Source of the DNA: Streptomyces sp. NBC_01497
GTDB lineage: Bacteria; Actinomycetota; Actinomycetes; Streptomycetales; Streptomycetaceae
Length of the DNA: 64,000 nt
Direction of reading: 5' to 3'
Assembly (NCBI RefSeq): GCF_036250695.1
Contig: NZ_CP109427.1
Location: 2,790,001 to 2,854,000 of the forward strand
Part shown: positions 1 through 64,000 of the stretch, piece by piece
Numbering within the stretch: the stretch's first letter is position 1
Layout of the letters: each line of letters begins with the position of its first letter
Notes under the pieces: generated by a model
Database searches by the model: none
What the model was told of the DNA's origin: nothing
The model's input: only the letters and a program-made list of their open reading frames with translations
Program-made: the position numbers and the translations under genes

Positions 1-779
1 ACGTAGACCAGCGCCATGACGAAAGCGGCGAGCGCCACGGGCAGGTTGACGGCGAAGATGCCGCGCCAGCCGAAGATCCCGACGAGCAGCCCGCCGAGGG
101 TCGGACCGACCGCCGCGCTGCCCAGCCCCGCGAAGGACAGCCGGGCGAGCACGGGCCGTGGCGGCGTCCTGCCGACCCGGCGGCCCTCGTCGCGCAGCAC
201 GGACATGGCCGCCGGGTAGGCGGCGGACGTGCCGATGCCCAGCAACAGCCGGGAGAGCAGCAGCCAGCTGAAGGACGGCGCGAACGTGCCGACGATCCCG
301 GACAGGAAGACCACGGCCAGGCCGCCGAGGAAGACCCGGCGCGGGCCGAGCGAGTCGGCGAGCTTGCCGAGCACCGGCTGCGCGACGGCGCTCGCGAGGT
401 ACAGGACGGAGATCAGCCAGGCCGTGTCGGCCGCGCCGACACCGAAGTCGTGCCCGATCGACACCAGAGCCGTGGAGATCATCGTGGTGTTGAGCGGGTT
501 GAGCAGGGAGCCCATCAGCAGCGGCAGGGTCAGGCGTCCCGCGAAACCCTTCCGCGCGCCGGGACGGGACTCGGTACCCGGCCGGGTCGGCAGGGGACGT
601 CCGGCCCGGCCGGGGGCCGCACCGGAACCGGGGGCCGCGCCGGAACCGGAGGCAGCACCGGTGGGGCTCGCGCCGGTGGCGGGGTCGGTGGCGGCGGGGT
701 CAGCCGTGCTGTCGCGTGCCGGTGATGACGTGTCGTTCCCTCCGTCCGTACGGGGGTCGTGGGTGTCGGTGGTGCTCAC
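1..779 (-). CDS. MFS drug exporter, DHA2/EmrB-like (partial, 3' end outside window)
   Basis: Only the N-terminal 259 or so codons are visible; the frame stays open to the window edge. It starts with GTG at 779. The first ~60 residues are Pro/Ala/Gly/Ser-rich and probably disordered. Helix 1 follows, containing LNTTMIST, then a typical MFS pattern: a GKLADSLGPRRVF loop between helices 2 and 3, and later SRLLLGIGTSAAYPAAMSVL. The start lies 13 bases after the stop of the MarR gene on the same strand, so the two form an operon. In that arrangement the regulator usually represses the exporter in response to a toxic ligand. The substrate cannot be told from sequence. Confidence 0.85.
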   Translation of the reverse strand, partial: MSTTDTHDPRTDGGNDTSSPARDSTADPAATDPATGASPTGAASGSGAAPGSGAAPGRAGRPLPTRPGTESRPGARKGFAGRLTLPLLMGSLLNPLNTTMISTALVSIGHDFGVGAADTAWLISVLYLASAVAQPVLGKLADSLGPRRVFLGGLAVVFLSGIVGTFAPSFSWLLLSRLLLGIGTSAAYPAAMSVLRDEGRRVGRTPPRPVLARLSFAGLGSAAVGPTLGGLLVGIFGWRGIFAVNLPVALAAFVMALVY

Positions 780-792
780 AGGAGCCGTGCTC

Positions 793-1236
793 TCACTTCT
801 CGGTCAGGCGTCGCAGCAGGGCCGCCGCGGCGGCCAGGGTGCGGCGCTCGTCCGCTTCGAGTTCCTCGGCGATCACCTTTGACAGCCAGGTCTGCTTGGC
901 CGCGCGCACGCCCGCGAGGACGGTACGGCCGTGGTCGGTGACGGAGACGACGGACTGCCTGCCGTCGGTCGGGTGGGGCGTCCGTTCGATCAGGCCCTGC
1001 TCCTCCAGCACACCGAGCGTGAGGCGCATCGACTGCGGCCTGATGTGCTCGGCGCGGGCGAGGGCGGCCGTCGTGGACGGGCCGTCGTCGGTGATCCGTA
1101 CCAGCGCGGAGCGCTGGGAGGCGGTGAGCCCGGTCTCGGACGAGGTGGACCTCAGGCGACGCGACAGGAGCCCGGCGACTGCGGCGATATCCGCTGCCAC
1201 CTGTTCCGACGTGGGGTCTCCTGACGAATCGGTCAT
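793..1236 (-). CDS. MarR-family transcriptional regulator
   Basis: A 147-residue protein of the usual MarR length. The winged helix-turn-helix spans about residues 35-105. Recognition-helix residues are near 63-82 and the wing carries the family D-x-R signature (D91, R93). Flanking helices would form the dimer interface. It is the first gene of a two-gene operon with the MFS exporter downstream, so it is likely the local, ligand-responsive repressor of that exporter. The ligand is unknown. The upstream spacer (1237-1281), where its promoter and operator should lie, contains an AT-richer stretch but no obvious palindrome. Confidence 0.88.
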   Translation of the reverse strand: MTDSSGDPTSEQVAADIAAVAGLLSRRLRSTSSETGLTASQRSALVRITDDGPSTTAALARAEHIRPQSMRLTLGVLEEQGLIERTPHPTDGRQSVVSVTDHGRTVLAGVRAAKQTWLSKVIAEELEADERRTLAAAAALLRRLTEK

Positions 1237-1281
1237 GGCAACAGACTACGAAATTGACAGGGAGCCTTGCAAGTTTGCCTG

Positions 1282-1394
1282 CTGTTCCGTGCCTCACTCG
1301 GGCTGTCCCGCGCCCCGCCCGGTCTGTCCCGTGCCCCTCGGGCTGTTCCGTGCCCCTCGGGCTGTCCCCTGCCCCTCGGGCTGTTCCGTGCCCC
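1282..1394. repeat. Tandem repeat, six 19-21 bp units
   Basis: Six head-to-tail copies begin at 1282, 1303, 1324, 1343, 1362 and 1381 (the last truncated). Each begins CTGTTCC or CTGTCCC and ends CCCCTCGGG or similar. The first two units are 21 bp and the next three are 19 bp. No gene covers the array. It lies between the MarR start and the 3' end of the GH18-like gene. Confidence 0.9.
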
Positions 1395-1405
1395 GCTCCT
1401 GCCGG

Positions 1406-1497
1406 GCGGCCGGACGGGTGCCGACAGTCGGGCGGCCGGACGGGTGCCCACGGTGCGGGCGGCCGGTCGGGTGCCGACGGTCCAGGCGGCCGGACCC
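1406..1497. repeat. Tandem repeat, four 26-27 bp units
   Basis: Copies begin at 1406, 1432, 1459 and 1486, each opening GCGGCCGG and continuing with (A/T)CGGGTGCC. It directly follows the 19-21 bp array but has an unrelated unit. Two different short arrays back to back suggest replication slippage in a non-coding spacer. Confidence 0.85.
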
Positions 1498-1511
1498 TGA
1501 AGCCCGCGGCC

Positions 1512-2582
1512 TCAGCCGCGGGAGGTCGCGCCCCAGCCGTCGCGGTACGCCGCCCAGTCGCTCTCCGTGGCCGCGAAGTCGACGTACAGCGCGACGCCGA
1601 ACCGCTCACGGTGGACGTCGTCGCGGCCCAGTGCCAGCCGTACCCCGTGGATCGCGGCGGCCGGTGTCTCCGCGTACCCGTGGTGGCTCATGTCCTCCTC
1701 GCGGTAGAAGGGCAGCCCCATCAGCAGGTCCGTGCTCCGCGGCGTGACCTCCAGGGCGAGCGCGGTCTGCTGGGCCACGTAGCCCCCGTACAGCGACTCC
1801 AGCGGCATCGCCGTGTCGTAGGACATGACGGCGACCTGGTCGACGCGGCGCGCGACCTGCGCGAAGTACGCCTGCGACCACCATTTGGGGTGCCCCGTGA
1901 GCGCCCCGGCCGCCGCGTGCAGCGCGGGCAGCGGGTCGATCTGCGCCGTGGACACCGACAGGGTCGCGCCGCGCCCCCGGGTCAGGGCGTGCAGTTCGTC
2001 GAGCAGCAGCAGGAAGTCGCGGTCGCCGGAGTGCAGCGGTTCCAGGTCGAGGTGCACGCCGTCGTACCCGGCGGCGAGGACCTGCCGGGCGGAGCCGAGG
2101 ACGGCCTCACGGGTCGCGGCGCGCGACAGCCGCAGGCCGTCCGGGCCCTCGCCGGCGAGGACGTCGCCGAGCCACGCGTGCACCCTGACCCCGGGCAGCG
2201 TGCGGTGGACGGCGGCGATCAGCCACGCGGCCTTCGGGTACAGGTCCGCGGGCAGCGTCCCGTCGTGCTCCAGCGGGCCGGTGTGGACATACAGGTCCCG
2301 GATACCGGTGCCCCTGACGCGGCGGGCGAACGCGGCGAGGTCCGCGTCGTCCTTGCGGCCGTCGACCCACGCGTGCCCCATCCACACGGCGTCCCTGCCC
2401 CGGGTGCGGGTGCCGTCCTGGAGATCGCCCATGTACGTGACGCGCAGCGCGGCGCCGGCCGTGACGACCGGCACGACGACCAGCGCGGCGACCACCACAG
2501 CGATCCGCCGGGGCCACCGGGCGCGCGGACCCCGCAACGCTCGCGCCACCGCCGCCATCCGTCCCCGCCCGCGCTCCCGCAC
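1512..2582 (-). CDS. Membrane-anchored TIM-barrel protein, GH18-like
   Basis: 356 residues from a GTG at 2582 preceded by GGGGAGGGG eight bases upstream; an in-frame ATG at 2558 is the alternative. One N-terminal transmembrane segment (about 27-46) follows a run of arginines, so the body should lie outside the membrane as an anchored or secreted domain. The motif DGVHLDLEPL at about 175 resembles the beta-4 DxxDxDxE motif of glycoside hydrolase family 18, with the terminal acid kept. Other barrel-like strands are VHAWLGD and LLMGLPFY. A chitinase-like or carbohydrate-binding barrel is plausible, but substrate and activity are not shown. Confidence 0.65.
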   Translation of the reverse strand: MRERGRGRMAAVARALRGPRARWPRRIAVVVAALVVVPVVTAGAALRVTYMGDLQDGTRTRGRDAVWMGHAWVDGRKDDADLAAFARRVRGTGIRDLYVHTGPLEHDGTLPADLYPKAAWLIAAVHRTLPGVRVHAWLGDVLAGEGPDGLRLSRAATREAVLGSARQVLAAGYDGVHLDLEPLHSGDRDFLLLLDELHALTRGRGATLSVSTAQIDPLPALHAAAGALTGHPKWWSQAYFAQVARRVDQVAVMSYDTAMPLESLYGGYVAQQTALALEVTPRSTDLLMGLPFYREEDMSHHGYAETPAAAIHGVRLALGRDDVHRERFGVALYVDFAATESDWAAYRDGWGATSRG

Positions 2583-2750
2583 CGCCCGATCCCCTCCCCA
2601 GGGCGCGGCCCCGAGGCCGCGAAGGCGCTCAGCGTACGGGCGGCGCGGGAGGTCCCGGGGCGCCCGGCGGCAACCGTTGCGGGATCAGTACATGGCGTCG
2701 CGCCTGCTCCGGACCCGGTCGGCGGTGCCGGCCGCGCCCCGGCCGACGCG

Positions 2751-5336
2751 TCAGAACATACTCAGCAGCTGCTCCGCCGTCGGCTCCGAGGCGCTCGCGC
2801 CGCCCGGCAGGGCCAGCTCGAACCAGACGGTCTTGCCGCGGGGCGTGCGCCGCGAACCCCACGCGGAACTCAGCATGCCGACGAGCTGCAGACCACGCCC
2901 GCCCTCGTCCGTGTCCCGGGCGCGGCGGCGGCGCGGCTGGACCAGTCCCGCGTCCCACACCTCGCACACAAGGGTGCGATCGCGCAGCAGGCGGAGCCTG
3001 ATCTCGCCCTCGCCGTAGCGCATCGCGTTCGTGACCAGTTCGCTCACGAGCAACTCGACCGTGTCCACGAGCGGTTCGAGGTCCCAGGCGATGAGCTGGG
3101 CGCGCGCGTACTCACGGGCCCGGCCGACGGAGCGCGGCTCGCGCGGCAGCCGCCAGTCGCCGACCGCCTCGGCGGGCAGACCCTGGATACGGGCCATCAG
3201 CAGGGCGATGTCGTCCTGGCCGTGGCCGGTCTCCAGGGTGGAGAGCACATGGTCGGCGACGTCCTCCAGCGGCCGTTCCGCGTGCGCGAGCGAGGCGCGG
3301 AACGCGGTCAGTCCCTCCTCCAGCGTCTGGTCCCGGGATTCGACGAGGCCGTCGGTGTAGAGCGCGAGGAGGGAGTTCTCGGACAGCTCCACCTCGACCT
3401 GCTCGAAGGGCTCGCCGCCCACGCCGAGCGGTACCCCCGGCGGCACGTCCAGCAGGAGCGCCTTCTCGCCCGGCTCGACGAGCACGGGCGGCGGGTGGCC
3501 CGCGTTGGCGAACGTACAGCGCCGCGTGACCGGGTCGTACACCGCGTAGACGCAGGTGGCGAGGTAGACCTCGGCGAGGTCCGCGTCGCGCGCCTTGTGG
3601 GCGACCCGGGAGGCCTGCTGCGCGCCGTTGGGCGTCCCGAGGCCGTTCGCGATCTCGTCCAGCGCGCCGAGCACCTCGGCGGGCTCCAGGTCGAGCAGGG
3701 CCAGCGTCCGGACGGCGGTGCGCAGTTCCCCCATGGCGACGGCGGCGCGCAGGCCGCGGCCCATCACGTCACCCACGACGAGCGCGGTCCTGTGGCCCGG
3801 CAGTTCGATGACGTCGAACCAGTCGCCGCCGACCTCCGTCGCCGCGTTGCCCGGCAGGTACCGGCAGGCGATGTCGAGGCCGGCGGCCTCGGGGTCGCCG
3901 GGGGGCAGCAGGCTGCGCTGGAGGATCAGGGCGCGCTCGTGTTCGCGGCGGTACAGGCGCGCGTTGTCGATACAGACGGCCGCGCGGGCAGCGAGTTCCA
4001 CGGCGAGGCCGCGGTCGCGGTCGCCGAACGGTTCACTGCCCTTGGCCCGCGCGAACTGCACGAGGCCCACCACCGTGTCGTGCGCGACCATCGGCACCGC
4101 GAGCGTGGACTGCAGGAGGCTGCCCGGTTCGCCCGGTATCGACCGCACCCGCGCACTGCGCAGCGCCCCCGCGCTCTGCGAGCTGAACGGGAAGCGGTGG
4201 ACAGCGCCGACCTCGGGTGAGACATAGCCGTCGTGCCGCTCGTCGGGACCGGAGATCGGCCCGTCCGAGACGGCGCTCGCGAAGGCGACGCGGCGCAGCC
4301 GGGCCGTCCCGCCGCCGGACTCCTGCGAGGAGGCGGCCCACCGTCCGGGCGGCGCCTCCTCACCGGTCAGCAGCGACTGGTACAGGTCGACGGAGGCTAT
4401 GTCGCAGAAGTTGGGGACCGCCACGCCCAGCAGTTCGCGGGCGGTGGTCTCCAGGTCGAGCGAGTTGCCGATGCGGGCGCTCGCCTCGTTGAGCAGCGCG
4501 AGGTTGCGGCGCGCGTTCGCGGCCTCACGCGCCGCGACATGACGGTGCGTGATGTCCGTGCCGATGGCGGCGACGCCGAGCGTACGGCCGCCGCCCGCGC
4601 CCACCCGGTAGAGGTTCAGCGACCAGTGCCGGCGTTCCTGGCCACCGCCCGGCGGGGAACCGACGATCTTGAACTCGACCACGGGGTCGCCGGTGGCGAG
4701 GACCCGGCGCAGCGCGGCCTCCAGCCGGTCGGCCTCACCGAGGGGGAGGTAGTCGTGGACCGACTTGCCCCGGTGCGCCGACGCCCTGCCGCCGAACACG
4801 GTGACGAAGCGCTGGTTGACGCGCTGAACGGTCAGGTTCGTACCGAAGAGAATGAAGCCGAACGGAGATTGGCCGAAAATCGCCTGCGAAGAGGCGAGGT
4901 CGGTCTCGATCCGACGCAGCGCACGCACATCCACGACGACGCACAGCGCGCCCCGCTCGCCCTGGTCCGTCTCACTGGGCATCACATAGACCTCGGCCAG
5001 ACCGTGCTGCCGGGCGCCCGCGGCGCTCTCGGCCGACGGCAGGAGATACGGGACCAGACCCGTCCACTCCTTGCCGTCCAGGATCTCGCTGAGTTTGCGA
5101 TGGCCCTTCGCGCGGAACTCGGGAGGTACGAAGACCTCCAGCGGATCCTTGCCCCTGACCTCAGAGGCCGCGATGCCGAACAGTTCGGCCGCACGCGCGC
5201 TCCACTGGTCGATCAGGCCGTCGGGCCCGATCGAGAAGGAAGCCACCCTGATGTGCTCGTAGATGGAGCCGGGCGGGCTGCTCTGCCACACGACGTCATC
5301 GCCCGTCGTATCTGGCATCTCTGGTGTCTCGCTCAC
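2751..5336 (-). CDS. PAS/GAF SpoIIE-type PP2C phosphatase with HATPase domain
   Basis: 861 residues. In order: a PAS-like sensor (about 25-140), a second PAS (about 140-265), a GAF domain (about 275-455), a SpoIIE/PP2C phosphatase (about 477-705, with the metal-binding GGDWFDV near 503 and VVGDVMGRG after it), and a C-terminal HATPase_c domain (about 715-850, with ELVTNAMRYGEG and EGGRGLQLV). Such proteins combine the phosphatase that activates an anti-anti-sigma factor with a kinase-like domain that can inhibit it. This makes it a one-protein sensor for partner switching of a stress sigma factor. No sigma gene is adjacent. Confidence 0.92.
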   Translation of the reverse strand: MSETPEMPDTTGDDVVWQSSPPGSIYEHIRVASFSIGPDGLIDQWSARAAELFGIAASEVRGKDPLEVFVPPEFRAKGHRKLSEILDGKEWTGLVPYLLPSAESAAGARQHGLAEVYVMPSETDQGERGALCVVVDVRALRRIETDLASSQAIFGQSPFGFILFGTNLTVQRVNQRFVTVFGGRASAHRGKSVHDYLPLGEADRLEAALRRVLATGDPVVEFKIVGSPPGGGQERRHWSLNLYRVGAGGGRTLGVAAIGTDITHRHVAAREAANARRNLALLNEASARIGNSLDLETTARELLGVAVPNFCDIASVDLYQSLLTGEEAPPGRWAASSQESGGGTARLRRVAFASAVSDGPISGPDERHDGYVSPEVGAVHRFPFSSQSAGALRSARVRSIPGEPGSLLQSTLAVPMVAHDTVVGLVQFARAKGSEPFGDRDRGLAVELAARAAVCIDNARLYRREHERALILQRSLLPPGDPEAAGLDIACRYLPGNAATEVGGDWFDVIELPGHRTALVVGDVMGRGLRAAVAMGELRTAVRTLALLDLEPAEVLGALDEIANGLGTPNGAQQASRVAHKARDADLAEVYLATCVYAVYDPVTRRCTFANAGHPPPVLVEPGEKALLLDVPPGVPLGVGGEPFEQVEVELSENSLLALYTDGLVESRDQTLEEGLTAFRASLAHAERPLEDVADHVLSTLETGHGQDDIALLMARIQGLPAEAVGDWRLPREPRSVGRAREYARAQLIAWDLEPLVDTVELLVSELVTNAMRYGEGEIRLRLLRDRTLVCEVWDAGLVQPRRRRARDTDEGGRGLQLVGMLSSAWGSRRTPRGKTVWFELALPGGASASEPTAEQLLSMF

Positions 5337-5489
5337 GCGACCGTCCCCTCCAGCTCACGCACCGGACCGGCCCTGCACCGCAGTATTCAGTACCACGGGC
5401 CTGGCTGACACGGCGTTCACGATCACAGCAAGGTCTCGTTCTCTCCGGACCTGCGAGAAACCCGCTGCGACCGTCGTCCCTTGTGACTT

Positions 5490-5921
5490 CTAACCATGGA
5501 GAGGCAGCTCGAACCACACGGTCTTACCTGTCTTGCCCCGCCTCGTGCCCCAGCGACGGGCGGAACACGCCACGAGCTGAAGCCCGCGCCCGCGCTCGTC
5601 CTCCGGCCCCGGCGCCCGCTCCACGACGGGCGCCTCCGGGAGCTGGTCGGAAATCTCGACCAGGAGGACGTCCTCCTGGTCGGGCAGTGAACGCATCTCC
5701 AGCCGCATGCCGATGGGGCCGGGCGCGTAGGTCAGTGAATTGGTGACCAGTTCGCTGACCAGCAGCATCGCCATGTCCTCGACCGCCGGTGCCAGCCGCC
5801 ACGCGCGCAGGGTGTCCCGCACGTCATGGCGGGCGACACGCACGGCACCGGGCTCGGCGGGCAGAATCCACTCGGCGGACTCGTCCTCGGTGTCGATCAA
5901 CCCGACCACTTCCCACAGCAC
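5490..5921 (-). CDS. HATPase_c anti-sigma-factor-like regulator
   Basis: 143 residues, a stand-alone GHKL ATP-binding domain of the RsbW/SpoIIAB type. The N-box is SELVTNSLTYA (E57, N61) and the glycine-rich lid is ERGRGLQLV (109-117). In Streptomyces these small kinases bind sigma factors or phosphorylate STAS antagonists. It lies just upstream of the large SpoIIE phosphatase on the same strand, with 153 bases between them, so the two may act in one partner-switching pathway. Residue D91, after the strand LLVEI, is where a nucleotide-binding Asp is expected. Confidence 0.85.
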   Translation of the reverse strand: MLWEVVGLIDTEDESAEWILPAEPGAVRVARHDVRDTLRAWRLAPAVEDMAMLLVSELVTNSLTYAPGPIGMRLEMRSLPDQEDVLLVEISDQLPEAPVVERAPGPEDERGRGLQLVACSARRWGTRRGKTGKTVWFELPLHG

Positions 5922-6315
5922 GCGACGCCCCCCGCTGTCTCGTTTGTTTCGGGGATCAAACAGCCCATACCCGAAAATAGACCTAAACTACCGCTCGACG
6001 AGGCAAGGGACGACGCGAGCACCGTAGAGATACCGCTAAGAAGTCGCCACACCCCCGCTATGCGTTATGCCCGAACGACGGTCCCATACGCGCGGGCACA
6101 CCGCTGAGCGGGGGGCGCGAGGGGTGTCCGCAGGGGGCGCGCGGGGGCTCGAACGGGGGTCCGGCCGCACGGGGCGGGGCGTGCGAGGGCGGGCTCTCCT
6201 CCGAGGGCGGAGCCCGCACGGGACGCCGCACCAAGGGGACATACCGCACATTCCACGCTTTGCGCCCTCTGACGCCCCTCGTCCGGGCGCCGTTCGACCC
6301 GCTTGCCTGGTGGCG
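5922..6315. other. Intergenic region with possible promoter for the HATPase gene
   Basis: 394 bases without a convincing gene. The part next to the HATPase start (5935-6070) is clearly AT-richer than its surroundings, as expected of a promoter region. The part nearer the Nudix gene is GC-rich and featureless. Confidence 0.6.
5967..5990 (-). promoter_or_regulatory. Candidate SigB-like promoter
   Basis: Read on the minus strand, TAGT, 14 bases, then GGGTAT (5972-5967). The -10 matches the GGGTAY element of SigB-group promoters. The -35 lacks the first G of the GNNT consensus. It would start transcription about 35-40 bases before the HATPase gene. Confidence 0.3.
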
Positions 6316-6969
6316 TCAGGGCCGGACGCGACCCTCGGCACACCCCAGATCGGGACCCAGCACGGCGAGCGCCGCCACGACGGCGGGCCGGTCCGCGTCC
6401 AGCCAGTCGACACGGTCCTGATCTCGCGGACGGCACGAACTCCGGGCATCACGCGCACCGTACGAATCGGCTGAATCAGGTGAATCACTCGACATCAGCA
6501 TGCATTCCGGTTGGTCCAGATGATCCGGGCGTTCCCGATGGTTCGGTCGTTCCGGTCTTTCCGGTCGTTCCGGAGGGTCGGGATGGTCCGGATCGCACCG
6601 TCCGGCGCCGTTGTCGCGGCACACGGGGGCCGCCTGGGCCGCCGTCACCCACCGCAGTGCGTCGTGGTCCTGCAACGGGCGCGGCTCGCCCGAGACCAGG
6701 CGCACCGTCCAGACCCACAGCTCGTAGCCGCGTCCGAGCGGCCACGCTCCCGGCACGCGGGCCACCGGCTCGGTCTCGATGCCCAGTTCCTCGCGCAGTT
6801 CGCGTACGAGCGCGTCCTCGGGCCGCTCGCCCGGCTCCACCTTGCCACCCGGCAACTCCCAGCGGCCGGCCAGTTCGGGGGGCGCGCTGCGGCGGGCCGC
6901 CAGCAGGCGTCCGCCGTCGTACACGGCGCCCGCGACCACCACCGTCACCGCCGACTCTCGCTCCGTCAT
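6316..6969 (-). CDS. Nudix (MutT-like) hydrolase with repeat-derived insertion
   Basis: 217 residues from ATG at 6969. The Nudix box is complete, spanning residues 42-64 and fitting GX5EX7REUXEEXGU exactly (E48, R56, E57, E60, E61), so metal-dependent pyrophosphohydrolysis is expected. The best-known relatives (MutT/NUDT1-like) are near 135-140 residues. Here the last strand/helix block (DRVDWLDADRPAVVAALAVL, 185-204) is separated from the core (ending near ALRWVTAAQ, 112) by about 70 extra residues rich in Pro, Glu, Arg and Asp. That insertion is encoded partly by a 9-bp tandem repeat. The enzyme fold may survive, with the insertion looping out. Substrate unknown. Confidence 0.85.
   Translation of the reverse strand: MTERESAVTVVVAGAVYDGGRLLAARRSAPPELAGRWELPGGKVEPGERPEDALVRELREELGIETEPVARVPGAWPLGRGYELWVWTVRLVSGEPRPLQDHDALRWVTAAQAAPVCRDNGAGRCDPDHPDPPERPERPERPNHRERPDHLDQPECMLMSSDSPDSADSYGARDARSSCRPRDQDRVDWLDADRPAVVAALAVLGPDLGCAEGRVRP
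6506..6595. repeat. Ten-copy 9-bp tandem repeat inside the Nudix gene
   Basis: Ten consecutive 9-bp units on the plus strand, consensus TCCGGNNGN (examples TCCGGTCGT, TCCGGGCGT, TCCGGATCG). In the minus-strand reading frame they encode Pro-Glu-Arg and related tripeptides. Because the unit is a multiple of three, copy-number change keeps the frame. Confidence 0.9.
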
Positions 6970-6979
6970 GCGCCGGAGC

Positions 6980-7162
6980 CTATGACGCGTTCCGCTCCAG
7001 CCGCTCGACGCTGTAGACGGGCCCGGCATCGTGGCCGTCCAGCCTCTCGGCCATCCGCTGGGCCTCGTCCCGCGTGGCGTACCACGCGACCCGGTAGCGG
7101 TTGCCGTTGTCGTCGTCGCGTATGACCTGCCAGGGCAGCACGGCGGCTCCACCTTCGTTCAC
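6980..7162 (-). CDS. SPOR-like small protein
   Basis: 60 residues from GTG at 7162. The sequence LPWQVIRDDDNGNRYRVAWY, then ATRDEAQRMAERLDG, has the SPOR-type order of a strand carrying a YRV core, a helix and a final strand (GPVYSVERL). Short SPOR-like proteins of this kind are common and conserved in Streptomyces, with unknown role. It ends ten bases before the Nudix start on the same strand. A longer frame upstream to 7300 is glycine-rich and unlike the family, so the short start is preferred. Confidence 0.75.
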   Translation of the reverse strand: MNEGGAAVLPWQVIRDDDNGNRYRVAWYATRDEAQRMAERLDGHDAGPVYSVERLERNAS

Positions 7163-7502
7163 GGCCGCACCCCCGCCGCCACCGTCGCCGGGACGCGTAT
7201 CTCCGGACGCGTCGCGCGTCCCCAGGAAACCCCAATGCGCATATGCCGGAGCGTACGCCCGACCCTTACTCACCGGATGCGTGATTACACGAAGAGGCAA
7301 CTTCCGGCCAACAAAACACCGAAAAGTACGGGCGCGCGCGAGCCCCGTGCGCCCCTGAATACGCCCCCGAGTGCGCCGGGCACGCGCCGGTACGCGCCCC
7401 CGCCGCCGGGGCCTGCACCCGTCCGGTACGCACCACGTGCGATCCGCCGGGCACGGATGGTGACTCCGCGGGCGGCGGCACAGGTGGCCCCGGGGTCCGC
7501 GG

Positions 7503-8255
7503 CTACTTCACCGACAGGTGGTAGCCGATCCGGAACCGGTCGGCCGGCACGACCACGTCCGCCGTCTCGACCGCCCGCCCCGACGCGTAGTAGGTGCGCT
7601 CCAGGACCATCACCACATGCCCCGGCACCCCGCCGAGCGTCAGCAGTTCCTCCGCGAGGCCGGGGCGCGCCCCGACCTCCTCCAGCACGTTGTCCACGAC
7701 GATGTCGATCGCCGCCATCCGCTCGACCACCCCGCAGCCGCCGAGCGGCCCCTCCTCCGGCAGCATCACCGGCGTGCGCCCCGTGACGGCCAGGGGTTCC
7801 CACGAGGTGGAGATCATCATCGGCTCGCCCTCCGCCCGGAAGACGTAGCGCGTACGCATCACGCGGTCGCCCGCCCTGATGCCGAGCCGCGCCGCGACCT
7901 CGGGCGTCGCGTCCTCCTGCTCGCTGCGCGACTCCCAGGTCCCCCGCGCGCCCTCGTCGGCCTGCTCCTGCCGGAACGGGCTCGAACCGGTCGCGGGGCG
8001 GTAGCCGGAGCGCGCGATACGGCGCGGCACGGGTCGCTCCCGGACGTACGTCCCGGAGCCCGAGCGGCCCTCGACCAGCCCCTCCGCCATGAGCACCTTG
8101 CGCGCCTCCAGCGCGACCGTGTCGGAGACCCCGTACTCCTCGCGGATGCGGGCCTGCGAGGGAAGCCGGGTGTGCGGCGGCAGGACCCCGTCGGCGATCT
8201 TCTGACGGAGATCGCTCGCTACGCGCAGATAGGCGGGCTGCTCACCGAATGCCAC
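7503..8255 (-). CDS. GntR-family (HutC/UTRA) transcriptional regulator
   Basis: 250 residues from GTG at 8255, preceded by GAGGGAG. Residues about 8-75 form the winged HTH, with the GntR pattern LPSQARIREEYGVSDTVALEARKVLMAEGLVEGRSGSGTYV. The rest is a UTRA effector-binding domain (about 90-245) with the typical 'RTRYVFRAEGEPMMISTSWEP' region around the ligand pocket. HutC-type regulators usually sense a sugar phosphate, amino-acid derivative or similar small ligand. No metabolic operon is adjacent, so the target is unknown. It is divergent from the serpin gene. Confidence 0.9.
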   Translation of the reverse strand: MAFGEQPAYLRVASDLRQKIADGVLPPHTRLPSQARIREEYGVSDTVALEARKVLMAEGLVEGRSGSGTYVRERPVPRRIARSGYRPATGSSPFRQEQADEGARGTWESRSEQEDATPEVAARLGIRAGDRVMRTRYVFRAEGEPMMISTSWEPLAVTGRTPVMLPEEGPLGGCGVVERMAAIDIVVDNVLEEVGARPGLAEELLTLGGVPGHVVMVLERTYYASGRAVETADVVVPADRFRIGYHLSVK

Positions 8256-8558
8256 GGGCCACTCCCTCAAAGTTGACAGACAGCAACAGAGTGGCAACCG
8301 ACGGTTGACCCCCGCAAGCGTGGGCCAACGTTTCACCCGAAGTGATGAGTTGGTGACGGTGGACGCATGATCCGCAAGAGGCCCAGAATGGGCGACGACC
8401 AGCCACCCGCGGCGACGGTGCGCCCCGGTGCCGGCACGGTCCGAACCGGGCCCCCGGCACGGCCGGACCGGCGGCGGGCGAGCGGACCACCGCCGCGCGA
8501 ATACATCACAGGACGGCCGGACAGGACGACGGGCCGGCGCGACGGAAGCGGGCGACGG
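8256..8558. other. Divergent promoter region between GntR regulator and serpin
   Basis: 303 bases. The GntR-proximal 60 bases are relatively AT-rich. They include a 6-1-6 inverted repeat, annotated separately. No gene is supported here. The reading frame that runs in from 8367 has poor protein character until the serpin start. Confidence 0.6.
8295..8307. promoter_or_regulatory. Inverted repeat, possible GntR operator
   Basis: CAACCG, one base (A), CGGTTG: a perfect 6-1-6 palindrome 40 bases upstream of the GntR start. Autoregulation through such a site is usual for this family. It does not match the GT-N-TA-N-AC core often given for HutC proteins. Confidence 0.4.
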
Positions 8559-9761
8559 ATGACGCGGCAACCGGTGGACACGGCGGTGGCCGGGACAGCG
8601 GCCCTCACGGCGCGGTGGGCGGCGCACTTGGACGGCGGGCAGGACGCGGTGTTCTCGGCCGCCGGCGTCTGGCCGCTGCTCGCCCTGCTGGCGGAGACCG
8701 CGGACGGGCCCGCCCGCGCCGAACTGGAGCACGCCGTCGGCGCCCCGGCACCCGAAGCGGCCCGCGCCGCCCGCGCACTGCTCGCCCGACTCCCCGGCGC
8801 CGAGGGGCTCCAGGCGGCGCTGGGGCTGTGGACGGCGCGGTCCCTGCCGCTGCACGACTCCTGGCTCGCGACCCTGCCGGCCGGCAGCCAGGCCTCGCTG
8901 TCCGGGAACGCGGACGCGGACCGGGCGGCACTCGACGCGTGGGCGGCACGGCGGACCGGCGGCCTCATCGACCGGATGCCGGTGGATCTCGGCCCGGGCA
9001 CCCTGCTGGTGCTCGCGAGCGCGCTCTGCCTCTCGACGGAGTGGGAGGAGCCGTTCGTCCAGCACGCGCGGCACACGCCCGGGACGGGTCCCTGGGCGGG
9101 CCGCGACATGCGGTGGCTGATGCGCAACACGGCGGGCACGCATCCGGTCCGGGTGGCGAGGACCCCCGAGGGACCCGTGACCCTGCTTCAGGTGCGCGGC
9201 GGCAACGGCATCGACGTCCACCTCCTGATCGGCCCGCCCGGCATGGGGCCCGGCCAGGTCATCGGCGGCGGTACGGGCGCGCTCGCCGGCCGGTACGAGG
9301 TGATACCCCCCGAACTGCTGCCGTACGGGAACCAGGCCGGCCCCGGCCTGGTCAAGGACGAGATCGATTCGATGAGCCCCGGGCCCGTCCTGTCGGTGAA
9401 CATGCCGGCCTTCCGCCTCAGCGCCGAGCACGACCTGCTGCGCCAGGCCGCCGTCTTCGGTCTGGTCTCGGCGTGCGACGCGTCACGGGGGCATTTCCCC
9501 GGCATCAGTCCGTCCCCGCTCGCGATCCGCTCGGCGGCGCAGTCGGCGATGGCCGACTTCGGCCCGACGGGCTTCACGGCGGCTGCCGTGACGGCGCTGG
9601 GCCTCATGCCCGGCGCCGCGTCGACGGCAAGGACACGGGTCATGAGCATCGTCGCGACGCTGGACCGCCCGTTCGGCTTCGCCGCCGTCCTGCGGGCCAC
9701 GGGTCTGTGTCTGGCCACGGGCTGGGTGGCCACCCCGCCGGCACGTCCCGACAGCGTCTGA
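8559..9761 (+). CDS. Serpin-family protein
   Basis: 400 residues from ATG at 8559 (GGAAG about ten bases upstream), the size of a single serpin domain. Early in the protein is FSAAGVWPLLALLAETADGP, matching the serpin helix-B 'FSP-S...AL-LL--GA-G-T' region. Near residue 334 comes FGPTGFTAAAVTA, the hinge of the reactive-centre loop with the small-residue run needed for loop insertion. DRPFGFAAVLRATG and LATGWVATP then match the conserved C-terminal strands. No signal peptide is apparent, so it may act inside the cell. Serpins trap serine or cysteine proteases; the P1 residue cannot be assigned by eye. It is divergent from the GntR gene. Confidence 0.8.
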   Translation: MTRQPVDTAVAGTAALTARWAAHLDGGQDAVFSAAGVWPLLALLAETADGPARAELEHAVGAPAPEAARAARALLARLPGAEGLQAALGLWTARSLPLHDSWLATLPAGSQASLSGNADADRAALDAWAARRTGGLIDRMPVDLGPGTLLVLASALCLSTEWEEPFVQHARHTPGTGPWAGRDMRWLMRNTAGTHPVRVARTPEGPVTLLQVRGGNGIDVHLLIGPPGMGPGQVIGGGTGALAGRYEVIPPELLPYGNQAGPGLVKDEIDSMSPGPVLSVNMPAFRLSAEHDLLRQAAVFGLVSACDASRGHFPGISPSPLAIRSAAQSAMADFGPTGFTAAAVTALGLMPGAASTARTRVMSIVATLDRPFGFAAVLRATGLCLATGWVATPPARPDSV

Positions 9762-9783
9762 CGTCCCGCCGCGCGGCGGGACG
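9762..9783. terminator. Palindromic hairpin after serpin gene
   Basis: CGTCCCGCCGC followed at once by its reverse complement GCGGCGGGACG, a perfect 22-base palindrome directly at the serpin stop. Likely terminator, without a T-run, as is common in high-GC actinobacteria. Confidence 0.55.
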
Positions 9784-9967
9784 GCGCAGGGAACGGCCTG
9801 TCCGGCCACCGGTGCGGGCCTCGCGGGGCGTCGTCGCCGCCGCGGGTCCCCGGTACCGGACCGCGTGCGGTCGAGGGCCCCGACTCGTCCCGTCGACGGG
9901 CCGAGCACGGCAGCGGCATCCGTCGCCCGGCGGGCGTGAGGCGTCTCACCGGGCGGCGCGGGGCGCT

Positions 9968-10759
9968 TTACGAGCGCTTGCGGGGCCTGCCGCGCTTCGC
10001 CGCCCCCTTGGGCGCACCTTTCGGGCTGCCGGAGCCTTTCCGCTGAGGCTTCCGAGCCCCGCCGGCCGCCGGAGCGCCCGCCTTGCCCGCCGACGGCTTG
10101 CCCGAATTGCCCGCCGCGGGCTTGCGCTTCGGCTCCGCCGCGGCAGGTGCCGGTCCGCGCGAACTGTTGACGGTACGACCGCGGACGATGCCGATGAACT
10201 GCTCGACCAGGTCCGTGGTCGTGTCCTCCCGCCACGACAGCGCGACCCCCGACACCGGGGCGTCCGTGACGGGCCGGTACGTGAGGTCCTTGCGATGGTG
10301 CAGGCGGGCGAGCGACTGGGGTACGAGAAGGACCCCGATCCCCGCCGCCACCAGTTCGACGGCGTCGGCCGTGGTGGCGGGCCGCTCGATCGCCGGGCGG
10401 CCCGGAAGGCGCTCCCAGTCCAGGGAGTCGTCCAGCGGGTGCAGCACGATCTCGTCGGCCAGGTCCTCCACCGTCACCTCGTCGACGGCGGCCACGAGGT
10501 GGTCCTTGGGGGCCACGACCACGGTCGTCTCTGTGTACAGGGGGATGGCGCTGAGATCCGTACGGTCGACGGGCAGGCGCAGGAAGGCGGCGTCGGCGCC
10601 CCGCTCCCGCAGGATCCCGGCCGCCTCGTCGGTGGAGACCCCGGTCAGGGTCAGCGGAACGCCGGGCAGGCGCTCGTTCCAGATCCGCACCCACTTCGCG
10701 GGCGTCACCCCCGGAACGTACGCGAGCCGGAAAGAGGGAGGTACGTCCGAGCCGGTCAC
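9968..10759 (-). CDS. LysR-type substrate-binding domain protein lacking HTH, with basic tail
   Basis: 263 residues. Residues about 8-200 follow the LysR effector domain: FRLAYVPGVTPAKWVRIWNERLPGVPLTL, then TDEAAGILRERGADAAFLRLP, VVVAPKDHLVAA, and AVELVAAGIGVLLVPQSLARL. There is no N-terminal winged helix. Instead the C-terminus (about 215-263) is Lys/Ala/Gly/Pro-rich and ends KRGRPRKRS, an AT-hook-like GRP core with flanking basic residues. The protein may therefore bind DNA nonspecifically through its tail, or act as a ligand-binding partner of another regulator. It is divergent from the DUF5997 gene, with about 60 bases between their starts. Confidence 0.8.
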   Translation of the reverse strand: MTGSDVPPSFRLAYVPGVTPAKWVRIWNERLPGVPLTLTGVSTDEAAGILRERGADAAFLRLPVDRTDLSAIPLYTETTVVVAPKDHLVAAVDEVTVEDLADEIVLHPLDDSLDWERLPGRPAIERPATTADAVELVAAGIGVLLVPQSLARLHHRKDLTYRPVTDAPVSGVALSWREDTTTDLVEQFIGIVRGRTVNSSRGPAPAAAEPKRKPAAGNSGKPSAGKAGAPAAGGARKPQRKGSGSPKGAPKGAAKRGRPRKRS

Positions 10760-10805
10760 CGGTCCAGGTTAACCGGCCGTGGTCGGCGGGGGCGCCCGCG
10801 CTCGT

Positions 10806-10819
10806 TACGCTGGGCACCA
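10806..10819 (+). promoter_or_regulatory. Candidate -10 for leaderless DUF5997 transcript
   Basis: TACGCT at 10806-10811 ends seven bases before the ATG at 10819, so transcription would begin at or next to the start codon. No ribosome-binding site precedes the ATG. Confidence 0.4.
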
Positions 10820-11217
10820 TGACGTCGCACAAGACCACCCAGACCATGAAGCCCGCGACCGCGGCGAAGAAGCTGGGTGTGTACCTGGAAGCCACCCCCG
10901 CCGAGTTCCGGGAGGGCGCCGTCTCGCGCAGCGAACTGAACGCGCTCCAGAGCGACCCGCCCCAGTGGCTGCGGGAGCTGCGCCGCGACGGGCCGCACCC
11001 CCGCCCGGTCGTCGCCGCCAAGCTGGACGTCTCCATCGCGGGCCTCGCCCGGGGCGGCGTCACCGAGGCGCTGACCACGGAGCAGATCGAGGCGCTGAAG
11101 CAGGAGGGCCCCGAGTGGCTCCGGCGCGAGCGGGCCACCCAGGCCGAGGTCCGCAAGGAGACCACCCGTATCAAGGAGCGCGACGAGGAGCGGGCGGCGC
11201 GCTCCGACGACGCCTGA
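10819..11217 (+). CDS. DUF5997 family protein
   Basis: 132 residues, starting MTSHKTTQTMKPATAAKKLGVYL. It resembles the small actinobacterial DUF5997 family of unknown function. It contains two similar segments ending in PPQWLRELRRDGPHP and GPEWLRRERATQ, so an internal duplication of a helical unit is visible. The C-terminus is a charged helix (EVRKETTRIKERDEER). A nucleic-acid or protein-binding helical fold is possible but unproven. It is divergently arranged with the orphan LysR-domain protein. Confidence 0.8.
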   Translation: MTSHKTTQTMKPATAAKKLGVYLEATPAEFREGAVSRSELNALQSDPPQWLRELRRDGPHPRPVVAAKLDVSIAGLARGGVTEALTTEQIEALKQEGPEWLRRERATQAEVRKETTRIKERDEERAARSDDA

Positions 11218-11823
11218 CGCCCCCCCGGGGGGCCGGCGTCGGCTTCCTCTTCGTCTTCTTCGGCCCCTTCTTCTTCGGCCTCTTCACTGCTGACGCCCGT
11301 CCTGGCCCTGCGGCGCCGCGGGCGCCCACGCGGTTCGGGAGGCGGGACGTCCCGGCCCGGAGGTGTTCTCGCGGGCCGATGACTATTCCGCTCCCTCGAC
11401 GACCGGATGAACGACCGGCGCGGGACGCGGCTCGACCCGTCCGGCACCCGGCCCACCGGGCCCGCGACCGCGCCGGATGCCCGCCCCGTGTCGCGGGGTC
11501 AACCGCCGCGTAGAGCGGGATCACGCGCCGACGACCGGCGCGCCGCCGGAGTCCGCGGTCCCTCAGGCGTATCGGGAGCCCGAGGAGAGGCATCGCGGAC
11601 CGGGACGTCCGGGCCGGGCGACGTCGCCGATCGTCCGGTGCGCCGGGCCCTCGCCGCGTCGCCCCGTCCACGGGCGTGGCGCCTTCCCGGCGAGGACCAC
11701 CGAGGACCGCGCGTCCATGACCCATTACGGGGCGAGACCGCACCACCCGGACGTGCCGGTCGTGAAGTCCGGTGGAAGGGTGGCCCGTTCCGGCGGCCTC
11801 CGGCATTCGGCCCCACGTATTCG

Positions 11824-11840
11824 ACTTGTACGCGTCAAGT
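11824..11840. promoter_or_regulatory. Inverted repeat in AT-rich patch
   Basis: ACTTG, seven bases (TACGCGT), CAAGT. It sits in an AT-rich island inside otherwise GC-rich non-coding DNA. Possible operator; no partner identified. Confidence 0.35.
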
Positions 11841-12211
11841 AATAACTCGGTCACCATGCACATTCCCGCGCGATCCCACGAAATGGGCGCGCACGGGCCT
11901 CGCCCTGACCGATCGTACCGTCGCCGCCACGACCGGCACCCACCGTCCTCGCCGCCACCGGGACCCCGTCCGCCGCACTCCGGCGCAGGCCGAGGCCCGC
12001 GGGAGCGGCCCCGACGCGCGTGGCCCCGCCGCGAGGACCGCACGCGGGCCGAGACCCACCAGGGCAGAGCCGACCGCCGGTTTGCATGGTTTGCCCCCGT
12101 TACGCAACCCGCGCGCTTGCGGTCCCGAACCGCGTCCGCGCCCTCCGCCACGGCGCGCCGACGCGTCCCGACCACGAAAGGCCTTCCGTACTCCTGTGCT
12201 ACCGTCAACCG

Positions 12212-12224
12212 GTGTAATTTACAC
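12212..12224. promoter_or_regulatory. Inverted repeat upstream of CIS regulator
   Basis: GTGTAA, T, TTACAC: a perfect 6-1-6 palindrome. A related half-site (CAATTTAC) follows at about 12245. It is the most operator-like sequence upstream of the LuxR-type gene at 12680, about 460 bases before its start. Confidence 0.45.
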
Positions 12225-12679
12225 GCGACTTGCGGAGCAATGAGGCAATTTACGGAGTGCCCCGGTCCGCTTCGGTCGCCGTCCCGTCTCGACGCACCCG
12301 GGAACGCCTCAGGCGGGAGGGTTGGCCGCCATCGACACCGTCTCCATTGGCAGCAGCACACACGCCCCGAGCCCTGCCCTGCCTCCGCGCCCACCTGGCG
12401 CGTCGAGATCCGTCCTCGTACCCGGCCCCGGGGCGCGGCTCCTGGGCCAGTGGCACAGCCGGCCGCACGAGAGGCACGCCCACCGGCCGGAGCGCGGCCC
12501 CCCGGCCGATCCCCCAGCGGAGATCACCACGGGAAGTTCGTGCGGCGCCCAGGGGAGAGGACGCCTGCCGTGAATTCCCGTCGCCGATCACCCCATGAGA
12601 AGTCGTCCAGTTGAGCAGTAATTGGGGCAATATCCGAGCGATCTCGGAATCGCGGAGCATATGAGGCCGTCGAATCCTC

Positions 12680-13384
12680 ATGGCGTACCGGCGGACGATC
12701 TCGCTCGGCAGGGGAGGGAAATTGCACGCCTCTTTTCAGTCGACCGCGCCGGAATCCGGCCAGCGGATTCCTGTCGTCGTCCACGCGCCCGATCCGATCT
12801 CCCGGGAAGGGACGATCAGTCAACTGCGCCAGCACCCCGTGGTGGACCTCGTCGACAAGGTCGACGCCCAGGGGCACGGCGTGGCCGTGCTGCTCGCCGA
12901 GTCGCTCGACCCCACCGTGCTGGCGTGGCTGCGCCGCCTCGTACGCAACGAGGGCCTGCACACCGTCCTGGTCGTGAGCCTGCTGCGCGAGGCGGAACTG
13001 CTCGACGTCTTCGAGTGCGGGGTGGGGGCCATCGTCTGGCGGCACGAGGCCACCGCGCAGCGGCTGTTCCGGGCGGTGCTCGCGGCCCATCGCGGCGAGG
13101 GCGACCTGCCGTCCGACCTGCTCGGCCGCCTCATCAGCCAGGTCGGCACGCTGCGGACCAGCGCCGTCGGCACGTCCGGCGTCCAGCCGTCCGGCCTGAC
13201 GCCCCGGGAGACCGACGTCCTGCGGCTGGTCGCCGAAGGTCTGGGCACCGGGGAAATAGCCGGGAAACTGTCGTACTCCGAACGGACTGTCAAGAACATC
13301 ATGCAAGGACTGACCACTCGCCTGGCACTCCGCAACCGCACGCACGCCGTGGCCTACGCCCTGCGCGAGGGGTACATCTCGTGA
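12680..13384 (+). CDS. LuxR-type regulator with atypical receiver, CIS operon
   Basis: 234 residues. The C-terminal LuxR HTH (172-232) is canonical: LTPRETDVLRLVAEGLGTGEIAGKLSYSERTVKNIM. The N-terminal part (about 30-137) has the alternating strand/helix pattern of a receiver (RIPVVVHAPDPISREG, HTVLVVSLLREAELL, FECGVGAIVWRHE). The position of the phospho-acceptor Asp reads AVLLAESLDP, so phosphorylation looks unlikely. The ATG at 12680 has no good ribosome site. An in-frame TTG at 12722 follows AGGGGAGG closely and may be the true start. Its stop overlaps the next gene's GTG by four bases. It probably controls CIS expression. Confidence 0.85.
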   Translation: MAYRRTISLGRGGKLHASFQSTAPESGQRIPVVVHAPDPISREGTISQLRQHPVVDLVDKVDAQGHGVAVLLAESLDPTVLAWLRRLVRNEGLHTVLVVSLLREAELLDVFECGVGAIVWRHEATAQRLFRAVLAAHRGEGDLPSDLLGRLISQVGTLRTSAVGTSGVQPSGLTPRETDVLRLVAEGLGTGEIAGKLSYSERTVKNIMQGLTTRLALRNRTHAVAYALREGYIS

Positions 13385-14073
13385 TCCACGAAGTGGACGC
13401 CCTGCTCAAGGGGTTGCTGAAAGGTGGCGCCCTGGCGGGCGCCGACGTCGAGGTCTCCTTCGAGGCCCCGACCCGCGACTGGGCGGCCCGGCGCAACGCG
13501 CCCGCCTTCAACATCTACCTGTTCGACATCCGGGAGGACGTCAAACGGCGCGAGCGCGGGTCGATGGACGTGCGGGACGAGCGCGGCATCGTCGTGCGCC
13601 GGCGCCGTCCGCCGCGCTGGTTTCGGCTGTCGTACCTCGTCACCGCCTGGACCAAGCTCCCCGAGGACGAACACCGCCTGCTCTCGGCGGCGTTGGCCAC
13701 CCTGCTGCCGCACGAACTCGTCGCGCCCGAACGCCTTCCCGACGCGCTCGCGGCGCTCGGCCTCAGTGTGCCCGTCGCCGTTTCCGGGATCCAGGCCGAG
13801 ACGCGCTCGCTGGCCGAGATCTGGACCGCGCTCGGCGGCGCGCTCAAGCCGTCGCTCGACCTCGTGGTCACGGTGCCGTTCCCGGCCTACCCCGATTACG
13901 ACGCGGGACCGCCGGTCACCGAGGGCGCGGTGGTGCGCGCACGGGAGATCGACGGGCCCCTGGAGGACGGCGAGCGGGCGCATCTGCCGCGCCATCTCTC
14001 CGGCGCGGAGCAGGAGCCGGAAGCCGCCCGCGGCTCGGCCACGACGACCCGGTTCGGAGCACCTCCCCGATGA
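13381..14073 (+). CDS. Pvc16-like (DUF4255) tail terminator of CIS
   Basis: 230 residues from GTG at 13381. The N-terminal part fits the DUF4255/Pvc16_N family: IHEVDALLKGLL, then FEAPTRDWAARRNAPAFNIYLFDIREDVKRR, and WFRLSYLVTAWTKLPEDEHRLLSAALATLLPH. In PVC and Afp particles this protein caps the distal end of the tube and sheath and fixes their length. About 180 N-terminal residues carry the domain; the tail is acidic and disordered. It overlaps the upstream regulator and the downstream ATPase gene by four bases each (GTGA, ATGA), giving a translationally coupled three-gene operon. Confidence 0.85.
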   Translation: MIHEVDALLKGLLKGGALAGADVEVSFEAPTRDWAARRNAPAFNIYLFDIREDVKRRERGSMDVRDERGIVVRRRRPPRWFRLSYLVTAWTKLPEDEHRLLSAALATLLPHELVAPERLPDALAALGLSVPVAVSGIQAETRSLAEIWTALGGALKPSLDLVVTVPFPAYPDYDAGPPVTEGAVVRAREIDGPLEDGERAHLPRHLSGAEQEPEAARGSATTTRFGAPPR

Positions 14074-16337
14074 CGCACGGCACTCCCGACCCCGGCGGCC
14101 CGCCCACCGGCGCCCCCGCGGACATCCCTGCCGGAATCCCCGCCGGCATACCTGAGGGCATCCCTGAGGGCCCGCTGCTCGCCCGGCTCGCCGGGCTGCG
14201 CGAGCGGGTCGCCGACCTGGTCGAGCGCCGCAGCGCCGAGGACCCCACCGCGGCCGACCCCCTGCGGGGCCTGTACCTCTCCGTCGAGGCCGTACGCCAT
14301 CATGTGCGGCGGGCCGCCGGTCCTGAGCGGGCCGGGCACGGCGAACCGGACGGCGCCCGGGGCCCGGCCGACGGCGGGGACACCGGGCCCGACGCCGGAG
14401 GCCCGACGGCCCCGGCGGCCCCGGCAGACCTCACCGACGCCCTGGACCCGGCGGACCCGGCGTCTTTCGGGGACCCGGCGGGCGCCCACCCGGCGCACGA
14501 CCGGCTGCACCGGCTCAGCCGCCGCCTCGGGCTCACCGCGGTGGACGCCACCGTGCTGCTCATCGCGCTCGCCCCCGACCTCGACCGGGGCTTCGAGCCG
14601 CTGTACGGGTACCTGAACGACGACGTCAGCCGCCGGCGGGCCACCATCGGGCTGGCACTGGACGTGTGCGGCCTGCCCGCGGCCCAGGCCGGCGCGCGTG
14701 ACCTCTTCCACCCCACGGCGCCACTTTCCGCGTCCGGCCTGCTGCTCGTGGAGGACAGCGAACGCCCCTTCCTCAGCCGCTCGTTGCGCGTCCCGGACCG
14801 GGTCGCCGCCCATCTGCTCGGCGACGACACCCCGGACGCCGCACTCACCGGGCACATCCGGGCGCTGCCGGACCTCGCCGAGGACCCCTACGCGAAGGAC
14901 GGCGGCACGTCGGCGCACCGGCTCGCGAAGCTCCTCGCCGCCGCCCCGCTCACGGTCTACCTGCGCGAACAACGCGACGGCGACGGCCTGTTGTATGCGG
15001 CCTCCGCGCTGCGTGCCGCCGGCCGCGACGCGCTGCACTTCACCCCCTTGGGCGGGGGCGCGCGCACCGGAGGCCCGGACGGTGACCCCGGCGGGGGCGG
15101 GCGGAGCAGCACCGAGGGCCACGGCCCGGTCGTGGAACTGCTGCGCGAGGCGCGGCTGCTGGGCTGCTCCGTCGTGGCCAGTCCGCTGCCCGAGCGGCCG
15201 GGCCCGCTGATCAGGGCGCTGACGGTGTCCGACGTGCCGGTCCTGTTCACCGGGCGGGGCCCGTACGACCCGCAGTGGTGCGAGAGCGATCCCCTGGTGC
15301 TGGACGTGCCCCGGCTGCCGTCGGGCGCGGTGGGCACGTGGTCGGCCGCGCTCGGTCTCGACGCGGGCGAGGATCCGGGGTTCGACCTGGCCACGACCGT
15401 CGCCCCCTACCGCCTCGGCGGTGACGGCATCGCCCGCGCCGCCCGCTCGGCGCTGGAGCTCGCCGCCCTCGACGGCACCGCGCTGACCGCCGCGCACCTG
15501 CGGCTCGCCGCCCGGCAGCAGTCCGCGTCAGGGCTGGAACGGCACGCCCGCCGTATCCGGCCCGACGTCGGCTGGGACGACCTCGTCCTGCCGGCGGGAC
15601 CGCTGGGGCACCTGCGGGAACTTGCCCTGCGCGCCCGGTACCGCAGCCGGGTCCTCGGTGACTGGCGGCTCAGCGCCGGCGGCGGGCGCGGCCGTGGGGT
15701 GCTGGCGCTGTTCGCCGGGGACTCCGGTACGGGCAAGACGCTGTCGGCCGAGGTGGTCGCCGCCGACCTGGGCCTCGACCTGTACGTCGTCCAGCTCTCC
15801 TCCGTGGTCGACAAGTACGTCGGCGAGACGGAGAAGAACCTGGAGCGCATCTTCACGGAGGCCGACCGCGCGGACTCGGTGCTGCTCTTCGACGAGGCCG
15901 ACGCCGTGTTCGGCAAGCGCTCCGAGGTCAAGGACTCCCACGACCGCTACGCCAACATGGAGAGCGCGTACCTGCTCCAGCGTCTTGAGGCGTTCGACGG
16001 CATCGCCCTGCTCACCACCAACCTGCGGGCGAACATCGACGACGCCTTCACCCGACGCCTCGACCTGGTGGTCGACTTCCCGTTCCCGGACGCCGGTCAG
16101 CGGCTCGCCCTGTGGCACCACAGCCTGACTCATGTGCCCTGCGCGGACGACGTCGATCCGGGCGTCTGCGCCCGGGACTTCGAGCTGGCGGGCGGTTCGA
16201 TCCGCAGCGCGGTGGTGACCGCCGCCTACGCGGCCGTGGGCCGTGGCGAGACGGTCACCACGGCCGACCTGCTGACGGGTGCCCGCCGGGAGTACCGCAA
16301 GGCGGGCCGCCTGGTCCCCGGCGACGTGGGCTGGTGA
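14070..16337 (+). CDS. AAA+ ATPase of CIS (Pvc15/Afp15-like)
   Basis: 755 residues. The C-terminal third is a classic AAA+ module: Walker A GDSGTGKT near residue 550, a pore-loop-like DKYVGETEKNLERIF segment, Walker B LLFDEADAVF near 604, then an ALLTTNLRANIDDAFTRRLD sensor/arginine-finger region. The N-terminal half is a degenerate AAA-like or winged region joined by a Pro/Ala/Gly linker. The first 30 residues hold a tandem IPAG/IPEG repeat. Pvc15/Afp15 ATPases are present in essentially all eCIS loci and are thought to help assemble or load the particle. It ends the first CIS operon. Confidence 0.92.
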   Translation: MTHGTPDPGGPPTGAPADIPAGIPAGIPEGIPEGPLLARLAGLRERVADLVERRSAEDPTAADPLRGLYLSVEAVRHHVRRAAGPERAGHGEPDGARGPADGGDTGPDAGGPTAPAAPADLTDALDPADPASFGDPAGAHPAHDRLHRLSRRLGLTAVDATVLLIALAPDLDRGFEPLYGYLNDDVSRRRATIGLALDVCGLPAAQAGARDLFHPTAPLSASGLLLVEDSERPFLSRSLRVPDRVAAHLLGDDTPDAALTGHIRALPDLAEDPYAKDGGTSAHRLAKLLAAAPLTVYLREQRDGDGLLYAASALRAAGRDALHFTPLGGGARTGGPDGDPGGGGRSSTEGHGPVVELLREARLLGCSVVASPLPERPGPLIRALTVSDVPVLFTGRGPYDPQWCESDPLVLDVPRLPSGAVGTWSAALGLDAGEDPGFDLATTVAPYRLGGDGIARAARSALELAALDGTALTAAHLRLAARQQSASGLERHARRIRPDVGWDDLVLPAGPLGHLRELALRARYRSRVLGDWRLSAGGGRGRGVLALFAGDSGTGKTLSAEVVAADLGLDLYVVQLSSVVDKYVGETEKNLERIFTEADRADSVLLFDEADAVFGKRSEVKDSHDRYANMESAYLLQRLEAFDGIALLTTNLRANIDDAFTRRLDLVVDFPFPDAGQRLALWHHSLTHVPCADDVDPGVCARDFELAGGSIRSAVVTAAYAAVGRGETVTTADLLTGARREYRKAGRLVPGDVGW

Positions 16338-16430
16338 AACGCGGACCGGCGGGCCCCCGTGAACGAGGACCCGCCGGATCGTAGCCGGGGTCCGTCTGAT
16401 CGGTCCCGGTGCGGCCCGGAGCGCGCGGGC

Positions 16431-16469
16431 GGCCCCGGCCGGACCCCGTCACCGGAGCCGGCCGGGGCC
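16431..16469. terminator. Bidirectional terminator between convergent CIS genes
   Basis: GGCCCCGGCCGG (16431-16442), 15-base loop, CCGGCCGGGGCC (16458-16469): a perfect 12-bp stem. It lies between the ATPase stop and the convergent ricin-lectin gene's stop. Confidence 0.65.
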
Positions 16470-16483
16470 GCCGCCCGCCGAAA

Positions 16484-17899
16484 TCAGCTCTTGTCGGGCT
16501 TGGCGAGAAGCCATCCCTGGTCGTCGGTGTCGGTGCAGTGGAAGAGCGTCAGCGCGCCGCCCTCCGCGCGGTCGGACCCGTCCGACGCGTTGCCGTAGAC
16601 GTCCAGGCACAGATTGTTGCTGGCGTAGTTGTGGATCCAGTAGAGGCCGCCGCTGTTCGGCCGCTTCTCCAGCCACCAGAGCTGGTTGTCGTTCATCGTC
16701 TGGGTGCAGGCGCTGTCCTGCGGCTTCGCACTGAGCGGTGCGGCGCCCGTCCCCGACAGGTCCATGCAGAAGCCGGTCGACTTGTCGCGGAGCTGGTAGA
16801 GGTCCCGGCCGTCGGGCCCCTTGCCCTTGGCCACCGTGTCGAAATCCCACACCTGGTTGGCCTTGGTATCGGTGTTGCAGGTGTACTGGCCGTAGGTGCT
16901 GCCCGCCGATCCCGTCGCGAAGGCGGGGCCCGCGCACTTCTCGGTCGTGCCGTTCCTGAGCATGACGTCTTTGAAGGGGTGCGGCGCGGGGGACTTCTTG
17001 GCTCCCCCGCCGCCACCCGCGCCCGCACTCGTCGACGGCTGCGGCGGCGGGGTGTTCTGGGCGGTCTCGGTCTGCGACGGCTGGGGCGCCGGGGCCTGGG
17101 ACGGAGGCGGCGGCGTCAGGGACGTGACGGGCGTGTCATTGCGCTCCGTGGCCTGGCTGGCCACCGCGGGCTTGTAGGCGATCCAGATCATCACGAAGGC
17201 CACGGCGAGCGCGATCAGCATCGAGAGCAGCACCCCGAGCCAGCGGGGCAGCAGCCCGGGCTGGACGTACGTGCCCTGCACCGGCAGCGGCTCCGCGCCG
17301 GAACGCTGCACGGAGAGCGTGTACGGGCGGGACTGCTTCTGCCCCGCCCAGATGATCTGCCGCGGCTTCAGCGTGCTCTTGATGAACGCGGCCCGGCCCG
17401 GCGCGATCTGGACGTTGGCGGGGTGGATGTCGTACGCGAGCTGGTCGCCGTTGTCGCTGCCGCCCACGGAGGCGGTGAGTTTGACGTTGCCGAGGTTGTC
17501 GACGGCGAGCCGGGGGCGCCCGCGGAAGCGGCCCTTCACCGTCTGGGGCACGAGTTCGGCCCGTACCTCGGTGAACGGGGTGACGGTCACGTTGCCCTCG
17601 GAGACCGTGGTGGCCTCCGGGTACTCCGACGGGATGATCTGCACGCCGTACGGGTGCGGTCCCGCCGCGGCGTCCGGGGTGCGGGGCGGGGCGAAGGCCA
17701 GCTCCACGGTCCCGGTCGTCCCCGGGTACAGCCGGATGGACTGCGGCTCGACGGTCGTCCACGGGGAGAGGTCACCGACGGGTACGAACCGGTACTCGTC
17801 GACGACGTCACCGGTGTTGCGCACCCGCAGCCGCACGCGGGTCGAACCGCCCGGGTCCACGGTCGTCGAAGGGGGTTCCAGGGAGGTCCAGGGACTCAT
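16484..17899 (-). CDS. Bitopic membrane protein: Ig-like N-domains, TM, ricin-B lectin
   Basis: 471 residues, no signal peptide. The N-terminal 210 residues are beta-rich with two related 'PGGSTRVRLRVRNTG' and 'YPGTTGTVELAFAPP' segments like NEW3/CARDB Ig-type repeats. One transmembrane helix lies at about 217-240 (WLGVLLSMLIALAVAFVMIW), followed by a Pro/Gln/Thr-rich linker. A ricin-type beta-trefoil (about 305-471) carries three QxW motifs: QVW, QLW and QGW. Expected topology is Ig-like domains in the cytoplasm and lectin outside. It lies convergent to the CIS ATPase and divergent from the sheath operon, so it is probably a CIS partner. It might anchor the particle to membrane and wall. Effector roles remain possible. 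Confidence 0.75.
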   Translation of the reverse strand: MSPWTSLEPPSTTVDPGGSTRVRLRVRNTGDVVDEYRFVPVGDLSPWTTVEPQSIRLYPGTTGTVELAFAPPRTPDAAAGPHPYGVQIIPSEYPEATTVSEGNVTVTPFTEVRAELVPQTVKGRFRGRPRLAVDNLGNVKLTASVGGSDNGDQLAYDIHPANVQIAPGRAAFIKSTLKPRQIIWAGQKQSRPYTLSVQRSGAEPLPVQGTYVQPGLLPRWLGVLLSMLIALAVAFVMIWIAYKPAVASQATERNDTPVTSLTPPPPSQAPAPQPSQTETAQNTPPPQPSTSAGAGGGGGAKKSPAPHPFKDVMLRNGTTEKCAGPAFATGSAGSTYGQYTCNTDTKANQVWDFDTVAKGKGPDGRDLYQLRDKSTGFCMDLSGTGAAPLSAKPQDSACTQTMNDNQLWWLEKRPNSGGLYWIHNYASNNLCLDVYGNASDGSDRAEGGALTLFHCTDTDDQGWLLAKPDKS

Positions 17900-18456
17900 G
17901 TGCCGACGCTACGGTGAGCGCCACCGCGGTGTCGCAGGCCACGGGGCAGGATGGGGCGGCCGAAAGAGCAGCAGCGCTGTCCTTCCGGGCGCCTCGCGCA
18001 CCGGCCTGCCCGGGATGCCGCCGGGACCGGGCCCGGGGCTGTCCCCGTGCCCTGCTCGTCCCGCTCCTCCTCGCGCCCGGGCCGCATTTCGTCAGCGGGT
18101 ACGAGCCCTACCCTGTCGCGGCGTCGGACATGCGCGCCCACGGCTCGATCCTGCCCTGCCACGGGGACATGGACCGATCGGGCACTTCCAGGGGCCCGCA
18201 GGGCATCGACGGCGGGCGTCCGGTCCTCGGGCGGGGCCGCTCGGGCCGCCCGGCGGCTCCCGAACCCGGGGCGTCGTCACGGGTATCGCGGCGGGCGCGG
18301 CCCGTCGCCCGGCGCCGCGACGCCCCCGGGGCACGGCGGCGTCCCGTTGGGGCATCGGCCATGCCCCCTAAGCGGCACTGAAGGCCCTTACGGCGATCTA
18401 CGCGCGGCGCCAGTGTTGTAGCTGTTGACCAGTCATACCCCCGAGGAGAGCAGAGT
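17900..18456. other. Divergent promoter region upstream of CIS structural operon
   Basis: 557 bases with no supported gene. The sheath-proximal 50 bases are AT-richer and contain TTGTAGCTGTTGACC. The sheath start is preceded by the strong site GAGGAGAG (18441-18448). No clear operator palindrome is visible. Confidence 0.55.
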
Positions 18457-20052
18457 ATGCCGTCCTACCTGTCGCCGGGTGTCTACGTCGAGGAAGTCGC
18501 CAGCGGCTCCCGCCCGATCGAAGGTGTCGGCACCTCCGTGGCGGCGTTCGTGGGCCTCGCACCCACCGGTCCGCTCAACAAGCCGACCCTGGTGACCAAC
18601 TGGTCCCAGTACGTCGCCGCCTTCGGGGAGTTCACCGACGGCTACTACCTGGCCCATTCCGTCTACGGCTTCTTCAACAACGGCGGCTCGGCCGCGTATG
18701 TCGTGCGGGTCGGCGGCGCGGCCGAAGGGGACGGCCCGAACGCCGGCGCCCCCGCCGCGGTGCCGGGCTCCGCGGCCCCGGCCGCGCTGAACCCGGGCGC
18801 CCCCGCCGCGCTGGGCACGTTCACGGTCCGCGCCCTCGCGGCCGGCAGCGGTGGCGGCGCGCTCAGCGTCGAGGTGAGTGACGCGGAGGGCGAAGGGCCC
18901 GCCGAACGGTTCCGGCTGGTCGTCAAGGACGGCGAGAAGCCCGTCGAGACCTTCGACGTGAGCGCCAAGAAGAGCGGCCGCAACTACGTCGTCACGCAGG
19001 TCAAGGAACGCTCCACGCTGATCAGCGTGCAGGAAGCGGTGCCCGCCGCGCAGCTCGCCCGTCCGGACAACCAGACGGTGGCGCTCGCCCGCCCCACCCA
19101 GGCCCCCGCCGCTCTCCCCGTCGAGAGCGTGAACGCCGGCCACCCCGGCCCGGCCGAGTACCTCGGCGACTCCTCCGACCGCACCGGTTTCGGCGGCCTG
19201 GAAGCGGTCGACGAGATCGCGATGGTCGCCGTCCCCGACCTGATGGCCGCCTACCAGCGCGGCGCGATCGACCTGGAGGCGGTCAAGGCCGTCCAGCTCG
19301 GACTGATCGCGCACTGCGAACTGATGGGCGACCGGGTCGCCGTGATCGACCCGCCGCCCGGGCTCAACGCCCGTGACGTCCGGGTCTGGCGCCAGGACAC
19401 CGCGGGTTACGACTCGAAGTACGCGGCCGTCTACTACCCGTGGATCAAGGTCTTCGACCCGGCCACCGGGCAGGCCCGCATGGTCCCGCCGAGCGGCCAC
19501 GTCTCCGGTATCTGGGCGCGCAACGACTTCGAGCGCGGGGTGCACAAGGCGCCCGCCAACGAGGTCGTGCGCGGCGTCGTCGACCTGGAGAACCAGATCA
19601 CCCGCGGCGAGCAGGACCTGCTCAACCCCATCGGCGTGAACTGCATCCGCGCCTTCCCCGGCCGCGGTATCCGCGTCTGGGGAGCCCGCACCCTCTCCTC
19701 CGACCCGGCCTGGCGCTACATCAACATCCGCCGGTACTTCAACTACCTGGAGGAGTCGATCCTGATCGGCACCCAGTGGGTGGTGTTCGAGCCGAACGAC
19801 GAGGCGCTGTGGGCCCGTATCCGGCGCAACGTATCGGCGTTCCTGGTCAACGAGTGGCGCAACGGCGCCCTGTTCGGCTCGCGTCCCGAGGATGCCTTCT
19901 ACGTCAAGTGCGACGCGGAGAGCAACCCGCCGGAGTCGGTCGACCTCGGCCGGGTCATCTGCGAGATCGGTATCGCGCCCGTCAAGCCCGCCGAGTTCGT
20001 GATCTTCCGGCTGGCCCAGTTCTCCAGTGGCAGCGGCGAGTTGGAGGAGTAG
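18457..20052 (+). CDS. CIS contractile sheath protein (Pvc2/phage tail sheath family)
   Basis: 531 residues, opening PSYLSPGVYVEEVASGSRPIEGVGTS, the standard sheath start. The conserved C-terminal half includes YAAVYYPWIKV, RGVHKAPANE, INPIG-like LLNPIGVNCIRAFPG, WGARTL, and YINIRRYFNYLEESI, which in sheath proteins form the core and handshake elements. The C-terminal GRVICEIGIAPVKPAEFVIFRLAQ is the tail strand that locks subunits. An extra domain (about 90-215), reached through an Ala/Pro/Gly linker (about 88-125), is inserted between the N-terminal part and the core, as in larger CIS sheaths. It is the first gene of the structural operon. Confidence 0.95.
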   Translation: MPSYLSPGVYVEEVASGSRPIEGVGTSVAAFVGLAPTGPLNKPTLVTNWSQYVAAFGEFTDGYYLAHSVYGFFNNGGSAAYVVRVGGAAEGDGPNAGAPAAVPGSAAPAALNPGAPAALGTFTVRALAAGSGGGALSVEVSDAEGEGPAERFRLVVKDGEKPVETFDVSAKKSGRNYVVTQVKERSTLISVQEAVPAAQLARPDNQTVALARPTQAPAALPVESVNAGHPGPAEYLGDSSDRTGFGGLEAVDEIAMVAVPDLMAAYQRGAIDLEAVKAVQLGLIAHCELMGDRVAVIDPPPGLNARDVRVWRQDTAGYDSKYAAVYYPWIKVFDPATGQARMVPPSGHVSGIWARNDFERGVHKAPANEVVRGVVDLENQITRGEQDLLNPIGVNCIRAFPGRGIRVWGARTLSSDPAWRYINIRRYFNYLEESILIGTQWVVFEPNDEALWARIRRNVSAFLVNEWRNGALFGSRPEDAFYVKCDAESNPPESVDLGRVICEIGIAPVKPAEFVIFRLAQFSSGSGELEE

Positions 20053-20134
20053 CGGCGCGCCGGCCCACGCCGGGCCACCCCGTCCCCACCTTCCCCAGGT
20101 ACGTCGTCAGTAGTAGAAGGACAGACAGCGGCTC

Positions 20135-20578
20135 ATGAGTCTTCAGCCCGGTGATTCCCTCACCTCACACAATTTCGGCCTCCAGATCGACGGCGTCATG
20201 GTCGAGTACCTCCAGGAGGTCAGCGGCCTGAGCCTCGAACAGGACGTCATCGAGTACCAGCAGGTCTCCGCCCAGGGCGTGCCCGTGACGAAGAAGCTGC
20301 CGGGCGTGAAGAAGGCCGGCACGTGCACCGTCGTGCGCGGCATGACCCAGTCCGCGGCGTTCAACCAGTGGATCAACGAGTCGATCGCCGGCCAGATGGC
20401 GACGGCCCGCAAGAACGCCACGATCATGCACATGGACTACACGAACGCCCCGGTCAAGCGCTACAACATGCGCAACGCCTGGTGCAGCAAGGTCGAGGCC
20501 AGCACGGTCAAGGCCGGTGAGGCGTCGGCGCTCACCGAGACCGTCACCATCACCTTCGAAGAACTGGTCATCGAGTAA
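20135..20578 (+). CDS. CIS inner tube protein (gp19/Pvc1 family)
   Basis: 147 residues, the usual size for T4 gp19-like tube proteins. The segments DSLTSHNFGLQIDGVMVEYLQEVSGLS, and VTIKFEELV-like VTITFEELVIE at the end, form the conserved beta-barrel frame. The middle KRYNMRNAWCSKVEASTVKAGEASALTET is typical. It polymerises into the tube surrounded by the sheath. The sheath-to-tube spacer is 82 bases; the stop overlaps the next ATG by one base. Confidence 0.95.
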   Translation: MSLQPGDSLTSHNFGLQIDGVMVEYLQEVSGLSLEQDVIEYQQVSAQGVPVTKKLPGVKKAGTCTVVRGMTQSAAFNQWINESIAGQMATARKNATIMHMDYTNAPVKRYNMRNAWCSKVEASTVKAGEASALTETVTITFEELVIE

Positions 20579-21069
20579 TGCGCCGTACGGCTGCCCGCTC
20601 CTCGGCGGCGCCCGCACCCGCGGGCGCCGAGCCCGAGGAGTCCGAGCCCACTCCCCCGGCGAGCGCCCCGGTCGCCGAGCAGGTGCCCGAACGGCAGTCG
20701 CTGCGAACGGAGTTCGACTTCGAACTGCCGCGCGGATACGTCGACGACGCGGGCACGGTGCACCGCACGGGCACCATGCGCCTGGCCACCGCGCGGGACG
20801 AACTGGTCCCGCTGCGCGACCTGCGCGTGCAGGAGAACCCGGCCTACCTGTCGGTCGTGCTGCTCGGCCGGGTCATCACCCGGCTGGGCACGCTCGGGCA
20901 GGTGCACGACGGGGTCGTGGAGAACATGTTCGCCTCCGACCTCGCCTTCCTGCAGGACTTCTACCGGCAGGTCAACGCCGAAGGACACACCAGGGCCGGG
21001 GTGACCTGCCCGCACTGCGAGCAGCCCTTCGAGGTGGAGCTCGGCGGGAGCCGCCTGGGGGAATCGTGA
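20578..21069 (+). CDS. Putative tail assembly protein with zinc-knuckle C-terminus
   Basis: 163 residues. A disordered Pro/Ala/Glu N-terminus (1-40) precedes LRTEFDFELPRGYVDDAGTVHRTGTMRLATARDELVPL, a beta-rich segment. A helical part follows: VVLLGRVITRLG and VVENMFASDLAFLQDFYRQVN. The end is TCPHCEQPFEVEL, with a CxxC motif that could bind zinc or iron together with nearby histidines. Position directly after the tube gene matches that of small tail-assembly or chaperone proteins in phages and eCIS loci. The start overlaps the tube stop by one base and the stop overlaps the next GTG by four. Confidence 0.65.
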   Translation: MRRTAARSSAAPAPAGAEPEESEPTPPASAPVAEQVPERQSLRTEFDFELPRGYVDDAGTVHRTGTMRLATARDELVPLRDLRVQENPAYLSVVLLGRVITRLGTLGQVHDGVVENMFASDLAFLQDFYRQVNAEGHTRAGVTCPHCEQPFEVELGGSRLGES

Positions 21070-21224
21070 CGTACGCGACCGACCGTGTCCACGAAGAGAT
21101 CGCGTACATCGCTTACCACTTCCACTGGAGCCTGGAGGACATCCTGGACCTCGAACACCGCGACCGGCGGCGTTACGCCCAGGAGATCGCCTCTCTCGTC
21201 AGCCGCGCGGCGACGGAGGGGTGA
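21066..21224 (+). CDS. DUF6760-like small protein of CIS operon
   Basis: 52 residues from GTG at 21066, overlapping the previous stop by four bases. Sequence: VHEEIAYIAYHFHWSLEDIL, DLEHRDRRRYAQEI, ASLVSRA. It is a compact helical protein in which the W-S-x-E-D/E-I-L-x-L-x-H-x-x-R-R-x-Y pattern is the same as that of short proteins downstream of tail-assembly genes in phages and eCIS loci. With the preceding gene it resembles the paired tail-assembly chaperones that bind the tape measure. Length and position support this; function is inferred. Confidence 0.65.
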   Translation: MTYATDRVHEEIAYIAYHFHWSLEDILDLEHRDRRRYAQEIASLVSRAATEG

Positions 21225-24200
21225 TGGGGTTCCTCGACAGGCTGCGCGGACGGCCGGACGCGGGCCGCGGCGGACCGGACGGTGCGCCGCCTCCCGCGGC
21301 GGAGGCACCCGCGGACCGTCCGCAGCCCGCGCACCCCACGGGCCCGGGAGCGGCGGGCTGGTCGAGCCTGCCGCCGCTGCGAAGTTCCCTCACCCGGGGA
21401 ACCGGAGCCGTCACCGACGCCGGGTTCGGCGTGTCGCTCACCACCTGGCAGAACCCCTCCTTCGTCGGGGCCCTCTCGCACGCCGTCCTCGACGGTGCTC
21501 CCGGCGGCCTGGTCAAGGGCCCGCTCCCGGTCCTGGCGGCCTCGTCGCCCGGGCCGGAACTCGGCATGCCCTCGCTGACCCTGCCGGTCGCGGGAGCAGC
21601 CGCCGTCCCGGAACCCGGCCCCGCTGCCGCGCCGTTGGCCCGCGCGGTCCCGGACACCGCCCCTCAGGGAGCCCCGCCGCTCGCGGGCCGGACCGCGGGG
21701 CCCCGGGTCTCGCCGGTGCCCCCGCGTGCCGCCCGGCCCGTCACCCTGACGACGTCGCCCCCGGTGCAGCGACGCGCCCTGCCGACGGTGACGGCGTCCA
21801 CGCGTGCCGGCGGCTCGTCACGTGCGTCCTCCCCGCCCGCCCCGATGGCCGCACGCTCCGAGCCGGGGCAGGCCGTGAACACGGACCCGACGCCGGACGC
21901 CCCGTCGGTCTCCGCCGCATCCGCGCCCGCACCCTCCGCGCCGCCGCGCCAGGACATGTCCCCGCCGCCGCCCACCGCGCCGACCGCGATCCAGCGGCGC
22001 CCCGCCGTCGGACCCGTACGGCCCGGACTCGGCACACCGGCGGGCGGACCGGCTTCGGCAGGACCGGCATCGGCAGGACCGACAACTGCCGGACCGGTAT
22101 CTGCCGGGCAGCCGTCGAGCGGACAGGCGAAGACCGGTCAGGCACCGAGCGGATCGCCGTCGGCCCCTTCGGGCTCGCGCGGTTCGACGGCGAGCGGATC
22201 ACCGTCGGCCCCTTCGGCGTCGGCCGGTTCGGCATCGGGCGGGCAAGCCGCAGGCGGCCCGGGCGCGCGTCGAGCGCGCCCGCTGCTCGGCGCCCCGCTG
22301 TCCGCTCCGCCCCCGGCCACGGGGCCCGCCAGGCCCCAGGGGCCCGGGACCTCGGCCGGGCGCCGCGCCACGTCGCACCCGGCGTCTCCCGGCTCCGACC
22401 CCGCCCGTGGCGCGGCCGGGCAGGCGTCCCCGCCCTCCCCCACTTCCCTCGCTCCCCCGCGTTCCACCGCCGCGCTGGCCGGCGACGGCCCCGCGGCCGC
22501 CCCGGCCCCGGTCCAGCGTGCGCCGATGCGGCCGGAGCCGTCGCCGCGCCCCGTGACCCCGGGCAACCGCGCCCCCTCGGCCTCGGCGCTCCCTTCCTCG
22601 GGACGCCCCCTGTCAGAACCGGCGCGGGACGGCGCGGCGTCCGGCACCGCGAGATCCCTGCCGACAGCGCCCCTCACCCCCGCGGCACCGCGAGCGGAGG
22701 CGGCTACCGACCCGCGCTCGACCGGCGTCCTGCCCCCGGCGACGACTTCCGGCGGGGCCGCGCGGCCGGCCGCCCCGGCGGCCGGAGACAGCGGCGCCCG
22801 CGCCATGCCGTCCGCGCCGGTGCGGTTCGACGGCAGGGACGATCCGGCCGCCACCGCCGCGCACACGGCACCCGCGTCGCGTACGACCGTGCTGCCCGTG
22901 GCAGCCGTCGTGCCCGTACAGCGCGTCCGGGCGTCCGCCGGGACCGGGCCCGCCGGGGCTCCCCGCTCCCCCGCGATGCCCGTCGTCCCCGTGCGGCGCG
23001 CCGCCGCGTCATCCGGGCGGCCCACAGCTCCCGGTACGGCATCCCCCGTACGCGCCCCGGCCGGCAACGGACCTGCCCCGGCGGCCGGTTCACGGCTCCC
23101 GGCCTCGGTGCCCGGCACACCGGAGGGCGCCACCGCGGCAGGTACCGAGGACGCCACCGCCACGAGGGAACGGCGTCCTGACTCCGGTGGCGCGTCCAAC
23201 CACCGCTCTCTCGCTCTGACTTCGGCCCGTCCGTTGGTGTCCGCCCTGCCGCCGGTGCCGGCGCCCGCCCCCGGCACCACTGCCCTGCAGCGGCGCCCCG
23301 CGACCACGGCGGTACCGTTGCGCCGCCCCGCGGCCCCTGTCCTCGCGGCGCCTTCCGGCGTCGGCGGTCCGCCACGCCCTGCCGCGCCAGGCCGCCCGGG
23401 CGCCGGCGGCCCCGCCCCTGCGGCGCGCGGGGGAGCGGGGGCCGGGACGGCCGCTCCCGTCCCGGCGGCAGCCGCCGTCCGGCCCACCGCGATCCCGGCC
23501 GGCACCATCCCGCCCAACGCCGGCCCGCCCAACGCCGTCCGGCCCACCGGCCCGACGGGAGCCGGGACAGCGTCGGCGCCCGCACCCGGGGGCCGCTCGG
23601 GCTCTGCCGGCCCGACGGTGCAGCGCCGTGCGGCGCCGCGATCCGGCTCCGCCCCCACCGTGAGCGGACCCGCGCTGCCGCGAACCACCGCTCCCGTATC
23701 TCCTGCCGGGCCGGTGGGCCGTGGCGGACCGCCCCGGCCGGTCGCCCTCGGGCTCCCCGGCGGTCCCGCCGCCCCGCCGCCGCGCGGTGGCCGGCCCGCC
23801 GCGAGCGGTCAGGGCGGCGCGGCGGGCATCGTGCAGCGTCTCGCGGCGTCCCCGGCTTCCGGGCTCGCACCGGCCCCGGCCGGGCCCAGGCCGCTCGGGC
23901 CCGCCGCCTCTGCGGCGTCGGCCACGGCACTCACGCCTCCACGCCCACCGGCCGGCGCCTCGCACACGCCCGTTCCGTACACCCCCGTTCCGTCCACCCG
24001 GGTCGGGACGACGTCCCGTCCGGCGCTGCCCCTGTCCCCGCCCGTCTCCCCCGCTCCCGGGTTGCCGGGCCGGACCGTCACCGCCGCACCCGCACCCGCC
24101 GGGGGTTCCGTACCCGGTGGGCGCGTGGCGCTGCCCGTACAGCGCGCGGCGGCCGGTCCCGGGTCCTTCGGCCTGCCGTCCGGCCGTCCCGGGCCCACCG

Positions 24201-24727
24201 CCCGGACCGTCCCGGCCGGGGCTTCCCCGGGGCCGACGGGTTCGCCCGTACGCCTCCCGGCGTACGCCCCCGCGCCGGCGATGCCGGTGCAGCGGAGCAC
24301 GGCGCCCGCCTCCGCTCCGGCGCGCGGACCGGCGCTCGCCAAGGTCCTCGCGGCTCCCGGCCCGTCCGCCGGGCCGGGGCCCCGGCCCGCCCGCCCGGCG
24401 GCCGTCGCACCCGTCCCGCAGATCCAGCGGCGCGCCGCCGCGCCGGTCCGCGCCCCGGCGCCGAGCACGGCCGGCAGGTCCCCCGGGACCTCCCGCTCCA
24501 CCGCGGAGTTCAGCGCCAACGGACTGACGGAACGTCAACTGGATGAACTCGCTTCGCGGTTGAGCAGCCGAATGGCGCGACTTCTGGGGTTCGAGGCGAA
24601 GAAACTCTCAGAGCGCCAACTCGACGAACTCGTCCACCGGTTGTTCGGCCCGCTGACCCGGCTGCTGAGAACCGAGTTGCGCCTCGACCGGGAGCGCGTC
24701 GGGAAGCTGCGTGACGCGCGCCGCTGA
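21224..24727 (+). CDS. Large Pro/Ala-rich protein with [VIL]QR repeats, CIS tape-measure or loader candidate
   Basis: 1,167 residues from ATG at 21224 (GGAGGGG just upstream; GTG at 21221 also possible). Only the two ends look folded. The N-terminus MGFLDRLRGR plus about 75-105 (WQNPSFVGALSHAVLDGAPGGL) is the first. The last 65 residues are a helical repeat, QLDELASRLSSRMARLLG then QLDELVHRLFGPLTRLL. The rest is Pro/Ala/Gly/Ser/Thr. Ten [V/I/L]QR motifs punctuate it at about 181, 256, 430, 565, 688, 799, 870, 972, 1022 and 1067, with VRR/LRR variants near 590 and 697. Position between assembly proteins and the baseplate genes is that of a tape measure. It might instead thread cargo. Unlike phage tape measures it is not helical. 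Confidence 0.6.
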   Translation: MGFLDRLRGRPDAGRGGPDGAPPPAAEAPADRPQPAHPTGPGAAGWSSLPPLRSSLTRGTGAVTDAGFGVSLTTWQNPSFVGALSHAVLDGAPGGLVKGPLPVLAASSPGPELGMPSLTLPVAGAAAVPEPGPAAAPLARAVPDTAPQGAPPLAGRTAGPRVSPVPPRAARPVTLTTSPPVQRRALPTVTASTRAGGSSRASSPPAPMAARSEPGQAVNTDPTPDAPSVSAASAPAPSAPPRQDMSPPPPTAPTAIQRRPAVGPVRPGLGTPAGGPASAGPASAGPTTAGPVSAGQPSSGQAKTGQAPSGSPSAPSGSRGSTASGSPSAPSASAGSASGGQAAGGPGARRARPLLGAPLSAPPPATGPARPQGPGTSAGRRATSHPASPGSDPARGAAGQASPPSPTSLAPPRSTAALAGDGPAAAPAPVQRAPMRPEPSPRPVTPGNRAPSASALPSSGRPLSEPARDGAASGTARSLPTAPLTPAAPRAEAATDPRSTGVLPPATTSGGAARPAAPAAGDSGARAMPSAPVRFDGRDDPAATAAHTAPASRTTVLPVAAVVPVQRVRASAGTGPAGAPRSPAMPVVPVRRAAASSGRPTAPGTASPVRAPAGNGPAPAAGSRLPASVPGTPEGATAAGTEDATATRERRPDSGGASNHRSLALTSARPLVSALPPVPAPAPGTTALQRRPATTAVPLRRPAAPVLAAPSGVGGPPRPAAPGRPGAGGPAPAARGGAGAGTAAPVPAAAAVRPTAIPAGTIPPNAGPPNAVRPTGPTGAGTASAPAPGGRSGSAGPTVQRRAAPRSGSAPTVSGPALPRTTAPVSPAGPVGRGGPPRPVALGLPGGPAAPPPRGGRPAASGQGGAAGIVQRLAASPASGLAPAPAGPRPLGPAASAASATALTPPRPPAGASHTPVPYTPVPSTRVGTTSRPALPLSPPVSPAPGLPGRTVTAAPAPAGGSVPGGRVALPVQRAAAGPGSFGLPSGRPGPTARTVPAGASPGPTGSPVRLPAYAPAPAMPVQRSTAPASAPARGPALAKVLAAPGPSAGPGPRPARPAAVAPVPQIQRRAAAPVRAPAPSTAGRSPGTSRSTAEFSANGLTERQLDELASRLSSRMARLLGFEAKKLSERQLDELVHRLFGPLTRLLRTELRLDRERVGKLRDARR

Positions 24728-24807
24728 CCGACACCGGGCCCGGAGCCGGTGATCCGGGAGCCCGCCTCCCCGGGGAAGTCACAGACTGCAGACGAAAGGC
24801 CGATCCA

Positions 24808-25245
24808 ATGCCCAGCGATCTCGACCCGGGATCCTCGATCTTCTTCACCCTGACCATCGACGGCGAGGACCTGGGGTACTTCAACGGCTGCGAGGGCCTG
24901 GCTTCCGAGGTCGAGATGGAGCACTACCAGGAGGGCGGCAACAACGGGTTCGTCTGGCAGCTGCCCACCCGCGTCACGTTCTCCACGATCCGGCTGACCC
25001 GTCCCCTGACGGCCGGCACGGCGAACGTGGCCGCCTGGATCTCCTCCGTCACCACCGGGGTCTCCCGGCCCACCGCCGAGATCGCGGCGCTGCGTGCCGA
25101 CGGCTCGGTCGTCGTCCGCTGGGGCCTGATGGACGTGGTCCCCGTGCGCTGGCAGGGCCCGACGCTCGATCCGGCCAACCCGTCGGTCGCCACGGAGGTC
25201 CTGGAGATCGCGCACCACGGATTCACGGACGTAGGGGGGGAGTAG
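24808..25245 (+). CDS. Tube-initiator protein (gp19-like, Pvc5-type)
   Basis: 145 residues, a second gp19-family member but clearly distinct from the tube protein: SSIFFTLTIDGEDLGYFNGCEGLASEVEMEHYQEGGNNGFVWQLP and VTFSTIRLTRPLTAG. In PVC and Afp the second and third tube-like proteins form the ring joining tube to spike and baseplate. The conserved end is VLEIAHHGFTDV. A gap of two bases separates it from the LysM gene. Confidence 0.88.
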   Translation: MPSDLDPGSSIFFTLTIDGEDLGYFNGCEGLASEVEMEHYQEGGNNGFVWQLPTRVTFSTIRLTRPLTAGTANVAAWISSVTTGVSRPTAEIAALRADGSVVVRWGLMDVVPVRWQGPTLDPANPSVATEVLEIAHHGFTDVGGE

Positions 25246-25247
25246 CG

Positions 25248-26003
25248 ATGGCAGGCAAGGAAGGCGCCTTCGACAAGGCGGGCAACAAGTTCTCCGAGGT
25301 CATCGGGAGCCTGGTGCACGCCACGCTCGCGATCCACGAACCGCCGCTCGGGCACAGCACCACGCCGGGCGCGCTGATCAAGTCGTTCGGCTTCGAGTTC
25401 AACCCCTCCCAGCTCTCCCTGACCCGGCGCGCCCAGTGGCAGTCCACCCCGACGGCCATGGTGCGCGACGGCGCGCTGCCCGAGTTCATGGGGCCCGAGC
25501 CGCTCGAACTGTCCGTGGCGGTCTTCCTCGACCGCTCCGACGACCCGGACAGCAATGACGTGATGAAGATGGTCGAGTCGCTGTTCTCCTGCTGCGAGGT
25601 GACCTCCATGAGCATCGCGGCGAAGCAGCCGTCCACGCCCTGGGTGATCTTCCAGTGGGGTTCGTTCCGGACGGCCAGGTTCACCGCGTACGTCGAGTCG
25701 GTGGACACCACGTACACCCTCTTCGGCACTTCGGGGATGCCGATCCGCGCCACCTGCCAGCTGCGGCTGCACGAGATCCCGGGCAAGACCCTGGGACAGA
25801 ACCCCACCTCCGGCGCGCTGACCGCGCGCCGTGTGCACCGGGTCGTCGCGGGCGATTCGCTGCAGTCGCTCGCCTGGCGGGAGTACGGGGACGCCACCGT
25901 GTGGCGGGCGATCGCCGAGACCAACGAGATCGACGACCCGGCGCGGCTCAGTCCCGGCACCGAGCTCATCCTGCCCGCGGTCGAGGAGGTCACCGCCCCA
26001 TGA
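25248..26003 (+). CDS. LysM adaptor protein of CIS baseplate (gp53/Pvc7-like)
   Basis: 251 residues. The N-terminal 195 residues (GALIKSFGFEFNPSQLSLTRRAQWQ, FLDRSDDPDSNDVMKMVESLFSCCEV, TPWVIFQWGSF) follow the CIS/T6SS adaptor pattern. The C-terminal LysM-like domain (about 198-248) contains HRVVAGDSLQSLAWREYGDATVWRAIAETN and a closing 'LSPGTELILPA'. In phage and CIS baseplates this protein sits between tube and spike. The LysM may here contact the baseplate rather than peptidoglycan. The stop overlaps the next ATG by four bases. Confidence 0.85.
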   Translation: MAGKEGAFDKAGNKFSEVIGSLVHATLAIHEPPLGHSTTPGALIKSFGFEFNPSQLSLTRRAQWQSTPTAMVRDGALPEFMGPEPLELSVAVFLDRSDDPDSNDVMKMVESLFSCCEVTSMSIAAKQPSTPWVIFQWGSFRTARFTAYVESVDTTYTLFGTSGMPIRATCQLRLHEIPGKTLGQNPTSGALTARRVHRVVAGDSLQSLAWREYGDATVWRAIAETNEIDDPARLSPGTELILPAVEEVTAP

Positions 26004-27862
26004 CTCTGCTTGCCTTCTCCAGCGTCATCGACGTCAGGGTCGGCGGCGGCAAGCTGCCCGCCACGGTCGCCGACAAGCTCGTGAGTGCCTGGGTCGACCT
26101 CGGGGCCGGGGTGCCCGGCGCGTTCGAACTCGCCTTCCGCGACAAGGCCCGGCGGGAGGTGCTGGGCCTCGCGGGCATCAGGATCGGCACGAAGATCGAG
26201 CTGGCCGCGGTGGCCGACGGCAAGGGCGCGCAGGACCCGCTGCTGACCGGTGAGGTCACCGGACTTGAGGCGGACTACGACGGCACCGGCACCTTCACCG
26301 TCGTGCGGGGCTACGACCTCGGGCACCGCCTGCTGCGCCGGCGCCGGGTCGCCGGGTACACCAAGATGACGGCTGCCGCGATCGCGCGGAAGCTGGTGCC
26401 GCAGAGCGGGATCCCGCTCGGCAGGATCGAACCGACCCGGCCCGACTACGACTTCATCACCCAGGACAACGTCACCGACTGGGACTTCCTCGCGCGGCTC
26501 GCCGACGAGAACGAGAAGGTGATGTACCTCGACTCCGAGGGCAGGTTCCAGTTCGTCAGCCGCGAGCGGGCCTCCGGGGCTCCCCCGGAGGGCACCGACA
26601 CGGACAAGAGCGCGTTCGTGCTCCAGGCCGGGCGCGACGTGCTGCGCTGCCGGGCCGCCGTCACCTCCACCGACCAGGTACCCGAGGTCGAGGCGCGCGG
26701 CTGGGACGTCGGGGCCAAGCGGGCCCTCACGTCCAAGACGAAGACCCTCACCAACCCGGCTCTCGACATCGGCGCGGAACCGGGCGAGATGGCCCGGAAG
26801 TTCCCGTCCGGCGATCTGGTGGAGACGAGCACGCCGTACGACCAGCAGGCACAGGTCAAGCGGGCGGCGGAGTCCCTGGCCGACGACGTGACGTCGGCCT
26901 TCGCGGAGCTGGAGGTCACCGTGCACGGCAACCCCAGGCTGCGCCCCGACGTCGCGGTGCTCCTCGAAGACGTCGGCGAGCCCTTCGAGGGCAAGTACAC
27001 CGTGACGGGCGTCCGGCACACCTTCGAGAACGGCCGGCCCTACCGCACCCGGGTCACCGTCAGCGGCAGGCAGTGGCGCTCCCTGTACGGGCTCGCCTCC
27101 GGCGGCGCGGCGGCGGCACCTCGTCTGCCGAGCGTGGCGAACGCGGTGGTCACGGACGTGAAGGACCCCCAGCGGCTCGGCCGGGTGAAGCTCACGTTCC
27201 CCTGGCTGGACGACAGTTACGTCAGCGACTGGACCCGTACCGTGCAGCTCGGCGGGGTCAGCGGCGGCAGCATCATCCCGCTGGACGTCAACGACGAGGT
27301 GCTCGTGGCGTTCGACCGCGGCTCCCTCGACCATCCCTTCGTCCTCGGCGGGCTCTACAACGGCAAGGACCGGCCCCGGCCCGGCGATGTGCCGCTGCAC
27401 GACAAGCTCAGCGGCAAGGCGAGCCGCCACACCCTGGCCGACCGGGAGTTCAACCGTGTCGACCTGCTCAGCCAGCAGACCGGCCTGCGCAAGCGCGGTG
27501 TGCGGCTGAGCACCGGAAACGACCGGCTCGTCATCAACCTGGACCGTACGAAGACCGAGATCACCGTGGACAGCAAGGGCAGCGTCTCCATCAAGGGAAG
27601 CCGGTCCGTGTCCGTCGAGGCCGGCCTCAACCTGACCCTGAAGGCGGGCGGTTCGCTGAAGCTGAGCGCGGGCGGCGCCATGACCCTCGATTCGGTCGGT
27701 GCCCTCGCCATCAACTCGGGTGTGATGGCGATCGATGCGAAGGGGGCCCTGAGCATCTCCGCCGCCCTCGACGCGAACATCCAGGCGCTCAACATGCAGA
27801 TGACCGGCGCCAAGATCGCGATGCTGGGCCTCGTCACGGCCAACGGGGAGCCGGTGATCTGA
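26000..27862 (+). CDS. CIS spike/hub protein (VgrG-like, Pvc8)
   Basis: 620 residues from ATG at 26000. The first 370 or so residues are gp27-like: ELAFRDKARREVLGL, GYDLGHRLLRRRRVAGYTKMTAAAIARKLV, NVTDWDFLARLADENEKVMYLD. A gp5-like OB-fold follows from about 374: ANAVVTDVKDPQRLGRVKLTFPWLDD and 'PFVLGGLYNG'. From about 517 to 610 there is a regular repeat (KTEITVDSKGSVSIKGSRSVSVEAG) that can form the triple-stranded beta-helix of the spike. No PAAR protein is encoded next to it, so its own tip may cap the spike. The stop overlaps gp25's ATG. Confidence 0.92.
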   Translation: MTLLAFSSVIDVRVGGGKLPATVADKLVSAWVDLGAGVPGAFELAFRDKARREVLGLAGIRIGTKIELAAVADGKGAQDPLLTGEVTGLEADYDGTGTFTVVRGYDLGHRLLRRRRVAGYTKMTAAAIARKLVPQSGIPLGRIEPTRPDYDFITQDNVTDWDFLARLADENEKVMYLDSEGRFQFVSRERASGAPPEGTDTDKSAFVLQAGRDVLRCRAAVTSTDQVPEVEARGWDVGAKRALTSKTKTLTNPALDIGAEPGEMARKFPSGDLVETSTPYDQQAQVKRAAESLADDVTSAFAELEVTVHGNPRLRPDVAVLLEDVGEPFEGKYTVTGVRHTFENGRPYRTRVTVSGRQWRSLYGLASGGAAAAPRLPSVANAVVTDVKDPQRLGRVKLTFPWLDDSYVSDWTRTVQLGGVSGGSIIPLDVNDEVLVAFDRGSLDHPFVLGGLYNGKDRPRPGDVPLHDKLSGKASRHTLADREFNRVDLLSQQTGLRKRGVRLSTGNDRLVINLDRTKTEITVDSKGSVSIKGSRSVSVEAGLNLTLKAGGSLKLSAGGAMTLDSVGALAINSGVMAIDAKGALSISAALDANIQALNMQMTGAKIAMLGLVTANGEPVI

Positions 27863-28308
27863 TGCCCGAGCAATTCGTCGGCTCCGGCTGGTCCTTCCCG
27901 CTGCGCATCGGTCCCACCGGAGGCATCGCGCTGGTCAGCGGGGAGCGGGAGGTCGAGGAGGCCATGCACCTGGTGCTGGCCACCGCACCGGGCGAGCGGC
28001 CCATGCGCCCGGAGTTCGGCTGCGCCATCCACGACATGGTCTTCGCGCCCGTCAACGAGACGACCGTGGGCCGCATCCAGCACGAGGTCTTCACCAGCCT
28101 GGACCGCTGGGAGCCGCGCATCGAGGTGCACGAGGTGGAGGTGACCCCCGGCGACGACACCCAGGGGGTGCTGTTCATCGACGTGCGCTACGCGATCCGC
28201 GGCACCAACAACCCGCGCAGCCTGGTCTTCCCGTTCTACGTCATCCCCTCACACGACGATCCCGAGCCGCCGTCCGACGACGGCCCGGCCACCGAAAGCG
28301 ACCGCTGA
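27862..28308 (+). CDS. Baseplate wedge protein, gp25 family (Pvc9)
   Basis: 148 residues. SGWSFPLRIGPTGGIALVSGEREVEEAMHLVLATAPGERPMRPEFGC is the full gp25 signature, including the ExxR-like EF-G(C) motif. It ends in IDVRYAIRGTNNPRSLVFPFY. gp25 proteins nucleate the sheath in the baseplate. The start overlaps the spike stop by one base, and the stop overlaps the baseplate-J start by one base. Confidence 0.93.
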   Translation: MPEQFVGSGWSFPLRIGPTGGIALVSGEREVEEAMHLVLATAPGERPMRPEFGCAIHDMVFAPVNETTVGRIQHEVFTSLDRWEPRIEVHEVEVTPGDDTQGVLFIDVRYAIRGTNNPRSLVFPFYVIPSHDDPEPPSDDGPATESDR

Positions 28309-30266
28309 TGGCACTGCCCTCCCCGAATCTCGACGACCGGCGCTTCCAGCAGTTCGTCGACGACGCCAAGCGCTACATCCAGCGGCGCGCCCCGGAGTGG
28401 ACCGACCACAACGTGTCCGACCCCGGCATCACCCTCGTGGAGACCGTCGCCCACCTGGCCGACCAGATCGTCTACCGGCTCAACCGGGTCCCCGAGAAGA
28501 ACCACCTGGCCTTCCTCGACCTCGTCGGGATCACCCTCTTCCCGCCGTCCGCCGCGCGCACCGACGTGACGTTCTGGCTGTCGGCCCCGCAGGAGGACCC
28601 CGTCGTGGTCCCCCTCGGCACGGAGACCGCGACCGTGCGCGCGGAGGGCGAGGAAGCCGTCGTCTTCTGCACCGAACGGGAACTGTCCATCATCTCCAGT
28701 GAGTTGCGGCACCTCGCGGTGCAGAACGGCGGCCAGGCCGTACTCGACAGGAGCACCGACCTCGCCGAGGCGCGGGACGTCCTGTGCTTCGCCGAGGCCC
28801 CCGGCGTCGGTGACTGCATGCTCCTCGGACTCAGCGCCGCCGTCCCGCACTGCGCCGTCGCGCTGCGGCTCGACAGCCGGGTCGACGGCGTCGGCGTGGA
28901 CCCCCGGCAGCCCCCGCTGGTGTGGGAGGCGTGGACCGCCGACGGCTGGGCGGCGTGCGAGATCGAGGAGGACGGCACCGGCGGTCTGAACCGCCCGGGC
29001 GACGTGGTGCTGCACGTACCCGCCGGGCACATCCTCTCCCGCAGCGGCCGGCACGAGGCGGGCTGGCTGCGCTGCCGGGTGACCGAACCCGCGCCGAACC
29101 AGCCCTTCTACACCACCTCTCCCACCGTGCGCTCTGCCGAGGCCTTCACCATGGGCGGAACGGTCCCCGTCGTGCACGCCGAGACGGTCTACGACGAGGC
29201 CCTGGGCGAGTCCAACGGGCTGCCGGGGCAGCGGCTCCGGCTCACCCACGCCCCCGTCGTCGGCGACATCCCGCCGGTGCACCTCCAGGTCGCCGACCAC
29301 GACGGCTGGCAGGACTGGTCGGTCGTCCAGCACTTCGCGGCCTCCCGGACGGACGACCGCCACCTCACCCTCGACGCCGCGACCGGTGAGATCGCCTTCG
29401 GCCCCGCCGTACGGGAACGGGACGGCACGCTGCGCCAGTACGGGGCCGTACCGGCCAAGGGCGCCGTCATCCGGGCCCGCCGCTACCGCACCGGCGGCGG
29501 CCGCGCCGGCAACGTCGCCCGCGGCGCCGTCCGCACCCTGCGCGACTCCGTTCCCTACGTCGCCGAGGTCGTCAACCGCGAAGCCGCCCACGGAGGTGTG
29601 GACGGCGAGACGGTCACGGAGGCGAAGGCCCGCGCGCCCCTCACCCTGCGCGCCCAGGACCGCGCCGTCACCCTGCGCGACTACGCCGAACTCGCCCGGC
29701 ACGCGGCCCCCGAGACCGCCCGCATCACCTGCCTCGAAGGCGAGGAGGAGAAGCACGGCGCGTACGCCGTGCGCGTCCTCGTCGTGCCCCGCGCCGTCCC
29801 CGACCCGGGCGGCCGGCTGCGCTTCGAACAGCTCGTACCCGCCGACGACCTGCTGCGGCGGATCAGCGGCTACCTCGACGAGCGGCGCCTGATCGGCACC
29901 CGCCTCGCGGTGGGCCCGCCGTACTACCAGGGCGTCACCGTCGTCACCACCCTGCACGCCTTCCGGGGCGTCGACGCCGACCGGGTCAGGCAGGACGCGT
30001 ACGACGCGCTCTACCGCCACCTGGACCCGCTCACCGGCGGAGCCGACGGCACCGGCTGGCCCTTCGGCCGGCCCGTCCAGTCGGGCGAGATCTTCGCGGT
30101 GCTCCAGCGCGTGCCCGGGGTCGAGCTGGTGGACGAGGTGCTGCTCTACCCGGCCGACCCGCTGACCGGCAAGCGCGGGGAGCGGACCGAGCGCATCGAC
30201 CTCGAAGCGCCGTCCCTGGTCTTCTCCTACGACCACCGCGTACGGGTGAGCGGAGGGTCCTCGTGA
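28308..30266 (+). CDS. Baseplate assembly protein J family (Pvc11)
   Basis: 652 residues. The N-terminus reads LDDRRFQQFVDDAKRYIQRRAPEWTDHNVSDPGITLVETVAHLADQIVYRLNRVPEK, the usual gp6/baseplate-J start. The middle part contains DWSVVQHFAASRTDDRHLTLDAATGEIAFGP, and the C-terminus includes GDV-like ALYRHLDPLTGGADGTGWPFGRPVQSGEIFAVLQRVPGVELVDEV. These proteins form the baseplate ring around the spike. Start and stop overlap neighbours (ATG with gp25; GTGA with the tail-I gene). Confidence 0.93.
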   Translation: MALPSPNLDDRRFQQFVDDAKRYIQRRAPEWTDHNVSDPGITLVETVAHLADQIVYRLNRVPEKNHLAFLDLVGITLFPPSAARTDVTFWLSAPQEDPVVVPLGTETATVRAEGEEAVVFCTERELSIISSELRHLAVQNGGQAVLDRSTDLAEARDVLCFAEAPGVGDCMLLGLSAAVPHCAVALRLDSRVDGVGVDPRQPPLVWEAWTADGWAACEIEEDGTGGLNRPGDVVLHVPAGHILSRSGRHEAGWLRCRVTEPAPNQPFYTTSPTVRSAEAFTMGGTVPVVHAETVYDEALGESNGLPGQRLRLTHAPVVGDIPPVHLQVADHDGWQDWSVVQHFAASRTDDRHLTLDAATGEIAFGPAVRERDGTLRQYGAVPAKGAVIRARRYRTGGGRAGNVARGAVRTLRDSVPYVAEVVNREAAHGGVDGETVTEAKARAPLTLRAQDRAVTLRDYAELARHAAPETARITCLEGEEEKHGAYAVRVLVVPRAVPDPGGRLRFEQLVPADDLLRRISGYLDERRLIGTRLAVGPPYYQGVTVVTTLHAFRGVDADRVRQDAYDALYRHLDPLTGGADGTGWPFGRPVQSGEIFAVLQRVPGVELVDEVLLYPADPLTGKRGERTERIDLEAPSLVFSYDHRVRVSGGSS

Positions 30267-30835
30267 GAGGTTCGATCGACGGCCTGGGCTCCTCCGTCCC
30301 GCTCGGCACCATGCTGCCCGCCGCCTTCGCCGACGACGACGTGCTGCAGCGCTTCGTCGCCGGACTGGACGAGGTGCTGGCCCCCTTCCTCAACGTCCTC
30401 GACTGCATGGACGCGTATTTCCTCCCCTCCCTGGCCCCCGCCGACTTCGCCCGCTGGCTCGGCTGGTGGGTCGGCGCCGAGACCGACGGCATCCAGGACG
30501 ACACCGCCGAGGGGGAGGCACGGCTGCGCGCGGCGGTCGCCGCCGCCGCCCGGCTGCACCGCATCCGCGGCACGCGTGCGGGCCTCTCCGAGGCGGTACG
30601 GCTCGCCTTCGGCGTCGAGCCCGAGATCACCGAGAGCGGCGGTGCCGCCTGGAACGCCCGGCCCCTCGGCCCGGTTCCCGGCGAACACCGCCCCCGCCTG
30701 CACGTGGTCCTCCGCCTGCCCGCACCGACGGACGCGGACGAATACCGGCTCGACAACCTGGTGGCAGCCGCCCGCCCCGCTCACATGCCCTACACGGTCC
30801 AGGTGACCGCCGTGGAAAGGACCCACCAGACATGA
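30263..30835 (+). CDS. Tail protein I-like baseplate protein (Pvc12-like)
   Basis: 190 residues from GTG at 30263. The region LPAAFADDDVLQRFVAGLDEVLAPFLNVLDCMDAYFLPSLAPADFARWLGWWVGAETD, then RAAVAAAARLHRIRGTRAGLSEAVRLAFGVEPEI, is typical of phage tail protein I / eCIS baseplate subunits. It likely interacts with baseplate J. The ATGA overlap with the next gene indicates coupling. Confidence 0.88.
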   Translation: MRGSIDGLGSSVPLGTMLPAAFADDDVLQRFVAGLDEVLAPFLNVLDCMDAYFLPSLAPADFARWLGWWVGAETDGIQDDTAEGEARLRAAVAAAARLHRIRGTRAGLSEAVRLAFGVEPEITESGGAAWNARPLGPVPGEHRPRLHVVLRLPAPTDADEYRLDNLVAAARPAHMPYTVQVTAVERTHQT

Positions 30836-32370
30836 GTCAGGCATCCGGCGACCCGAGGGGAGAGCAGCGGATGGTGGTCTGCGACCAGTGCGGGACGCAC
30901 CAGGACCCGGCGCAGGCGTTCTGCGACAGCTGCAACGCGGTGCTGCGCTGGAGCCCCGGCACGCCCGCGCCCGCGCCCTCCGCCCGGCCGGCGCCCGAAC
31001 GGACCCCCGTCGCGCAGGGCGCACCGGGCGCACCGGGTCAACTGCCCCCCGAACAGGGGCCGGCCGGCCACCTGCCGCCCGAGCAGCCGCTCCACGGCCG
31101 GACCGCGGCGTCCGCACCGGCGGCGCCTTCGGGCCCGGCCGACCCGTGGAACGCGTCGCCGGCCGGCGGCGGATACGGGGCACCCCCGGCCGGCAGCGGG
31201 TACGGGTACCCGCCACGCGCGGACGGTTTCGGACCCCCGCCGGGCGCGGGCGGTTTCGGACCCCCGCCGGGCGCCGCGCCGGCCGCCTCCGCCCCGTGGG
31301 CGGGTCCCTCCGCCCACGGCACGCACAGCGGTGGCCACGCCATGAACGACGACACGCTGGAGACCGCCACGCCCGCCGTGTGGCCGGGCGGCGCGGGCGC
31401 GGCACTGCCGGCGCAGGAACCGCCCGCCACCGCTGCCGCGGCCGGTGGCCGCCCGCCCGTACAGGACCCGGGCATCGACACCGAACGGGCCAGGGCGCTG
31501 CTCGTACCGCTGGCCGATCCGCGGGCACCGCAGGACCTGCCGCCGAGCGTGGCCCCCGTCCTGCCGGGGCGGCCCGAGCCCGCACGGCCCCAGGTCCGCA
31601 CCGTGGGAGAGCAGCCCTTCCAGGGAGGCATCGCCTGTCCCTGGTGCGCCACCCCCAACCCGCCCGAACGCCACTTCTGCTCCCGGTGCGCCATGTCCAT
31701 GGGCGCGGGACCGGAGAACGCGGCACGGCGCTCCTGGTGGCGGCGGATGGTCGACTACCGCAACCGGGAGGAGCCCTGGGCAGGTGACCGCCCGCGCCTG
31801 CGCCGCCAACTCGGCCGCATCCTGCGGTGGGTGGCGGGGGCCGCGGCGATCGCCCTGGTCGTGACGGGCCTCTTCCACGCCGGCGAGGGCATCGACGCGG
31901 TACGCGACCACTTCTCGAAACGGGTCGCCGTCGCGCCCGACTCGTACAAGGCGTCGCACTCCTACGAGCACCAAGGCCCCGGCCTGGCGTTCGACAAGGT
32001 CAGCAACACCTGGTGGGGGCCCGGCTACTCGGGGTCCGGACAGGGGCAATGGCTGGAGGCCCACTTCCAGGAGCCGGTGACGCTGCTCGACGTCGGCATC
32101 ACCCCCGGCGAGTCCACCCACGCCGACACGCTCTCCAAGTCGGCGCTCCCGCACCGCGTCGAGGCCACCATCACCACCGACGACGGCAAGGTCAGCACCA
32201 AGGAACTCCTCCTCGACCCGTCCAGCGGCTTCCAGTCGCGCGACTTCCGCTTCCACGACGTCACGTCGGTGCGCTTCACCCTGGAGACCGCGTACAACAC
32301 CGACGGGAAGAAGCAAGTCGCCATCGCCGAGATCGAGTTCTTCGGCGCCTCCCAGGACGGCGCTTCCTGA
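30832..32370 (+). CDS. Bitopic membrane protein with zinc ribbons and discoidin-like domain; CisA-like candidate
   Basis: 512 residues, last gene of the CIS operon. It has a zinc ribbon at 17-34 (CDQC, CDSC), a long Pro/Gly/Ala linker, and a second ribbon near 269-286 (CPWC, CSRC). A basic stretch and one transmembrane helix (about 328-349, VAGAAAIALVVTGLFHAG) follow. The C-terminal domain (about 362-508) has a discoidin/galactose-binding-like pattern: YEHQGPGLAFDKVSNTWWGPGYSGSGQGQWLEAHF, and RFTLETAYNTDGKKQVAIAEIEFFG. Topology predicts ribbons inside, discoidin domain outside. In S. coelicolor a membrane protein called CisA at this locus links CIS to the membrane for cell death. This gene is a plausible equivalent by position, but identity needs alignment. 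Confidence 0.7.
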   Translation: MSQASGDPRGEQRMVVCDQCGTHQDPAQAFCDSCNAVLRWSPGTPAPAPSARPAPERTPVAQGAPGAPGQLPPEQGPAGHLPPEQPLHGRTAASAPAAPSGPADPWNASPAGGGYGAPPAGSGYGYPPRADGFGPPPGAGGFGPPPGAAPAASAPWAGPSAHGTHSGGHAMNDDTLETATPAVWPGGAGAALPAQEPPATAAAAGGRPPVQDPGIDTERARALLVPLADPRAPQDLPPSVAPVLPGRPEPARPQVRTVGEQPFQGGIACPWCATPNPPERHFCSRCAMSMGAGPENAARRSWWRRMVDYRNREEPWAGDRPRLRRQLGRILRWVAGAAAIALVVTGLFHAGEGIDAVRDHFSKRVAVAPDSYKASHSYEHQGPGLAFDKVSNTWWGPGYSGSGQGQWLEAHFQEPVTLLDVGITPGESTHADTLSKSALPHRVEATITTDDGKVSTKELLLDPSSGFQSRDFRFHDVTSVRFTLETAYNTDGKKQVAIAEIEFFGASQDGAS

Positions 32371-32455
32371 GGAGCCGCCCCAGGAACGCCCCTCGCGCCG
32401 CGGCGGCCCGCCCCCGCGGCGCGAGGCGGCACGCGTACCGAGAACAGCACGGTGT

Positions 32456-32536
32456 GCGGCCTCCGCCCGGCGGGCACGGCGCCGCCGGACCGCCGGCGCG
32501 GCCTCCGCCCGGCGGGCACGGCGCCGCCGGACCGCC
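32456..32536. repeat. Direct repeat, two 39-bp units with period 42
   Basis: Units at 32456-32494 and 32498-32536 are identical. Each contains CCTCCGCCCGGCGGGCACGG and is itself rich in short inverted repeats, so the RNA could fold strongly. It lies about 85 bases after the CIS operon's last stop. Confidence 0.8.
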
Positions 32537-33130
32537 CCGGCAACACGACGACAACGGCCCGGCTCACCAGCACCTCCGCGCGGGCGGCCACCCCCACGCC
32601 CTCGGCCGGCGGGGCCGCCCCGCCTCCCCCGTCTCCCGCATCCACCCGACGGATTCTCCCGGGTCCACCCGACGGATCCACCCGATGCGGTGGCCCGGGT
32701 CGGGTGTCATGCTCACCGTCGCCGCCGCCATGGTCGTCTTCCTCGTCACCCGGGGCCGTACCGAGCGCTCCTGTGACCGGCCTCCGGCCCGTCCTGCGAC
32801 GCACGGATCACCGGCCCGACACCCCCACCACGGCCGCGATCGCCAGGCTCGCCCCCCTCCGGGCAGAGGCCACGGATTCCGCGACACACGGATTCCGCGA
32901 CCCCTGGGCCGCCACGCTCGCGCGTCCTCCGCTTCCCCCTCCGTGCGGAAAGCCGCTCGGACCCGCCGTCGCCCGGCGCAGTCCGGCACCCGCACCGGCC
33001 GTCGCCCCTCCTCCGACCGTCGTCCCCTCCCCCGACCGTCGGCGCCACAGCACGCCGTCACACTCCCCCTCCCCGGCCCCGTCTCCGTCCTCATCCCAGG
33101 ACAGAACTCTCAGGACAGAACAGCACGGGC

Positions 33131-33160
33131 TTGACGCGCATTAGCTATAGGTACTAGCTT
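33131..33160 (+). promoter_or_regulatory. Promoter of hydrolase/TetR operon with overlapping inverted repeat
   Basis: TTGACG (33131-33136), 18-base spacer, TAGCTT (33155-33160). Inside it AGCTA (33143-33147) and TAGCT (33155-33159) form an inverted repeat with a seven-base centre. A second pair, AGGTA (33149) and TACCT (33176), flanks the likely start of transcription. This is a typical place for a TetR operator. Confidence 0.5.
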
Positions 33161-33196
33161 TCAGGTTAGAGAGACTACCTAGTCCTGGAGGATGTC

Positions 33197-34042
33197 ATGA
33201 CCGAGTTCCTTGCCGTCGAAGGCGGCACGATCGCGTACGAGGTGGCGGGATCCGGCCCGCTGGTCGTCCTCGCCCACGGCATGGGCGACAGCCGCTCCGC
33301 GTACCGCGCCCTGGTCCCGCCGCTGGTGGCGGCGGGCTACCGGGTCGCCTCCGTCGATCTGCGCGGCTGCGGCGAGTCCAGCACCGACTGGCCGGCCTGG
33401 AGCCGCACGGCCATCGCGGGTGACCTGCTCGCCGTGGTCCGCCACCTCGGCGGCCCGGCCGTGCTCGTCGGCCACTCGATCTCCGGCGGCGCCGCCACCA
33501 TCGCGGCGGCGCTGGAGCCCTCCCTGATCACCGCCGTCGTCGAGCTGGCGCCATTCACCCGCAAGCAGTCGGTGCGCCTCGGTGACCTGCGGGTGAAGCG
33601 CTTCCGGCGCGGCATGCTGCGGCTGCTGGGGACAGGCGTGCTGGGCAGCGTGCCGCTCTGGCGCTCCTACCTCGACGTGGCCTACCCCGGCGCCAAGCCC
33701 GCCGACTGGCCCGAGCGGATCGGCCGGATCGACGCGCTGCTGCGCGAACCGGGCCGCATGAAGGCCCTGCAGGGCATGGGCCGCAGCGCCCCGACCGACG
33801 CGGGAGAGCGGCTCGCGGACGTCCGCTGCCCGGTCCTGGTGGTGATGGGAACGCTCGACCCCGACTGGGCCGACCCGGGCGCCGAGGGCTCCGCTATCGT
33901 CGACGCCCTGCCGTCCGGCCTCGGCCGCCTCGAAATGATCGAGGGCGCCGGGCACTACCCGCACGACCAGTTCCCCGGCCAGGTCGCCGCGCTCGTGCTC
34001 GCCCACCTCCGCTCGACGCCGTCGGGGGCCGCTCGTGCCTAG
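33197..34042 (+). CDS. Alpha/beta hydrolase
   Basis: 281 residues. The oxyanion-hole motif LAHGMG is at 25-30, the nucleophile elbow GHSISGG at 92-98 (Ser94), an acidic residue follows in GTLDPDW (about 219), and His lies in GAGHYPHDQ (about 252). Thus a complete Ser-Asp-His triad is visible. The cap region is moderate. Substrates may be esters, lactones or haloalkyl-like compounds; none can be assigned. The ribosome site GGAGGATGTC precedes ATG. Its stop overlaps the TetR start, so it is co-transcribed with a regulator likely to repress it. Confidence 0.88.
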   Translation: MTEFLAVEGGTIAYEVAGSGPLVVLAHGMGDSRSAYRALVPPLVAAGYRVASVDLRGCGESSTDWPAWSRTAIAGDLLAVVRHLGGPAVLVGHSISGGAATIAAALEPSLITAVVELAPFTRKQSVRLGDLRVKRFRRGMLRLLGTGVLGSVPLWRSYLDVAYPGAKPADWPERIGRIDALLREPGRMKALQGMGRSAPTDAGERLADVRCPVLVVMGTLDPDWADPGAEGSAIVDALPSGLGRLEMIEGAGHYPHDQFPGQVAALVLAHLRSTPSGAARA

Positions 34043-34667
34043 GGCCGGCCTGAACACGGACCGGGTGGTCGCCGAAGCGGCGGTGATGGCCGACGAGGTG
34101 GGGCTGAACCGGGTCACCCTGGCGGGCCTCGCCACCCGGCTCGGGGTGCGCCAGCCGTCGTTGTACAAACACGTCGAGAGCCTCGACTCCCTCCAGCAGC
34201 GCATCGCCGTACAGGCGAAGGGCGAACTCGCCGACGTGTGGGGCCGGGCCGTCATGGGCCGCGCCCGCGACGACGCCCTGGTGGCGATGGCCCACGCCTA
34301 CCGCACCTGGGCACAGGCCCATCCGGGCCGCTACGTGGCGGCCCAGCGGGCTCCCGTCCCCGGCAACGCCGAGGACGAGGCAGTCAGCGCGCGAGCGGTC
34401 CAGGTGGTGGCGGCGGTGATCGACGGCTACGGCCTCCACGGTGACGAGGCCATCGACGCCATCCGCGCCTTCCGTGCCGCCCTGCACGGATTCGTCTCCC
34501 TGGAGGCCGGCGGCGCGTTCGCCCTCCGGGCGAGCGTCGACCGGAGCTTCGACCGCCTCATCCAGGCCCTGCGGATGGCCCTGTCGAGCTGGGGGGACGT
34601 CTGCGAGCCCGGCAGCGAGATGTTGCACGAGCAGAAACCGAAGCAGGAACCGAAGCCGGAGGCGTGA
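34035..34667 (+). CDS. TetR-family regulator (WHG-type C-terminal domain)
   Basis: 210 residues from GTG at 34035, overlapping the hydrolase stop by eight bases. The N-terminal HTH is VVAEAAVMADEVGLNRVTLAGLATRLGVRQPSLYKHVESLDSLQQRI. The C-terminus carries the TetR_C_33-like region with FRAALHGFVSLEAGGAFAL and a Lys/Pro/Glu tail. It probably represses the upstream operon through the inverted repeat at 33143-33159. Ligand unknown. Confidence 0.9.
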   Translation: MPRAGLNTDRVVAEAAVMADEVGLNRVTLAGLATRLGVRQPSLYKHVESLDSLQQRIAVQAKGELADVWGRAVMGRARDDALVAMAHAYRTWAQAHPGRYVAAQRAPVPGNAEDEAVSARAVQVVAAVIDGYGLHGDEAIDAIRAFRAALHGFVSLEAGGAFALRASVDRSFDRLIQALRMALSSWGDVCEPGSEMLHEQKPKQEPKPEA

Positions 34668-34782
34668 AGCGGCTCGGCGCCGGTGCGGGTCACGGGCCCC
34701 TTCTCCCTCCCCCCGTTTCCGGGGCCGTACGGGAGGTCGCACAGGGCGCAAGGGGGGTGCCGCGTACCAGGACTCCGCCGGG

Positions 34783-35547
34783 TCACCAGGCGGTCGCGCC
34801 TCCGTCGACGGCATAGTTGGCGCCGGTGATGTAGGACGCGCGGTCGGAGGCGAGGAAAGCCGCCAGCTCGACGATCTCCTCGGGCTGGGCGAACCGCTTG
34901 AGGAGCGTCTTCGCGGTGATGGCCTCGCGGGCCGACGTGTCGTCGCCGAGGTCGCGGCGGCTGGCCGGGGTGAGCACGGGCCCGGGGCTGATGGCCACCG
35001 CGCGGATCCCGTGGCGGGCGCCTTCCAGTGCCAACTGGCGCGTCATGGCGATGACACCGGCGTTCGCCGCGGTGTGCGCGACCATCGGCGGGACCGCACC
35101 GGCGATCATGCCGGCTTCGGACGCGACGTTGATGATGACGCCGCCACCGCGCCGGACCAGGTGCGGCCAGGCGAACTTCGTGACGAAGAACGGTATGTCG
35201 AGTTCCCCGGCGATGGTCGCCCGCCAGTCGGCGACGGAGAAGTCAGGCATCGGACCGAAGTACTGGACGGCCGCGTTGTTGTAGACGACGTCCAGTCCTC
35301 CATGAACGGCGACCGCGTCCTCGACGGTCCGCCGTGCCTGCTCGGGGTCGGTGAGGTCCATCGGCGCGATGCCCGTCATCCCACCGCCGTCTCGGCGCAC
35401 CAGTTCGACAGTCTCGTTGTTGGCCTCGGCCAGGATGTCGGAGCCGATGACCTTCGCACCTTCCCGCGCGAAGACCAGTGACGCGGCGCGGCCCTGACCT
35501 CCTCCGGTGCCGGTGATGAGCACGATCTTCCCGTCGAGCGTTCCCAT
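34783..35547 (-). CDS. SDR-fold protein with altered catalytic dyad (H158-N162 for Y-K)
   Basis: 254 residues from ATG at 35547, preceded by GGAGG. The Rossmann motif TGTGGGQG (12-19), NNAAV (90-94) and Ser143 in NVASEAG fit classical SDRs, and the C-terminal SYITGANYAVDGGATAW is typical. Instead of the catalytic YxxxK the sequence is H158-T-A-A-N162: Tyr to His and Lys to Asn. The NAD(P)-binding fold should be intact, but ordinary proton-transfer catalysis is doubtful. It may be a pseudoenzyme, or use other residues. It lies convergent to the TetR gene and next to degraded DNA. Confidence 0.85.
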   Translation of the reverse strand: MGTLDGKIVLITGTGGGQGRAASLVFAREGAKVIGSDILAEANNETVELVRRDGGGMTGIAPMDLTDPEQARRTVEDAVAVHGGLDVVYNNAAVQYFGPMPDFSVADWRATIAGELDIPFFVTKFAWPHLVRRGGGVIINVASEAGMIAGAVPPMVAHTAANAGVIAMTRQLALEGARHGIRAVAISPGPVLTPASRRDLGDDTSAREAITAKTLLKRFAQPEEIVELAAFLASDRASYITGANYAVDGGATAW

Positions 35548-36781
35548 GGGATCCTCCGGGTCCGTGGTCGGTGACTCCGCGTGCGGGCGGCCTCGGCTCA
35601 CCTGCGGTCACCAGTGATTGACGTGTCAACCATAAATCGGAGATGCCACTTCCCGTACATAAGGTGTGGTGACGCTCATCACCGACTTCGGGGATAAAAG
35701 GGCGCCGTGGGCCGTGGACCGGAATCCGTAGCGCAGGCCCCTCGACCTGCAGAAACATGGGTTTTGCAGCGGTCGGCCCAGCACCATGCCAGCTCGGGCG
35801 TTCAATCCCGGCAACATGAAGGCCGGACGTCCCTCATCCGCCTACGGAGTTCGGGCGCCGGCGCTCCAGCTCGCCCTCCTTCGGCGGCTAGGACGTCCCG
35901 CCCGAGGACGCGGGCCTCATGGCGTGCTGCAGGACATCCGGGCAGCGATCCCACGCACTGGGCGGCGGATACCCGTAGATATCGCCCGTGGTCTCGACCG
36001 AGCGGTCTCTCAACCGGCGCGAGACCTAGTGGATCGGTGCATCGTTGGGCCAGGGCCAGGGCCAGGGACGTGAGAAGTGCCGGTGGCGGCAGTCCTTCGC
36101 CGGACGCAGTGATACGGGCAGCCTCGCAGCCACGATCGTTTCCGCGTAAGCCGCTCGGGGCCTCGCCACAGCGGCGTTCCCATCCCGCCGGCCGCGCCGC
36201 GGGGGGAGCGGCTCCGGCTCAGCGCTCCGGGGCCCATCTGCGGATCATCTGGTGCTGCGCCAGGTCCTCGAAGTAACGGTGTTGGGACCGCGCATCGAAG
36301 TCGCCGATGACGACCAGGCGCCAGACGGCGAGGGCATCCGGCGGGGGCCCGCCCGCGGTCCGGTCTACTGCTGCACCTGGCCGGTGAAGATGGCCGTGCG
36401 GTACCAGCCGGAGCCGGAGGCGTCGGTCGGCGTCATCTCGATCATCGGACGTGCCACGGACAAGGCCCTGCGCGGTGACACTCTCGGGGCGGCTGAACCG
36501 AGGTAGCCGGAGAAGCGCCCCGGCGGAAGTGGTACCGAGTCACCCGCTACACAGGCAAGCGGAACGTTCGGCCTCTGACCCCGATCTACGGTGACGCCCT
36601 GCGCAGGACCCTGAGCGGTATTTCCCCGTTGGTGCGCGTTGGTCTCCGACGGGTGCTTGCGGGGGCCCTGCGGACCGCCTGTGGGCTGCCCGCATACCGA
36701 CTACACCTCCGACGAGGCAAGGCGCAGCCTTCGGAAATTCCTCCCGAACAAAGGCTTACTACCGATGGTAGGATCGACACC
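35548..36781. other. Degraded-looking region between SDR and toxin-antitoxin genes
   Basis: About 1.2 kb. Base composition is lower in G+C than the flanks around 35600-35700, which should contain the SDR promoter. Around 36252-36506 one plus-strand frame has high G/C third positions and ends VKMAVRYQPEPEASVGVISI, IIGRATDKALRG, but its upstream part is not protein-like. This may be the remnant of a lost gene. A short CAGGGC-type microrepeat is at 36052-36066. I recognise nothing else. Confidence 0.45.
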
Positions 36782-37033
36782 ATGAGCAGTAGTAGGAAAT
36801 ATTCGATCAGCCTGCCCGAGGACCTCGCCGAGGCCGTGCGCGCCCACGTCGGCCCAGGCGGTTTCTCCGCCTACGTCGCCGAAGCGCTCGAACAACGGGT
36901 CGCCATGGACAAACTCCGTGAGATCGTCGGCGACTTCGAGACCGACAACGACGAACTCACCCGTGAGGAGGTCGAAGCCGCCCGCGCGCTGCTGCGCCAT
37001 GACCACCGGCAGGCCGGCGGGGCCGCCGCCTGA
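36782..37033 (+). CDS. VapB-like antitoxin (ribbon-helix-helix)
   Basis: 83 residues from ATG at 36782. SSRKYSISLPEDLAEAVRAHVGPGGFSAYVAEALEQRV is a ribbon-helix-helix DNA-binding domain (strand KYSISLP, two helices). An acidic helix then follows (DFETDNDELTREEVEAARALLRH) of the type that masks a PIN toxin. It overlaps the toxin start by one base (TGATG), the usual antitoxin-first order. It probably represses its own operon. Confidence 0.85.
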   Translation: MSSSRKYSISLPEDLAEAVRAHVGPGGFSAYVAEALEQRVAMDKLREIVGDFETDNDELTREEVEAARALLRHDHRQAGGAAA

Positions 37034-37425
37034 TGCCCGGCACCCTGCTGCTCGACAGTGAAGGGCTCTCGAAGCTCTACCGCAAGGACCGGACCGTCGT
37101 GGCTCTTGTCCAGGCGGCATCGGAAGAGGGTGTCCGCGTGGCCACGAGCGCGATGACCACCCTTGAAGCCGACTACGAGCGCATCCACCCCGCCCGCATC
37201 AAGTGGGTTCTCTCCCGCGTCGACGTTCACGACGTCACCAAGGAGGTCACTGACCAGGCCGCGGGCCTCCTCCGCGCCCACCGTCTCCACGGCCACAAGT
37301 ACGCCATCGACGCCGCCATCGCCGCCATCGCCCGCACGGCGCCCCAGCCGGTCACCGTCCTCACTTCCGACCCGGAGGACCTGACGCTCCTCTGCGGCCT
37401 CGCCGCAGAAGTCGTCAAGGTGTGA
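37033..37425 (+). CDS. PIN-domain toxin, VapC-like
   Basis: 130 residues. The four acidic residues expected for a PIN nuclease are present: D8 (LLLDSE), E45 (TTLEADY), D93 (YAIDAAIAA) and D113 (LTSDPEDL). They would coordinate the metal for RNA cleavage, probably of tRNA or rRNA. The protein is compact and without extra domains. It is coupled to the preceding ribbon-helix-helix gene. The antitoxin's acidic helix probably blocks this site. Confidence 0.88.
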   Translation: MPGTLLLDSEGLSKLYRKDRTVVALVQAASEEGVRVATSAMTTLEADYERIHPARIKWVLSRVDVHDVTKEVTDQAAGLLRAHRLHGHKYAIDAAIAAIARTAPQPVTVLTSDPEDLTLLCGLAAEVVKV

Positions 37426-37480
37426 AACGCCTGCCGCACCGGAGTCGGCCGGGGGCCGCCGACACCCCGCGCTCGCCGCG

Positions 37481-37510
37481 CGAGGACCCACGAGGACCCA
37501 CGAGGACCCA
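37481..37510. repeat. Three 10-bp direct repeats before the terminator
   Basis: CGAGGACCCA occurs three times in a row, followed by a diverged fourth (CGCGGACAGG). It lies between the toxin gene and the terminator. Confidence 0.8.
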
Positions 37511-37522
37511 CGCGGACAGGAG

Positions 37523-37560
37523 AAACTGCCCGACTCACCGACAGACAAGCCGGGCAGTTT
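37523..37560. terminator. Bidirectional terminator between VapC and YchF
   Basis: AAACTGCCCG (37523-37532), 18-base loop, CGGGCAGTTT (37551-37560): a perfect 10-bp stem followed by T on the plus strand and A-rich on the other side. It ends both the toxin transcript and the convergent ychF transcript. Confidence 0.8.
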
Positions 37561-37574
37561 TACCGACGGGGCAG

Positions 37575-38663
37575 TCACACGTTGAACCGGAACTCCACCA
37601 CGTCCCCGTCCTGCATCACGTATTCCTTGCCCTCCATGCGGGCCTTGCCCGCGGCGCGGGCGTCCGCGACCGAGCCGGTCTCCACGAGGTCCCCGTAGGA
37701 GATGACCTCGGCCTTGATGAAGCCCTTCTGGAAGTCCGTGTGGATGACGCCGGCCGCCTCGGGGGCCGTGGCGCCCTTCTTGATCGTCCAGGCGCGGGAT
37801 TCCTTGGGGCCTGCCGTGAGGTAGGTCTGCAGGCCGAGGGTGCGGAAGCCGACGTGCGCGAGGGTGGCGAGGCCCGGTTCCTCCTGGCCGACCGACTGGA
37901 GGAGTTCGAGGGCTTCCTCGTCGTCGAGTTCGGCGAGGTCCGACTCCAGCTTGGCGTTGAGGAAGATCGCCTCGGCGGGCGCGACCAGGGCGCGCTGCTC
38001 GGCCTTGAAGGTGTCGTCGGTCAGCTCGTCCTCGTCGACGTTGAAGACGTACAGGAAGCGCTTCGTCGTCAGCAGGTGCAGGTCGTGCAGGAGCTCGGTG
38101 CGCTCGGTGCCCTGGACGATGCCCGCCGCGGACAGGGTCTGGCCCGATTCGAGGATGGCCTGCGCCTCTTCGACGGCCGCGACCTTCGGCTGGATGTCCT
38201 TCTTGATCCGCGACTCCTTCTGGAGGCGCGGGAGGACCTTCTCGATGGTCTGCAGGTCGGCGAGGATCAGCTCGGTGTTGATGGTCTCGATGTCGTCCTT
38301 CGGCGAGACCTTGCCGTCGACGTGGACGACGTTCTCGTCCTTGAAGGCGCGGATGACCTGGCAGATCGCGTCGGACTCGCGGATGTTCGCCAGGAACTTG
38401 TTGCCGAGGCCCTCGCCCTCCGACGCGCCGCGCACGATGCCCGCGATGTCGACGAAGTCGACGGTCGCCGGGATGGTCCGCTGGGAGGCGAACAGCTCGG
38501 TGAGCTTGTCGAGGCGCGGGTCGGGGACTCCGACGACGCCGACGTTGGGCTCGATCGTGGCGAACGGGTAGTTGGCCGCCAGCACGTCGTTCTTGGTCAG
38601 GGCGTTGAAAAGGGTCGACTTGCCGACATTCGGCAGACCGACGATTCCGATCGTGAGCGACAC
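37575..38663 (-). CDS. ychF: Redox-regulated ATPase YchF (Obg-family)
   Basis: 362 residues from GTG at 38663. The G1 motif GLPNVGKS is at 9-16 and G3 is DIAGIVRG. There is a coiled-coil/helical insertion (IETINTELILADLQTIEKVLPRLQKE), and a C-terminal TGS domain starts near TYLTAGPKESRAWTIKKGATAPEAA. YchF/OLA1 proteins bind ATP rather than GTP and influence translation and oxidative stress. Upstream in-frame residues to 38726 are not conserved in type, so the GTG start is preferred. It converges with the toxin gene, sharing the terminator. Confidence 0.95.
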   Translation of the reverse strand: MSLTIGIVGLPNVGKSTLFNALTKNDVLAANYPFATIEPNVGVVGVPDPRLDKLTELFASQRTIPATVDFVDIAGIVRGASEGEGLGNKFLANIRESDAICQVIRAFKDENVVHVDGKVSPKDDIETINTELILADLQTIEKVLPRLQKESRIKKDIQPKVAAVEEAQAILESGQTLSAAGIVQGTERTELLHDLHLLTTKRFLYVFNVDEDELTDDTFKAEQRALVAPAEAIFLNAKLESDLAELDDEEALELLQSVGQEEPGLATLAHVGFRTLGLQTYLTAGPKESRAWTIKKGATAPEAAGVIHTDFQKGFIKAEVISYGDLVETGSVADARAAGKARMEGKEYVMQDGDVVEFRFNV

Positions 38664-38855
38664 GGTGGCGACTTCCGGTGGGAGGCGAGTGGGAGAAGGA
38701 GGGGTGAGGAGCGCGATGGGGGGCACGGGTGAGGGATGTCAGCTGTTAAGTCTACGGGCGGACTCGGCGACGCCGTCACCGGTCGCGCTCTCGAACGCAG
38801 CCCCAAGGTCGTCCAAAGCGCGTGTCCCGCGCCCGCTTCCTCCCCCTCGGGCCCC

Positions 38856-38870
38856 TACGTTGGTCCGGTG
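38856..38870 (+). promoter_or_regulatory. Candidate -10 for leaderless DUF6542 transcript
   Basis: TACGTT (38856-38861) ends six bases before the GTG at 38868. No ribosome-binding site is visible, as expected for a leaderless mRNA. Confidence 0.4.
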
Positions 38871-39491
38871 GAGCAGCACAGGACAGGTCGATACCAGCGC
38901 CGTACCCCCTCCTCCCACGTGCCGCGCGGTCCGCTCGCCCCGTCGGCGGGCGCCTATCGGGCGCCGGTGGCGCCCACCGCGTCCGTTCCTTCGGTCCGCC
39001 GCGTGCCGCCCCTCGTGGCCGCGCTGCGGCAGCTGCCGAGCCCCCGCCTCACCGGCCTGGGCGCGGGCCTGTTCGCCGCGGTCTCCATGGTCTTCCTGGG
39101 GTTCGTGGACGACCTGCTGTTCGATGGCTCCGCGGCGTTCTTCGGGGTGCTGTTCCTGCCGGTCAGCGCGGCGACGGCGCTATGGGTGCGGACGGCCGAC
39201 CTGGTCACCGCGCCGATCGGGGTCCCGATCGCGTTCGCCCTCGGGACCGTGCCGGTGTCCGGCGGTACCGGCGGGTTCGTCACACAGGCGATGGCCGTCG
39301 TCACGTCGCTCGCGATGCACGCCGGCTGGCTGTACGGGGGCACGCTGGTGGCCGGCGTGATCGCGTCCGTACGCAAGATCCGGCAGATGGGGCGGCGCCA
39401 GTCGGAGCGGGACGCGGCGGCGCGGGCGGCGGAGTCCGCCCGGCCCGGCGCCGCCGTGCGCGCCGCCCTGCGGGGGCCCCGCCGCGGCTGA
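38868..39491 (+). CDS. DUF6542 membrane protein
   Basis: 207 residues. After a disordered N-terminal ~50 residues (EQHRTGRYQRR) come three to four hydrophobic segments: LTGLGAGLFAAVSMVFLGFVDDLLF, AAFFGVLFLPVSAATALWVRTADLVTAPI, VTQAMAVVTSLAMHAGWLYGGTLVAGVIASV. The C-terminal tail is cytoplasmic and basic. It matches the streptomycete DUF6542 family, function unknown. The start is chosen by the putative -10 and the N-terminal composition; a start at 38736 would add 44 unlike residues. It lies between ychF and ppgK. Confidence 0.78.
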   Translation: MEQHRTGRYQRRTPSSHVPRGPLAPSAGAYRAPVAPTASVPSVRRVPPLVAALRQLPSPRLTGLGAGLFAAVSMVFLGFVDDLLFDGSAAFFGVLFLPVSAATALWVRTADLVTAPIGVPIAFALGTVPVSGGTGGFVTQAMAVVTSLAMHAGWLYGGTLVAGVIASVRKIRQMGRRQSERDAAARAAESARPGAAVRAALRGPRRG

Positions 39492-39518
39492 GCCCCCGGG
39501 TCCCGCGACGTGGACCGG

Positions 39519-40259
39519 CTAACGCTGTGACGCCGTCATCGCCGCGCCGACGATCCCCGCGTTGTTCTCCAGCTGCGCCGGGACGATGTCCGCGTTGATG
39601 CCCTCGATGTAGTGCAGGAACTTGTCGGACTTCCGGCTCACGCCGCCGCCGATGATGAACAGCTCGGGCGTGAAGAGCATCTCCAGGTGCGCGAGGTACT
39701 TCTGCACCCGGTGCTGCGCCCAGTGGCGGTAGCTGAGTTCCTCGTCCTCCTTGGCCTTGGAGGACGCCCGCTTCTCCGCGTCGTGCCCGTGCAGTTCGAG
39801 GTGGCCGAACTCGGTGTTCGGTACGAGGACGCCATCGACGAACAGGGCGCTGCCGATGCCCGTACCGAACGTCAGCAGCATCACGACGCCCTTGCGGCCG
39901 CGGCCCGCGCCGAACGTCATCTCGGCGACGCCCGCCGCGTCGGCGTCGTTCATGACCGTGACCGGCATGCCGAGGCGTTCGCCGATCAGGCTGCTCCCGT
40001 CCACGTCCACCCAGGACTTGTCGACGTTCGCCGCCGTACGGATCACCGACCCGGTCACCACGCCGGGGAAGGTGACACCGATCGGGCCGGACCAGCCGAA
40101 GTGCTGGACGACCTCCACGACGCCTTCGAGCACGCCGTCCGGCGTGGCCGGGTGCGGGGTCAGTACTTTGTGCCGGGGCTCCGCCAGGTCGCCGCGGTCC
40201 AGATCGACGGGTGCGCCCTTGATGCCAGAGCCGCCGATGTCCACTCCGAAGACGTTCAT
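39519..40259 (-). CDS. ppgK: Polyphosphate glucokinase (ROK family)
   Basis: 246 residues. The N-terminal ATP/polyP-binding motif is [17 protein letters not shown]. The glucose-binding motif TFPGVV and the catalytic [12 protein letters not shown] follow, then the ROK signature [15 protein letters not shown] and EFGHLELHG. Residue E of the EFGHLE motif and the catalytic Asp are kept. It phosphorylates glucose with polyphosphate or ATP, feeding glycolysis. An earlier ATG at 40265 would add two residues. It is on the minus strand, upstream of nothing co-oriented. Confidence 0.93.
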
Positions 40260-40329
40260 GAACATAACGTTAAGGCCAGGCAGCAGGGCGCACGCCCGCG
40301 TCAGGGGAATCCGTCGGAAGGTGTTCCCT

Positions 40330-41328
40330 TCAGGACGTTCCGAGTTCCGCGCGCAGGTCCCTGCGCAGTTCCTTCGGCAGGGAGAACGTGATCGACTCCT
40401 CGGCCGCCTTCACGATCTCCACGTCCTCGAAGCCGCGCGTCGACAGCCATTCCAGGACGCCCTCGACGAGGACGTCCGGGACGGACGCGCCCGAGGTCAG
40501 GCCGACCGTGGTGACGCCGCCGAGCCAGGACTCCTCGATCTCGTCGGCGCTGTCGACGAGGTGCGCGGCGCGCGCGCCGGCGCCGAGGGCGACCTCGACC
40601 AGCCGGACCGAGTTGGACGAGTTCTTCGAACCGACCACGATCACCAGGTCGGCGGCGGCGCCCATCTGCTTCACGGCGATCTGACGGTTCTGCGTCGCGT
40701 AGCAGATGTCGTCGCTGGGCGGCGAGACCAGTCCGGGGAACTTCTCCTTGAGCTTGTCGACCGTCTCCATCGTCTCGTCCACGGAGAGCGTGGTCTGCGA
40801 CAGCCAGACGACCTTGGACTCGTCGCGCACCTTCACGTCGGCGACGTCGGCGGGGCCGTCGACGATCGTGATGTGCTCCGGCGCCTCGCCCGAGGTGCCG
40901 ACGACCTCCTCGTGGCCCTCGTGGCCGATGAGGAGGATGTCGAAGTCCTCCTTCGCGTACCGGACGGCCTCGCGGTGGACCTTGGTGACGAGGGGGCAGG
41001 TCGCGTCGATCGTGGCGAGGTTGCGGGCGGCCGCCTCGTCGTGCACGACGGGGGCGACGCCGTGCGCCGAGAACATGACGATGGAGCCCTCGGGGACCTC
41101 CGCCGTCTCCTCGACGAAGATGGCGCCCTTCTTCTCCAGGGTTTTCACGACGTACTTGTTGTGGACGATCTCGTGCCGGACGTAGATCGGGGCGCCGTAC
41201 TGCTCCAGGGCCTTCTCCACGGCGATCACGGCGCGGTCCACGCCCGCGCAGTACCCACGGGGGGAGGCGAGCAGGACACGCTTTCCGGTTCCGGCGGGCG
41301 ACGCGGGCTGGTCGGGCGTTGCAGTCAT
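40330..41328 (-). CDS. ispH: 4-hydroxy-3-methylbut-2-enyl diphosphate reductase
   Basis: 332 residues from ATG at 41328. The three iron-sulfur cysteines are C27 (GYCAGV), C111 (ATCPLV) and C209 ([10 protein letters not shown]). The substrate-binding histidines are in VHNKYV (H56) and SAHG (H89). It catalyses the last step of the MEP pathway, giving IPP and DMAPP for isoprenoids. It is divergent from xseA. Confidence 0.97.
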
Positions 41329-41453
41329 ATGGCCATCGTACGGGGAGGGTCGCGGCGCGCGGGAGCGCCGGTGGGGGCGTGCCCGCGCGTACACCGGCGG
41401 CCGGCGTCCGGGTGCGCCCGTACGGGCCCGGGCGCGTTGTCGTACCCGGCCGA

Positions 41454-41469
41454 TACGCTCGCGGGTATG
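41454..41469 (+). promoter_or_regulatory. Candidate -10 for leaderless xseA transcript
   Basis: TACGCT (41454-41459) ends seven bases before the ATG at 41467. The pattern is the same as before the DUF5997 and DUF6542 genes. Confidence 0.4.
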
Positions 41470-42672
41470 GCTCTGACTACGTCACCGGAGGCACCGCTGC
41501 CCGTCGGCGAGGTGTCACGCCTCATCGGCGGCTGGATCGACCGGCTGGGTGCGGTCTGGGTGGAGGGGCAGATCACGCAGCTCTCCCGCCGGCCGGGCGC
41601 CGGGGTGGTCTTCCTGACGCTGCGCGACCCGTCGTACGACATCTCGGTGGGCGTGACCTGCTACCGCCAGGTGTTCGACGCGATCGCGGACGTGGTGTCG
41701 GAGGGCGCGCGCGTGGTGGTCCACGCGAAACCGGAGTGGTACGCGCCGCGCGGCCAGCTCTCGCTGCGGGCCGTGGAGATCCGGCCGGTGGGGATGGGCG
41801 AGCTCCTCGTGCGGCTGGAGCAGCTGAGGAAGTCGCTGACGGCGGAGGGGCTGTTCGCGGCGGAGCGCAAGCGGCCGCTGCCCTTCCTGCCGCAGCTGAT
41901 CGGCCTGGTCTGCGGGCGCGCCTCGGCGGCCGAGCGGGACGTGCTGGAGAACGCGCGGCGCCGGTGGCCCGCCGTCCGCTTCGAGGTGCGCAACACGGCG
42001 GTGCAGGGGGTCAACGCGGTCGCGCAGGTCGTCTCGGCGGTCAAGGAGCTCGACGCGCTGGACGAGGTGGACGTGATCGTCGTCGCGCGGGGCGGCGGAA
42101 GCGTCGAGGATCTGCTGCCGTTCTCGGACGAGCAGCTGATCAGGACGGTCGCCGCCTGCCGTACGCCGGTGGTGTCGGCGATCGGCCACGAGCCGGACTC
42201 GCCGCTGCTGGACCTGGTCGCGGACGTCCGGGCGTCGACGCCGACGGACGCGGCGAAACGCGTCGTGCCGGACGTCGGCGAGGAACTCGACCGGGTGGAC
42301 GCGCTGCGCGAGCGCGCCCTGCGTACGGTGCGGGCCCTGCTGGAGCGGGAGGAGCGGGGGCTCGCCCACGCGCTGGCGCGGCCGGTGATGGAGCGGCCCC
42401 AGCGCATGGTGGACGAGCGGGAGGCCGAGGTCGGTGCCCTCGCGGACCGTGGCCGCCGCGTCCTGCGCCACCTCCTGGACCGCGCGGACTCGGAGCTCTC
42501 GCACACGCTGGCGCGCGTGGTGGCGCTCTCCCCCGCGGCGACGCTGGAGCGCGGGTACGCGGTGCTGCAGCGCGAGGACGGCACGGTGGTGCGCTCACCG
42601 GAGCAGGTCACGGCGGGCGACGAACTGCGTGCCCGGGTCGCGGAGGGTGAACTGAGGGTGCGGGCGGACTGA
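41467..42672 (+). CDS. xseA: Exodeoxyribonuclease VII large subunit
   Basis: 401 residues. The OB-fold at the N-terminus includes [32 protein letters not shown]. The catalytic domain has [58 protein letters not shown], which contains the conserved RGGGS, D and GHE motifs. A long helical region follows. It ends [27 protein letters not shown]. The nuclease degrades single-strand DNA as a complex with XseB, which is encoded 306 bases further on the opposite strand. Confidence 0.96.
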
Positions 42673-42978
42673 CCCGGGCGGATGGGATCGGCCGGGGTCA
42701 CCGGACGCGGGCACCTGCGGTCCAGCGGATGTGCGTGGCCCGGCGGCGGGCGGAAGGCCGGTGAGAGGCTTCCGGGCCACTGCCCGTCGTGCGCAGGACC
42801 GCATCGCAGTACGGCAGCAGTGCGGTACCGGACATCCGGGGACCGGACATCCGGGGATCCGGCATTCGGCGGAACGGCCTCGGGGCGTCGTACGTCCTCC
42901 CGGCCCGGGGCCCGCTCCCCGGTCGCTCGGCGCCTTGGTCGATCCCGCCCCGGACCTCGCGATGCGGCGCGGGGCGCC
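42673..42978. other. Spacer between convergent xseA and xseB
   Basis: 306 bases with no gene. It contains a short tandem repeat (42827-42856). No clear hairpin terminator is visible. Confidence 0.6.
42827..42856. repeat. Two 15-bp tandem repeats plus partial third
   Basis: ACCGGACATCCGGGG occurs at 42827-42841 and 42842-42856, then degrades (ATCCGGCATTCGG). Each unit contains CCGGANATCCGG-like inverted halves. Confidence 0.75.
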
Positions 42979-43221
42979 TCAGTCCTCGGCGGGCTCGTCC
43001 GTCGCCAGGGCCGCGTTCAGCCGCTCCCGGGCGCCGTCCAGCCAGCGGCGGCAGACCTTCGCGAGTTCCTCGCCGCGCTCCCACAGCGCGAGCGACTGCT
43101 CCAGGCTGGTGCCGCCCGCCTCCAGGCGGCGCACGACCTCGATGAGCTCGTCCCGCGCCTGCTCGTACCCGAGCGCACCGGTGCGCTGCTCCGGCTCGGC
43201 GTCCGTATCCGTTGTGGCCAT
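42979..43221 (-). CDS. xseB: Exodeoxyribonuclease VII small subunit
   Basis: 80 residues. The motif [51 protein letters not shown] is the standard XseB helical hairpin. It binds the long helices of XseA in excess copies. Here it is convergent with xseA and reads in the same direction as the downstream end of the DUF4245 gene, whose stop lies 29 bases before the xseB start. Confidence 0.95.
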
Positions 43222-43250
43222 GTCGCCATTTTAGGGCCGGCCACCGACAG

Positions 43251-44009
43251 TCAGGCCTTGGTCTGCACGAACCGCAGCGCCGCCGCCATCTTGGCGAGGC
43301 CGGTGTACGACGCCGTGCCCGTCACCACGGTCGTGGCCTTGCCCTCGGTGTGCACCAGCGCGTCGTAGTGGCCGCCCTTCCAGCGCTGCCACTGCTTGCC
43401 GGCGATCTCCTGCGTCCTGCCGGTCTTCTTCGCGTTCTGGCTGACGTTCGTCACGTAGCCGTTGGTGGGCGACGTGGACTGCTCGATCGCGACGTACTGG
43501 CCTGTCGGGTCGAGGAAGCCGAGGTGCCAGGCATTGCCCGCGCTCTGGTCGTACGTGACGGAGGTCGCCTTCCATGTCTTCGGCAGGCCGGCGGGCGCCG
43601 CGACCTGGTAGGGCGCCGCCCGCCGCGCGGTGATGAGTTCCACGCGGTAGTCGACGCGCTTGACCGGGTCGGCCTTGTCGTCGTGCGGGATGAAGAAGGT
43701 GTAGATCACGGCCACCGCGGCGCCGATGACGAGGAGCGAGAGGAACATGCCCCGTACGGTCCTCTCGCGCCGGCGGGAGCCCCCGCCGGGCTTGTCGCCG
43801 GGCCGGCCGACGTCCGGAGCGGCGCTCCCGGCGCCCGCCCGTGCCGCTTCCCCGCCCGCCGTCGGCTCCGTGCCGCCCGCGACCGCCGGATCAGCGTCCG
43901 GCCCCGCAGTCTGCCGCGTGCTCTGTCCCGCGCTCTCTTCGGCCGTCGGTGCGGCGGCCGGTGCGGCCGTCTCCGCCGTCGTCGCGCCCTGCTGTTCGTC
44001 GCCTGCCAC
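43251..44009 (-). CDS. DUF4245 membrane-anchored protein
   Basis: 252 residues. A disordered Ala/Pro/Gly-rich N-terminal region (about 1-85) is followed by one transmembrane segment ([20 protein letters not shown]) and an extracellular domain. The latter has the DUF4245 pattern: [51 protein letters not shown], and [22 protein letters not shown]. The function is unknown; the family is widespread in actinobacteria and often lies by xseAB and glpX. Confidence 0.85.
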
Positions 44010-44194
44010 GCCCCATATGTTCGCACCCGCGTCGCGCGCTCATCCGTGGGGCCCACTGCTCAATCTGGCGGGAAGCCGATAGAGTCGGATCATCCGCTCT
44101 CCGTACTGGGCGGACCGGGCCGTCACCCCGACTCGCCGACCGGCACGGCGGAGCCAGCAGGCTCCCCGGAGCAGCAGAAAGGTGCGCGCTTTCG

Positions 44195-45226
44195 ATGACA
44201 GACCATCACCTGCCGCCGCCGCTGGACGTGGCGCCCGAGGCGCCCGACCGCAACCTCGCCCTCGAACTCGTCCGCGTCACCGAGGCCGCCGCCATGGCCG
44301 CCGGACGCTGGGTCGGGCGCGGGGACAAGAACGGTGCCGACGGCGCGGCCGTCAACGCCATGCGGACCCTGGTCTCCACCGTCTCCATGAACGGTGTCGT
44401 CGTGATCGGCGAGGGCGAGAAGGACGAAGCGCCCATGCTGTTCAACGGGGAACACATCGGTGACGGCACCGGCCCCGAGGTCGACATCGCCGTGGACCCC
44501 GTCGACGGCACGACGCTCAACGCGAAGGGCATGCCCAACGCGATCGCCGTGCTCGCGGCGGCCGACCGGGGCACGATGTTCGACCCGTCCGCCGTCTTCT
44601 ACATGGACAAGCTCGTCACAGGCCCGGAGGCGGCCGACTTCGTCGACATCAACGCCCCGGTGGCCGTCAACATCCGGCGCGTCGCCCGGGCCAAGCGCTC
44701 CTCGCCCGAGGACGTCACGGTCGTCGTCCTGGACCGCCCGCGCCACGACGGCATCGTCAAGGAGATCCGGGAGGCCGGCGCCCGGATCAAGTTCATCTCC
44801 GACGGCGACGTGGCCGGCGCGATCATGGCCGTGCGCGAGGGGACGGGCGTCGACCTGCTCATGGGGATCGGCGGCACTCCCGAGGGGATCATCACGGCCT
44901 GCGCGATGAAGTGCCTCGGCGGCGTCATCCAGGGCAAGCTGTGGCCGAAGGACGACGCGGAACGCCACCGCGCGCTCGACGCGGGGCACGACCTCGACCG
45001 GGTGCTCACCACGGACGACCTCGTCAGCGGCGAGAACGTGTTCTTCGTCGCGACCGGCATCACGGACGGCGAGCTGCTGCGCGGCGTGCGCTACCGCTCG
45101 GAGACGGCCACCACGCAGTCGCTGGTGATGCGTTCGAAGTCCGGCACGATCCGCCAGATCGACTCCACCCACCGGCTGTCGAAGCTGCGCGCCTACAGCG
45201 CCGTCGACTTCGACCGCGCCAAGTAA
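44195..45226 (+). CDS. glpX: Class II fructose-1,6-bisphosphatase
   Basis: 343 residues from ATG at 44195. It contains [15 protein letters not shown] and [12 protein letters not shown], the metal and phosphate-binding motifs of Glp[19 protein letters not shown] comes further on. It is the gluconeogenic enzyme converting FBP to fructose-6-phosphate. An ATG at 44195 suits the family; no strong ribosome site is seen upstream, only AGCAGCAGAAAGG at about 44171-44183. Confidence 0.96.
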
Positions 45227-45323
45227 GGCCGCCGCCCCGGCCCTCCGCATCCCCGTCCGCGCCCGCCGCACGCGTCCGCAGGACGCCGGCGCGCGCCACA
45301 GAACCATCGCGGAGACATGCGGA

Positions 45324-45353
45324 AGGTGCCCCCGTTGTGCGGCGGGGGCACCT
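45324..45353. terminator. Hairpin between glpX and WhiB-family gene
   Basis: AGGTGCCCCCG (45324-45334), loop TTGTGCGG, CGGGGGCACCT (45343-45353): a perfect 11-bp stem between two convergent genes. It can end transcription both ways. Confidence 0.75.
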
Positions 45354-45380
45354 CCCGTACCCGCGAAGACGCGGCCGGAC

Positions 45381-45764
45381 TCAGCCGGCCGCGGCTATCC
45401 GGTCCGAGGAGGCCGAGCTCGACGCCGCCTGGCGCAGTTCCGCGTCCCTGCGGCGGCGCCGGGCGAGCACCACGCGGCGCTCGGCGGCCGTGAGGCCGCC
45501 CCACACCCCGTACGGCTCGGGCTGGACCAGCGCGTGCTCCCTGCACTCCACCATGACCGGACAGCGGGCACAGACCCGCTTCGCGGCCTCCTCACGGGAC
45601 AGCCTGGCGGCCGTCGGCTCCTTGGAGGGCGCGAAGAACAATCCGGCCTCGTCCCGACGGCACACAGCTTCCGAGTGCCACGGGCCCGCCTGATCCTCGC
45701 GCACGCGGTTTTGCTGGGACACAGCGGCGGCGACCTGCAGTGGCTTCTGCGGGAGATGCAGCAC
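45381..45764 (-). CDS. wblI: WhiB-family regulator, WblI-like
   Basis: 127 residues. The four iron-sulfur cysteines are C35, C65, C68 and C74, with the G-V-W-G-G turn at 86-90, and a basic C-terminal stretch (VVLARRRRRDAEL). WhiB proteins are 4Fe-4S sensors that bind sigma factors. In S. coelicolor WblI is encoded beside GlpX, and the same convergent neighbourhood is seen here; the name rests on this context. Residues after 112 are Ser/Ala-rich. Confidence 0.8.
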   Translation of the reverse strand: MLHLPQKPLQVAAAVSQQNRVREDQAGPWHSEAVCRRDEAGLFFAPSKEPTAARLSREEAAKRVCARCPVMVECREHALVQPEPYGVWGGLTAAERRVVLARRRRRDAELRQAASSSASSDRIAAAG

Positions 45765-46435
45765 GGTCTACTCCTGACGGCGGCTTCGCGAGCGAGAGAC
45801 GACGCAGGGGTCCCTACCCGCTGTACGCGGGCCTATGCACTGCGTGGCACACGGTTCGAGGCATGGAGCGGGGTGCGGAATACCGGACGTCGGGGCCGAG
45901 TCGGGCCAAGTACGGGCAATTGAAATGCGCGCGAAGGAGGCCGATCCGGCGCATTCGGAAAGTCCCCTTCACCGACGAACTCGGTGAACTCGGGGAGCCC
46001 GGCGGACTTCCGGAACCAGGCCGGGACGCGGAGGACGGCACTGTATCCGCATAAAAACTCGCCGAAGGGGCGGCCGGGCGGAAAGGGCCCGGGAAAGGGA
46101 CGAAGGACGCGACGCGGGACGGCAACCCGGAGTCCGGGACGGCCGCGGAGCCCTCGACGGCCACGGCGCCCCGCACGGCTGCGGAGTCCAGGACGCCCGC
46201 CCTCCAAGGCGCCGGGCCTCCGCACCTCACCCAGCGCAGTGCCCCGCCACACGTCATCCCCCTGCCGAACCACGCACGCCCCGCGTCACGCCCGCCCCGC
46301 ACCGCGCTCCTCCCCCCGCACCGCACACCCCCGCGCGCCACCCGCACCGCGCCTCCCCGCGCGCGTACCCGCGCCGCACCTCCCGTACCGCGCGCGTACC
46401 CGCGCCGCGAGCGCCCGGGTGCTCCCCGCGCCGCC
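45765..46435. other. Non-coding region between WhiB and DUF1707 genes
   Basis: 671 bases. The first 150 bases upstream of the WhiB start are less GC-rich and should hold its promoter. From 46060 on the DNA is very GC-rich and low complexity (GCGCGTACCCGCGCCGC repeated near 46360-46410). No gene is supported on either strand. Confidence 0.6.
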
Positions 46436-47113
46436 TCAGCCGAGGTACTTGCGCACGCGGTCGCGCAGGTCGGTGATCAGCTTGCCCCGCTTCGGCTTCG
46501 CCTCCACGTTGCCGAACACCGCGAACCCGTTGACGATCACCAAAGGCGCCTCGGGGTCCGCCGCCTCCAGCGTCCTGACCTCGAAGTTCCCGAAGATCCC
46601 GGTGCCGCTGCCCCGCAGCGAGATGTTCTCCGGAACACGCACCTCGACATTGCCGAACACCGAGGTCGCGTTGATCACGGTCTGCCGCTGGGCGAACAGC
46701 GCCTCGGTCAGGTCGATCTCTATGTTGCCGAACAGGCTGAACGCGTTGGTGCGCGGTCCGATGCGCCACCGCCCCTTGCGGACGTTCGAGCTGAAGACCG
46801 CGACCAGGGTCTCGGCGGGGGCGTCCCCCGCCGATGGGCCGTATCCGTAGGACGAGCCGGAGGAGGTCCGGGCCCCGGGGTGTGCCGTGTCGCCCGCCGC
46901 CGGCAGGTCGGCCACCAGCGGCTCCAGCTCTCCCACGGTCTTGGCGCGGTACACCGCGTCGATGCGCTCGCCGTGCTCCTCCGCGTCGAGGCGCCCCTCC
47001 GCCAGGGCTTCCTTGAGGATGTCGGCGATCCTGTCCCGGTCGGCGTCGGAGGCCCGGATCGCTCCGGGGGCCACCGGGGCCGGGGGCTTGAGGGGCTGCT
47101 TTTCGAGGTCCAC
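46436..47113 (-). CDS. DUF1707/LiaF-like cell-envelope stress protein
   Basis: 225 residues. The N-terminal DUF1707 domain is IRASDADRDRIADILKEALAEGRLDAEEHGERIDAVYRAKTVGELEPLVADLP. A Gly/Ser linker is followed by a beta-helix-like repeat region, NAFSLFGNIEIDLTEALF, ATSVFGNVEVRVPENI, GTGIFGNFEVRTL, GFAVFGNVEAKPK, of the kind seen in LiaF/DUF2154. The four FGN repeats are evenly spaced at about 20-27 residues. No transmembrane helix is evident. It may sense envelope stress. It lies divergent from the fumarase gene. Confidence 0.85.
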   Translation of the reverse strand: MDLEKQPLKPPAPVAPGAIRASDADRDRIADILKEALAEGRLDAEEHGERIDAVYRAKTVGELEPLVADLPAAGDTAHPGARTSSGSSYGYGPSAGDAPAETLVAVFSSNVRKGRWRIGPRTNAFSLFGNIEIDLTEALFAQRQTVINATSVFGNVEVRVPENISLRGSGTGIFGNFEVRTLEAADPEAPLVIVNGFAVFGNVEAKPKRGKLITDLRDRVRKYLG

Positions 47114-47305
47114 CGCACCAGACTAGCGAAACGCGATAGATCGCGACCAGGGGCTATCGCGTCCCGGCGTGCCGGATCGAGCGCCGGGGCCGCGCGCACA
47201 GGTGAGCGTCACCTCACACAAGCGGCGCCGGTGCCGCGTCCTAGGCTTAGGAGGCTGCCGACGTTGAGGGCAGCCGCCGGCCCGTCGAGTGAGGAATGGC
47301 CCTAA

Positions 47306-48970
47306 ATGCCCGAGTTTGAGTACTCCGATCTGCTGCCCACAGGCGAAGACACCACGCCGTACCGGCTGGTGACCGCCGAGGGCGTCTCCACCTTCGAGGC
47401 CGGCGGTCGTACGTTCCTCAAGGTCGAGCCCGAGGCGCTCCGTACGCTCGCGGCCGAGGCCATGCACGACATCTCGCACTACCTGCGCCCGACGCACCTG
47501 GCGCAGCTGCGCCGCATCATCGACGACCCCGACGCGTCCTCCAACGACAAATTCGTCGCGCTCGACCTCCTGAAGAACGCGAATATCGCGGCGGCGGGTG
47601 TCCTGCCCATGTGCCAGGACACCGGCACGGCGATCGTGATGGGCAAGCGCGGTCAGCACGTACTGACCGAGGGCGGCGACGAAGAGGCCCTTTCGCACGG
47701 CATCTTCGACGCGTACACGAAGCTGAACCTGCGCTATTCGCAGATGGCTCCGCTCACCATGTGGGAGGAGAAGAACACCGGCTCGAATCTCCCGGCGCAG
47801 ATCGAGTTGTACGCGACCGATGGCGGCGCGTACAAGTTCCTCTTCATGGCGAAGGGCGGCGGCAGCGCCAACAAGTCCTTCCTGTACCAGGAGACGAAGG
47901 CGATCCTCAACGAGTCCGCCATGATGAAGTTCCTTGAGGAGAAGATCCGTTCGCTGGGCACCGCGGCCTGTCCGCCGTACCACCTGGCGATCGTCGTCGG
48001 CGGTACGTCGGCGGAGTTCGCGCTCAAGACCGCGAAGTACGCCTCCGCGCACTACCTGGACGAGCTGCCGACCGAGGGCTCTCCGGTGGCCCACGGCTTC
48101 CGCGACAAGGAGCTGGAGCAGCAGGTCTTCGAGCTGACACAGAAGATCGGCATCGGCGCCCAGTTCGGCGGCAAGTACTTCTGCCATGACGTCCGCGTCG
48201 TGCGGCTGCCGCGCCACGGTGCCTCGCTGCCCGTGGCGATCGCCGTGTCCTGCTCGGCCGACCGGCAGGCCGTCGCGAAGATCACCGCCGAGGGTGTCTT
48301 CCTGGAGCAGCTGGAGAGGGACCCGGCACGGTTCCTGCCGGAGACCACGGACGAGCACCTGTCCGAGGACGGCGTGGTGAAGATCGACCTCAACCGGCCG
48401 ATGGACGAGATCCTCGCGGAGCTGACCAGGTTCCCGGTGAAGACGCGCCTCTCGCTGACGGGTCCGCTGGTCGTGGCGCGCGACATCGCGCACGCGAAGA
48501 TCAAGGAGCGGCTGGACGCCGGCGAGGGGATGCCGCAGTACCTCAAGGACCACCCGGTCTACTACGCGGGCCCGGCGAAGACCCCGTCCGGGTACGCGTC
48601 CGGCTCCTTCGGTCCGACGACGGCCGGCCGTATGGACAGCTACGTGGAGCAGTTCCAGGCGGCGGGCGGCTCCAAGGTGATGCTCGCGAAGGGCAACCGG
48701 TCGAAGCAGGTCACGGACGCGTGCGACGCGCACGGCGGTTTCTACCTGGGCTCGATCGGCGGCCCCGCGGCCCGGCTCGCGCAGGACTGCATCAAGAAGG
48801 TCGAGGTCCTGGAGTACGAGGAGCTCGGCATGGAGGCCGTGTGGAAGATCGAGGTCGAGGACTTCCCGGCGTTCATCGTCGTGGACGACAAGGGCAACGA
48901 CTTCTTCACCGAGCCCGCTCCGGCGCCGACGTTCACCTCCATCCCGGTGCGCGGGCCCGGTCTCGCCTGA
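47306..48970 (+). CDS. Class I fumarate hydratase (iron-sulfur)
   Basis: 554 residues, typical of the single-polypeptide class I enzymes. The Fe-S ligand region includes [17 protein letters not shown]. Others are NNKG-like [17 protein letters not shown], and C-terminal '[33 protein letters not shown]'. It converts fumarate to malate in the TCA cycle through an oxygen-sensitive 4Fe-4S cluster. The start is preceded by GTGAGGAATGG. Confidence 0.95.
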
Positions 48971-49181
48971 GGGTCCCGGGCGGCGGGCCGGAGCCCCCGG
49001 CCCGCTGTCCGGGCGCCGCGGCTGCGCGGCTCCCGGGCCGCGGCCCGCCTGCGGGTACCCGGGGCCGCGTACCGGCCGCGCGGGGCCGCGTGCCGGCCGG
49101 CGCGGCCGAGTCGTGAGATGCGTCCTGGCGGGAACACTTCGACGCGGCCCCGCGCTGTCCCCTGCAGGAGGTACGAACACC

Positions 49182-50573
49182 ATGAGCGACCCGACGACCG
49201 GCCCGACGAGCGGCCAGGACGACGACCACGCGGCCGGCTCCGGCCACCGCACCGAGCACGACTCGATGGGCGAGGTGCGGGTGCCCGCGCACGCCAAGTG
49301 GCGGGCCCAGACGCAGCGCGCCGTGGAGAACTTCCCCATCTCCGGCGGCCGTCTGGAGCGCGCGCACATCCGGGCGCTGGCTCAGATCAAGGCGGCTGCC
49401 GCGAAGGTCAACGCGGAACTGGAGGTCGTCGAGGCGGACATCGACAAGGCCATGCTGTACGGCCGTGAGGCCTACATCGCGGACGAGCTGCAGCGCACGA
49501 TGCTGCCTGAGAACCTGCCGCAGCCCACCGGCGTACGGCTCGCCTCGCGCTACCTGCCGGCGGCCGAGACCGCACGGGTCGGCGGCGACTGGTACGACGC
49601 GATCCCGCTGCCCGGCAGCCGGGTCGCGCTGGTCGTCGGTGACGTGATGGGCCACTCCATGACGTCGGCGGCCGTGATGGGCCAGTTCCGCACGACCGCG
49701 CAGACCCTCGCGGGGCTCGACCTGCCGCCGCAGGAAGTGCTGCACCACCTGGACGAGCAGGCCCAGCGCCTCGGCACGGACCGCATGGCGACCTGCATGT
49801 ACGTGGTCTACGACCCGGTGGCGCACCGGATCACCATCGCGAACGCGGGTCATCCGCCGCCGATACTGCTGCACCTGGGCGGGCACGCCGAGGTCCTCAA
49901 GGTGCCGCCGGGCGCGCCGATCGGCGTCGGCGGGGTCGACTTCGAGGCGGTGGAGCTGGACGCCCCGTCGGGCGCGACGCTGCTGCTGTACACGGACGGC
50001 CTGGTCGAGTCGCGGCTGCGGGACGTGTGGACGGGCATCGAGCAGCTGCGGGAGCGGCTGGAGGCGACCTCGCGGCTGACGGGCCCCGACCACGCGCCGC
50101 CGCTGGAGGCCCTGTGCGACGACGTGCTGGACGTGCTGGGCCCGGGCGACCGGGACGACGACATCGCGCTGCTCGCGGCCCGCTTCGACGGGATCGCGCC
50201 GAGCGACGTCGCGTACTGGTTCCTGGAGCCGGAGCACGCGGCCCCGGGCCGCGCCCGGCGGCTCGCCCGCAAGGCGCTGTCACGCTGGGGCCTGGAGGAG
50301 CTGAGCGACTCGGTCGAGCTCTTGATCAGTGAGGTCGTGACGAACGCCGTGCGGTACGCGGAGCGGCCGGTGACGCTGCGGCTGCTGCGTACGGACGTGC
50401 TGCGGTGCGAGGTCGGCGACGACTCGCCGCAGCTGCCGAGGCAGCGGAGGGCACGTGAGACCGACGAGGGCGGCCGTGGGCTGTTCCTGGTCAACCGGCT
50501 GGCGCGGCGCTGGGGTGCGACCCGGCTGTCCACCGGCAAGGTGGTCTGGTTCGAGATCCCGACGGGATCGTGA
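49182..50573 (+). CDS. SpoIIE-type PP2C phosphatase with HATPase domain
   Basis: 463 residues from ATG at 49182 (GGAGG at 49167-49171). A coiled-coil helix ([51 protein letters not shown]) opens the protein and runs into the phosphatase. The PP2C core contains [33 protein letters not shown] and [12 protein letters not shown]. The C-terminal HATPase is [16 protein letters not shown] and [17 protein letters not shown]. It has the same phosphatase-kinase order as the 861-residue protein, but without PAS and GAF sensors. It probably acts in another branch of sigma-factor partner switching. Confidence 0.93.
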
Positions 50574-51175
50574 CGCGGGCGGCGCGACGCCTGGCCTGAG
50601 GCGGGCGGCGCGCCCGCCACGCCCTCGGTACGGGCTGACGGCGCCGTCTCCTCGGTCCGGGGTGCCGGCCCCGTCTCCGGGCTCGCGGTACCGCTGACGG
50701 GCCTGGCTCCGGTGCCCCCGTCACGGACATCCGCCCACGCCCCCTGAGCCGGGCGCCCCGGCGCGCACTCCCCTGCCCGCCGTCCCGGTCCAGGCTGCGC
50801 GGTCCGGACCTCCCGGCGGCACCGTCCCGGTCCCGCGAGACGGCACCGGGTCTCGACCGTTCATTCCTCCGGGTGATCCCGACGAGTCGTCCCCCGGCCC
50901 GTCGCGACCTCGCGCGGCCCGGGGTTTCCGGGACCGTCCGCGCGCGGGCACGGCCCGCCGCGTGCCGACGCCGGGCACGCGCTCGATTCATGGGCAAAGC
51001 CGGACGTTCTCCACATGTTGCCGAAGGGGTGTCGGGGCGGTTCACTGGGGCAGGCGGGTGCTGTGCCCGGCACGGGGCCGTGCGTCGCGCGCCCCGGCGG
51101 GCCGGCATGTGTCCACAGCCAGCCCGGGGGACGGTCCCCGGCCCCCGGGCCTTCTTATGTGCGGGAGGCCACAAA
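50574..51175. other. Non-coding region before the catalase gene
   Basis: 602 bases. No gene is supported: the long frame into catalase is arginine/proline-rich upstream of the GTG. A 6-1-6 inverted repeat (GGGGAC, G, GTCCCC at 51127-51139) lies 37 bases before the catalase start. No strong promoter is visible. Confidence 0.55.
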
Positions 51176-52639
51176 GTGTCAGAGTCACCCCCGAAGGCGC
51201 CGTTCACCACCAACAACGTCGGTATCCCGATCGAGAGCGACGAGCACTCCCTGACCCTGGGACCCGACGGCCCGATTCTGCTCCAGGACCACTACGCCAT
51301 CGAGAAGATGGCCCAGTTCAACCGCGAACGGGTGCCCGAGCGGGTGGTCCACGCCAAGGGCGCGGGCGCGTACGGCTTCTTCGAGGTCACGAACGACGTC
51401 AGCCAGTTCACCAAGGCCGACCTCTTCCAGCCGGGCAAGCGCACGGAGATGCTGGCGCGGTTCTCCACGGTCGCGGGCGAGCAGGGCTCCCCCGACACCT
51501 GGCGCGACCCGCGCGGCTTCGCGCTGAAGTTCTACACCGAGCATGGCAACTACGACCTGGTCGGCAACAACACCCCGGTCTTCTTCGTGCGGGACACGAT
51601 CAAGTTCCAGGACTTCATCCACAGTCAGAAGCGGCACCCGGCGACCGGGCTGCGCAGCAACGACATGCAGTGGGACTTCTGGACGCTGTCGCCGGAATCC
51701 GCCCACCAGGTCACCTGGCTGATGGGCGACCGGGGCATCCCGAAGACGTACCGGAACATGAACGGCTACGGCTCCCACACGTACATGTGGATCAACGGGG
51801 CCGGCGAGCGGTTCTGGGTGAAGTACCACTTCAAGACGGACCAGGGCATCGACTACCTCCCCCAGGCGGAGGCCGACGAACTCGCGGGCCACGACGCGGA
51901 CAAGCACCGCCGCGACCTGTACGAGTCGATCGAGTCGGGCAACGCCCCGAGCTGGTCGCTCAAGGTCCAGGTCATGCCGTTCGACGACGCGCCGGACTAC
52001 CGCTTCAACCCGTTCGACCTGACCAAGGTGTGGCCGCACGCGGACTATCCGCTGATCGATGTGGGCCGGATGGTCCTCGACAGGAATCCCGAGGACTTCT
52101 TCGTCCACATCGAGCAGGCCGCGTTCGAGCCGTCGAACATGGTGCCGGGCATCGGCCCGTCGCCGGACAAGATGCTGCTGGGCCGGCTGTTCTCGTACCC
52201 GGACACCCATCGGTACCGGATCGGCCCCAACTACACGCAGCTGCCGCCGAACCGCCCGCACTCCGCCGTCAACTCGTACAGCAGGGACGGCTCGATGCGG
52301 TACACGCCCTCGAAGGCGTCGATGCCGTACGCGCCGAACTCCTACGGCGGCCCCGCGGCGGACTTCGGCCGCTTCGGTGATCCCGCGGGCTGGGCCGCGG
52401 CCGGCGAGATGGTCCGGGAGACCTACACGCTGCACCGCGAGGACGACGACTGGGGCCAGCCCGGCGCGATGGTCCGCAACGTTCTCGACGACGCGCAGCG
52501 CGACCGGCTCGTCTCGAACGTCTCCGGGCACCTGCTCCAGGGCGTCTCGCGGCCGGTGCTGGAGCGGGCGATCCAGTACTGGCGGAACATCGACAAGAAC
52601 GTGGGCGACCGGATCGCCAAGAAGGTCAACGGCGGCTGA
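51176..52639 (+). CDS. Monofunctional haem catalase
   Basis: 487 residues from GTG at 51176, with GGGAGG seven bases before. Haem-site motifs are seen: the catalytic [14 protein letters not shown] (His in ERVVHAKG), [10 protein letters not shown] with the catalytic Asn, and the proximal [14 protein letters not shown] with the Tyr ligand. The size and lack of a flavodoxin-like tail place it in the small-subunit clade. It decomposes hydrogen peroxide in the cytoplasm. No regulator lies next to it. Confidence 0.97.
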
Positions 52640-52665
52640 CGCGCCGCTGGGAGCAGGCACGGCCC

Positions 52666-52708
52666 AGGGCCCCGGCCGGCGCGCGGACAGCGCGTCGGCC
52701 GGGGCCCT
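52666..52708. terminator. Terminator hairpin after catalase
   Basis: AGGGCCCCGGCCG (52666-52678), 17-base loop, CGGCCGGGGCCCT (52696-52708): a perfect 13-bp stem. A second, smaller palindrome GGCCCCGGCCGGGGCC (52729-52744) follows. It lies between convergent genes. Confidence 0.75.
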
Positions 52709-52764
52709 GTGGGGTGCCGCGATCGAGGCCCCGGCCGGGGCCGTGGCCCGGTCCGGGCGCGCGA

Positions 52765-55128
52765 TCAGGGGTTGAGCAGGCCGTTGTTGTCCTCGTTGCC
52801 GTTGCCGTTGCCGTTGCCCGCGCCCGCGTCCGTGCCGCCCAGCGGCGGAGTCACCGGCGGGGACGCCGGGGACGACTCGCCACTGCCCGGCGGCTCGTCG
52901 CTGGCGGGCGGTGAGTCCTGGCCGTCACCGGGCGAGGACTCCGGCGGCGGCGCCGGCTCGCTGTGCGACGGGGACGGCGGCGGGCTGTCCGACGTCGAGG
53001 GCGAGTCGGGCGCGCTCGGCGAGTCGGTGATCGACGGGGAGGTCGTCGCGGACGGCGGCGGAGCGACCGCCGCGCCCTGGTCGGTGTCCAGGTCGAACTT
53101 GCCCTTCGCGCCGTGCACCGGGTCGGCGCCCGACATGAACTCGCCCCAGATCTGGGCCGGGTAGCCGCCACCGTTGACGCGGCCGCCCTGCGCGGTCAGG
53201 CCGCCGGTGCCGGTCAGCGGCACATGGCCGTACTGGGGGTACTTCTTGCCCTCGACGCTCTCCGCCTTCGCCGCCTCGCCGAAGAGGCCCACGGAGGTGA
53301 CCATGTCCGGGGTGAAGCCGGTGAACCAGGCGGAGACGTCGTCGTCGGAGGTGCCGGTCTTGCCCGCGACCTGGAAGTTCTTGTTCTTCACGATGGAGCC
53401 CGTGCCCTCGTCGACCACGCCGGTCAGGACGGAGGTGACGGAGTCGGCGGTGTTGCGGGTGAGCACCTGCTGCCCGATCGGGTCGGGCAGGGACACCTTC
53501 GTGCCCTGGTGCTCGGCCGACTTGAGGACGGCGGGCGTGACGAGCCTGCCGTGGTTGTCGAGTGTCGCGTAGACGCCGGCCATCTGGAGCGGGCTCGCGC
53601 CCATCGTGCCGAGCGTCTGGGACGGGTAGGGCTGCTGGTTCGTCATGTCCATACCGAGCTTGCCGGCGGTCTTGAGCACCTGCGTCATACCGACGTCCAC
53701 GCCCATCTGCGCGAAGACGGAGTTGACCGAGTCGTCCATGGCCTTCTGGACGGTGATCGGGCCGTAGTTGGTGCCGTCCTCGTTGGTCGGCGCGAACGCG
53801 ATGCTGCTGCCCTTGACGGACCGGCCGCTGGTGCCGTCGTAGAGGGTGTTCGCGTTGATCGGCTTGCCCAGCTGGGTCTGCGCGCCGCTCTGCAGGGCGG
53901 TGGCGAAGATGACCGGCTTGAACGTCGACGCCGGCTGGTAGTCCTCGCGCGTGGCGTTGCTGGTGGCGTGCGACATGTAGTCCTTGCCCCCGTAGAGGGC
54001 GAGGACCTTGCCGGTCTTCGGGTCGACGGAGGCCGCGCCTGCCTGGGCGTCCTTGTCGCGCTCCCGGTCCTTCGGTTCGAGCTTGGAGGTCAGCTGGTGC
54101 TTGACGGCGTCCTCCAGCTGGCCCTCCTTCTTCCGGTCGATGTTGAGCGTGATCGTCCAGCCGCCGGCGGCGACCCGCGCCTGCGCGTCGGACGCGGACT
54201 CGCCCTGCGTCTCCAACCGCCTCTCCAGCTCCTTGTCGGCGGCGTCCACCAGGTAGCCGGTCTGGCCGCTGAGGCCTGCCTGCGGCTTGGGCGTGATCGG
54301 TACGGGGAACTTCATGCCGGCCCGGTCCTGTGCGGACAGCCAGTGCATGGAGACCATGTTCTTGAGGACGTTGTTCCAGCGGTCCGTGACGAGCTTCTTG
54401 CCGGTGGGCGTGGCCACGGCCCAGTCGTACTGGCTGGGCGCCTGGAGCAGCGCGGCGAGGTAGGCGCCCTGGTTGACGCTGAGCTGGGAGGCGTCCACGC
54501 CGTAGTACGCCTGCGCGGCGGCCTGGATGCCGTACGCGTTGCGGCCGTAGTAGCTGGTGTTCATGTACCCGGCCAGGATGTCGCCCTTGGACTTGTTGCG
54601 GTCCACCTTGAGCGAGATCACGAGCTCCTTGAGCTTGCGGGTCGCCGTCTGGTCCTGGTTCAGGTAGTAGTTCTTCACGTACTGCTGGGTGATGGTCGAG
54701 CCACCCTGCTTGCCGTGGCCGGTGACCGTGCTGATGAGGGCGCGCGCGGTGCCTTTGAAGTCGACGCCGGAGTCCTGGTAGAAGGTCTTGTTCTCCAGGG
54801 CGACGAACGTGTGCTGCACACCCTTGGGCACCTGGTCGAGACCCACGATCTCGCGGTTGATCGCGCCGGTCCTGGCGAGCACCTTGCCGTCGCTGTACTC
54901 GTAGACGTTGCTCTGGCGCTGGGCGTCCGCGTTCGCGGCCGGCACCGAGACCGACATGTACGCGAAGACGAAGCCGCCGATCACCAGCACGGCGAGGCCG
55001 AGGAACGTGCCGAGGATCTTCTTCCAGGTGAAGAGGCGGCGTATGCCGCGTTTTTTCCCCGTGCTCCCCTGGCGGCCGGCGCGGCGCGTGGCCTGCTGCC
55101 GGGCGCGTCGCTCATCTGCTCGGCCCAT
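52765..55128 (-). CDS. Class A penicillin-binding protein
   Basis: 787 residues. A basic cytoplasmic N-terminus (1-34) precedes one transmembrane helix (about 36-58). The glycosyltransferase domain follows with ALENKTFYQDSGVD, GGSTITQQYVKNYYL and LKELVISLKVDRNKSKGDILAGYMNTSYYG. The transpeptidase has SxxK in PASTFKP, SVN in DSVNSVF and KTGTS in AGKTGTSDD. An 80-residue Pro/Ser/Asp-rich tail with short GN repeats ends the protein. It polymerises and cross-links peptidoglycan. The first GT51 motif reads EN where ED is more common; the catalytic Glu is retained. Confidence 0.95.
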   Translation of the reverse strand: MGRADERRARQQATRRAGRQGSTGKKRGIRRLFTWKKILGTFLGLAVLVIGGFVFAYMSVSVPAANADAQRQSNVYEYSDGKVLARTGAINREIVGLDQVPKGVQHTFVALENKTFYQDSGVDFKGTARALISTVTGHGKQGGSTITQQYVKNYYLNQDQTATRKLKELVISLKVDRNKSKGDILAGYMNTSYYGRNAYGIQAAAQAYYGVDASQLSVNQGAYLAALLQAPSQYDWAVATPTGKKLVTDRWNNVLKNMVSMHWLSAQDRAGMKFPVPITPKPQAGLSGQTGYLVDAADKELERRLETQGESASDAQARVAAGGWTITLNIDRKKEGQLEDAVKHQLTSKLEPKDRERDKDAQAGAASVDPKTGKVLALYGGKDYMSHATSNATREDYQPASTFKPVIFATALQSGAQTQLGKPINANTLYDGTSGRSVKGSSIAFAPTNEDGTNYGPITVQKAMDDSVNSVFAQMGVDVGMTQVLKTAGKLGMDMTNQQPYPSQTLGTMGASPLQMAGVYATLDNHGRLVTPAVLKSAEHQGTKVSLPDPIGQQVLTRNTADSVTSVLTGVVDEGTGSIVKNKNFQVAGKTGTSDDDVSAWFTGFTPDMVTSVGLFGEAAKAESVEGKKYPQYGHVPLTGTGGLTAQGGRVNGGGYPAQIWGEFMSGADPVHGAKGKFDLDTDQGAAVAPPPSATTSPSITDSPSAPDSPSTSDSPPPSPSHSEPAPPPESSPGDGQDSPPASDEPPGSGESSPASPPVTPPLGGTDAGAGNGNGNGNEDNNGLLNP

Positions 55129-55328
55129 CGGTGTCTCGCTCCGCTCTCAGGTCTCGGTACCGGTGATCCGTGTCGAGGCCCCCGCCGCCGGAATCCGCTT
55201 GAACATTGTGCAAACCAGCTCAGAAAACTAACACCGTGCCCTATGGCGCACGGCGGTCGATCCGGCTTCGGGGACGTGAGAAGAACCACCCGTCTCGACT
55301 GGAACCGACTCACGGTAGGGCCAAACGG

Positions 55329-55357
55329 TTGCTATCTCCGTTAATCTGATATCACAA
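55329..55357 (-). promoter_or_regulatory. Candidate promoter of the PBP gene
   Basis: On the minus strand TTGTGA (55357-55352), 17 bases, TAGCAA (55334-55329). A TGATATCA palindrome (55347-55354) overlaps the -35. The mRNA leader would be about 195 bases. Confidence 0.4.
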
Positions 55358-55426
55358 TGCTAGTGGGCCGGATGGCGGTCCGACCGGGCGTCCGTGCGGC
55401 GCCCGCGAAGGGAACGGGGTAGTGAG

Positions 55427-56407
55427 ATGGCTTCCACCAGCGAGAACGCGGAGCGCAGGACTCCAGCGGGGACCGCACCCTCTCCGGGCGGCAGCGCTCC
55501 CGACGTACCGAAGATGCCGCAGGCTCATGTCAGGGAGACGACGGCCCACAGCATCAGTGGCGGCCTCGCCCTGCTGCTCGGCCTCATAGGTCTGGTGATC
55601 GGCGTGGCCCTGCTCGCCGTGGCGGCGGGCAACGACAGCACGACGGTCAAGAGCGCCCTCGTCCCGGCCGGGATCGTGGTGATCATCGCGGCGCTCATGG
55701 CGATGCGCGGGCTGAACATGGTGGCGCCCGGCGAGGCCCGGGTGGTCCAGCTGTTCGGCCGTTACCGGGGGACGATCCGCACGGACGGCCTGCGGTGGGT
55801 GAACCCGCTCACGACGCGACGCCCCGTCTCCACCCGCGTCCGCAACAACGAGACGCCGGTGCTCAAGGTCAACGACGCCTACGGCAACCCGATCGAGCTG
55901 GCGGCGGTCGTGGTGTGGAAGGTGCGCGACACCGCGCAGGCCACCTTCGAGGTGGACGACTTCCTGGAGTTCGTCGCGACCCAGACCGAGGCGGCCGTGC
56001 GGCACATCGCCATCGAGTACCCCTACGACGCGCACGACGAGAGCCACCTGTCCCTGCGCGGCAACGCCGAGGAGATCACGGAGAAGCTGGTGGTCGAACT
56101 GTCGGCACGGGTGGAGGCGGCCGGGGTGCAGATCATCGAGTCCCGTTTCACCCACCTCGCGTACGCGCCGGAGATCGCATCCGCGATGCTCCAGCGGCAG
56201 CAGGCGGGCGCGGTGGTCGCGGCGCGCCGGGAGATCGTGGACGGCGCGGTCGGCATGGTCGAGGCCGCGCTGCGCCGTCTCCGGCAGGAGGACATCGTCA
56301 CGCTGGACGAGGACCGTCAGGCGGCCATGGTGTCGAACCTGCTCGTGGTGCTCTGCGGCGACCGGGCCGCACAGCCCATCGTCAACACGGGCACGCTGTA
56401 CCAGTGA
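55427..56407 (+). CDS. SPFH/band-7 membrane protein
   Basis: 326 residues from ATG at 55427. Two transmembrane segments (about 47-70 and 78-96) are followed by an SPFH domain: [84 protein letters not shown], and [32 protein letters not shown]. The C-terminus is helical. Proteins of this kind organise membrane microdomains. It overlaps the next gene by four bases. Confidence 0.9.
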
Positions 56408-56670
56408 CGGAACCGGGCCCGCGTCGGGGCGCTGAACGCAAACAGGTACTGCTGCGGCTGGATCCCGTGGTCTACGAGGCGCTGGCCCGCTGGGCCTCGG
56501 ACGAGCTGCGCAGCACCAACGCGCAGATCGAGTACCTGCTGCGGCGCGCCCTGGCGGAGGCGGGCCGGCTGCCGGGCACCGCCCGGCCCATCCCGCCCCG
56601 GGGCCGGCCGCGCCGCCCGGCCCCGGGTGAGCAGCCCCCCGGCCCGGGACCGGGGGCGACGAGCACCTGA
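56404..56670 (+). CDS. Arc-like ribbon-helix-helix protein coupled to SPFH gene
   Basis: 88 residues from GTG at 56404, overlapping the SPFH stop (GTGA). The region [44 protein letters not shown] is an Arc/ribbon-helix-helix-like fold with the strand KQVLLRL and the R-S-x-N-A-Q-I-E helix start. The tail is Pro/Arg/Gly-rich. It may be a DNA-binding partner of the SPFH protein, or use this fold for protein contacts. Such pairs recur beside SPFH genes in actinobacteria. Confidence 0.8.
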
Positions 56671-56744
56671 GGGGCGGGACGGCGAGCACGGCGCACGGGC
56701 GAACGGGCGCCTGGGCGGACGGACGGCAGGGCGGACCGACGGCA

Positions 56745-56774
56745 GGGGGTGTGCCCCGACGGGGGCACACCCCC
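56745..56774. terminator. Hairpin before the PadR promoter
   Basis: GGGGGTGTGCCCC (56745-56757), loop GACG, GGGGCACACCCCC (56762-56774). A 13-bp stem with a tetraloop, placed to end the SPFH transcript before the PadR operon. Confidence 0.7.
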
Positions 56775-56782
56775 TCCACGCT

Positions 56783-56816
56783 GGCTATACATGGCGTGTA
56801 TAGCCGCTGTGTATAG
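56783..56816. promoter_or_regulatory. PadR operator
   Basis: GGCTATACA (56783-56791), TGGCG, TGTATAGCC (56797-56805): a perfect 9-5-9 palindrome. A third half-site TGTATAG is at 56810-56816, ending nine bases before the PadR start. TATAC/GTATA half-sites of this kind are typical for PadR binding and cover the promoter region. Confidence 0.75.
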
Positions 56817-56824
56817 TTCTCCGC

Positions 56825-57349
56825 ATGTCCATCGGTAACACCCTCCTCGGTCTCCTGGAGACCGGTCCCCGCCACGGTTACGACCTGAAGCGCGCCTTCG
56901 ACGAGAGATTCGGGCACGACCGCCCACTGCACTACGGGCAGGTCTACTCGACCATGTCCCGGCTCCTGAAGAACGGGCTCGTCGAGGTCGACAGCGTCGA
57001 GTCGGGAGAGGGGCCCGAACGCAAGCGGTACGCCATCACCGACTCCGGGGTGACCGACGTACGGGAGTGGCTCGCCACTCCCGAGAAGCCGGAGCCGTAC
57101 CTCCATTCGACGCTGTACACGAAGGTCGTCATCGCGTTGCTGACCGGCCGGGACGCCGCCGATCTGCTCGACGTGCAGCGCGCTTCCCACCTGCGCATGA
57201 TGCGTGAACTCACCGAGCGCAAGCGCCACGGCGACCTCGCCGACCAGCTCATCTGCGACCACGCCCTCTACCACCTGGAAGCCGACGTGCGCTGGCTGGA
57301 ACTGACCACGGCCCGCCTGGACCGGCTCGCGCGGGAGGTGCGCACGTGA
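56825..57349 (+). CDS. PadR-family regulator of ABC exporter
   Basis: 174 residues. The winged HTH is ILLGLLETGPRHGYDLKRAFDERF-like (NTLLGLLETGPRHGYDLKRAFD) and YGQVYSTMSRLLKNGLVEVDS, then YAITDSGVTDVREWL. The C-terminal part (Vir_Reg-type helices) dimerises. It sits 9 bases after its own operator half-site and is coupled to the ATPase gene by a GTGA overlap. It therefore probably represses the whole ABC operon and is released by an exported or antimicrobial ligand. Confidence 0.92.
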   Translation: MSIGNTLLGLLETGPRHGYDLKRAFDERFGHDRPLHYGQVYSTMSRLLKNGLVEVDSVESGEGPERKRYAITDSGVTDVREWLATPEKPEPYLHSTLYTKVVIALLTGRDAADLLDVQRASHLRMMRELTERKRHGDLADQLICDHALYHLEADVRWLELTTARLDRLAREVRT

Positions 57350-58032
57350 GCACCCGCGAACCGCTGCTGCACGCTGTGGACCTGCACAAGTCGTACGGAC
57401 CCACGGCCGCGCTGGCCGGCGCGTCCTTCTCCATCAGCCCCGGCGAGATCGTCGCCGTCATGGGGCCCTCCGGCTCCGGGAAGTCCTCACTCCTGCACTG
57501 CCTGGCCGGCATCGTCGTCCCGGACTCCGGGTCCATCACCTACGGGGGCGCCGAGCTGACGGGGCTGTCCGACGCGCGCCGCAGCGCACTGCGGCGCAGC
57601 GAGTTCGGCTTCGTCTTCCAGTTCGGCCAGCTGGTGCCGGAACTGACCTGCCTGGAGAACGTGGCACTGCCGCTGCGCCTCGGCGGCGCCCGCCGCAAGG
57701 CCGCGGAGGCCGCCGCCCTCGAATGGCTGGAGCGCCTGGAGGTGACGGGCGTCTCCGGCAAGCGGCCCGGGGAGATCTCCGGCGGACAGGGTCAGCGCGT
57801 CGCGGTGGCCCGCTCCCTCGTCACCTCGCCGCGCGTGGTCTTCGCCGACGAGCCGACCGGGGCGCTGGACTCGCTCAACGGCGAGCGCGTGATGGAACTC
57901 CTCACGAACGCGGCCAGGTTCGCGGACGCCGCCGTCGTGCTCGTCACCCACGAGACCCGCGTCGCCGCCTACTCGGACCGCGAGGTGGTCGTCCGCGACG
58001 GCGTGGCACGCGACATGGCGGCGACCCGATGA
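57346..58032 (+). CDS. ABC transporter ATP-binding protein (LolD/MacB type)
   Basis: 228 residues. Walker A GPSGSGKSS, Q-loop FQFGQLVPELTCLENV, signature ISGGQGQRVAVARSL, Walker B VVFADEPTGALD, and H-loop VLVTHE. The Q-G-Q in ISGGQGQR is as in LolD/MacB exporters. It energises the adjacent FtsX-fold permease. Start GTG overlaps the PadR stop; the stop overlaps the permease ATG. Confidence 0.95.
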   Translation: MSTREPLLHAVDLHKSYGPTAALAGASFSISPGEIVAVMGPSGSGKSSLLHCLAGIVVPDSGSITYGGAELTGLSDARRSALRRSEFGFVFQFGQLVPELTCLENVALPLRLGGARRKAAEAAALEWLERLEVTGVSGKRPGEISGGQGQRVAVARSLVTSPRVVFADEPTGALDSLNGERVMELLTNAARFADAAVVLVTHETRVAAYSDREVVVRDGVARDMAATR

Positions 58033-60383
58033 GGGCGGCGGCCACCCACCTCGCGCTCGGCGCCCGTTTCGCCGCCGCCGGGGGCCGCGAGGGGTGGATA
58101 CGCACCGCCCTGACGGCGTTCGGGGTCGGCCTCGGCGTCGTCCTCCTGCTCGCGGCCTCGTGCGTACCGTCGATCATCGACGGCCGCAGCGCCCGCAGCG
58201 AGGCGCGGGGCATCGCGACGGCGGACTCCGGCAACGTGCCCCGCGGGAACCGGACGTTCCTGTACATCAACGCGAGCACCGAGTACCACGGCCGTCCCGT
58301 CACCGGCACGCTGCTGCGCCCGGACGGCCCGGGGGCGACACCCCCGCCCGGCCTGCGCGCGATGCCGAAGCCCGGCGAGATGGCGGTCTCCCCCGCCCTG
58401 CGGACGTTGATGGACGGCCCGGGGGGCGCACTGCTGAAGCAGCGGCTGCCGTTCACCGACTCCGGCACCGTCGCGAGCGCCGGCCTGCTCGATCCGACCG
58501 AACTGGTCTATTACGCGGGCGACTCGGCCCTCTCCCCGCACCGGGGGGCGCACCGGGCGGGCGCATACGGCCGCCACGACGCCCAGGACCCGCTCGACCC
58601 GCGGCTGATCGCCGTCATCGCACTGATCTGCGTCGTGCTGCTCGTCCCTGTGGTCGTCTTCATCGCGACGGCCGTACGGTTCGGCGGAGAGCGCAGGGAC
58701 CGCAGGCTCGCGGCGCTGCGCCTGGTCGGCGCGGACGCGCGCGCCACCCGCTGGATGGCGGCGGGCGAGGCGCTGTTCGGCGCGGCGGCGGGGCTGGTCG
58801 TCGGAGCGCTGATCTTCGCCGGGGTGCGGCACTTCGCCGGCGCGATACGGCTGTGGGACATGTCCGCGTATCCCGAGGACATCACACCGAGCCCGCTGCT
58901 CGTCGCGCTCGTCGTGGTGGCCGTCCTGGTCACCTCCGTCGGCGCGGCGCTCGTCGCCCTGCGCTCGGTCTCGATCGAACCGCTCGGCGTCGTACGGGAC
59001 GCGGAGTTGCGCCCCCGGCGCCTGTGGTGGCGCCTCGTGCTGCCCGCGGCGGGGATCGTGACGCTCGTCCTCACCCATCAGTTCGCCGGAAAGAAGGCGG
59101 CACTGCACACCGTGCCGATCATCGCCGGTTCGTCGCTGACGCTGATCGGGCTGGTGGGGCTGCTGCCCTGGCTGGTGGAGAAGTCCGTGGCACGGATGCG
59201 CGGCGGCCCCGTGCCCTGGCAACTGGCGACCAGGCGCCTTCAGCTGAGCGGCGGTTCGGCGGCACGCGCGGTCGGCGGGATCACCGTCGCGGTCGCGGGC
59301 GCGATCCTGTTGCAGATGGTGTTCGGCGGGATGCAGGACGACTTCGCGCACCCGGACGGCACGAAGGGTGCCACTCCCTCGGCGACGGCGCACGGCACAC
59401 CGCGCACGGCGGACGTGACCGTACAGGTCGACGCGCCCGACATCGGCCTGGCCCGGCGGCTGACGAGTTCCCTCACGGGGACCCGGGGCGTCAGCGCGGT
59501 CGCCACGACCGTGGAGGCGTACGCGACGGCGGTCCGGCAGGGGAAGGGGAAAGGCGGCGGGTCCGCGTCCCTCACCAGCGTCACGGTCGGGGACTGTGCG
59601 AGCCTGCGGGTCTTCGCGCGGATCCCCGTCTGCCACGACGGCGACACCTTCATCTCCCGTACGAAGGCCGCGACGTCGGCCCACGACCGCCCGGGCGAGG
59701 TCGTCTCCCTCGACAACGGTGACGGATCCCCCGCCACCTCGGCGAAGTTCACCGTGCCGGCCTCGGCCCGTACGGTCGCGGCACTGTCCGGCTGGGACGG
59801 CGAGAGCCACGCGGGGGTCCTCGCCACGCCGGCCGCCCTCGACGCGGCGAAGGTCGCCGGCGGGCAGACCTGGTCCCGGGTCTGGCTGCACGGGCCGCTG
59901 GCGGACGGAGTCGAACGGGTCCGCACCGCGGCGGGGCGCGTCGATCCGACGGTCCAGGTGCAGACCCTGCTCAACCAGGCCAGGGACAGCCAGTACGCGA
60001 GCGTGCAGACCGGGCTCAGGATCGGTGGCACGGCCACCATGGCGCTGATCGCGGCGAGCCTGCTCGTCTCGCAGACCGAGCAACTGCGCGAGCGCAGGCG
60101 GCTGCTGTCGGTCCTGGTGGCCTTCGGCACCCGGCGCGCCACGCTGGCCTGGTCGGTGCTGTGGCAGACGGCCGTTCCGGTGCTGGTCGGCACGGTCCTC
60201 GCGGTCGCGGGCGGTGTGGCCCTCGGCAAGGTGACGCTGGACCTGCTGGTCGCACCGGTCAAGGACTGGTGGGTGTTCTGGCCCTACGCGGGCGCGGGCG
60301 TGGCGGTCGTCCTGCTGGTGACGCTGGCGAGCATGGCGCCACTGTGGCGGCTGATGCGGGCGGACGGCCTGCGGACGGAGTGA
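58029..60383 (+). CDS. FtsX-fold ABC permease
   Basis: 784 residues from ATG at 58029. The first transmembrane helix is near 28-50. A periplasmic-equivalent (extracellular) loop follows, then helices 2-4 (around 195-310: VIALICVVLLVPVVVFIATAV, AGLVVGALIFAGVRHF, LLVALVVVAVLVTSVGAALVAL). A second half repeats this, ending LLVSQTEQLRERRRLLSVLVAFGTRRATLAWSVLWQ and two more helices. This duplicated FtsX arrangement fits antimicrobial-peptide or macrolide exporters. The second extracellular loop (about 455-650) is large and may bind substrate. Confidence 0.9.
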   Translation: MRAAATHLALGARFAAAGGREGWIRTALTAFGVGLGVVLLLAASCVPSIIDGRSARSEARGIATADSGNVPRGNRTFLYINASTEYHGRPVTGTLLRPDGPGATPPPGLRAMPKPGEMAVSPALRTLMDGPGGALLKQRLPFTDSGTVASAGLLDPTELVYYAGDSALSPHRGAHRAGAYGRHDAQDPLDPRLIAVIALICVVLLVPVVVFIATAVRFGGERRDRRLAALRLVGADARATRWMAAGEALFGAAAGLVVGALIFAGVRHFAGAIRLWDMSAYPEDITPSPLLVALVVVAVLVTSVGAALVALRSVSIEPLGVVRDAELRPRRLWWRLVLPAAGIVTLVLTHQFAGKKAALHTVPIIAGSSLTLIGLVGLLPWLVEKSVARMRGGPVPWQLATRRLQLSGGSAARAVGGITVAVAGAILLQMVFGGMQDDFAHPDGTKGATPSATAHGTPRTADVTVQVDAPDIGLARRLTSSLTGTRGVSAVATTVEAYATAVRQGKGKGGGSASLTSVTVGDCASLRVFARIPVCHDGDTFISRTKAATSAHDRPGEVVSLDNGDGSPATSAKFTVPASARTVAALSGWDGESHAGVLATPAALDAAKVAGGQTWSRVWLHGPLADGVERVRTAAGRVDPTVQVQTLLNQARDSQYASVQTGLRIGGTATMALIAASLLVSQTEQLRERRRLLSVLVAFGTRRATLAWSVLWQTAVPVLVGTVLAVAGGVALGKVTLDLLVAPVKDWWVFWPYAGAGVAVVLLVTLASMAPLWRLMRADGLRTE

Positions 60384-60492
60384 CGCGGGTGGCGGCGTGG
60401 GCGTCCTGGCGCCGCGGGTCGCGCGGCGGGGGTCCGGGCGCCGCGGCTGCCGGTACGGGGTCCGGGCGCCGCCCGGGTCCTGCTCCGCCTCG

Positions 60493-61335
60493 TCAGTCCG
60501 CCGACCTGACCGTCCTCATCAGGGCCCGCATGTCGTCGGTCATGGCGGGCGCGAGCACATCGACGACGTGCGCGGACACGTAGACGGGCCGCACGTCGGA
60601 CGCGGCGGCCCGGCGTCCGTCGTACGAGGAGTAGACACTCAGCGTCAGGGTGAACTCGGCCCGGCCGTCGAGGACCCGCAGGGTGGGCGGCATCTCGCCG
60701 ACGCTGTCGGTGATCAGGTACGCCCGGGTGCCGAGGTCCGGGACGCGCAGCGTGTGCAGCGCCCAGCCGGGCGACTTGGCCTGGGGAAGGGCGTCGAACT
60801 CCGGTGCCGGGTCGGTGCTGCGGTGCAGGACGTACCTGAGGTCCACGAGGGTGCGGACGCCCCCGTTGTCGCTGATGATCAGGCCGGGGAGGGTGCGCAA
60901 CGGGCTGCCCGGCGGCGCTGTGCCGAGGTCGGTCCTGCACACGGCGCTGTCGACCGCGCTCGTCTCGTCGGATGCGGCCTCCGGCGTCTGCGCCGGGCCG
61001 AGGACCTTCGAGAGGGCGGACAGCGGGGCGTCGAGGCACAGGTCGCGCTCGGGGCCGTACCCGCCGAGGTCGGGGCCCCGGGAGTGGTACAGGGTCAGCC
61101 CCGCGCCCCACAGCAGGGACGCGGCGAGCGCGCCCCACAGGCCCCAGGTCAGGGCGGCCCGCCTGGGCGCCGGGGCGGGTATCCCGTCACCGACGAGGAC
61201 CGGCCCCGGCCCGGGGTCCGCCGGGGTGTCGAAGTTGCCGTCCCGCTGCCCGGGAACACCGGGAGCGAAGCCGCCGGGCCGGTCGCCGGGGCGCGACGGC
61301 CAGTCCTCGCCCTCCAGTTCCGGTTCCGAGATCAC
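60493..61335 (-). CDS. Conserved membrane-anchored protein of unknown function
   Basis: 280 residues. A Pro/Gly-rich cytoplasmic N-terminus is followed by one transmembrane helix (about 62-80, ALTWGLWGALAASLLWGAG) and an extracellular domain. The domain has two cysteines, CLDAPLSAL and AVCRTDLG, that could form a disulfide. A beta-rich part, WALHTLRVPDLGTRAYLITDS, PTLRVLDGRAEFTLTLSVYSSYDG and VRPVYVSAHVVDVLAPAM, completes it. I do not recognise the family. Its start overlaps the stop of the AI-2E-type gene by four bases, so the two form one transcript. Confidence 0.7.
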   Translation of the reverse strand: MISEPELEGEDWPSRPGDRPGGFAPGVPGQRDGNFDTPADPGPGPVLVGDGIPAPAPRRAALTWGLWGALAASLLWGAGLTLYHSRGPDLGGYGPERDLCLDAPLSALSKVLGPAQTPEAASDETSAVDSAVCRTDLGTAPPGSPLRTLPGLIISDNGGVRTLVDLRYVLHRSTDPAPEFDALPQAKSPGWALHTLRVPDLGTRAYLITDSVGEMPPTLRVLDGRAEFTLTLSVYSSYDGRRAAASDVRPVYVSAHVVDVLAPAMTDDMRALMRTVRSAD

Positions 61336-62750
61336 TCCGGGTCCCGCCCCGGGTCCCGCGGCTGCTCACTTCCCTGTTCGCCGCGGTCCTCGGCGCCGGA
61401 CCCGCCGGGCGTCGGGGGCCCGGCGGCCGGTGGCGTGGGAGCCGGGGTCGGGGCGAGGGACGCGGCCGTCGCGCCGTGCGGCCGCGGCGCGGTGCGCAGC
61501 GCCTGCTCATGCGCGTACGAACGCAGGTAGCCGACCACGGTGTTGGTGACCGCGACCAGCGGCACGGCCACCACAGCACCGCCGATGCCCGCGATGAGGC
61601 TGCCTGCCGCGACGGACAGCACGACCGCCAGCGGGTGCACCCGTACCGCGCGGCCGAGGATGAACGGCTGGAGGATGTGGCCCTCGATCTGCTGCACGGC
61701 GAGCACCACGAGCAGCACGATCAGGGCGGTGAACACGCCCTGGGTGACGAGCGCGACGACCACCGCGAGCGCACCCGACACGACGGCGCCGACCAGCGGG
61801 ACGAACGAGCCGAGGAAGATGATGACGCCCAGCGGCACCGCGAGCGGCACCCCGAGGAAGAAGACGCCGAGACCGATGAAGGTGGCGTCGATCAGCGCGA
61901 CTATCACCGTGCCGCGCACGTACGCCGTGAGCGTGTGCCAGGCGCGCGGACCGGCGCCCGCGACGCCCTCGCGGGCCTGCGCGGGAACGAGCTTGAGCGC
62001 CCACTGCCAGATCCGCGGCCCGTCGTAGAGCAGGAAGATCGTCGAGAAGAACGCGAGGAAGATCCCGGTCAGCAGCTCGACGATGACGGTGACGCCCTGC
62101 AGGCCGGCCGAGGTGATCTCGTTGGTGTTGGTGCCGATCGCGTTGCTGAGGTTCGCCGCGATGTCGTTGATCTGCTTGTCCGTCACATGGAACGGACTGT
62201 TGAGCAGCCAGTGCTTGGCTTCGTTGACGCCGTCGGTCAGCCGGTCGGAGAGGTTCCCGATGTTCTCGGAGACCTGCCAGACCACGAACCAGCCGATCAG
62301 AGCGAGAATCACGAACCCGGCCAGCGTGGTCAGGGCGGTCGCGAGCCCGCGCGGCACGCCGTGGCGCTTCAGGCGGGCGACGGTCGGCTGGAGCAGCGCC
62401 GTGATGAGCAGCGCCGCGACGAAGGCCAGCACCACCAGGCGTACGGCGCTGACGACCCGCATCAGCACCCACACCGTCGCCGCGAGGATCAGCAGCCGCC
62501 AGGCCGCCTCCACGGCGACCCGGATCCCCCACGGAATGGCGGCGACCGGGTCGGGTTTCGCCGCGACGGACGGCGCGTAGTCGGGCGGGGGCGGGACCCG
62601 GGACGGTTCCGGGGGGACGGGGACGGGGGCGGGGTCCGGGACGGGGGCGGCGTGCTGCGCTTCCGCCTCGGCCCGGCGCTGATCCAACCGCTGGCCGAGC
62701 CTCGTCAGTTCCCCACCCATACGGCCCAGCCACGAAGGCACTCTCGACAT
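61332..62750 (-). CDS. AI-2E family transporter (PerM/YdiK-like)
   Basis: 472 residues. After an N-terminal Pro-rich cytoplasmic stretch (about 1-75), eight or so transmembrane helices follow. The conserved region LTVISLFVLGLP-like LIDATFIGLGVFFLGVPLAVPLGVIIFLGSFVPLVGAVVSGALAVVVAL is complete, then GHILQPFILGRAVRVHPLAVVLSVAAG. The family includes exporters and sodium/proton antiporters; AI-2 transport is not implied. It is translated upstream of the 280-residue membrane protein. Confidence 0.9.
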   Translation of the reverse strand: MSRVPSWLGRMGGELTRLGQRLDQRRAEAEAQHAAPVPDPAPVPVPPEPSRVPPPPDYAPSVAAKPDPVAAIPWGIRVAVEAAWRLLILAATVWVLMRVVSAVRLVVLAFVAALLITALLQPTVARLKRHGVPRGLATALTTLAGFVILALIGWFVVWQVSENIGNLSDRLTDGVNEAKHWLLNSPFHVTDKQINDIAANLSNAIGTNTNEITSAGLQGVTVIVELLTGIFLAFFSTIFLLYDGPRIWQWALKLVPAQAREGVAGAGPRAWHTLTAYVRGTVIVALIDATFIGLGVFFLGVPLAVPLGVIIFLGSFVPLVGAVVSGALAVVVALVTQGVFTALIVLLVVLAVQQIEGHILQPFILGRAVRVHPLAVVLSVAAGSLIAGIGGAVVAVPLVAVTNTVVGYLRSYAHEQALRTAPRPHGATAASLAPTPAPTPPAAGPPTPGGSGAEDRGEQGSEQPRDPGRDPE

Positions 62751-62824
62751 GCGTTCCTTCTTTCCCCCGTCCGTCTCCCCACTCGTGTCACCGGAGAGCC
62801 GTTCCGAACCGACCGTACACGGGG

Positions 62825-62857
62825 GAAGCCCCCCACCGAAGGACGGAGGGGGGCTTC
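62825..62857. terminator. Terminator of transglycosylase-like gene
   Basis: GAAGCCCCCC (62825-62834), 13-base loop, GGGGGGCTTC (62848-62857): a perfect 10-bp stem about 55 bases past the minus-strand stop at 62911. Confidence 0.75.
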
Positions 62858-62910
62858 ACGAGGTTGAGCGGGAGCAGGGAGGGAAGGCGCGGCGGTCCTC
62901 CCCGGCTCGC

Positions 62911-63627
62911 TCAGTACCAGCTGTGGGCCTGCCAGAAGGACCAGGCGCCGCACGGGCTGCCGTAGCGGCTGTCCATGTAGTTCAGGCCCCACTTGATCTG
63001 GGTGGCCGGGTTGGTCTGCCAGTCGGCGCCGGCGGTCGACATCTTGGAGCCGGGCAGGGCCTGCACCAGACCGTAGGCACCGGAACCGGAGTTCGTGGCC
63101 GTGTAGTCCCAGCCCGACTCACGGGTGACGATGTTGCTGAAGCACTGGAACTGGTCGGCCGGCATCATCTGCCGGGCCATCGCCTGGACAGCCGAGGCGG
63201 AGTACGAGCTCTGCACGCTGAAGGCGGAGGCGGACTTGATCGAGTCCTGCTCCGCCTTGAGCTTGGCCGCGGCCTTCTTGGCCTCTTCCGCCTTCTTGGC
63301 GGCCTCCGCCTTGTCGTCGGCCGCCTGCTTCTTGGCCTTCGCGTCGTGGGCGGCCTGGATGCGGGCATCCGCCTCCGCCGACTTCAGGGAGGCGAGGTCC
63401 GCCGCCGTCGACTGGGCACTGGCCTGCTGCGCGAGCGACGCCGTCAGCACCTGGGCCTGCTGACCCGAGGGGATGTCCGCAAGCAGCGTCGCGTCCGAAG
63501 CGGTCGTCTCGAGGTTGTCGGTCGAAGCGTGCTGCGGGTCGCCCGAAGCGACACCTACGACGGCGCCAACAGTGGTGACCGCAGTAGCCGATGCCACTGC
63601 GAATCCCCGGACCGAGATCCGACTCAC
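62911..63627 (-). CDS. Secreted transglycosylase-like protein with coiled-coil
   Basis: 238 residues from GTG at 63627, with GGAAGG eight bases before. An N-terminal hydrophobic signal segment (ISVRGFAVASATAVTTVGAVVGVAS) suggests secretion. A long Ala/Lys/Glu coiled coil (about 70-130, KAKKQAADDKAEAAKKAEEAKKAAAKLKAEQ) follows. The C-terminus is an SLT/lysozyme-like domain: NIVTRESGWDYTATNSGSGAYGLVQALPGSKMSTAGADWQTNPATQIKWGLNYMDSRYGSPCGAWSFWQAHSWY. The catalytic Glu is in TRESGW. It probably cleaves peptidoglycan glycan strands during growth or germination. Confidence 0.88.
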   Translation of the reverse strand: MSRISVRGFAVASATAVTTVGAVVGVASGDPQHASTDNLETTASDATLLADIPSGQQAQVLTASLAQQASAQSTAADLASLKSAEADARIQAAHDAKAKKQAADDKAEAAKKAEEAKKAAAKLKAEQDSIKSASAFSVQSSYSASAVQAMARQMMPADQFQCFSNIVTRESGWDYTATNSGSGAYGLVQALPGSKMSTAGADWQTNPATQIKWGLNYMDSRYGSPCGAWSFWQAHSWY

Positions 63628-64000
63628 ACGGTGTCCTTCCAGCAACGCCCGCACCGGTGACCTCGCGGGCGCGATCTTGCCCCTGGCACTGGCCTCCGCA
63701 CTGCTTGGTCACGGGAGACTCGGGCCCGGTGGACAGTCCTCGGGGGACTGACGCGTGGTACTCGGGCGGCATGCGGCGGGGGGTGTGGAGTTGTGGTGGC
63801 GCCGAAACGCCTGGTGTTCGTGTGCCGCATGCGGGGCCTGACGGAAGCAAGACTCTGCCGGAAGGCGACGCCGCAGGGCAATTCCCAGTTGCGTGGGAAA
63901 GCTCACACCCCGTTTGCCCCAACGGATTTGTGGAAATCCCGCACGGCACGACGCCGCCCCGCTAAGCTCCTTGGCTCTGCGGGGCGGCGTCGTGCCTCTG
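63628..64000. other. Upstream region of transglycosylase-like gene
   Basis: 373 bases up to the window edge. The first 290 bases should hold the promoter and leader. I looked for a ydaO/c-di-AMP riboswitch, common before streptomycete wall hydrolases, and could not fit its conserved core. The end is filled by a strong hairpin. Confidence 0.5.
63945..63996. terminator. Strong bidirectional terminator at the right edge
   Basis: GGCACGACGCCGCCCCGC (63945-63962), 16-base loop, GCGGGGCGGCGTCGTGCC (63979-63996): a perfect 18-bp stem. It probably ends a transcript arriving from beyond the window. Confidence 0.75.

Follow-up and report, generated by a model that had tools for sequence, protein, structure and literature searches.

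The locus

The window, a stretch of 64,000 nucleotides of Streptomyces DNA, carries the genes of a contractile injection system (CIS), arranged as follows around a long open frame, here called LONG.

18457..20052, + strand: sheath protein (Cis2-like; Pfam Phage_sheath_1, 3.8e-30)
20135..20578, + strand: inner tube protein (Cis1a-like; Pfam Phage_T4_gp19, 6.4e-31)
20578..21069, + strand: G, proposed tail assembly chaperone, 163 aa
21066..21224, + strand: T, DUF6760 domain (PF20546, 5.5e-11) read in frame -1, 52 aa counted from a GTG
21224..24727, + strand: LONG, 1167-aa open frame starting at the ATG at 21224, proposed as a disordered tape measure
24808..25245, + strand: second tube protein (Cis1b/Cis5-like tube initiator; Pfam gp19, 6.2e-30; CIS5_fam, 2.1e-18, under its curated cut-off)
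25248..26003, + strand: Cis7-like tube initiator with LysM (CIS_tube, 5.3e-19; PDB 9gtp chain P, 3.5e-106)
27937..28209, + strand: gp25-like baseplate domain (Cis9-like; GPW_gp25, 6.4e-25)
28308..30266, + strand: baseplate J-like protein (Cis11-like; PF04865, 3.3e-11)
30263..30835, + strand: Tail_P2_I baseplate protein (Cis12-like; PF09684, 6e-12)

The earlier note's view that no other gene of the locus suits a tape measure may hold; regions 30888-31787 and 31827-33134 have no Pfam match. From the sheath through the tube and G/T to LONG, the order is that of phage P2 up to its tape measure, P2 FII being the tube protein.

The G/T junction

G looks like a tail assembly chaperone. It belongs by profile to phrog_508, a chaperone family matched by 28 of the 28 aligned members, while PF10109 is matched weakly (3 of 28). 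The fold match is weaker: a Foldseek search of the G model against the PDB returned nothing at E <= 0.001, and 3klu, a member of the chaperone family, came at rank 14 with the highest TM-score of the list (0.38). Aligning G with the single P2 E sequence by hhalign gave no signal, and tblastn found no G among phage records. G is thus like the P2 E/E+E', Mu gp41/FS-gp41 and HK97 chaperones (PF10109, PF06528, phrog_508) by profile and less firmly by fold; T is weakly similar to its phage counterparts, P2 gpE included, and the slippery site is common to both. Unlike the phage chaperones, G and T belong to an injection system, G has a CPxC motif 5' of the slippery site, and T is of the DUF6760 family. 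Two elements mark the junction.

21057..21063, + strand: slippery heptamer G GGG GAA, presumed -1 ribosomal frameshift site (GGGGGAA invariant in 79 of 79 sequences)
21066..21112, + strand: RNA stem-loop 3' of the slippery site (-19 kcal/mol, z -2.82; consensus hairpin from 16 sequences)

The heptamer and its reading phase are those of phage chaperone frameshift sites, and the hairpin starts just 2 nt 3' of the heptamer. Folding covered five stretches; that of L108, cut at wrong coordinates, does not contain the site. The consensus has 27 pairs, five with changes on both sides, two of these in the hairpin, and an unfavourable covariation term (+0.49), so that covariation support for the stem is thin; in it the slippery stretch, too, is paired with bases further 3'. 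Taken with the -1 frame of T and the missing starts described below, these features form a signal by which frameshifting probably joins G to T, presumably the C-terminal part of a G-T fusion.

It is quite unlikely that T is instead made from its own overlapping start by translational coupling, with the G-run as its ribosome binding site. GTG or ATG does overlap the G stop in the 79 actinobacterial sequences, as does ATG in Haloferax (L101) and Rhizobium (L105), and GGGGGA is similar to a Shine-Dalgarno sequence. However, the G-run is just 3 nt from the GTG, and the heptamer and its phase fit the phage sites. Moreover, of the 16 other loci that carry a G-run, 11 lack an ATG, GTG or TTG ahead of the T core (in 8 of these 11 there is a CTG in frame, which is rarely a start codon), whereas all four T loci without a G-run have one, these start-codon counts including near-duplicates such as L094 and L095. 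Literature searches, mostly of openly accessible papers, found none on DUF6760 and none joining the Streptomyces CIS with a frameshift; a search combining tail assembly chaperone with contractile injection system gave no title on the Streptomyces CIS.

The LONG protein

The earlier note had described a Pro/Ala/Gly/Ser-rich product of 1,167 residues, and the frame and its computed composition (A 21%, P 19%, G 13%, S 9%, R 9%) agree. An in-frame GTG at 21221 opens the frame ahead of the ATG. Both ends are conserved.

21224..21553, + strand: conserved N-terminal region, first 110 residues (tblastn match in 74 of 78 loci with G)
24602..24724, + strand: conserved C-terminal anchor, DELxxRLxxPxxRLLRxELRxxRERxG (26-sequence alignment, window included)

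The duplicated QLDEL unit claimed near the end lies at residues 1105 and 1132. Helical character had been assigned to the ends only; by composition this is consistent with the P/G-poor C-terminal end (1085-1167), but the middle also has shorter P/G-poor stretches at 533-572 and 641-669, and in 51 of 53 sequences the middle contains one or more P/G-poor stretches of 25 residues. Judged by composition alone, which is also how the ends are called structured, the Pro/Ala/Gly-rich middle is probably disordered. The same composition (P 19%, G 13%) points against the predominantly alpha-helical character of a tape measure.

No profile in Pfam, NCBIfam or PHROGs matches LONG, which by similarity to known profiles is not a phage-type tape measure. 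Tape measure proteins are diverse in sequence, and profile similarity does not strictly define them. The DUF4157 core (PF13699) was not found in LONG by the Pfam search, and by this core LONG is not an eCIS DUF4157 effector.

The VQR motifs

All ten [VIL]QR motifs that had been placed between residues 181 and 1067 are exactly there.

21764..21772, + strand: VQR, LONG residue 181
21989..21997, + strand: IQR, LONG residue 256
22511..22519, + strand: VQR, LONG residue 430
22916..22924, + strand: VQR, LONG residue 565
23285..23293, + strand: LQR, LONG residue 688
23618..23626, + strand: VQR, LONG residue 799
23831..23839, + strand: VQR, LONG residue 870
24137..24145, + strand: VQR, LONG residue 972
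24287..24295, + strand: VQR, LONG residue 1022
24422..24430, + strand: IQR, LONG residue 1067

Composition predicts 0.28 such motifs in the window protein, and 200 shuffles gave at most 3. The search in other CIS loci that the earlier note had proposed finds 560 motifs against 15.7 expected in 46 LONG sequences (36-fold), the 629 other ORFs of the same loci having 253 against 138.3 (1.8-fold); these control ORFs, of at least 150 aa, were chosen by codon-position G+C, and some may not be genes. A DNA-level repeat was rejected as the source of the enrichment because codon usage for V, Q and R at the motifs is nearly that found elsewhere in the same genes. One motif per tube ring was likewise rejected: the gaps (583) average 78 aa with a CV of 0.66, and motif number follows LONG length with r 0.42, so there is no strict period.

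The link between VQR and DUF4157 proteins that the earlier note had drawn is upheld; a role of the motif in processing, which it had also suggested, is not supported. CIS cargo proteins show 42 motifs around their DUF4157 core against 6.4 expected in the 16 loci parsed of 31 (the search pattern missed 15, the own-genome locus among them), and one of the 16 has none. The own-genome DUF4157 protein, read directly, contains LQRSAGNAAV, and VQRAPAG twice.

LONG in related loci

The loci compared are the best 80 of 582 matches to the window's sheath, and the sample is therefore that nearest to it. G is present in 79 of 81 sequences (80 loci and the window), and in these 79, which are actinobacterial, T comes after G and the LONG frame after T. 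Of these 79 frames, 53 are complete, 19 are cut by a contig end and 7 are unclear. The complete ones, which include the window and L066 (unread bases, non-matching N-terminus), range from 558 to 1486 aa, a 2.7-fold spread; LONG of L120 has 542 aa. In the complete frames the ends are conserved and the Pro/Ala/Gly-rich middle is not alignable.

Among the 60 frames that end inside a contig, seven (L008, L011, L037, L046, L048, L057, L081) have no C-terminal signature; the frame of L081 has unread bases. A sheath relative occurs in 192 of 392 Streptomyces genomes, and 20 of these regions were fetched, one of which (L110) apparently duplicates L032, with an identical LONG length. In two of the 20 (L109, L113) LONG looks interrupted. 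These two and the seven frames without signature are either sequence errors or real losses.

LONG lies directly 3' of the chaperone pair in actinobacteria, but a long gene does not in most of the other phyla encountered. A tube-like gene stands between T and the long gene in Nostoc (L098), Paenibacillus (L100) and two IMG/VR loci (L094, L095); in other IMG/VR loci (L087, L089-L093) T is followed by a sheath-like ORF, judged by eye; and Haloferax (L101) has G and T with no long ORF before the DUF4157 gene. G/T is thus not always the sign of an adjacent ruler.

A proposed model of length control

What the sequence shows is a gene that recurs in related loci, conserved at its ends and carrying VQR motifs, a chaperone profile for G, a stem-loop beside the invariant slippery site, the -1 frame of T and a P2-like order. 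From these sequence features, LONG may be read as the disordered, hub-anchored tape measure of actinobacterial CIS, with a probability of about 0.68. Its C-terminal helices would anchor in the hub of spike and tube initiator, and its middle would lie inside the growing tube, in whose lumen LONG is predicted to reside and whose length it would control. G and the rarer -1 frameshift fusion G-T would bind LONG and keep it competent for assembly, as gpG/gpGT do for the lambda ruler. G, or else the tube wall, may dock at the VQR motifs.

The closest parallels are lambda gpH and P2 gpT with their G/GT chaperones, which share with LONG the gene order and, immediately 5', a chaperone pair that has a -1 frameshift signal; a length in proportion to the tube may be common to them as well, going by one species for LONG. 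Unlike them, LONG is Pro/Ala/Gly-rich, probably disordered, repeats VQR and matches no tape measure profile. The Afp14/Pvc14 tape measure of AFP/PVC has the role proposed for LONG, but in the AFP cluster its gene has a different position.

In S. coelicolor the presumed orthologue, of 1378 aa, goes with a tube of 60 rings, which gives 0.17-0.18 nm/aa, a single data point for proportionality between LONG and the tube. Phage rulers, as alpha-helices, span about 0.15 nm/aa. Since a P/G-rich chain is unlikely to be alpha-helical, this one-species ratio may be a coincidence. Also against the reading are the 2.7-fold spread of LONG lengths, to which no particle lengths are matched, the lack of any profile match, the different gene order outside actinobacteria, the frames that are interrupted or have no C-terminal signature, and the cryoEM model described below. 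S. tricolor (L071) was dropped as a stand-in for S. coelicolor because PDB 9gtp_P matched the window's clade and G270 exactly.

The published work drawn on comprises PMC12237407, PMC10066040, PMC13277306, PMC11126660, PMC10286715, PMC5506516, PMC10885494, PMC5009743, PMC8894136, PMC8894135, PMC12210884, PMC11566945 and PMC10020575. It describes S. coelicolor particles as uniform (268 nm, 60 tube layers) with the tape measure gene reported absent, and several papers report Streptomyces CIS without a tape measure or Afp14/Pvc14 homologue. The CISSc cryoEM model places nine proteins, LONG not among them; mass spectrometry detected Sco4251, which may be G or LONG, in one or more of three purifications. 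For AlgoCIS, with its 22 layers, the paper does not use the term "tape measure". Archaeal CIS reported to be without cis6 and cis14 have sheaths that are called heterogeneous, although their mean is 220 +/- 16 nm. A literature search joining tape measure protein, intrinsically disordered and contractile, mostly among openly accessible papers, gave no title on CIS.

The tape measure reading would name a candidate ruler gene and its chaperones for a S. coelicolor CIS said to have no tape measure, account for the conserved DUF6760/GGGGGAA junction, and predict an overlooked G-T protein. It makes length control testable by a single deletion series. A disordered ruler, if true, loosens the view of rulers as helical, and a VQR docking code, if true, bears on cargo loading. 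More speculatively, and with the odds against it, CIS of several phyla may have retained the frameshifting chaperone of phages for loading a thread anchored by a plug. The actinobacterial thread would have become an intrinsically disordered ruler, whose VQR docking code (for tube or chaperone) would be shared with DUF4157 cargo, one code serving length and cargo loading.

Possible alternatives: cargo thread or spike plug

The earlier note had hesitated between tape measure and cargo thread. The chaperone pair with its frameshift heptamer upstream, the P2-like order and a plausible ratio in one orthologue speak for the former; the latter is still a rival, if an unlikely one. LONG would then be a cargo scaffold or effector thread that fills the lumen and tethers effectors by VQR and does not set length. 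This would fit the VQR motifs around the DUF4157 core of cargo proteins, and, in published reports, the mostly filled lumens of wild-type CISSc and the tape-measure-related effectors Tme and Sle1 of Streptomyces. However, LONG has no domain match and its place beside the chaperone pair is fixed in the loci examined. Moreover, particles without Sco4256-4258 are described there as otherwise normal with mostly empty lumens, a hint that the filling seen in the wild type consists of those effectors.

It is very unlikely that LONG acts as an enlarged Cis6/Alg6-like spike plug from which assembly starts, with a passive tail and length set otherwise. Nostoc, Paenibacillus, Rhizobium and IMG/VR L094 do have proteins with a similar C-terminal helix in the cis6 place, 5' of the LysM gene; Alg6 is reported as a trimer required for assembly, with its C-terminal helix in the spike cavity, and a flexible loop of Anabaena Cis6 extends into the lumen. 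However, hhalign joins the C-terminal profile of LONG to that of the cis6-place proteins weakly (probability 30, E 5e-4), neither these proteins nor the LONG anchor have a convincing PDB match, and a passive tail leaves the neighbouring chaperone pair unexplained. LONG shares with the Cis6/Alg6 plug (AlgoCIS, Anabaena tCIS) a probable C-terminal helix and a place among tube initiator genes; unlike the small Alg6, it has about 1100 extra residues, and homology is weakly supported. Plug and ruler are compatible if the tail of LONG also measures.

Tme and Sle1 are reported to be, like LONG, long and CIS-associated, Tme being partly disordered and Sle1 coiled-coil. Unlike LONG, Tme has a DUF4157 and a nuclease domain and Sle1 has predicted transmembrane helices. 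By the same reports, close Sle1 homologues number 62 among 754 Streptomyces species, and particles without Sle1/Sle2 have no apparent structural defect.

LONG in its locus

LONG, the gene for a proposed disordered protein of a contractile injection system (CIS), most likely encodes a hub-anchored tape measure that is served by a phage-type frameshifting chaperone. The genes of the CIS locus are arranged as follows:

18457-20052, + strand, sheath
20135-20578, + strand, tube protein
20578-21069, + strand, G, proposed tail assembly chaperone (163 aa)
21066-21224, + strand, T, 52-aa frame with the DUF6760 domain, -1 relative to G
21224-24727, + strand, LONG (1167 aa)
3' of LONG, + strand, second tube protein, LysM tube initiator and baseplate genes

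Upon translation of LONG, all ten [VIL]QR tripeptides of the 1167-residue product fall where the earlier note had placed them, and the duplicated QLDEL unit that it had described toward the C-terminus is present in two copies. Serpins are uncommon in bacteria, and a serpin family protein is encoded near the locus (8367-9761, +; PF00079, 2.5e-21). A ricin-type lectin gene (16484-17899, -) lies on the strand opposite the CIS operon, and its product is similar to the described effectors Sco4257/4258 of S. coelicolor.

Conservation across loci

With the window's sheath as bait, 582 named loci matched, and the best 80 were compared. G was detected in the window and in 78 of these loci, which makes 79 sequences with the order G, T, LONG. 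A complete LONG with its C-terminal signature is found in 53 of the 79, window included, with lengths of 558-1486 aa (median 1096) and one doubtful member (L066); 19 other frames leave the contig end, and seven mismatch or stop early. Together with the two loci described below, nine have an interrupted or unclear LONG frame. Of 78 loci, 74 match the first 110 residues, and the C-terminus follows the consensus DELxxRLxxPxxRLLRxELRxxRERxG; the middle aligns poorly (mean column identity 25% over 12 LONG sequences and one filler). No profile match to LONG was obtained in Pfam, NCBIfam or PHROGs. LONG is a real, conserved and unusual CIS component. In two of a separate set of 20 Streptomyces loci (L109 and L113, genomes G142 and G379) it is apparently broken, with 233 and 890 aa and no C-terminal signature, either by sequencing error in GC-rich repeats or by genuine loss.

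The VQR motif

The spaced motif recurs in the LONG proteins of related CIS loci, with 560 copies against 15.7 expected in 46 sequences. Within the middle regions of the 53 complete LONG proteins, VQR shows the strongest enrichment (530 against 9.3 expected) of all tripeptides with 60 or more occurrences, and it stands preferably within P-P-V-Q-R-A/S-A/T. Its codons are used nearly as in the background, so selection acts on the protein. In one locus (L108, LONG frame 2859-6995), imperfect repeats surround PPVQRA(T/A)ARPSG, a pattern suggestive of tandem duplication of VQR units.

The link to DUF4157 proteins suggested in the earlier note finds support in Streptomyces, with 42 copies against 6.4 expected (16 parsed of 31 loci). 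Some of these form a VQRSxVHD motif shortly ahead of the domain's zinc motif, and other copies, PVQRA-like, lie C-terminal to the domain. Since a potential interaction of Sle2, a Streptomyces DUF4157 protein, with the tube initiator SlpT2 has been reported, we would guess that LONG and DUF4157 proteins share a docking partner at the tube. The window's own genome yielded a single DUF4157 protein (G000:C1:3023776, L083), encoded some 209 kb away from LONG, whose sequence includes LQRSAGNAAV and two copies of VQRAPAG.

The G/T junction

The DNA at the end of G reads CGCCTGGGGGAATCGTGACGTAC. Its GGGGGAA is unchanged in 79 of 79 sequences (Streptomyces, Actinomadura, Micromonospora, Saccharopolyspora and others), and only two positions of the surrounding 23-base block vary, in one and two sequences. 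In the rest of these genes, GGG (0.24) and GAA (0.14) are chosen in a minority of cases, and the 1.49 Mb of compared loci contain 78 copies of CTGGGGGAAT. A hairpin follows the heptamer (z -2.8 to -4.0 in the four loci whose site was placed correctly). Read as G GGG GAA, the site shares its phase with the phage "fivetwo" frameshift class, whose thousand SEA-PHAGES motifs were all GGGGGAA according to the PRFect authors; the same heptamer is the proposed frameshift site of corynephage phi16.

In 22 additional loci from plasmids and IMG/VR, some of them near-duplicates, T is present in 20 and the G-run in 16 of these. No ATG, GTG or TTG precedes the T core in 11 of the 16 (eight of the 11 do have CTG); a start is internal only in three and overlapping in two. 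In contrast, all four T loci without a G-run have a start. This contrast in start codons is the best sign that T would be reached by frameshifting. Directly ahead of the slippery site, the C-terminal part of G (20578-21069) contains an invariant CPxC with weak zinc-ribbon profile matches. This motif is not known to have been described for phage tail chaperones.

LONG as a candidate ruler

The succession of sheath, tube, G, T and LONG repeats that of phage P2 through the tape measure, where the order is FI, FII, E and E+E' (-1 frameshift), then the P2 tape measure T. In the IMG/VR contig L096, a T-like frame is followed by an ORF recognised as a tape measure (3.8e-12). DUF6760-like T frames occur in the viral contigs L096 and L097, the former being the one tested for the next gene, and phages of this type are a possible source of the module.

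The S. coelicolor structure paper describes particles all of one length (60 tube layers, 268 nm) and a tape measure gene as absent; two other papers likewise report that this gene is missing. A negative-stain study gives a mean of 295 nm. Cis7 of genome G270 is identical over 228 residues to chain P of PDB 9gtp, an entry presumed here to be the S. coelicolor particle. The G270 LONG (1378 aa, 22 VQR) would span 60 rings at 23 aa per ring, or 0.17-0.18 nm/aa, close to the 0.156 nm/aa given for phi16; as this is one data point and the chain is unlikely to be helical, the agreement is consistency, not proof.

Other observations, among them the missing profile match and the nine interrupted or unclear LONG frames, weigh against the ruler reading. 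Outside actinobacteria, a tube-like or sheath-like gene follows T in most loci seen, and in Haloferax (L101) G is followed by a T with its own ATG, no G-run and no adjoining long ORF, so the G/T pair is not always ahead of an adjacent ruler. LONG is absent from the S. coelicolor cryoEM model, and Sco4251, which may be LONG or G, was detected by mass spectrometry. Archaeal CIS reported to lack cis6 and cis14 are described as heterogeneous in length, yet their average is 220 +/- 16 nm, which fits either view. LONG may set particle length and VQR may bind a partner, both as putative roles.

The proposed hub end

In Nostoc, Paenibacillus, Rhizobium, Paraburkholderia and two IMG/VR contigs (L094, L095), a protein ending in a LONG-like helix is encoded further along the locus. 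Where a LysM gene was seen, such proteins precede it, a position that belongs to the Cis6/Alg6 spike plug, a trimer in the spike cavity and essential in AlgoCIS. Because the C-terminal profile match between LONG and proteins in the cis6 place is weak (probability 30), possible homology of the LONG C-terminus to this plug is a lead. In Deinococcus (L102, 7462-7647), the G-like gene is followed by a small frame that lacks similarity to DUF6760 and holds IDLDEVTRRVYQLMLDDLRLDL, similar to the C-terminal anchor of LONG.
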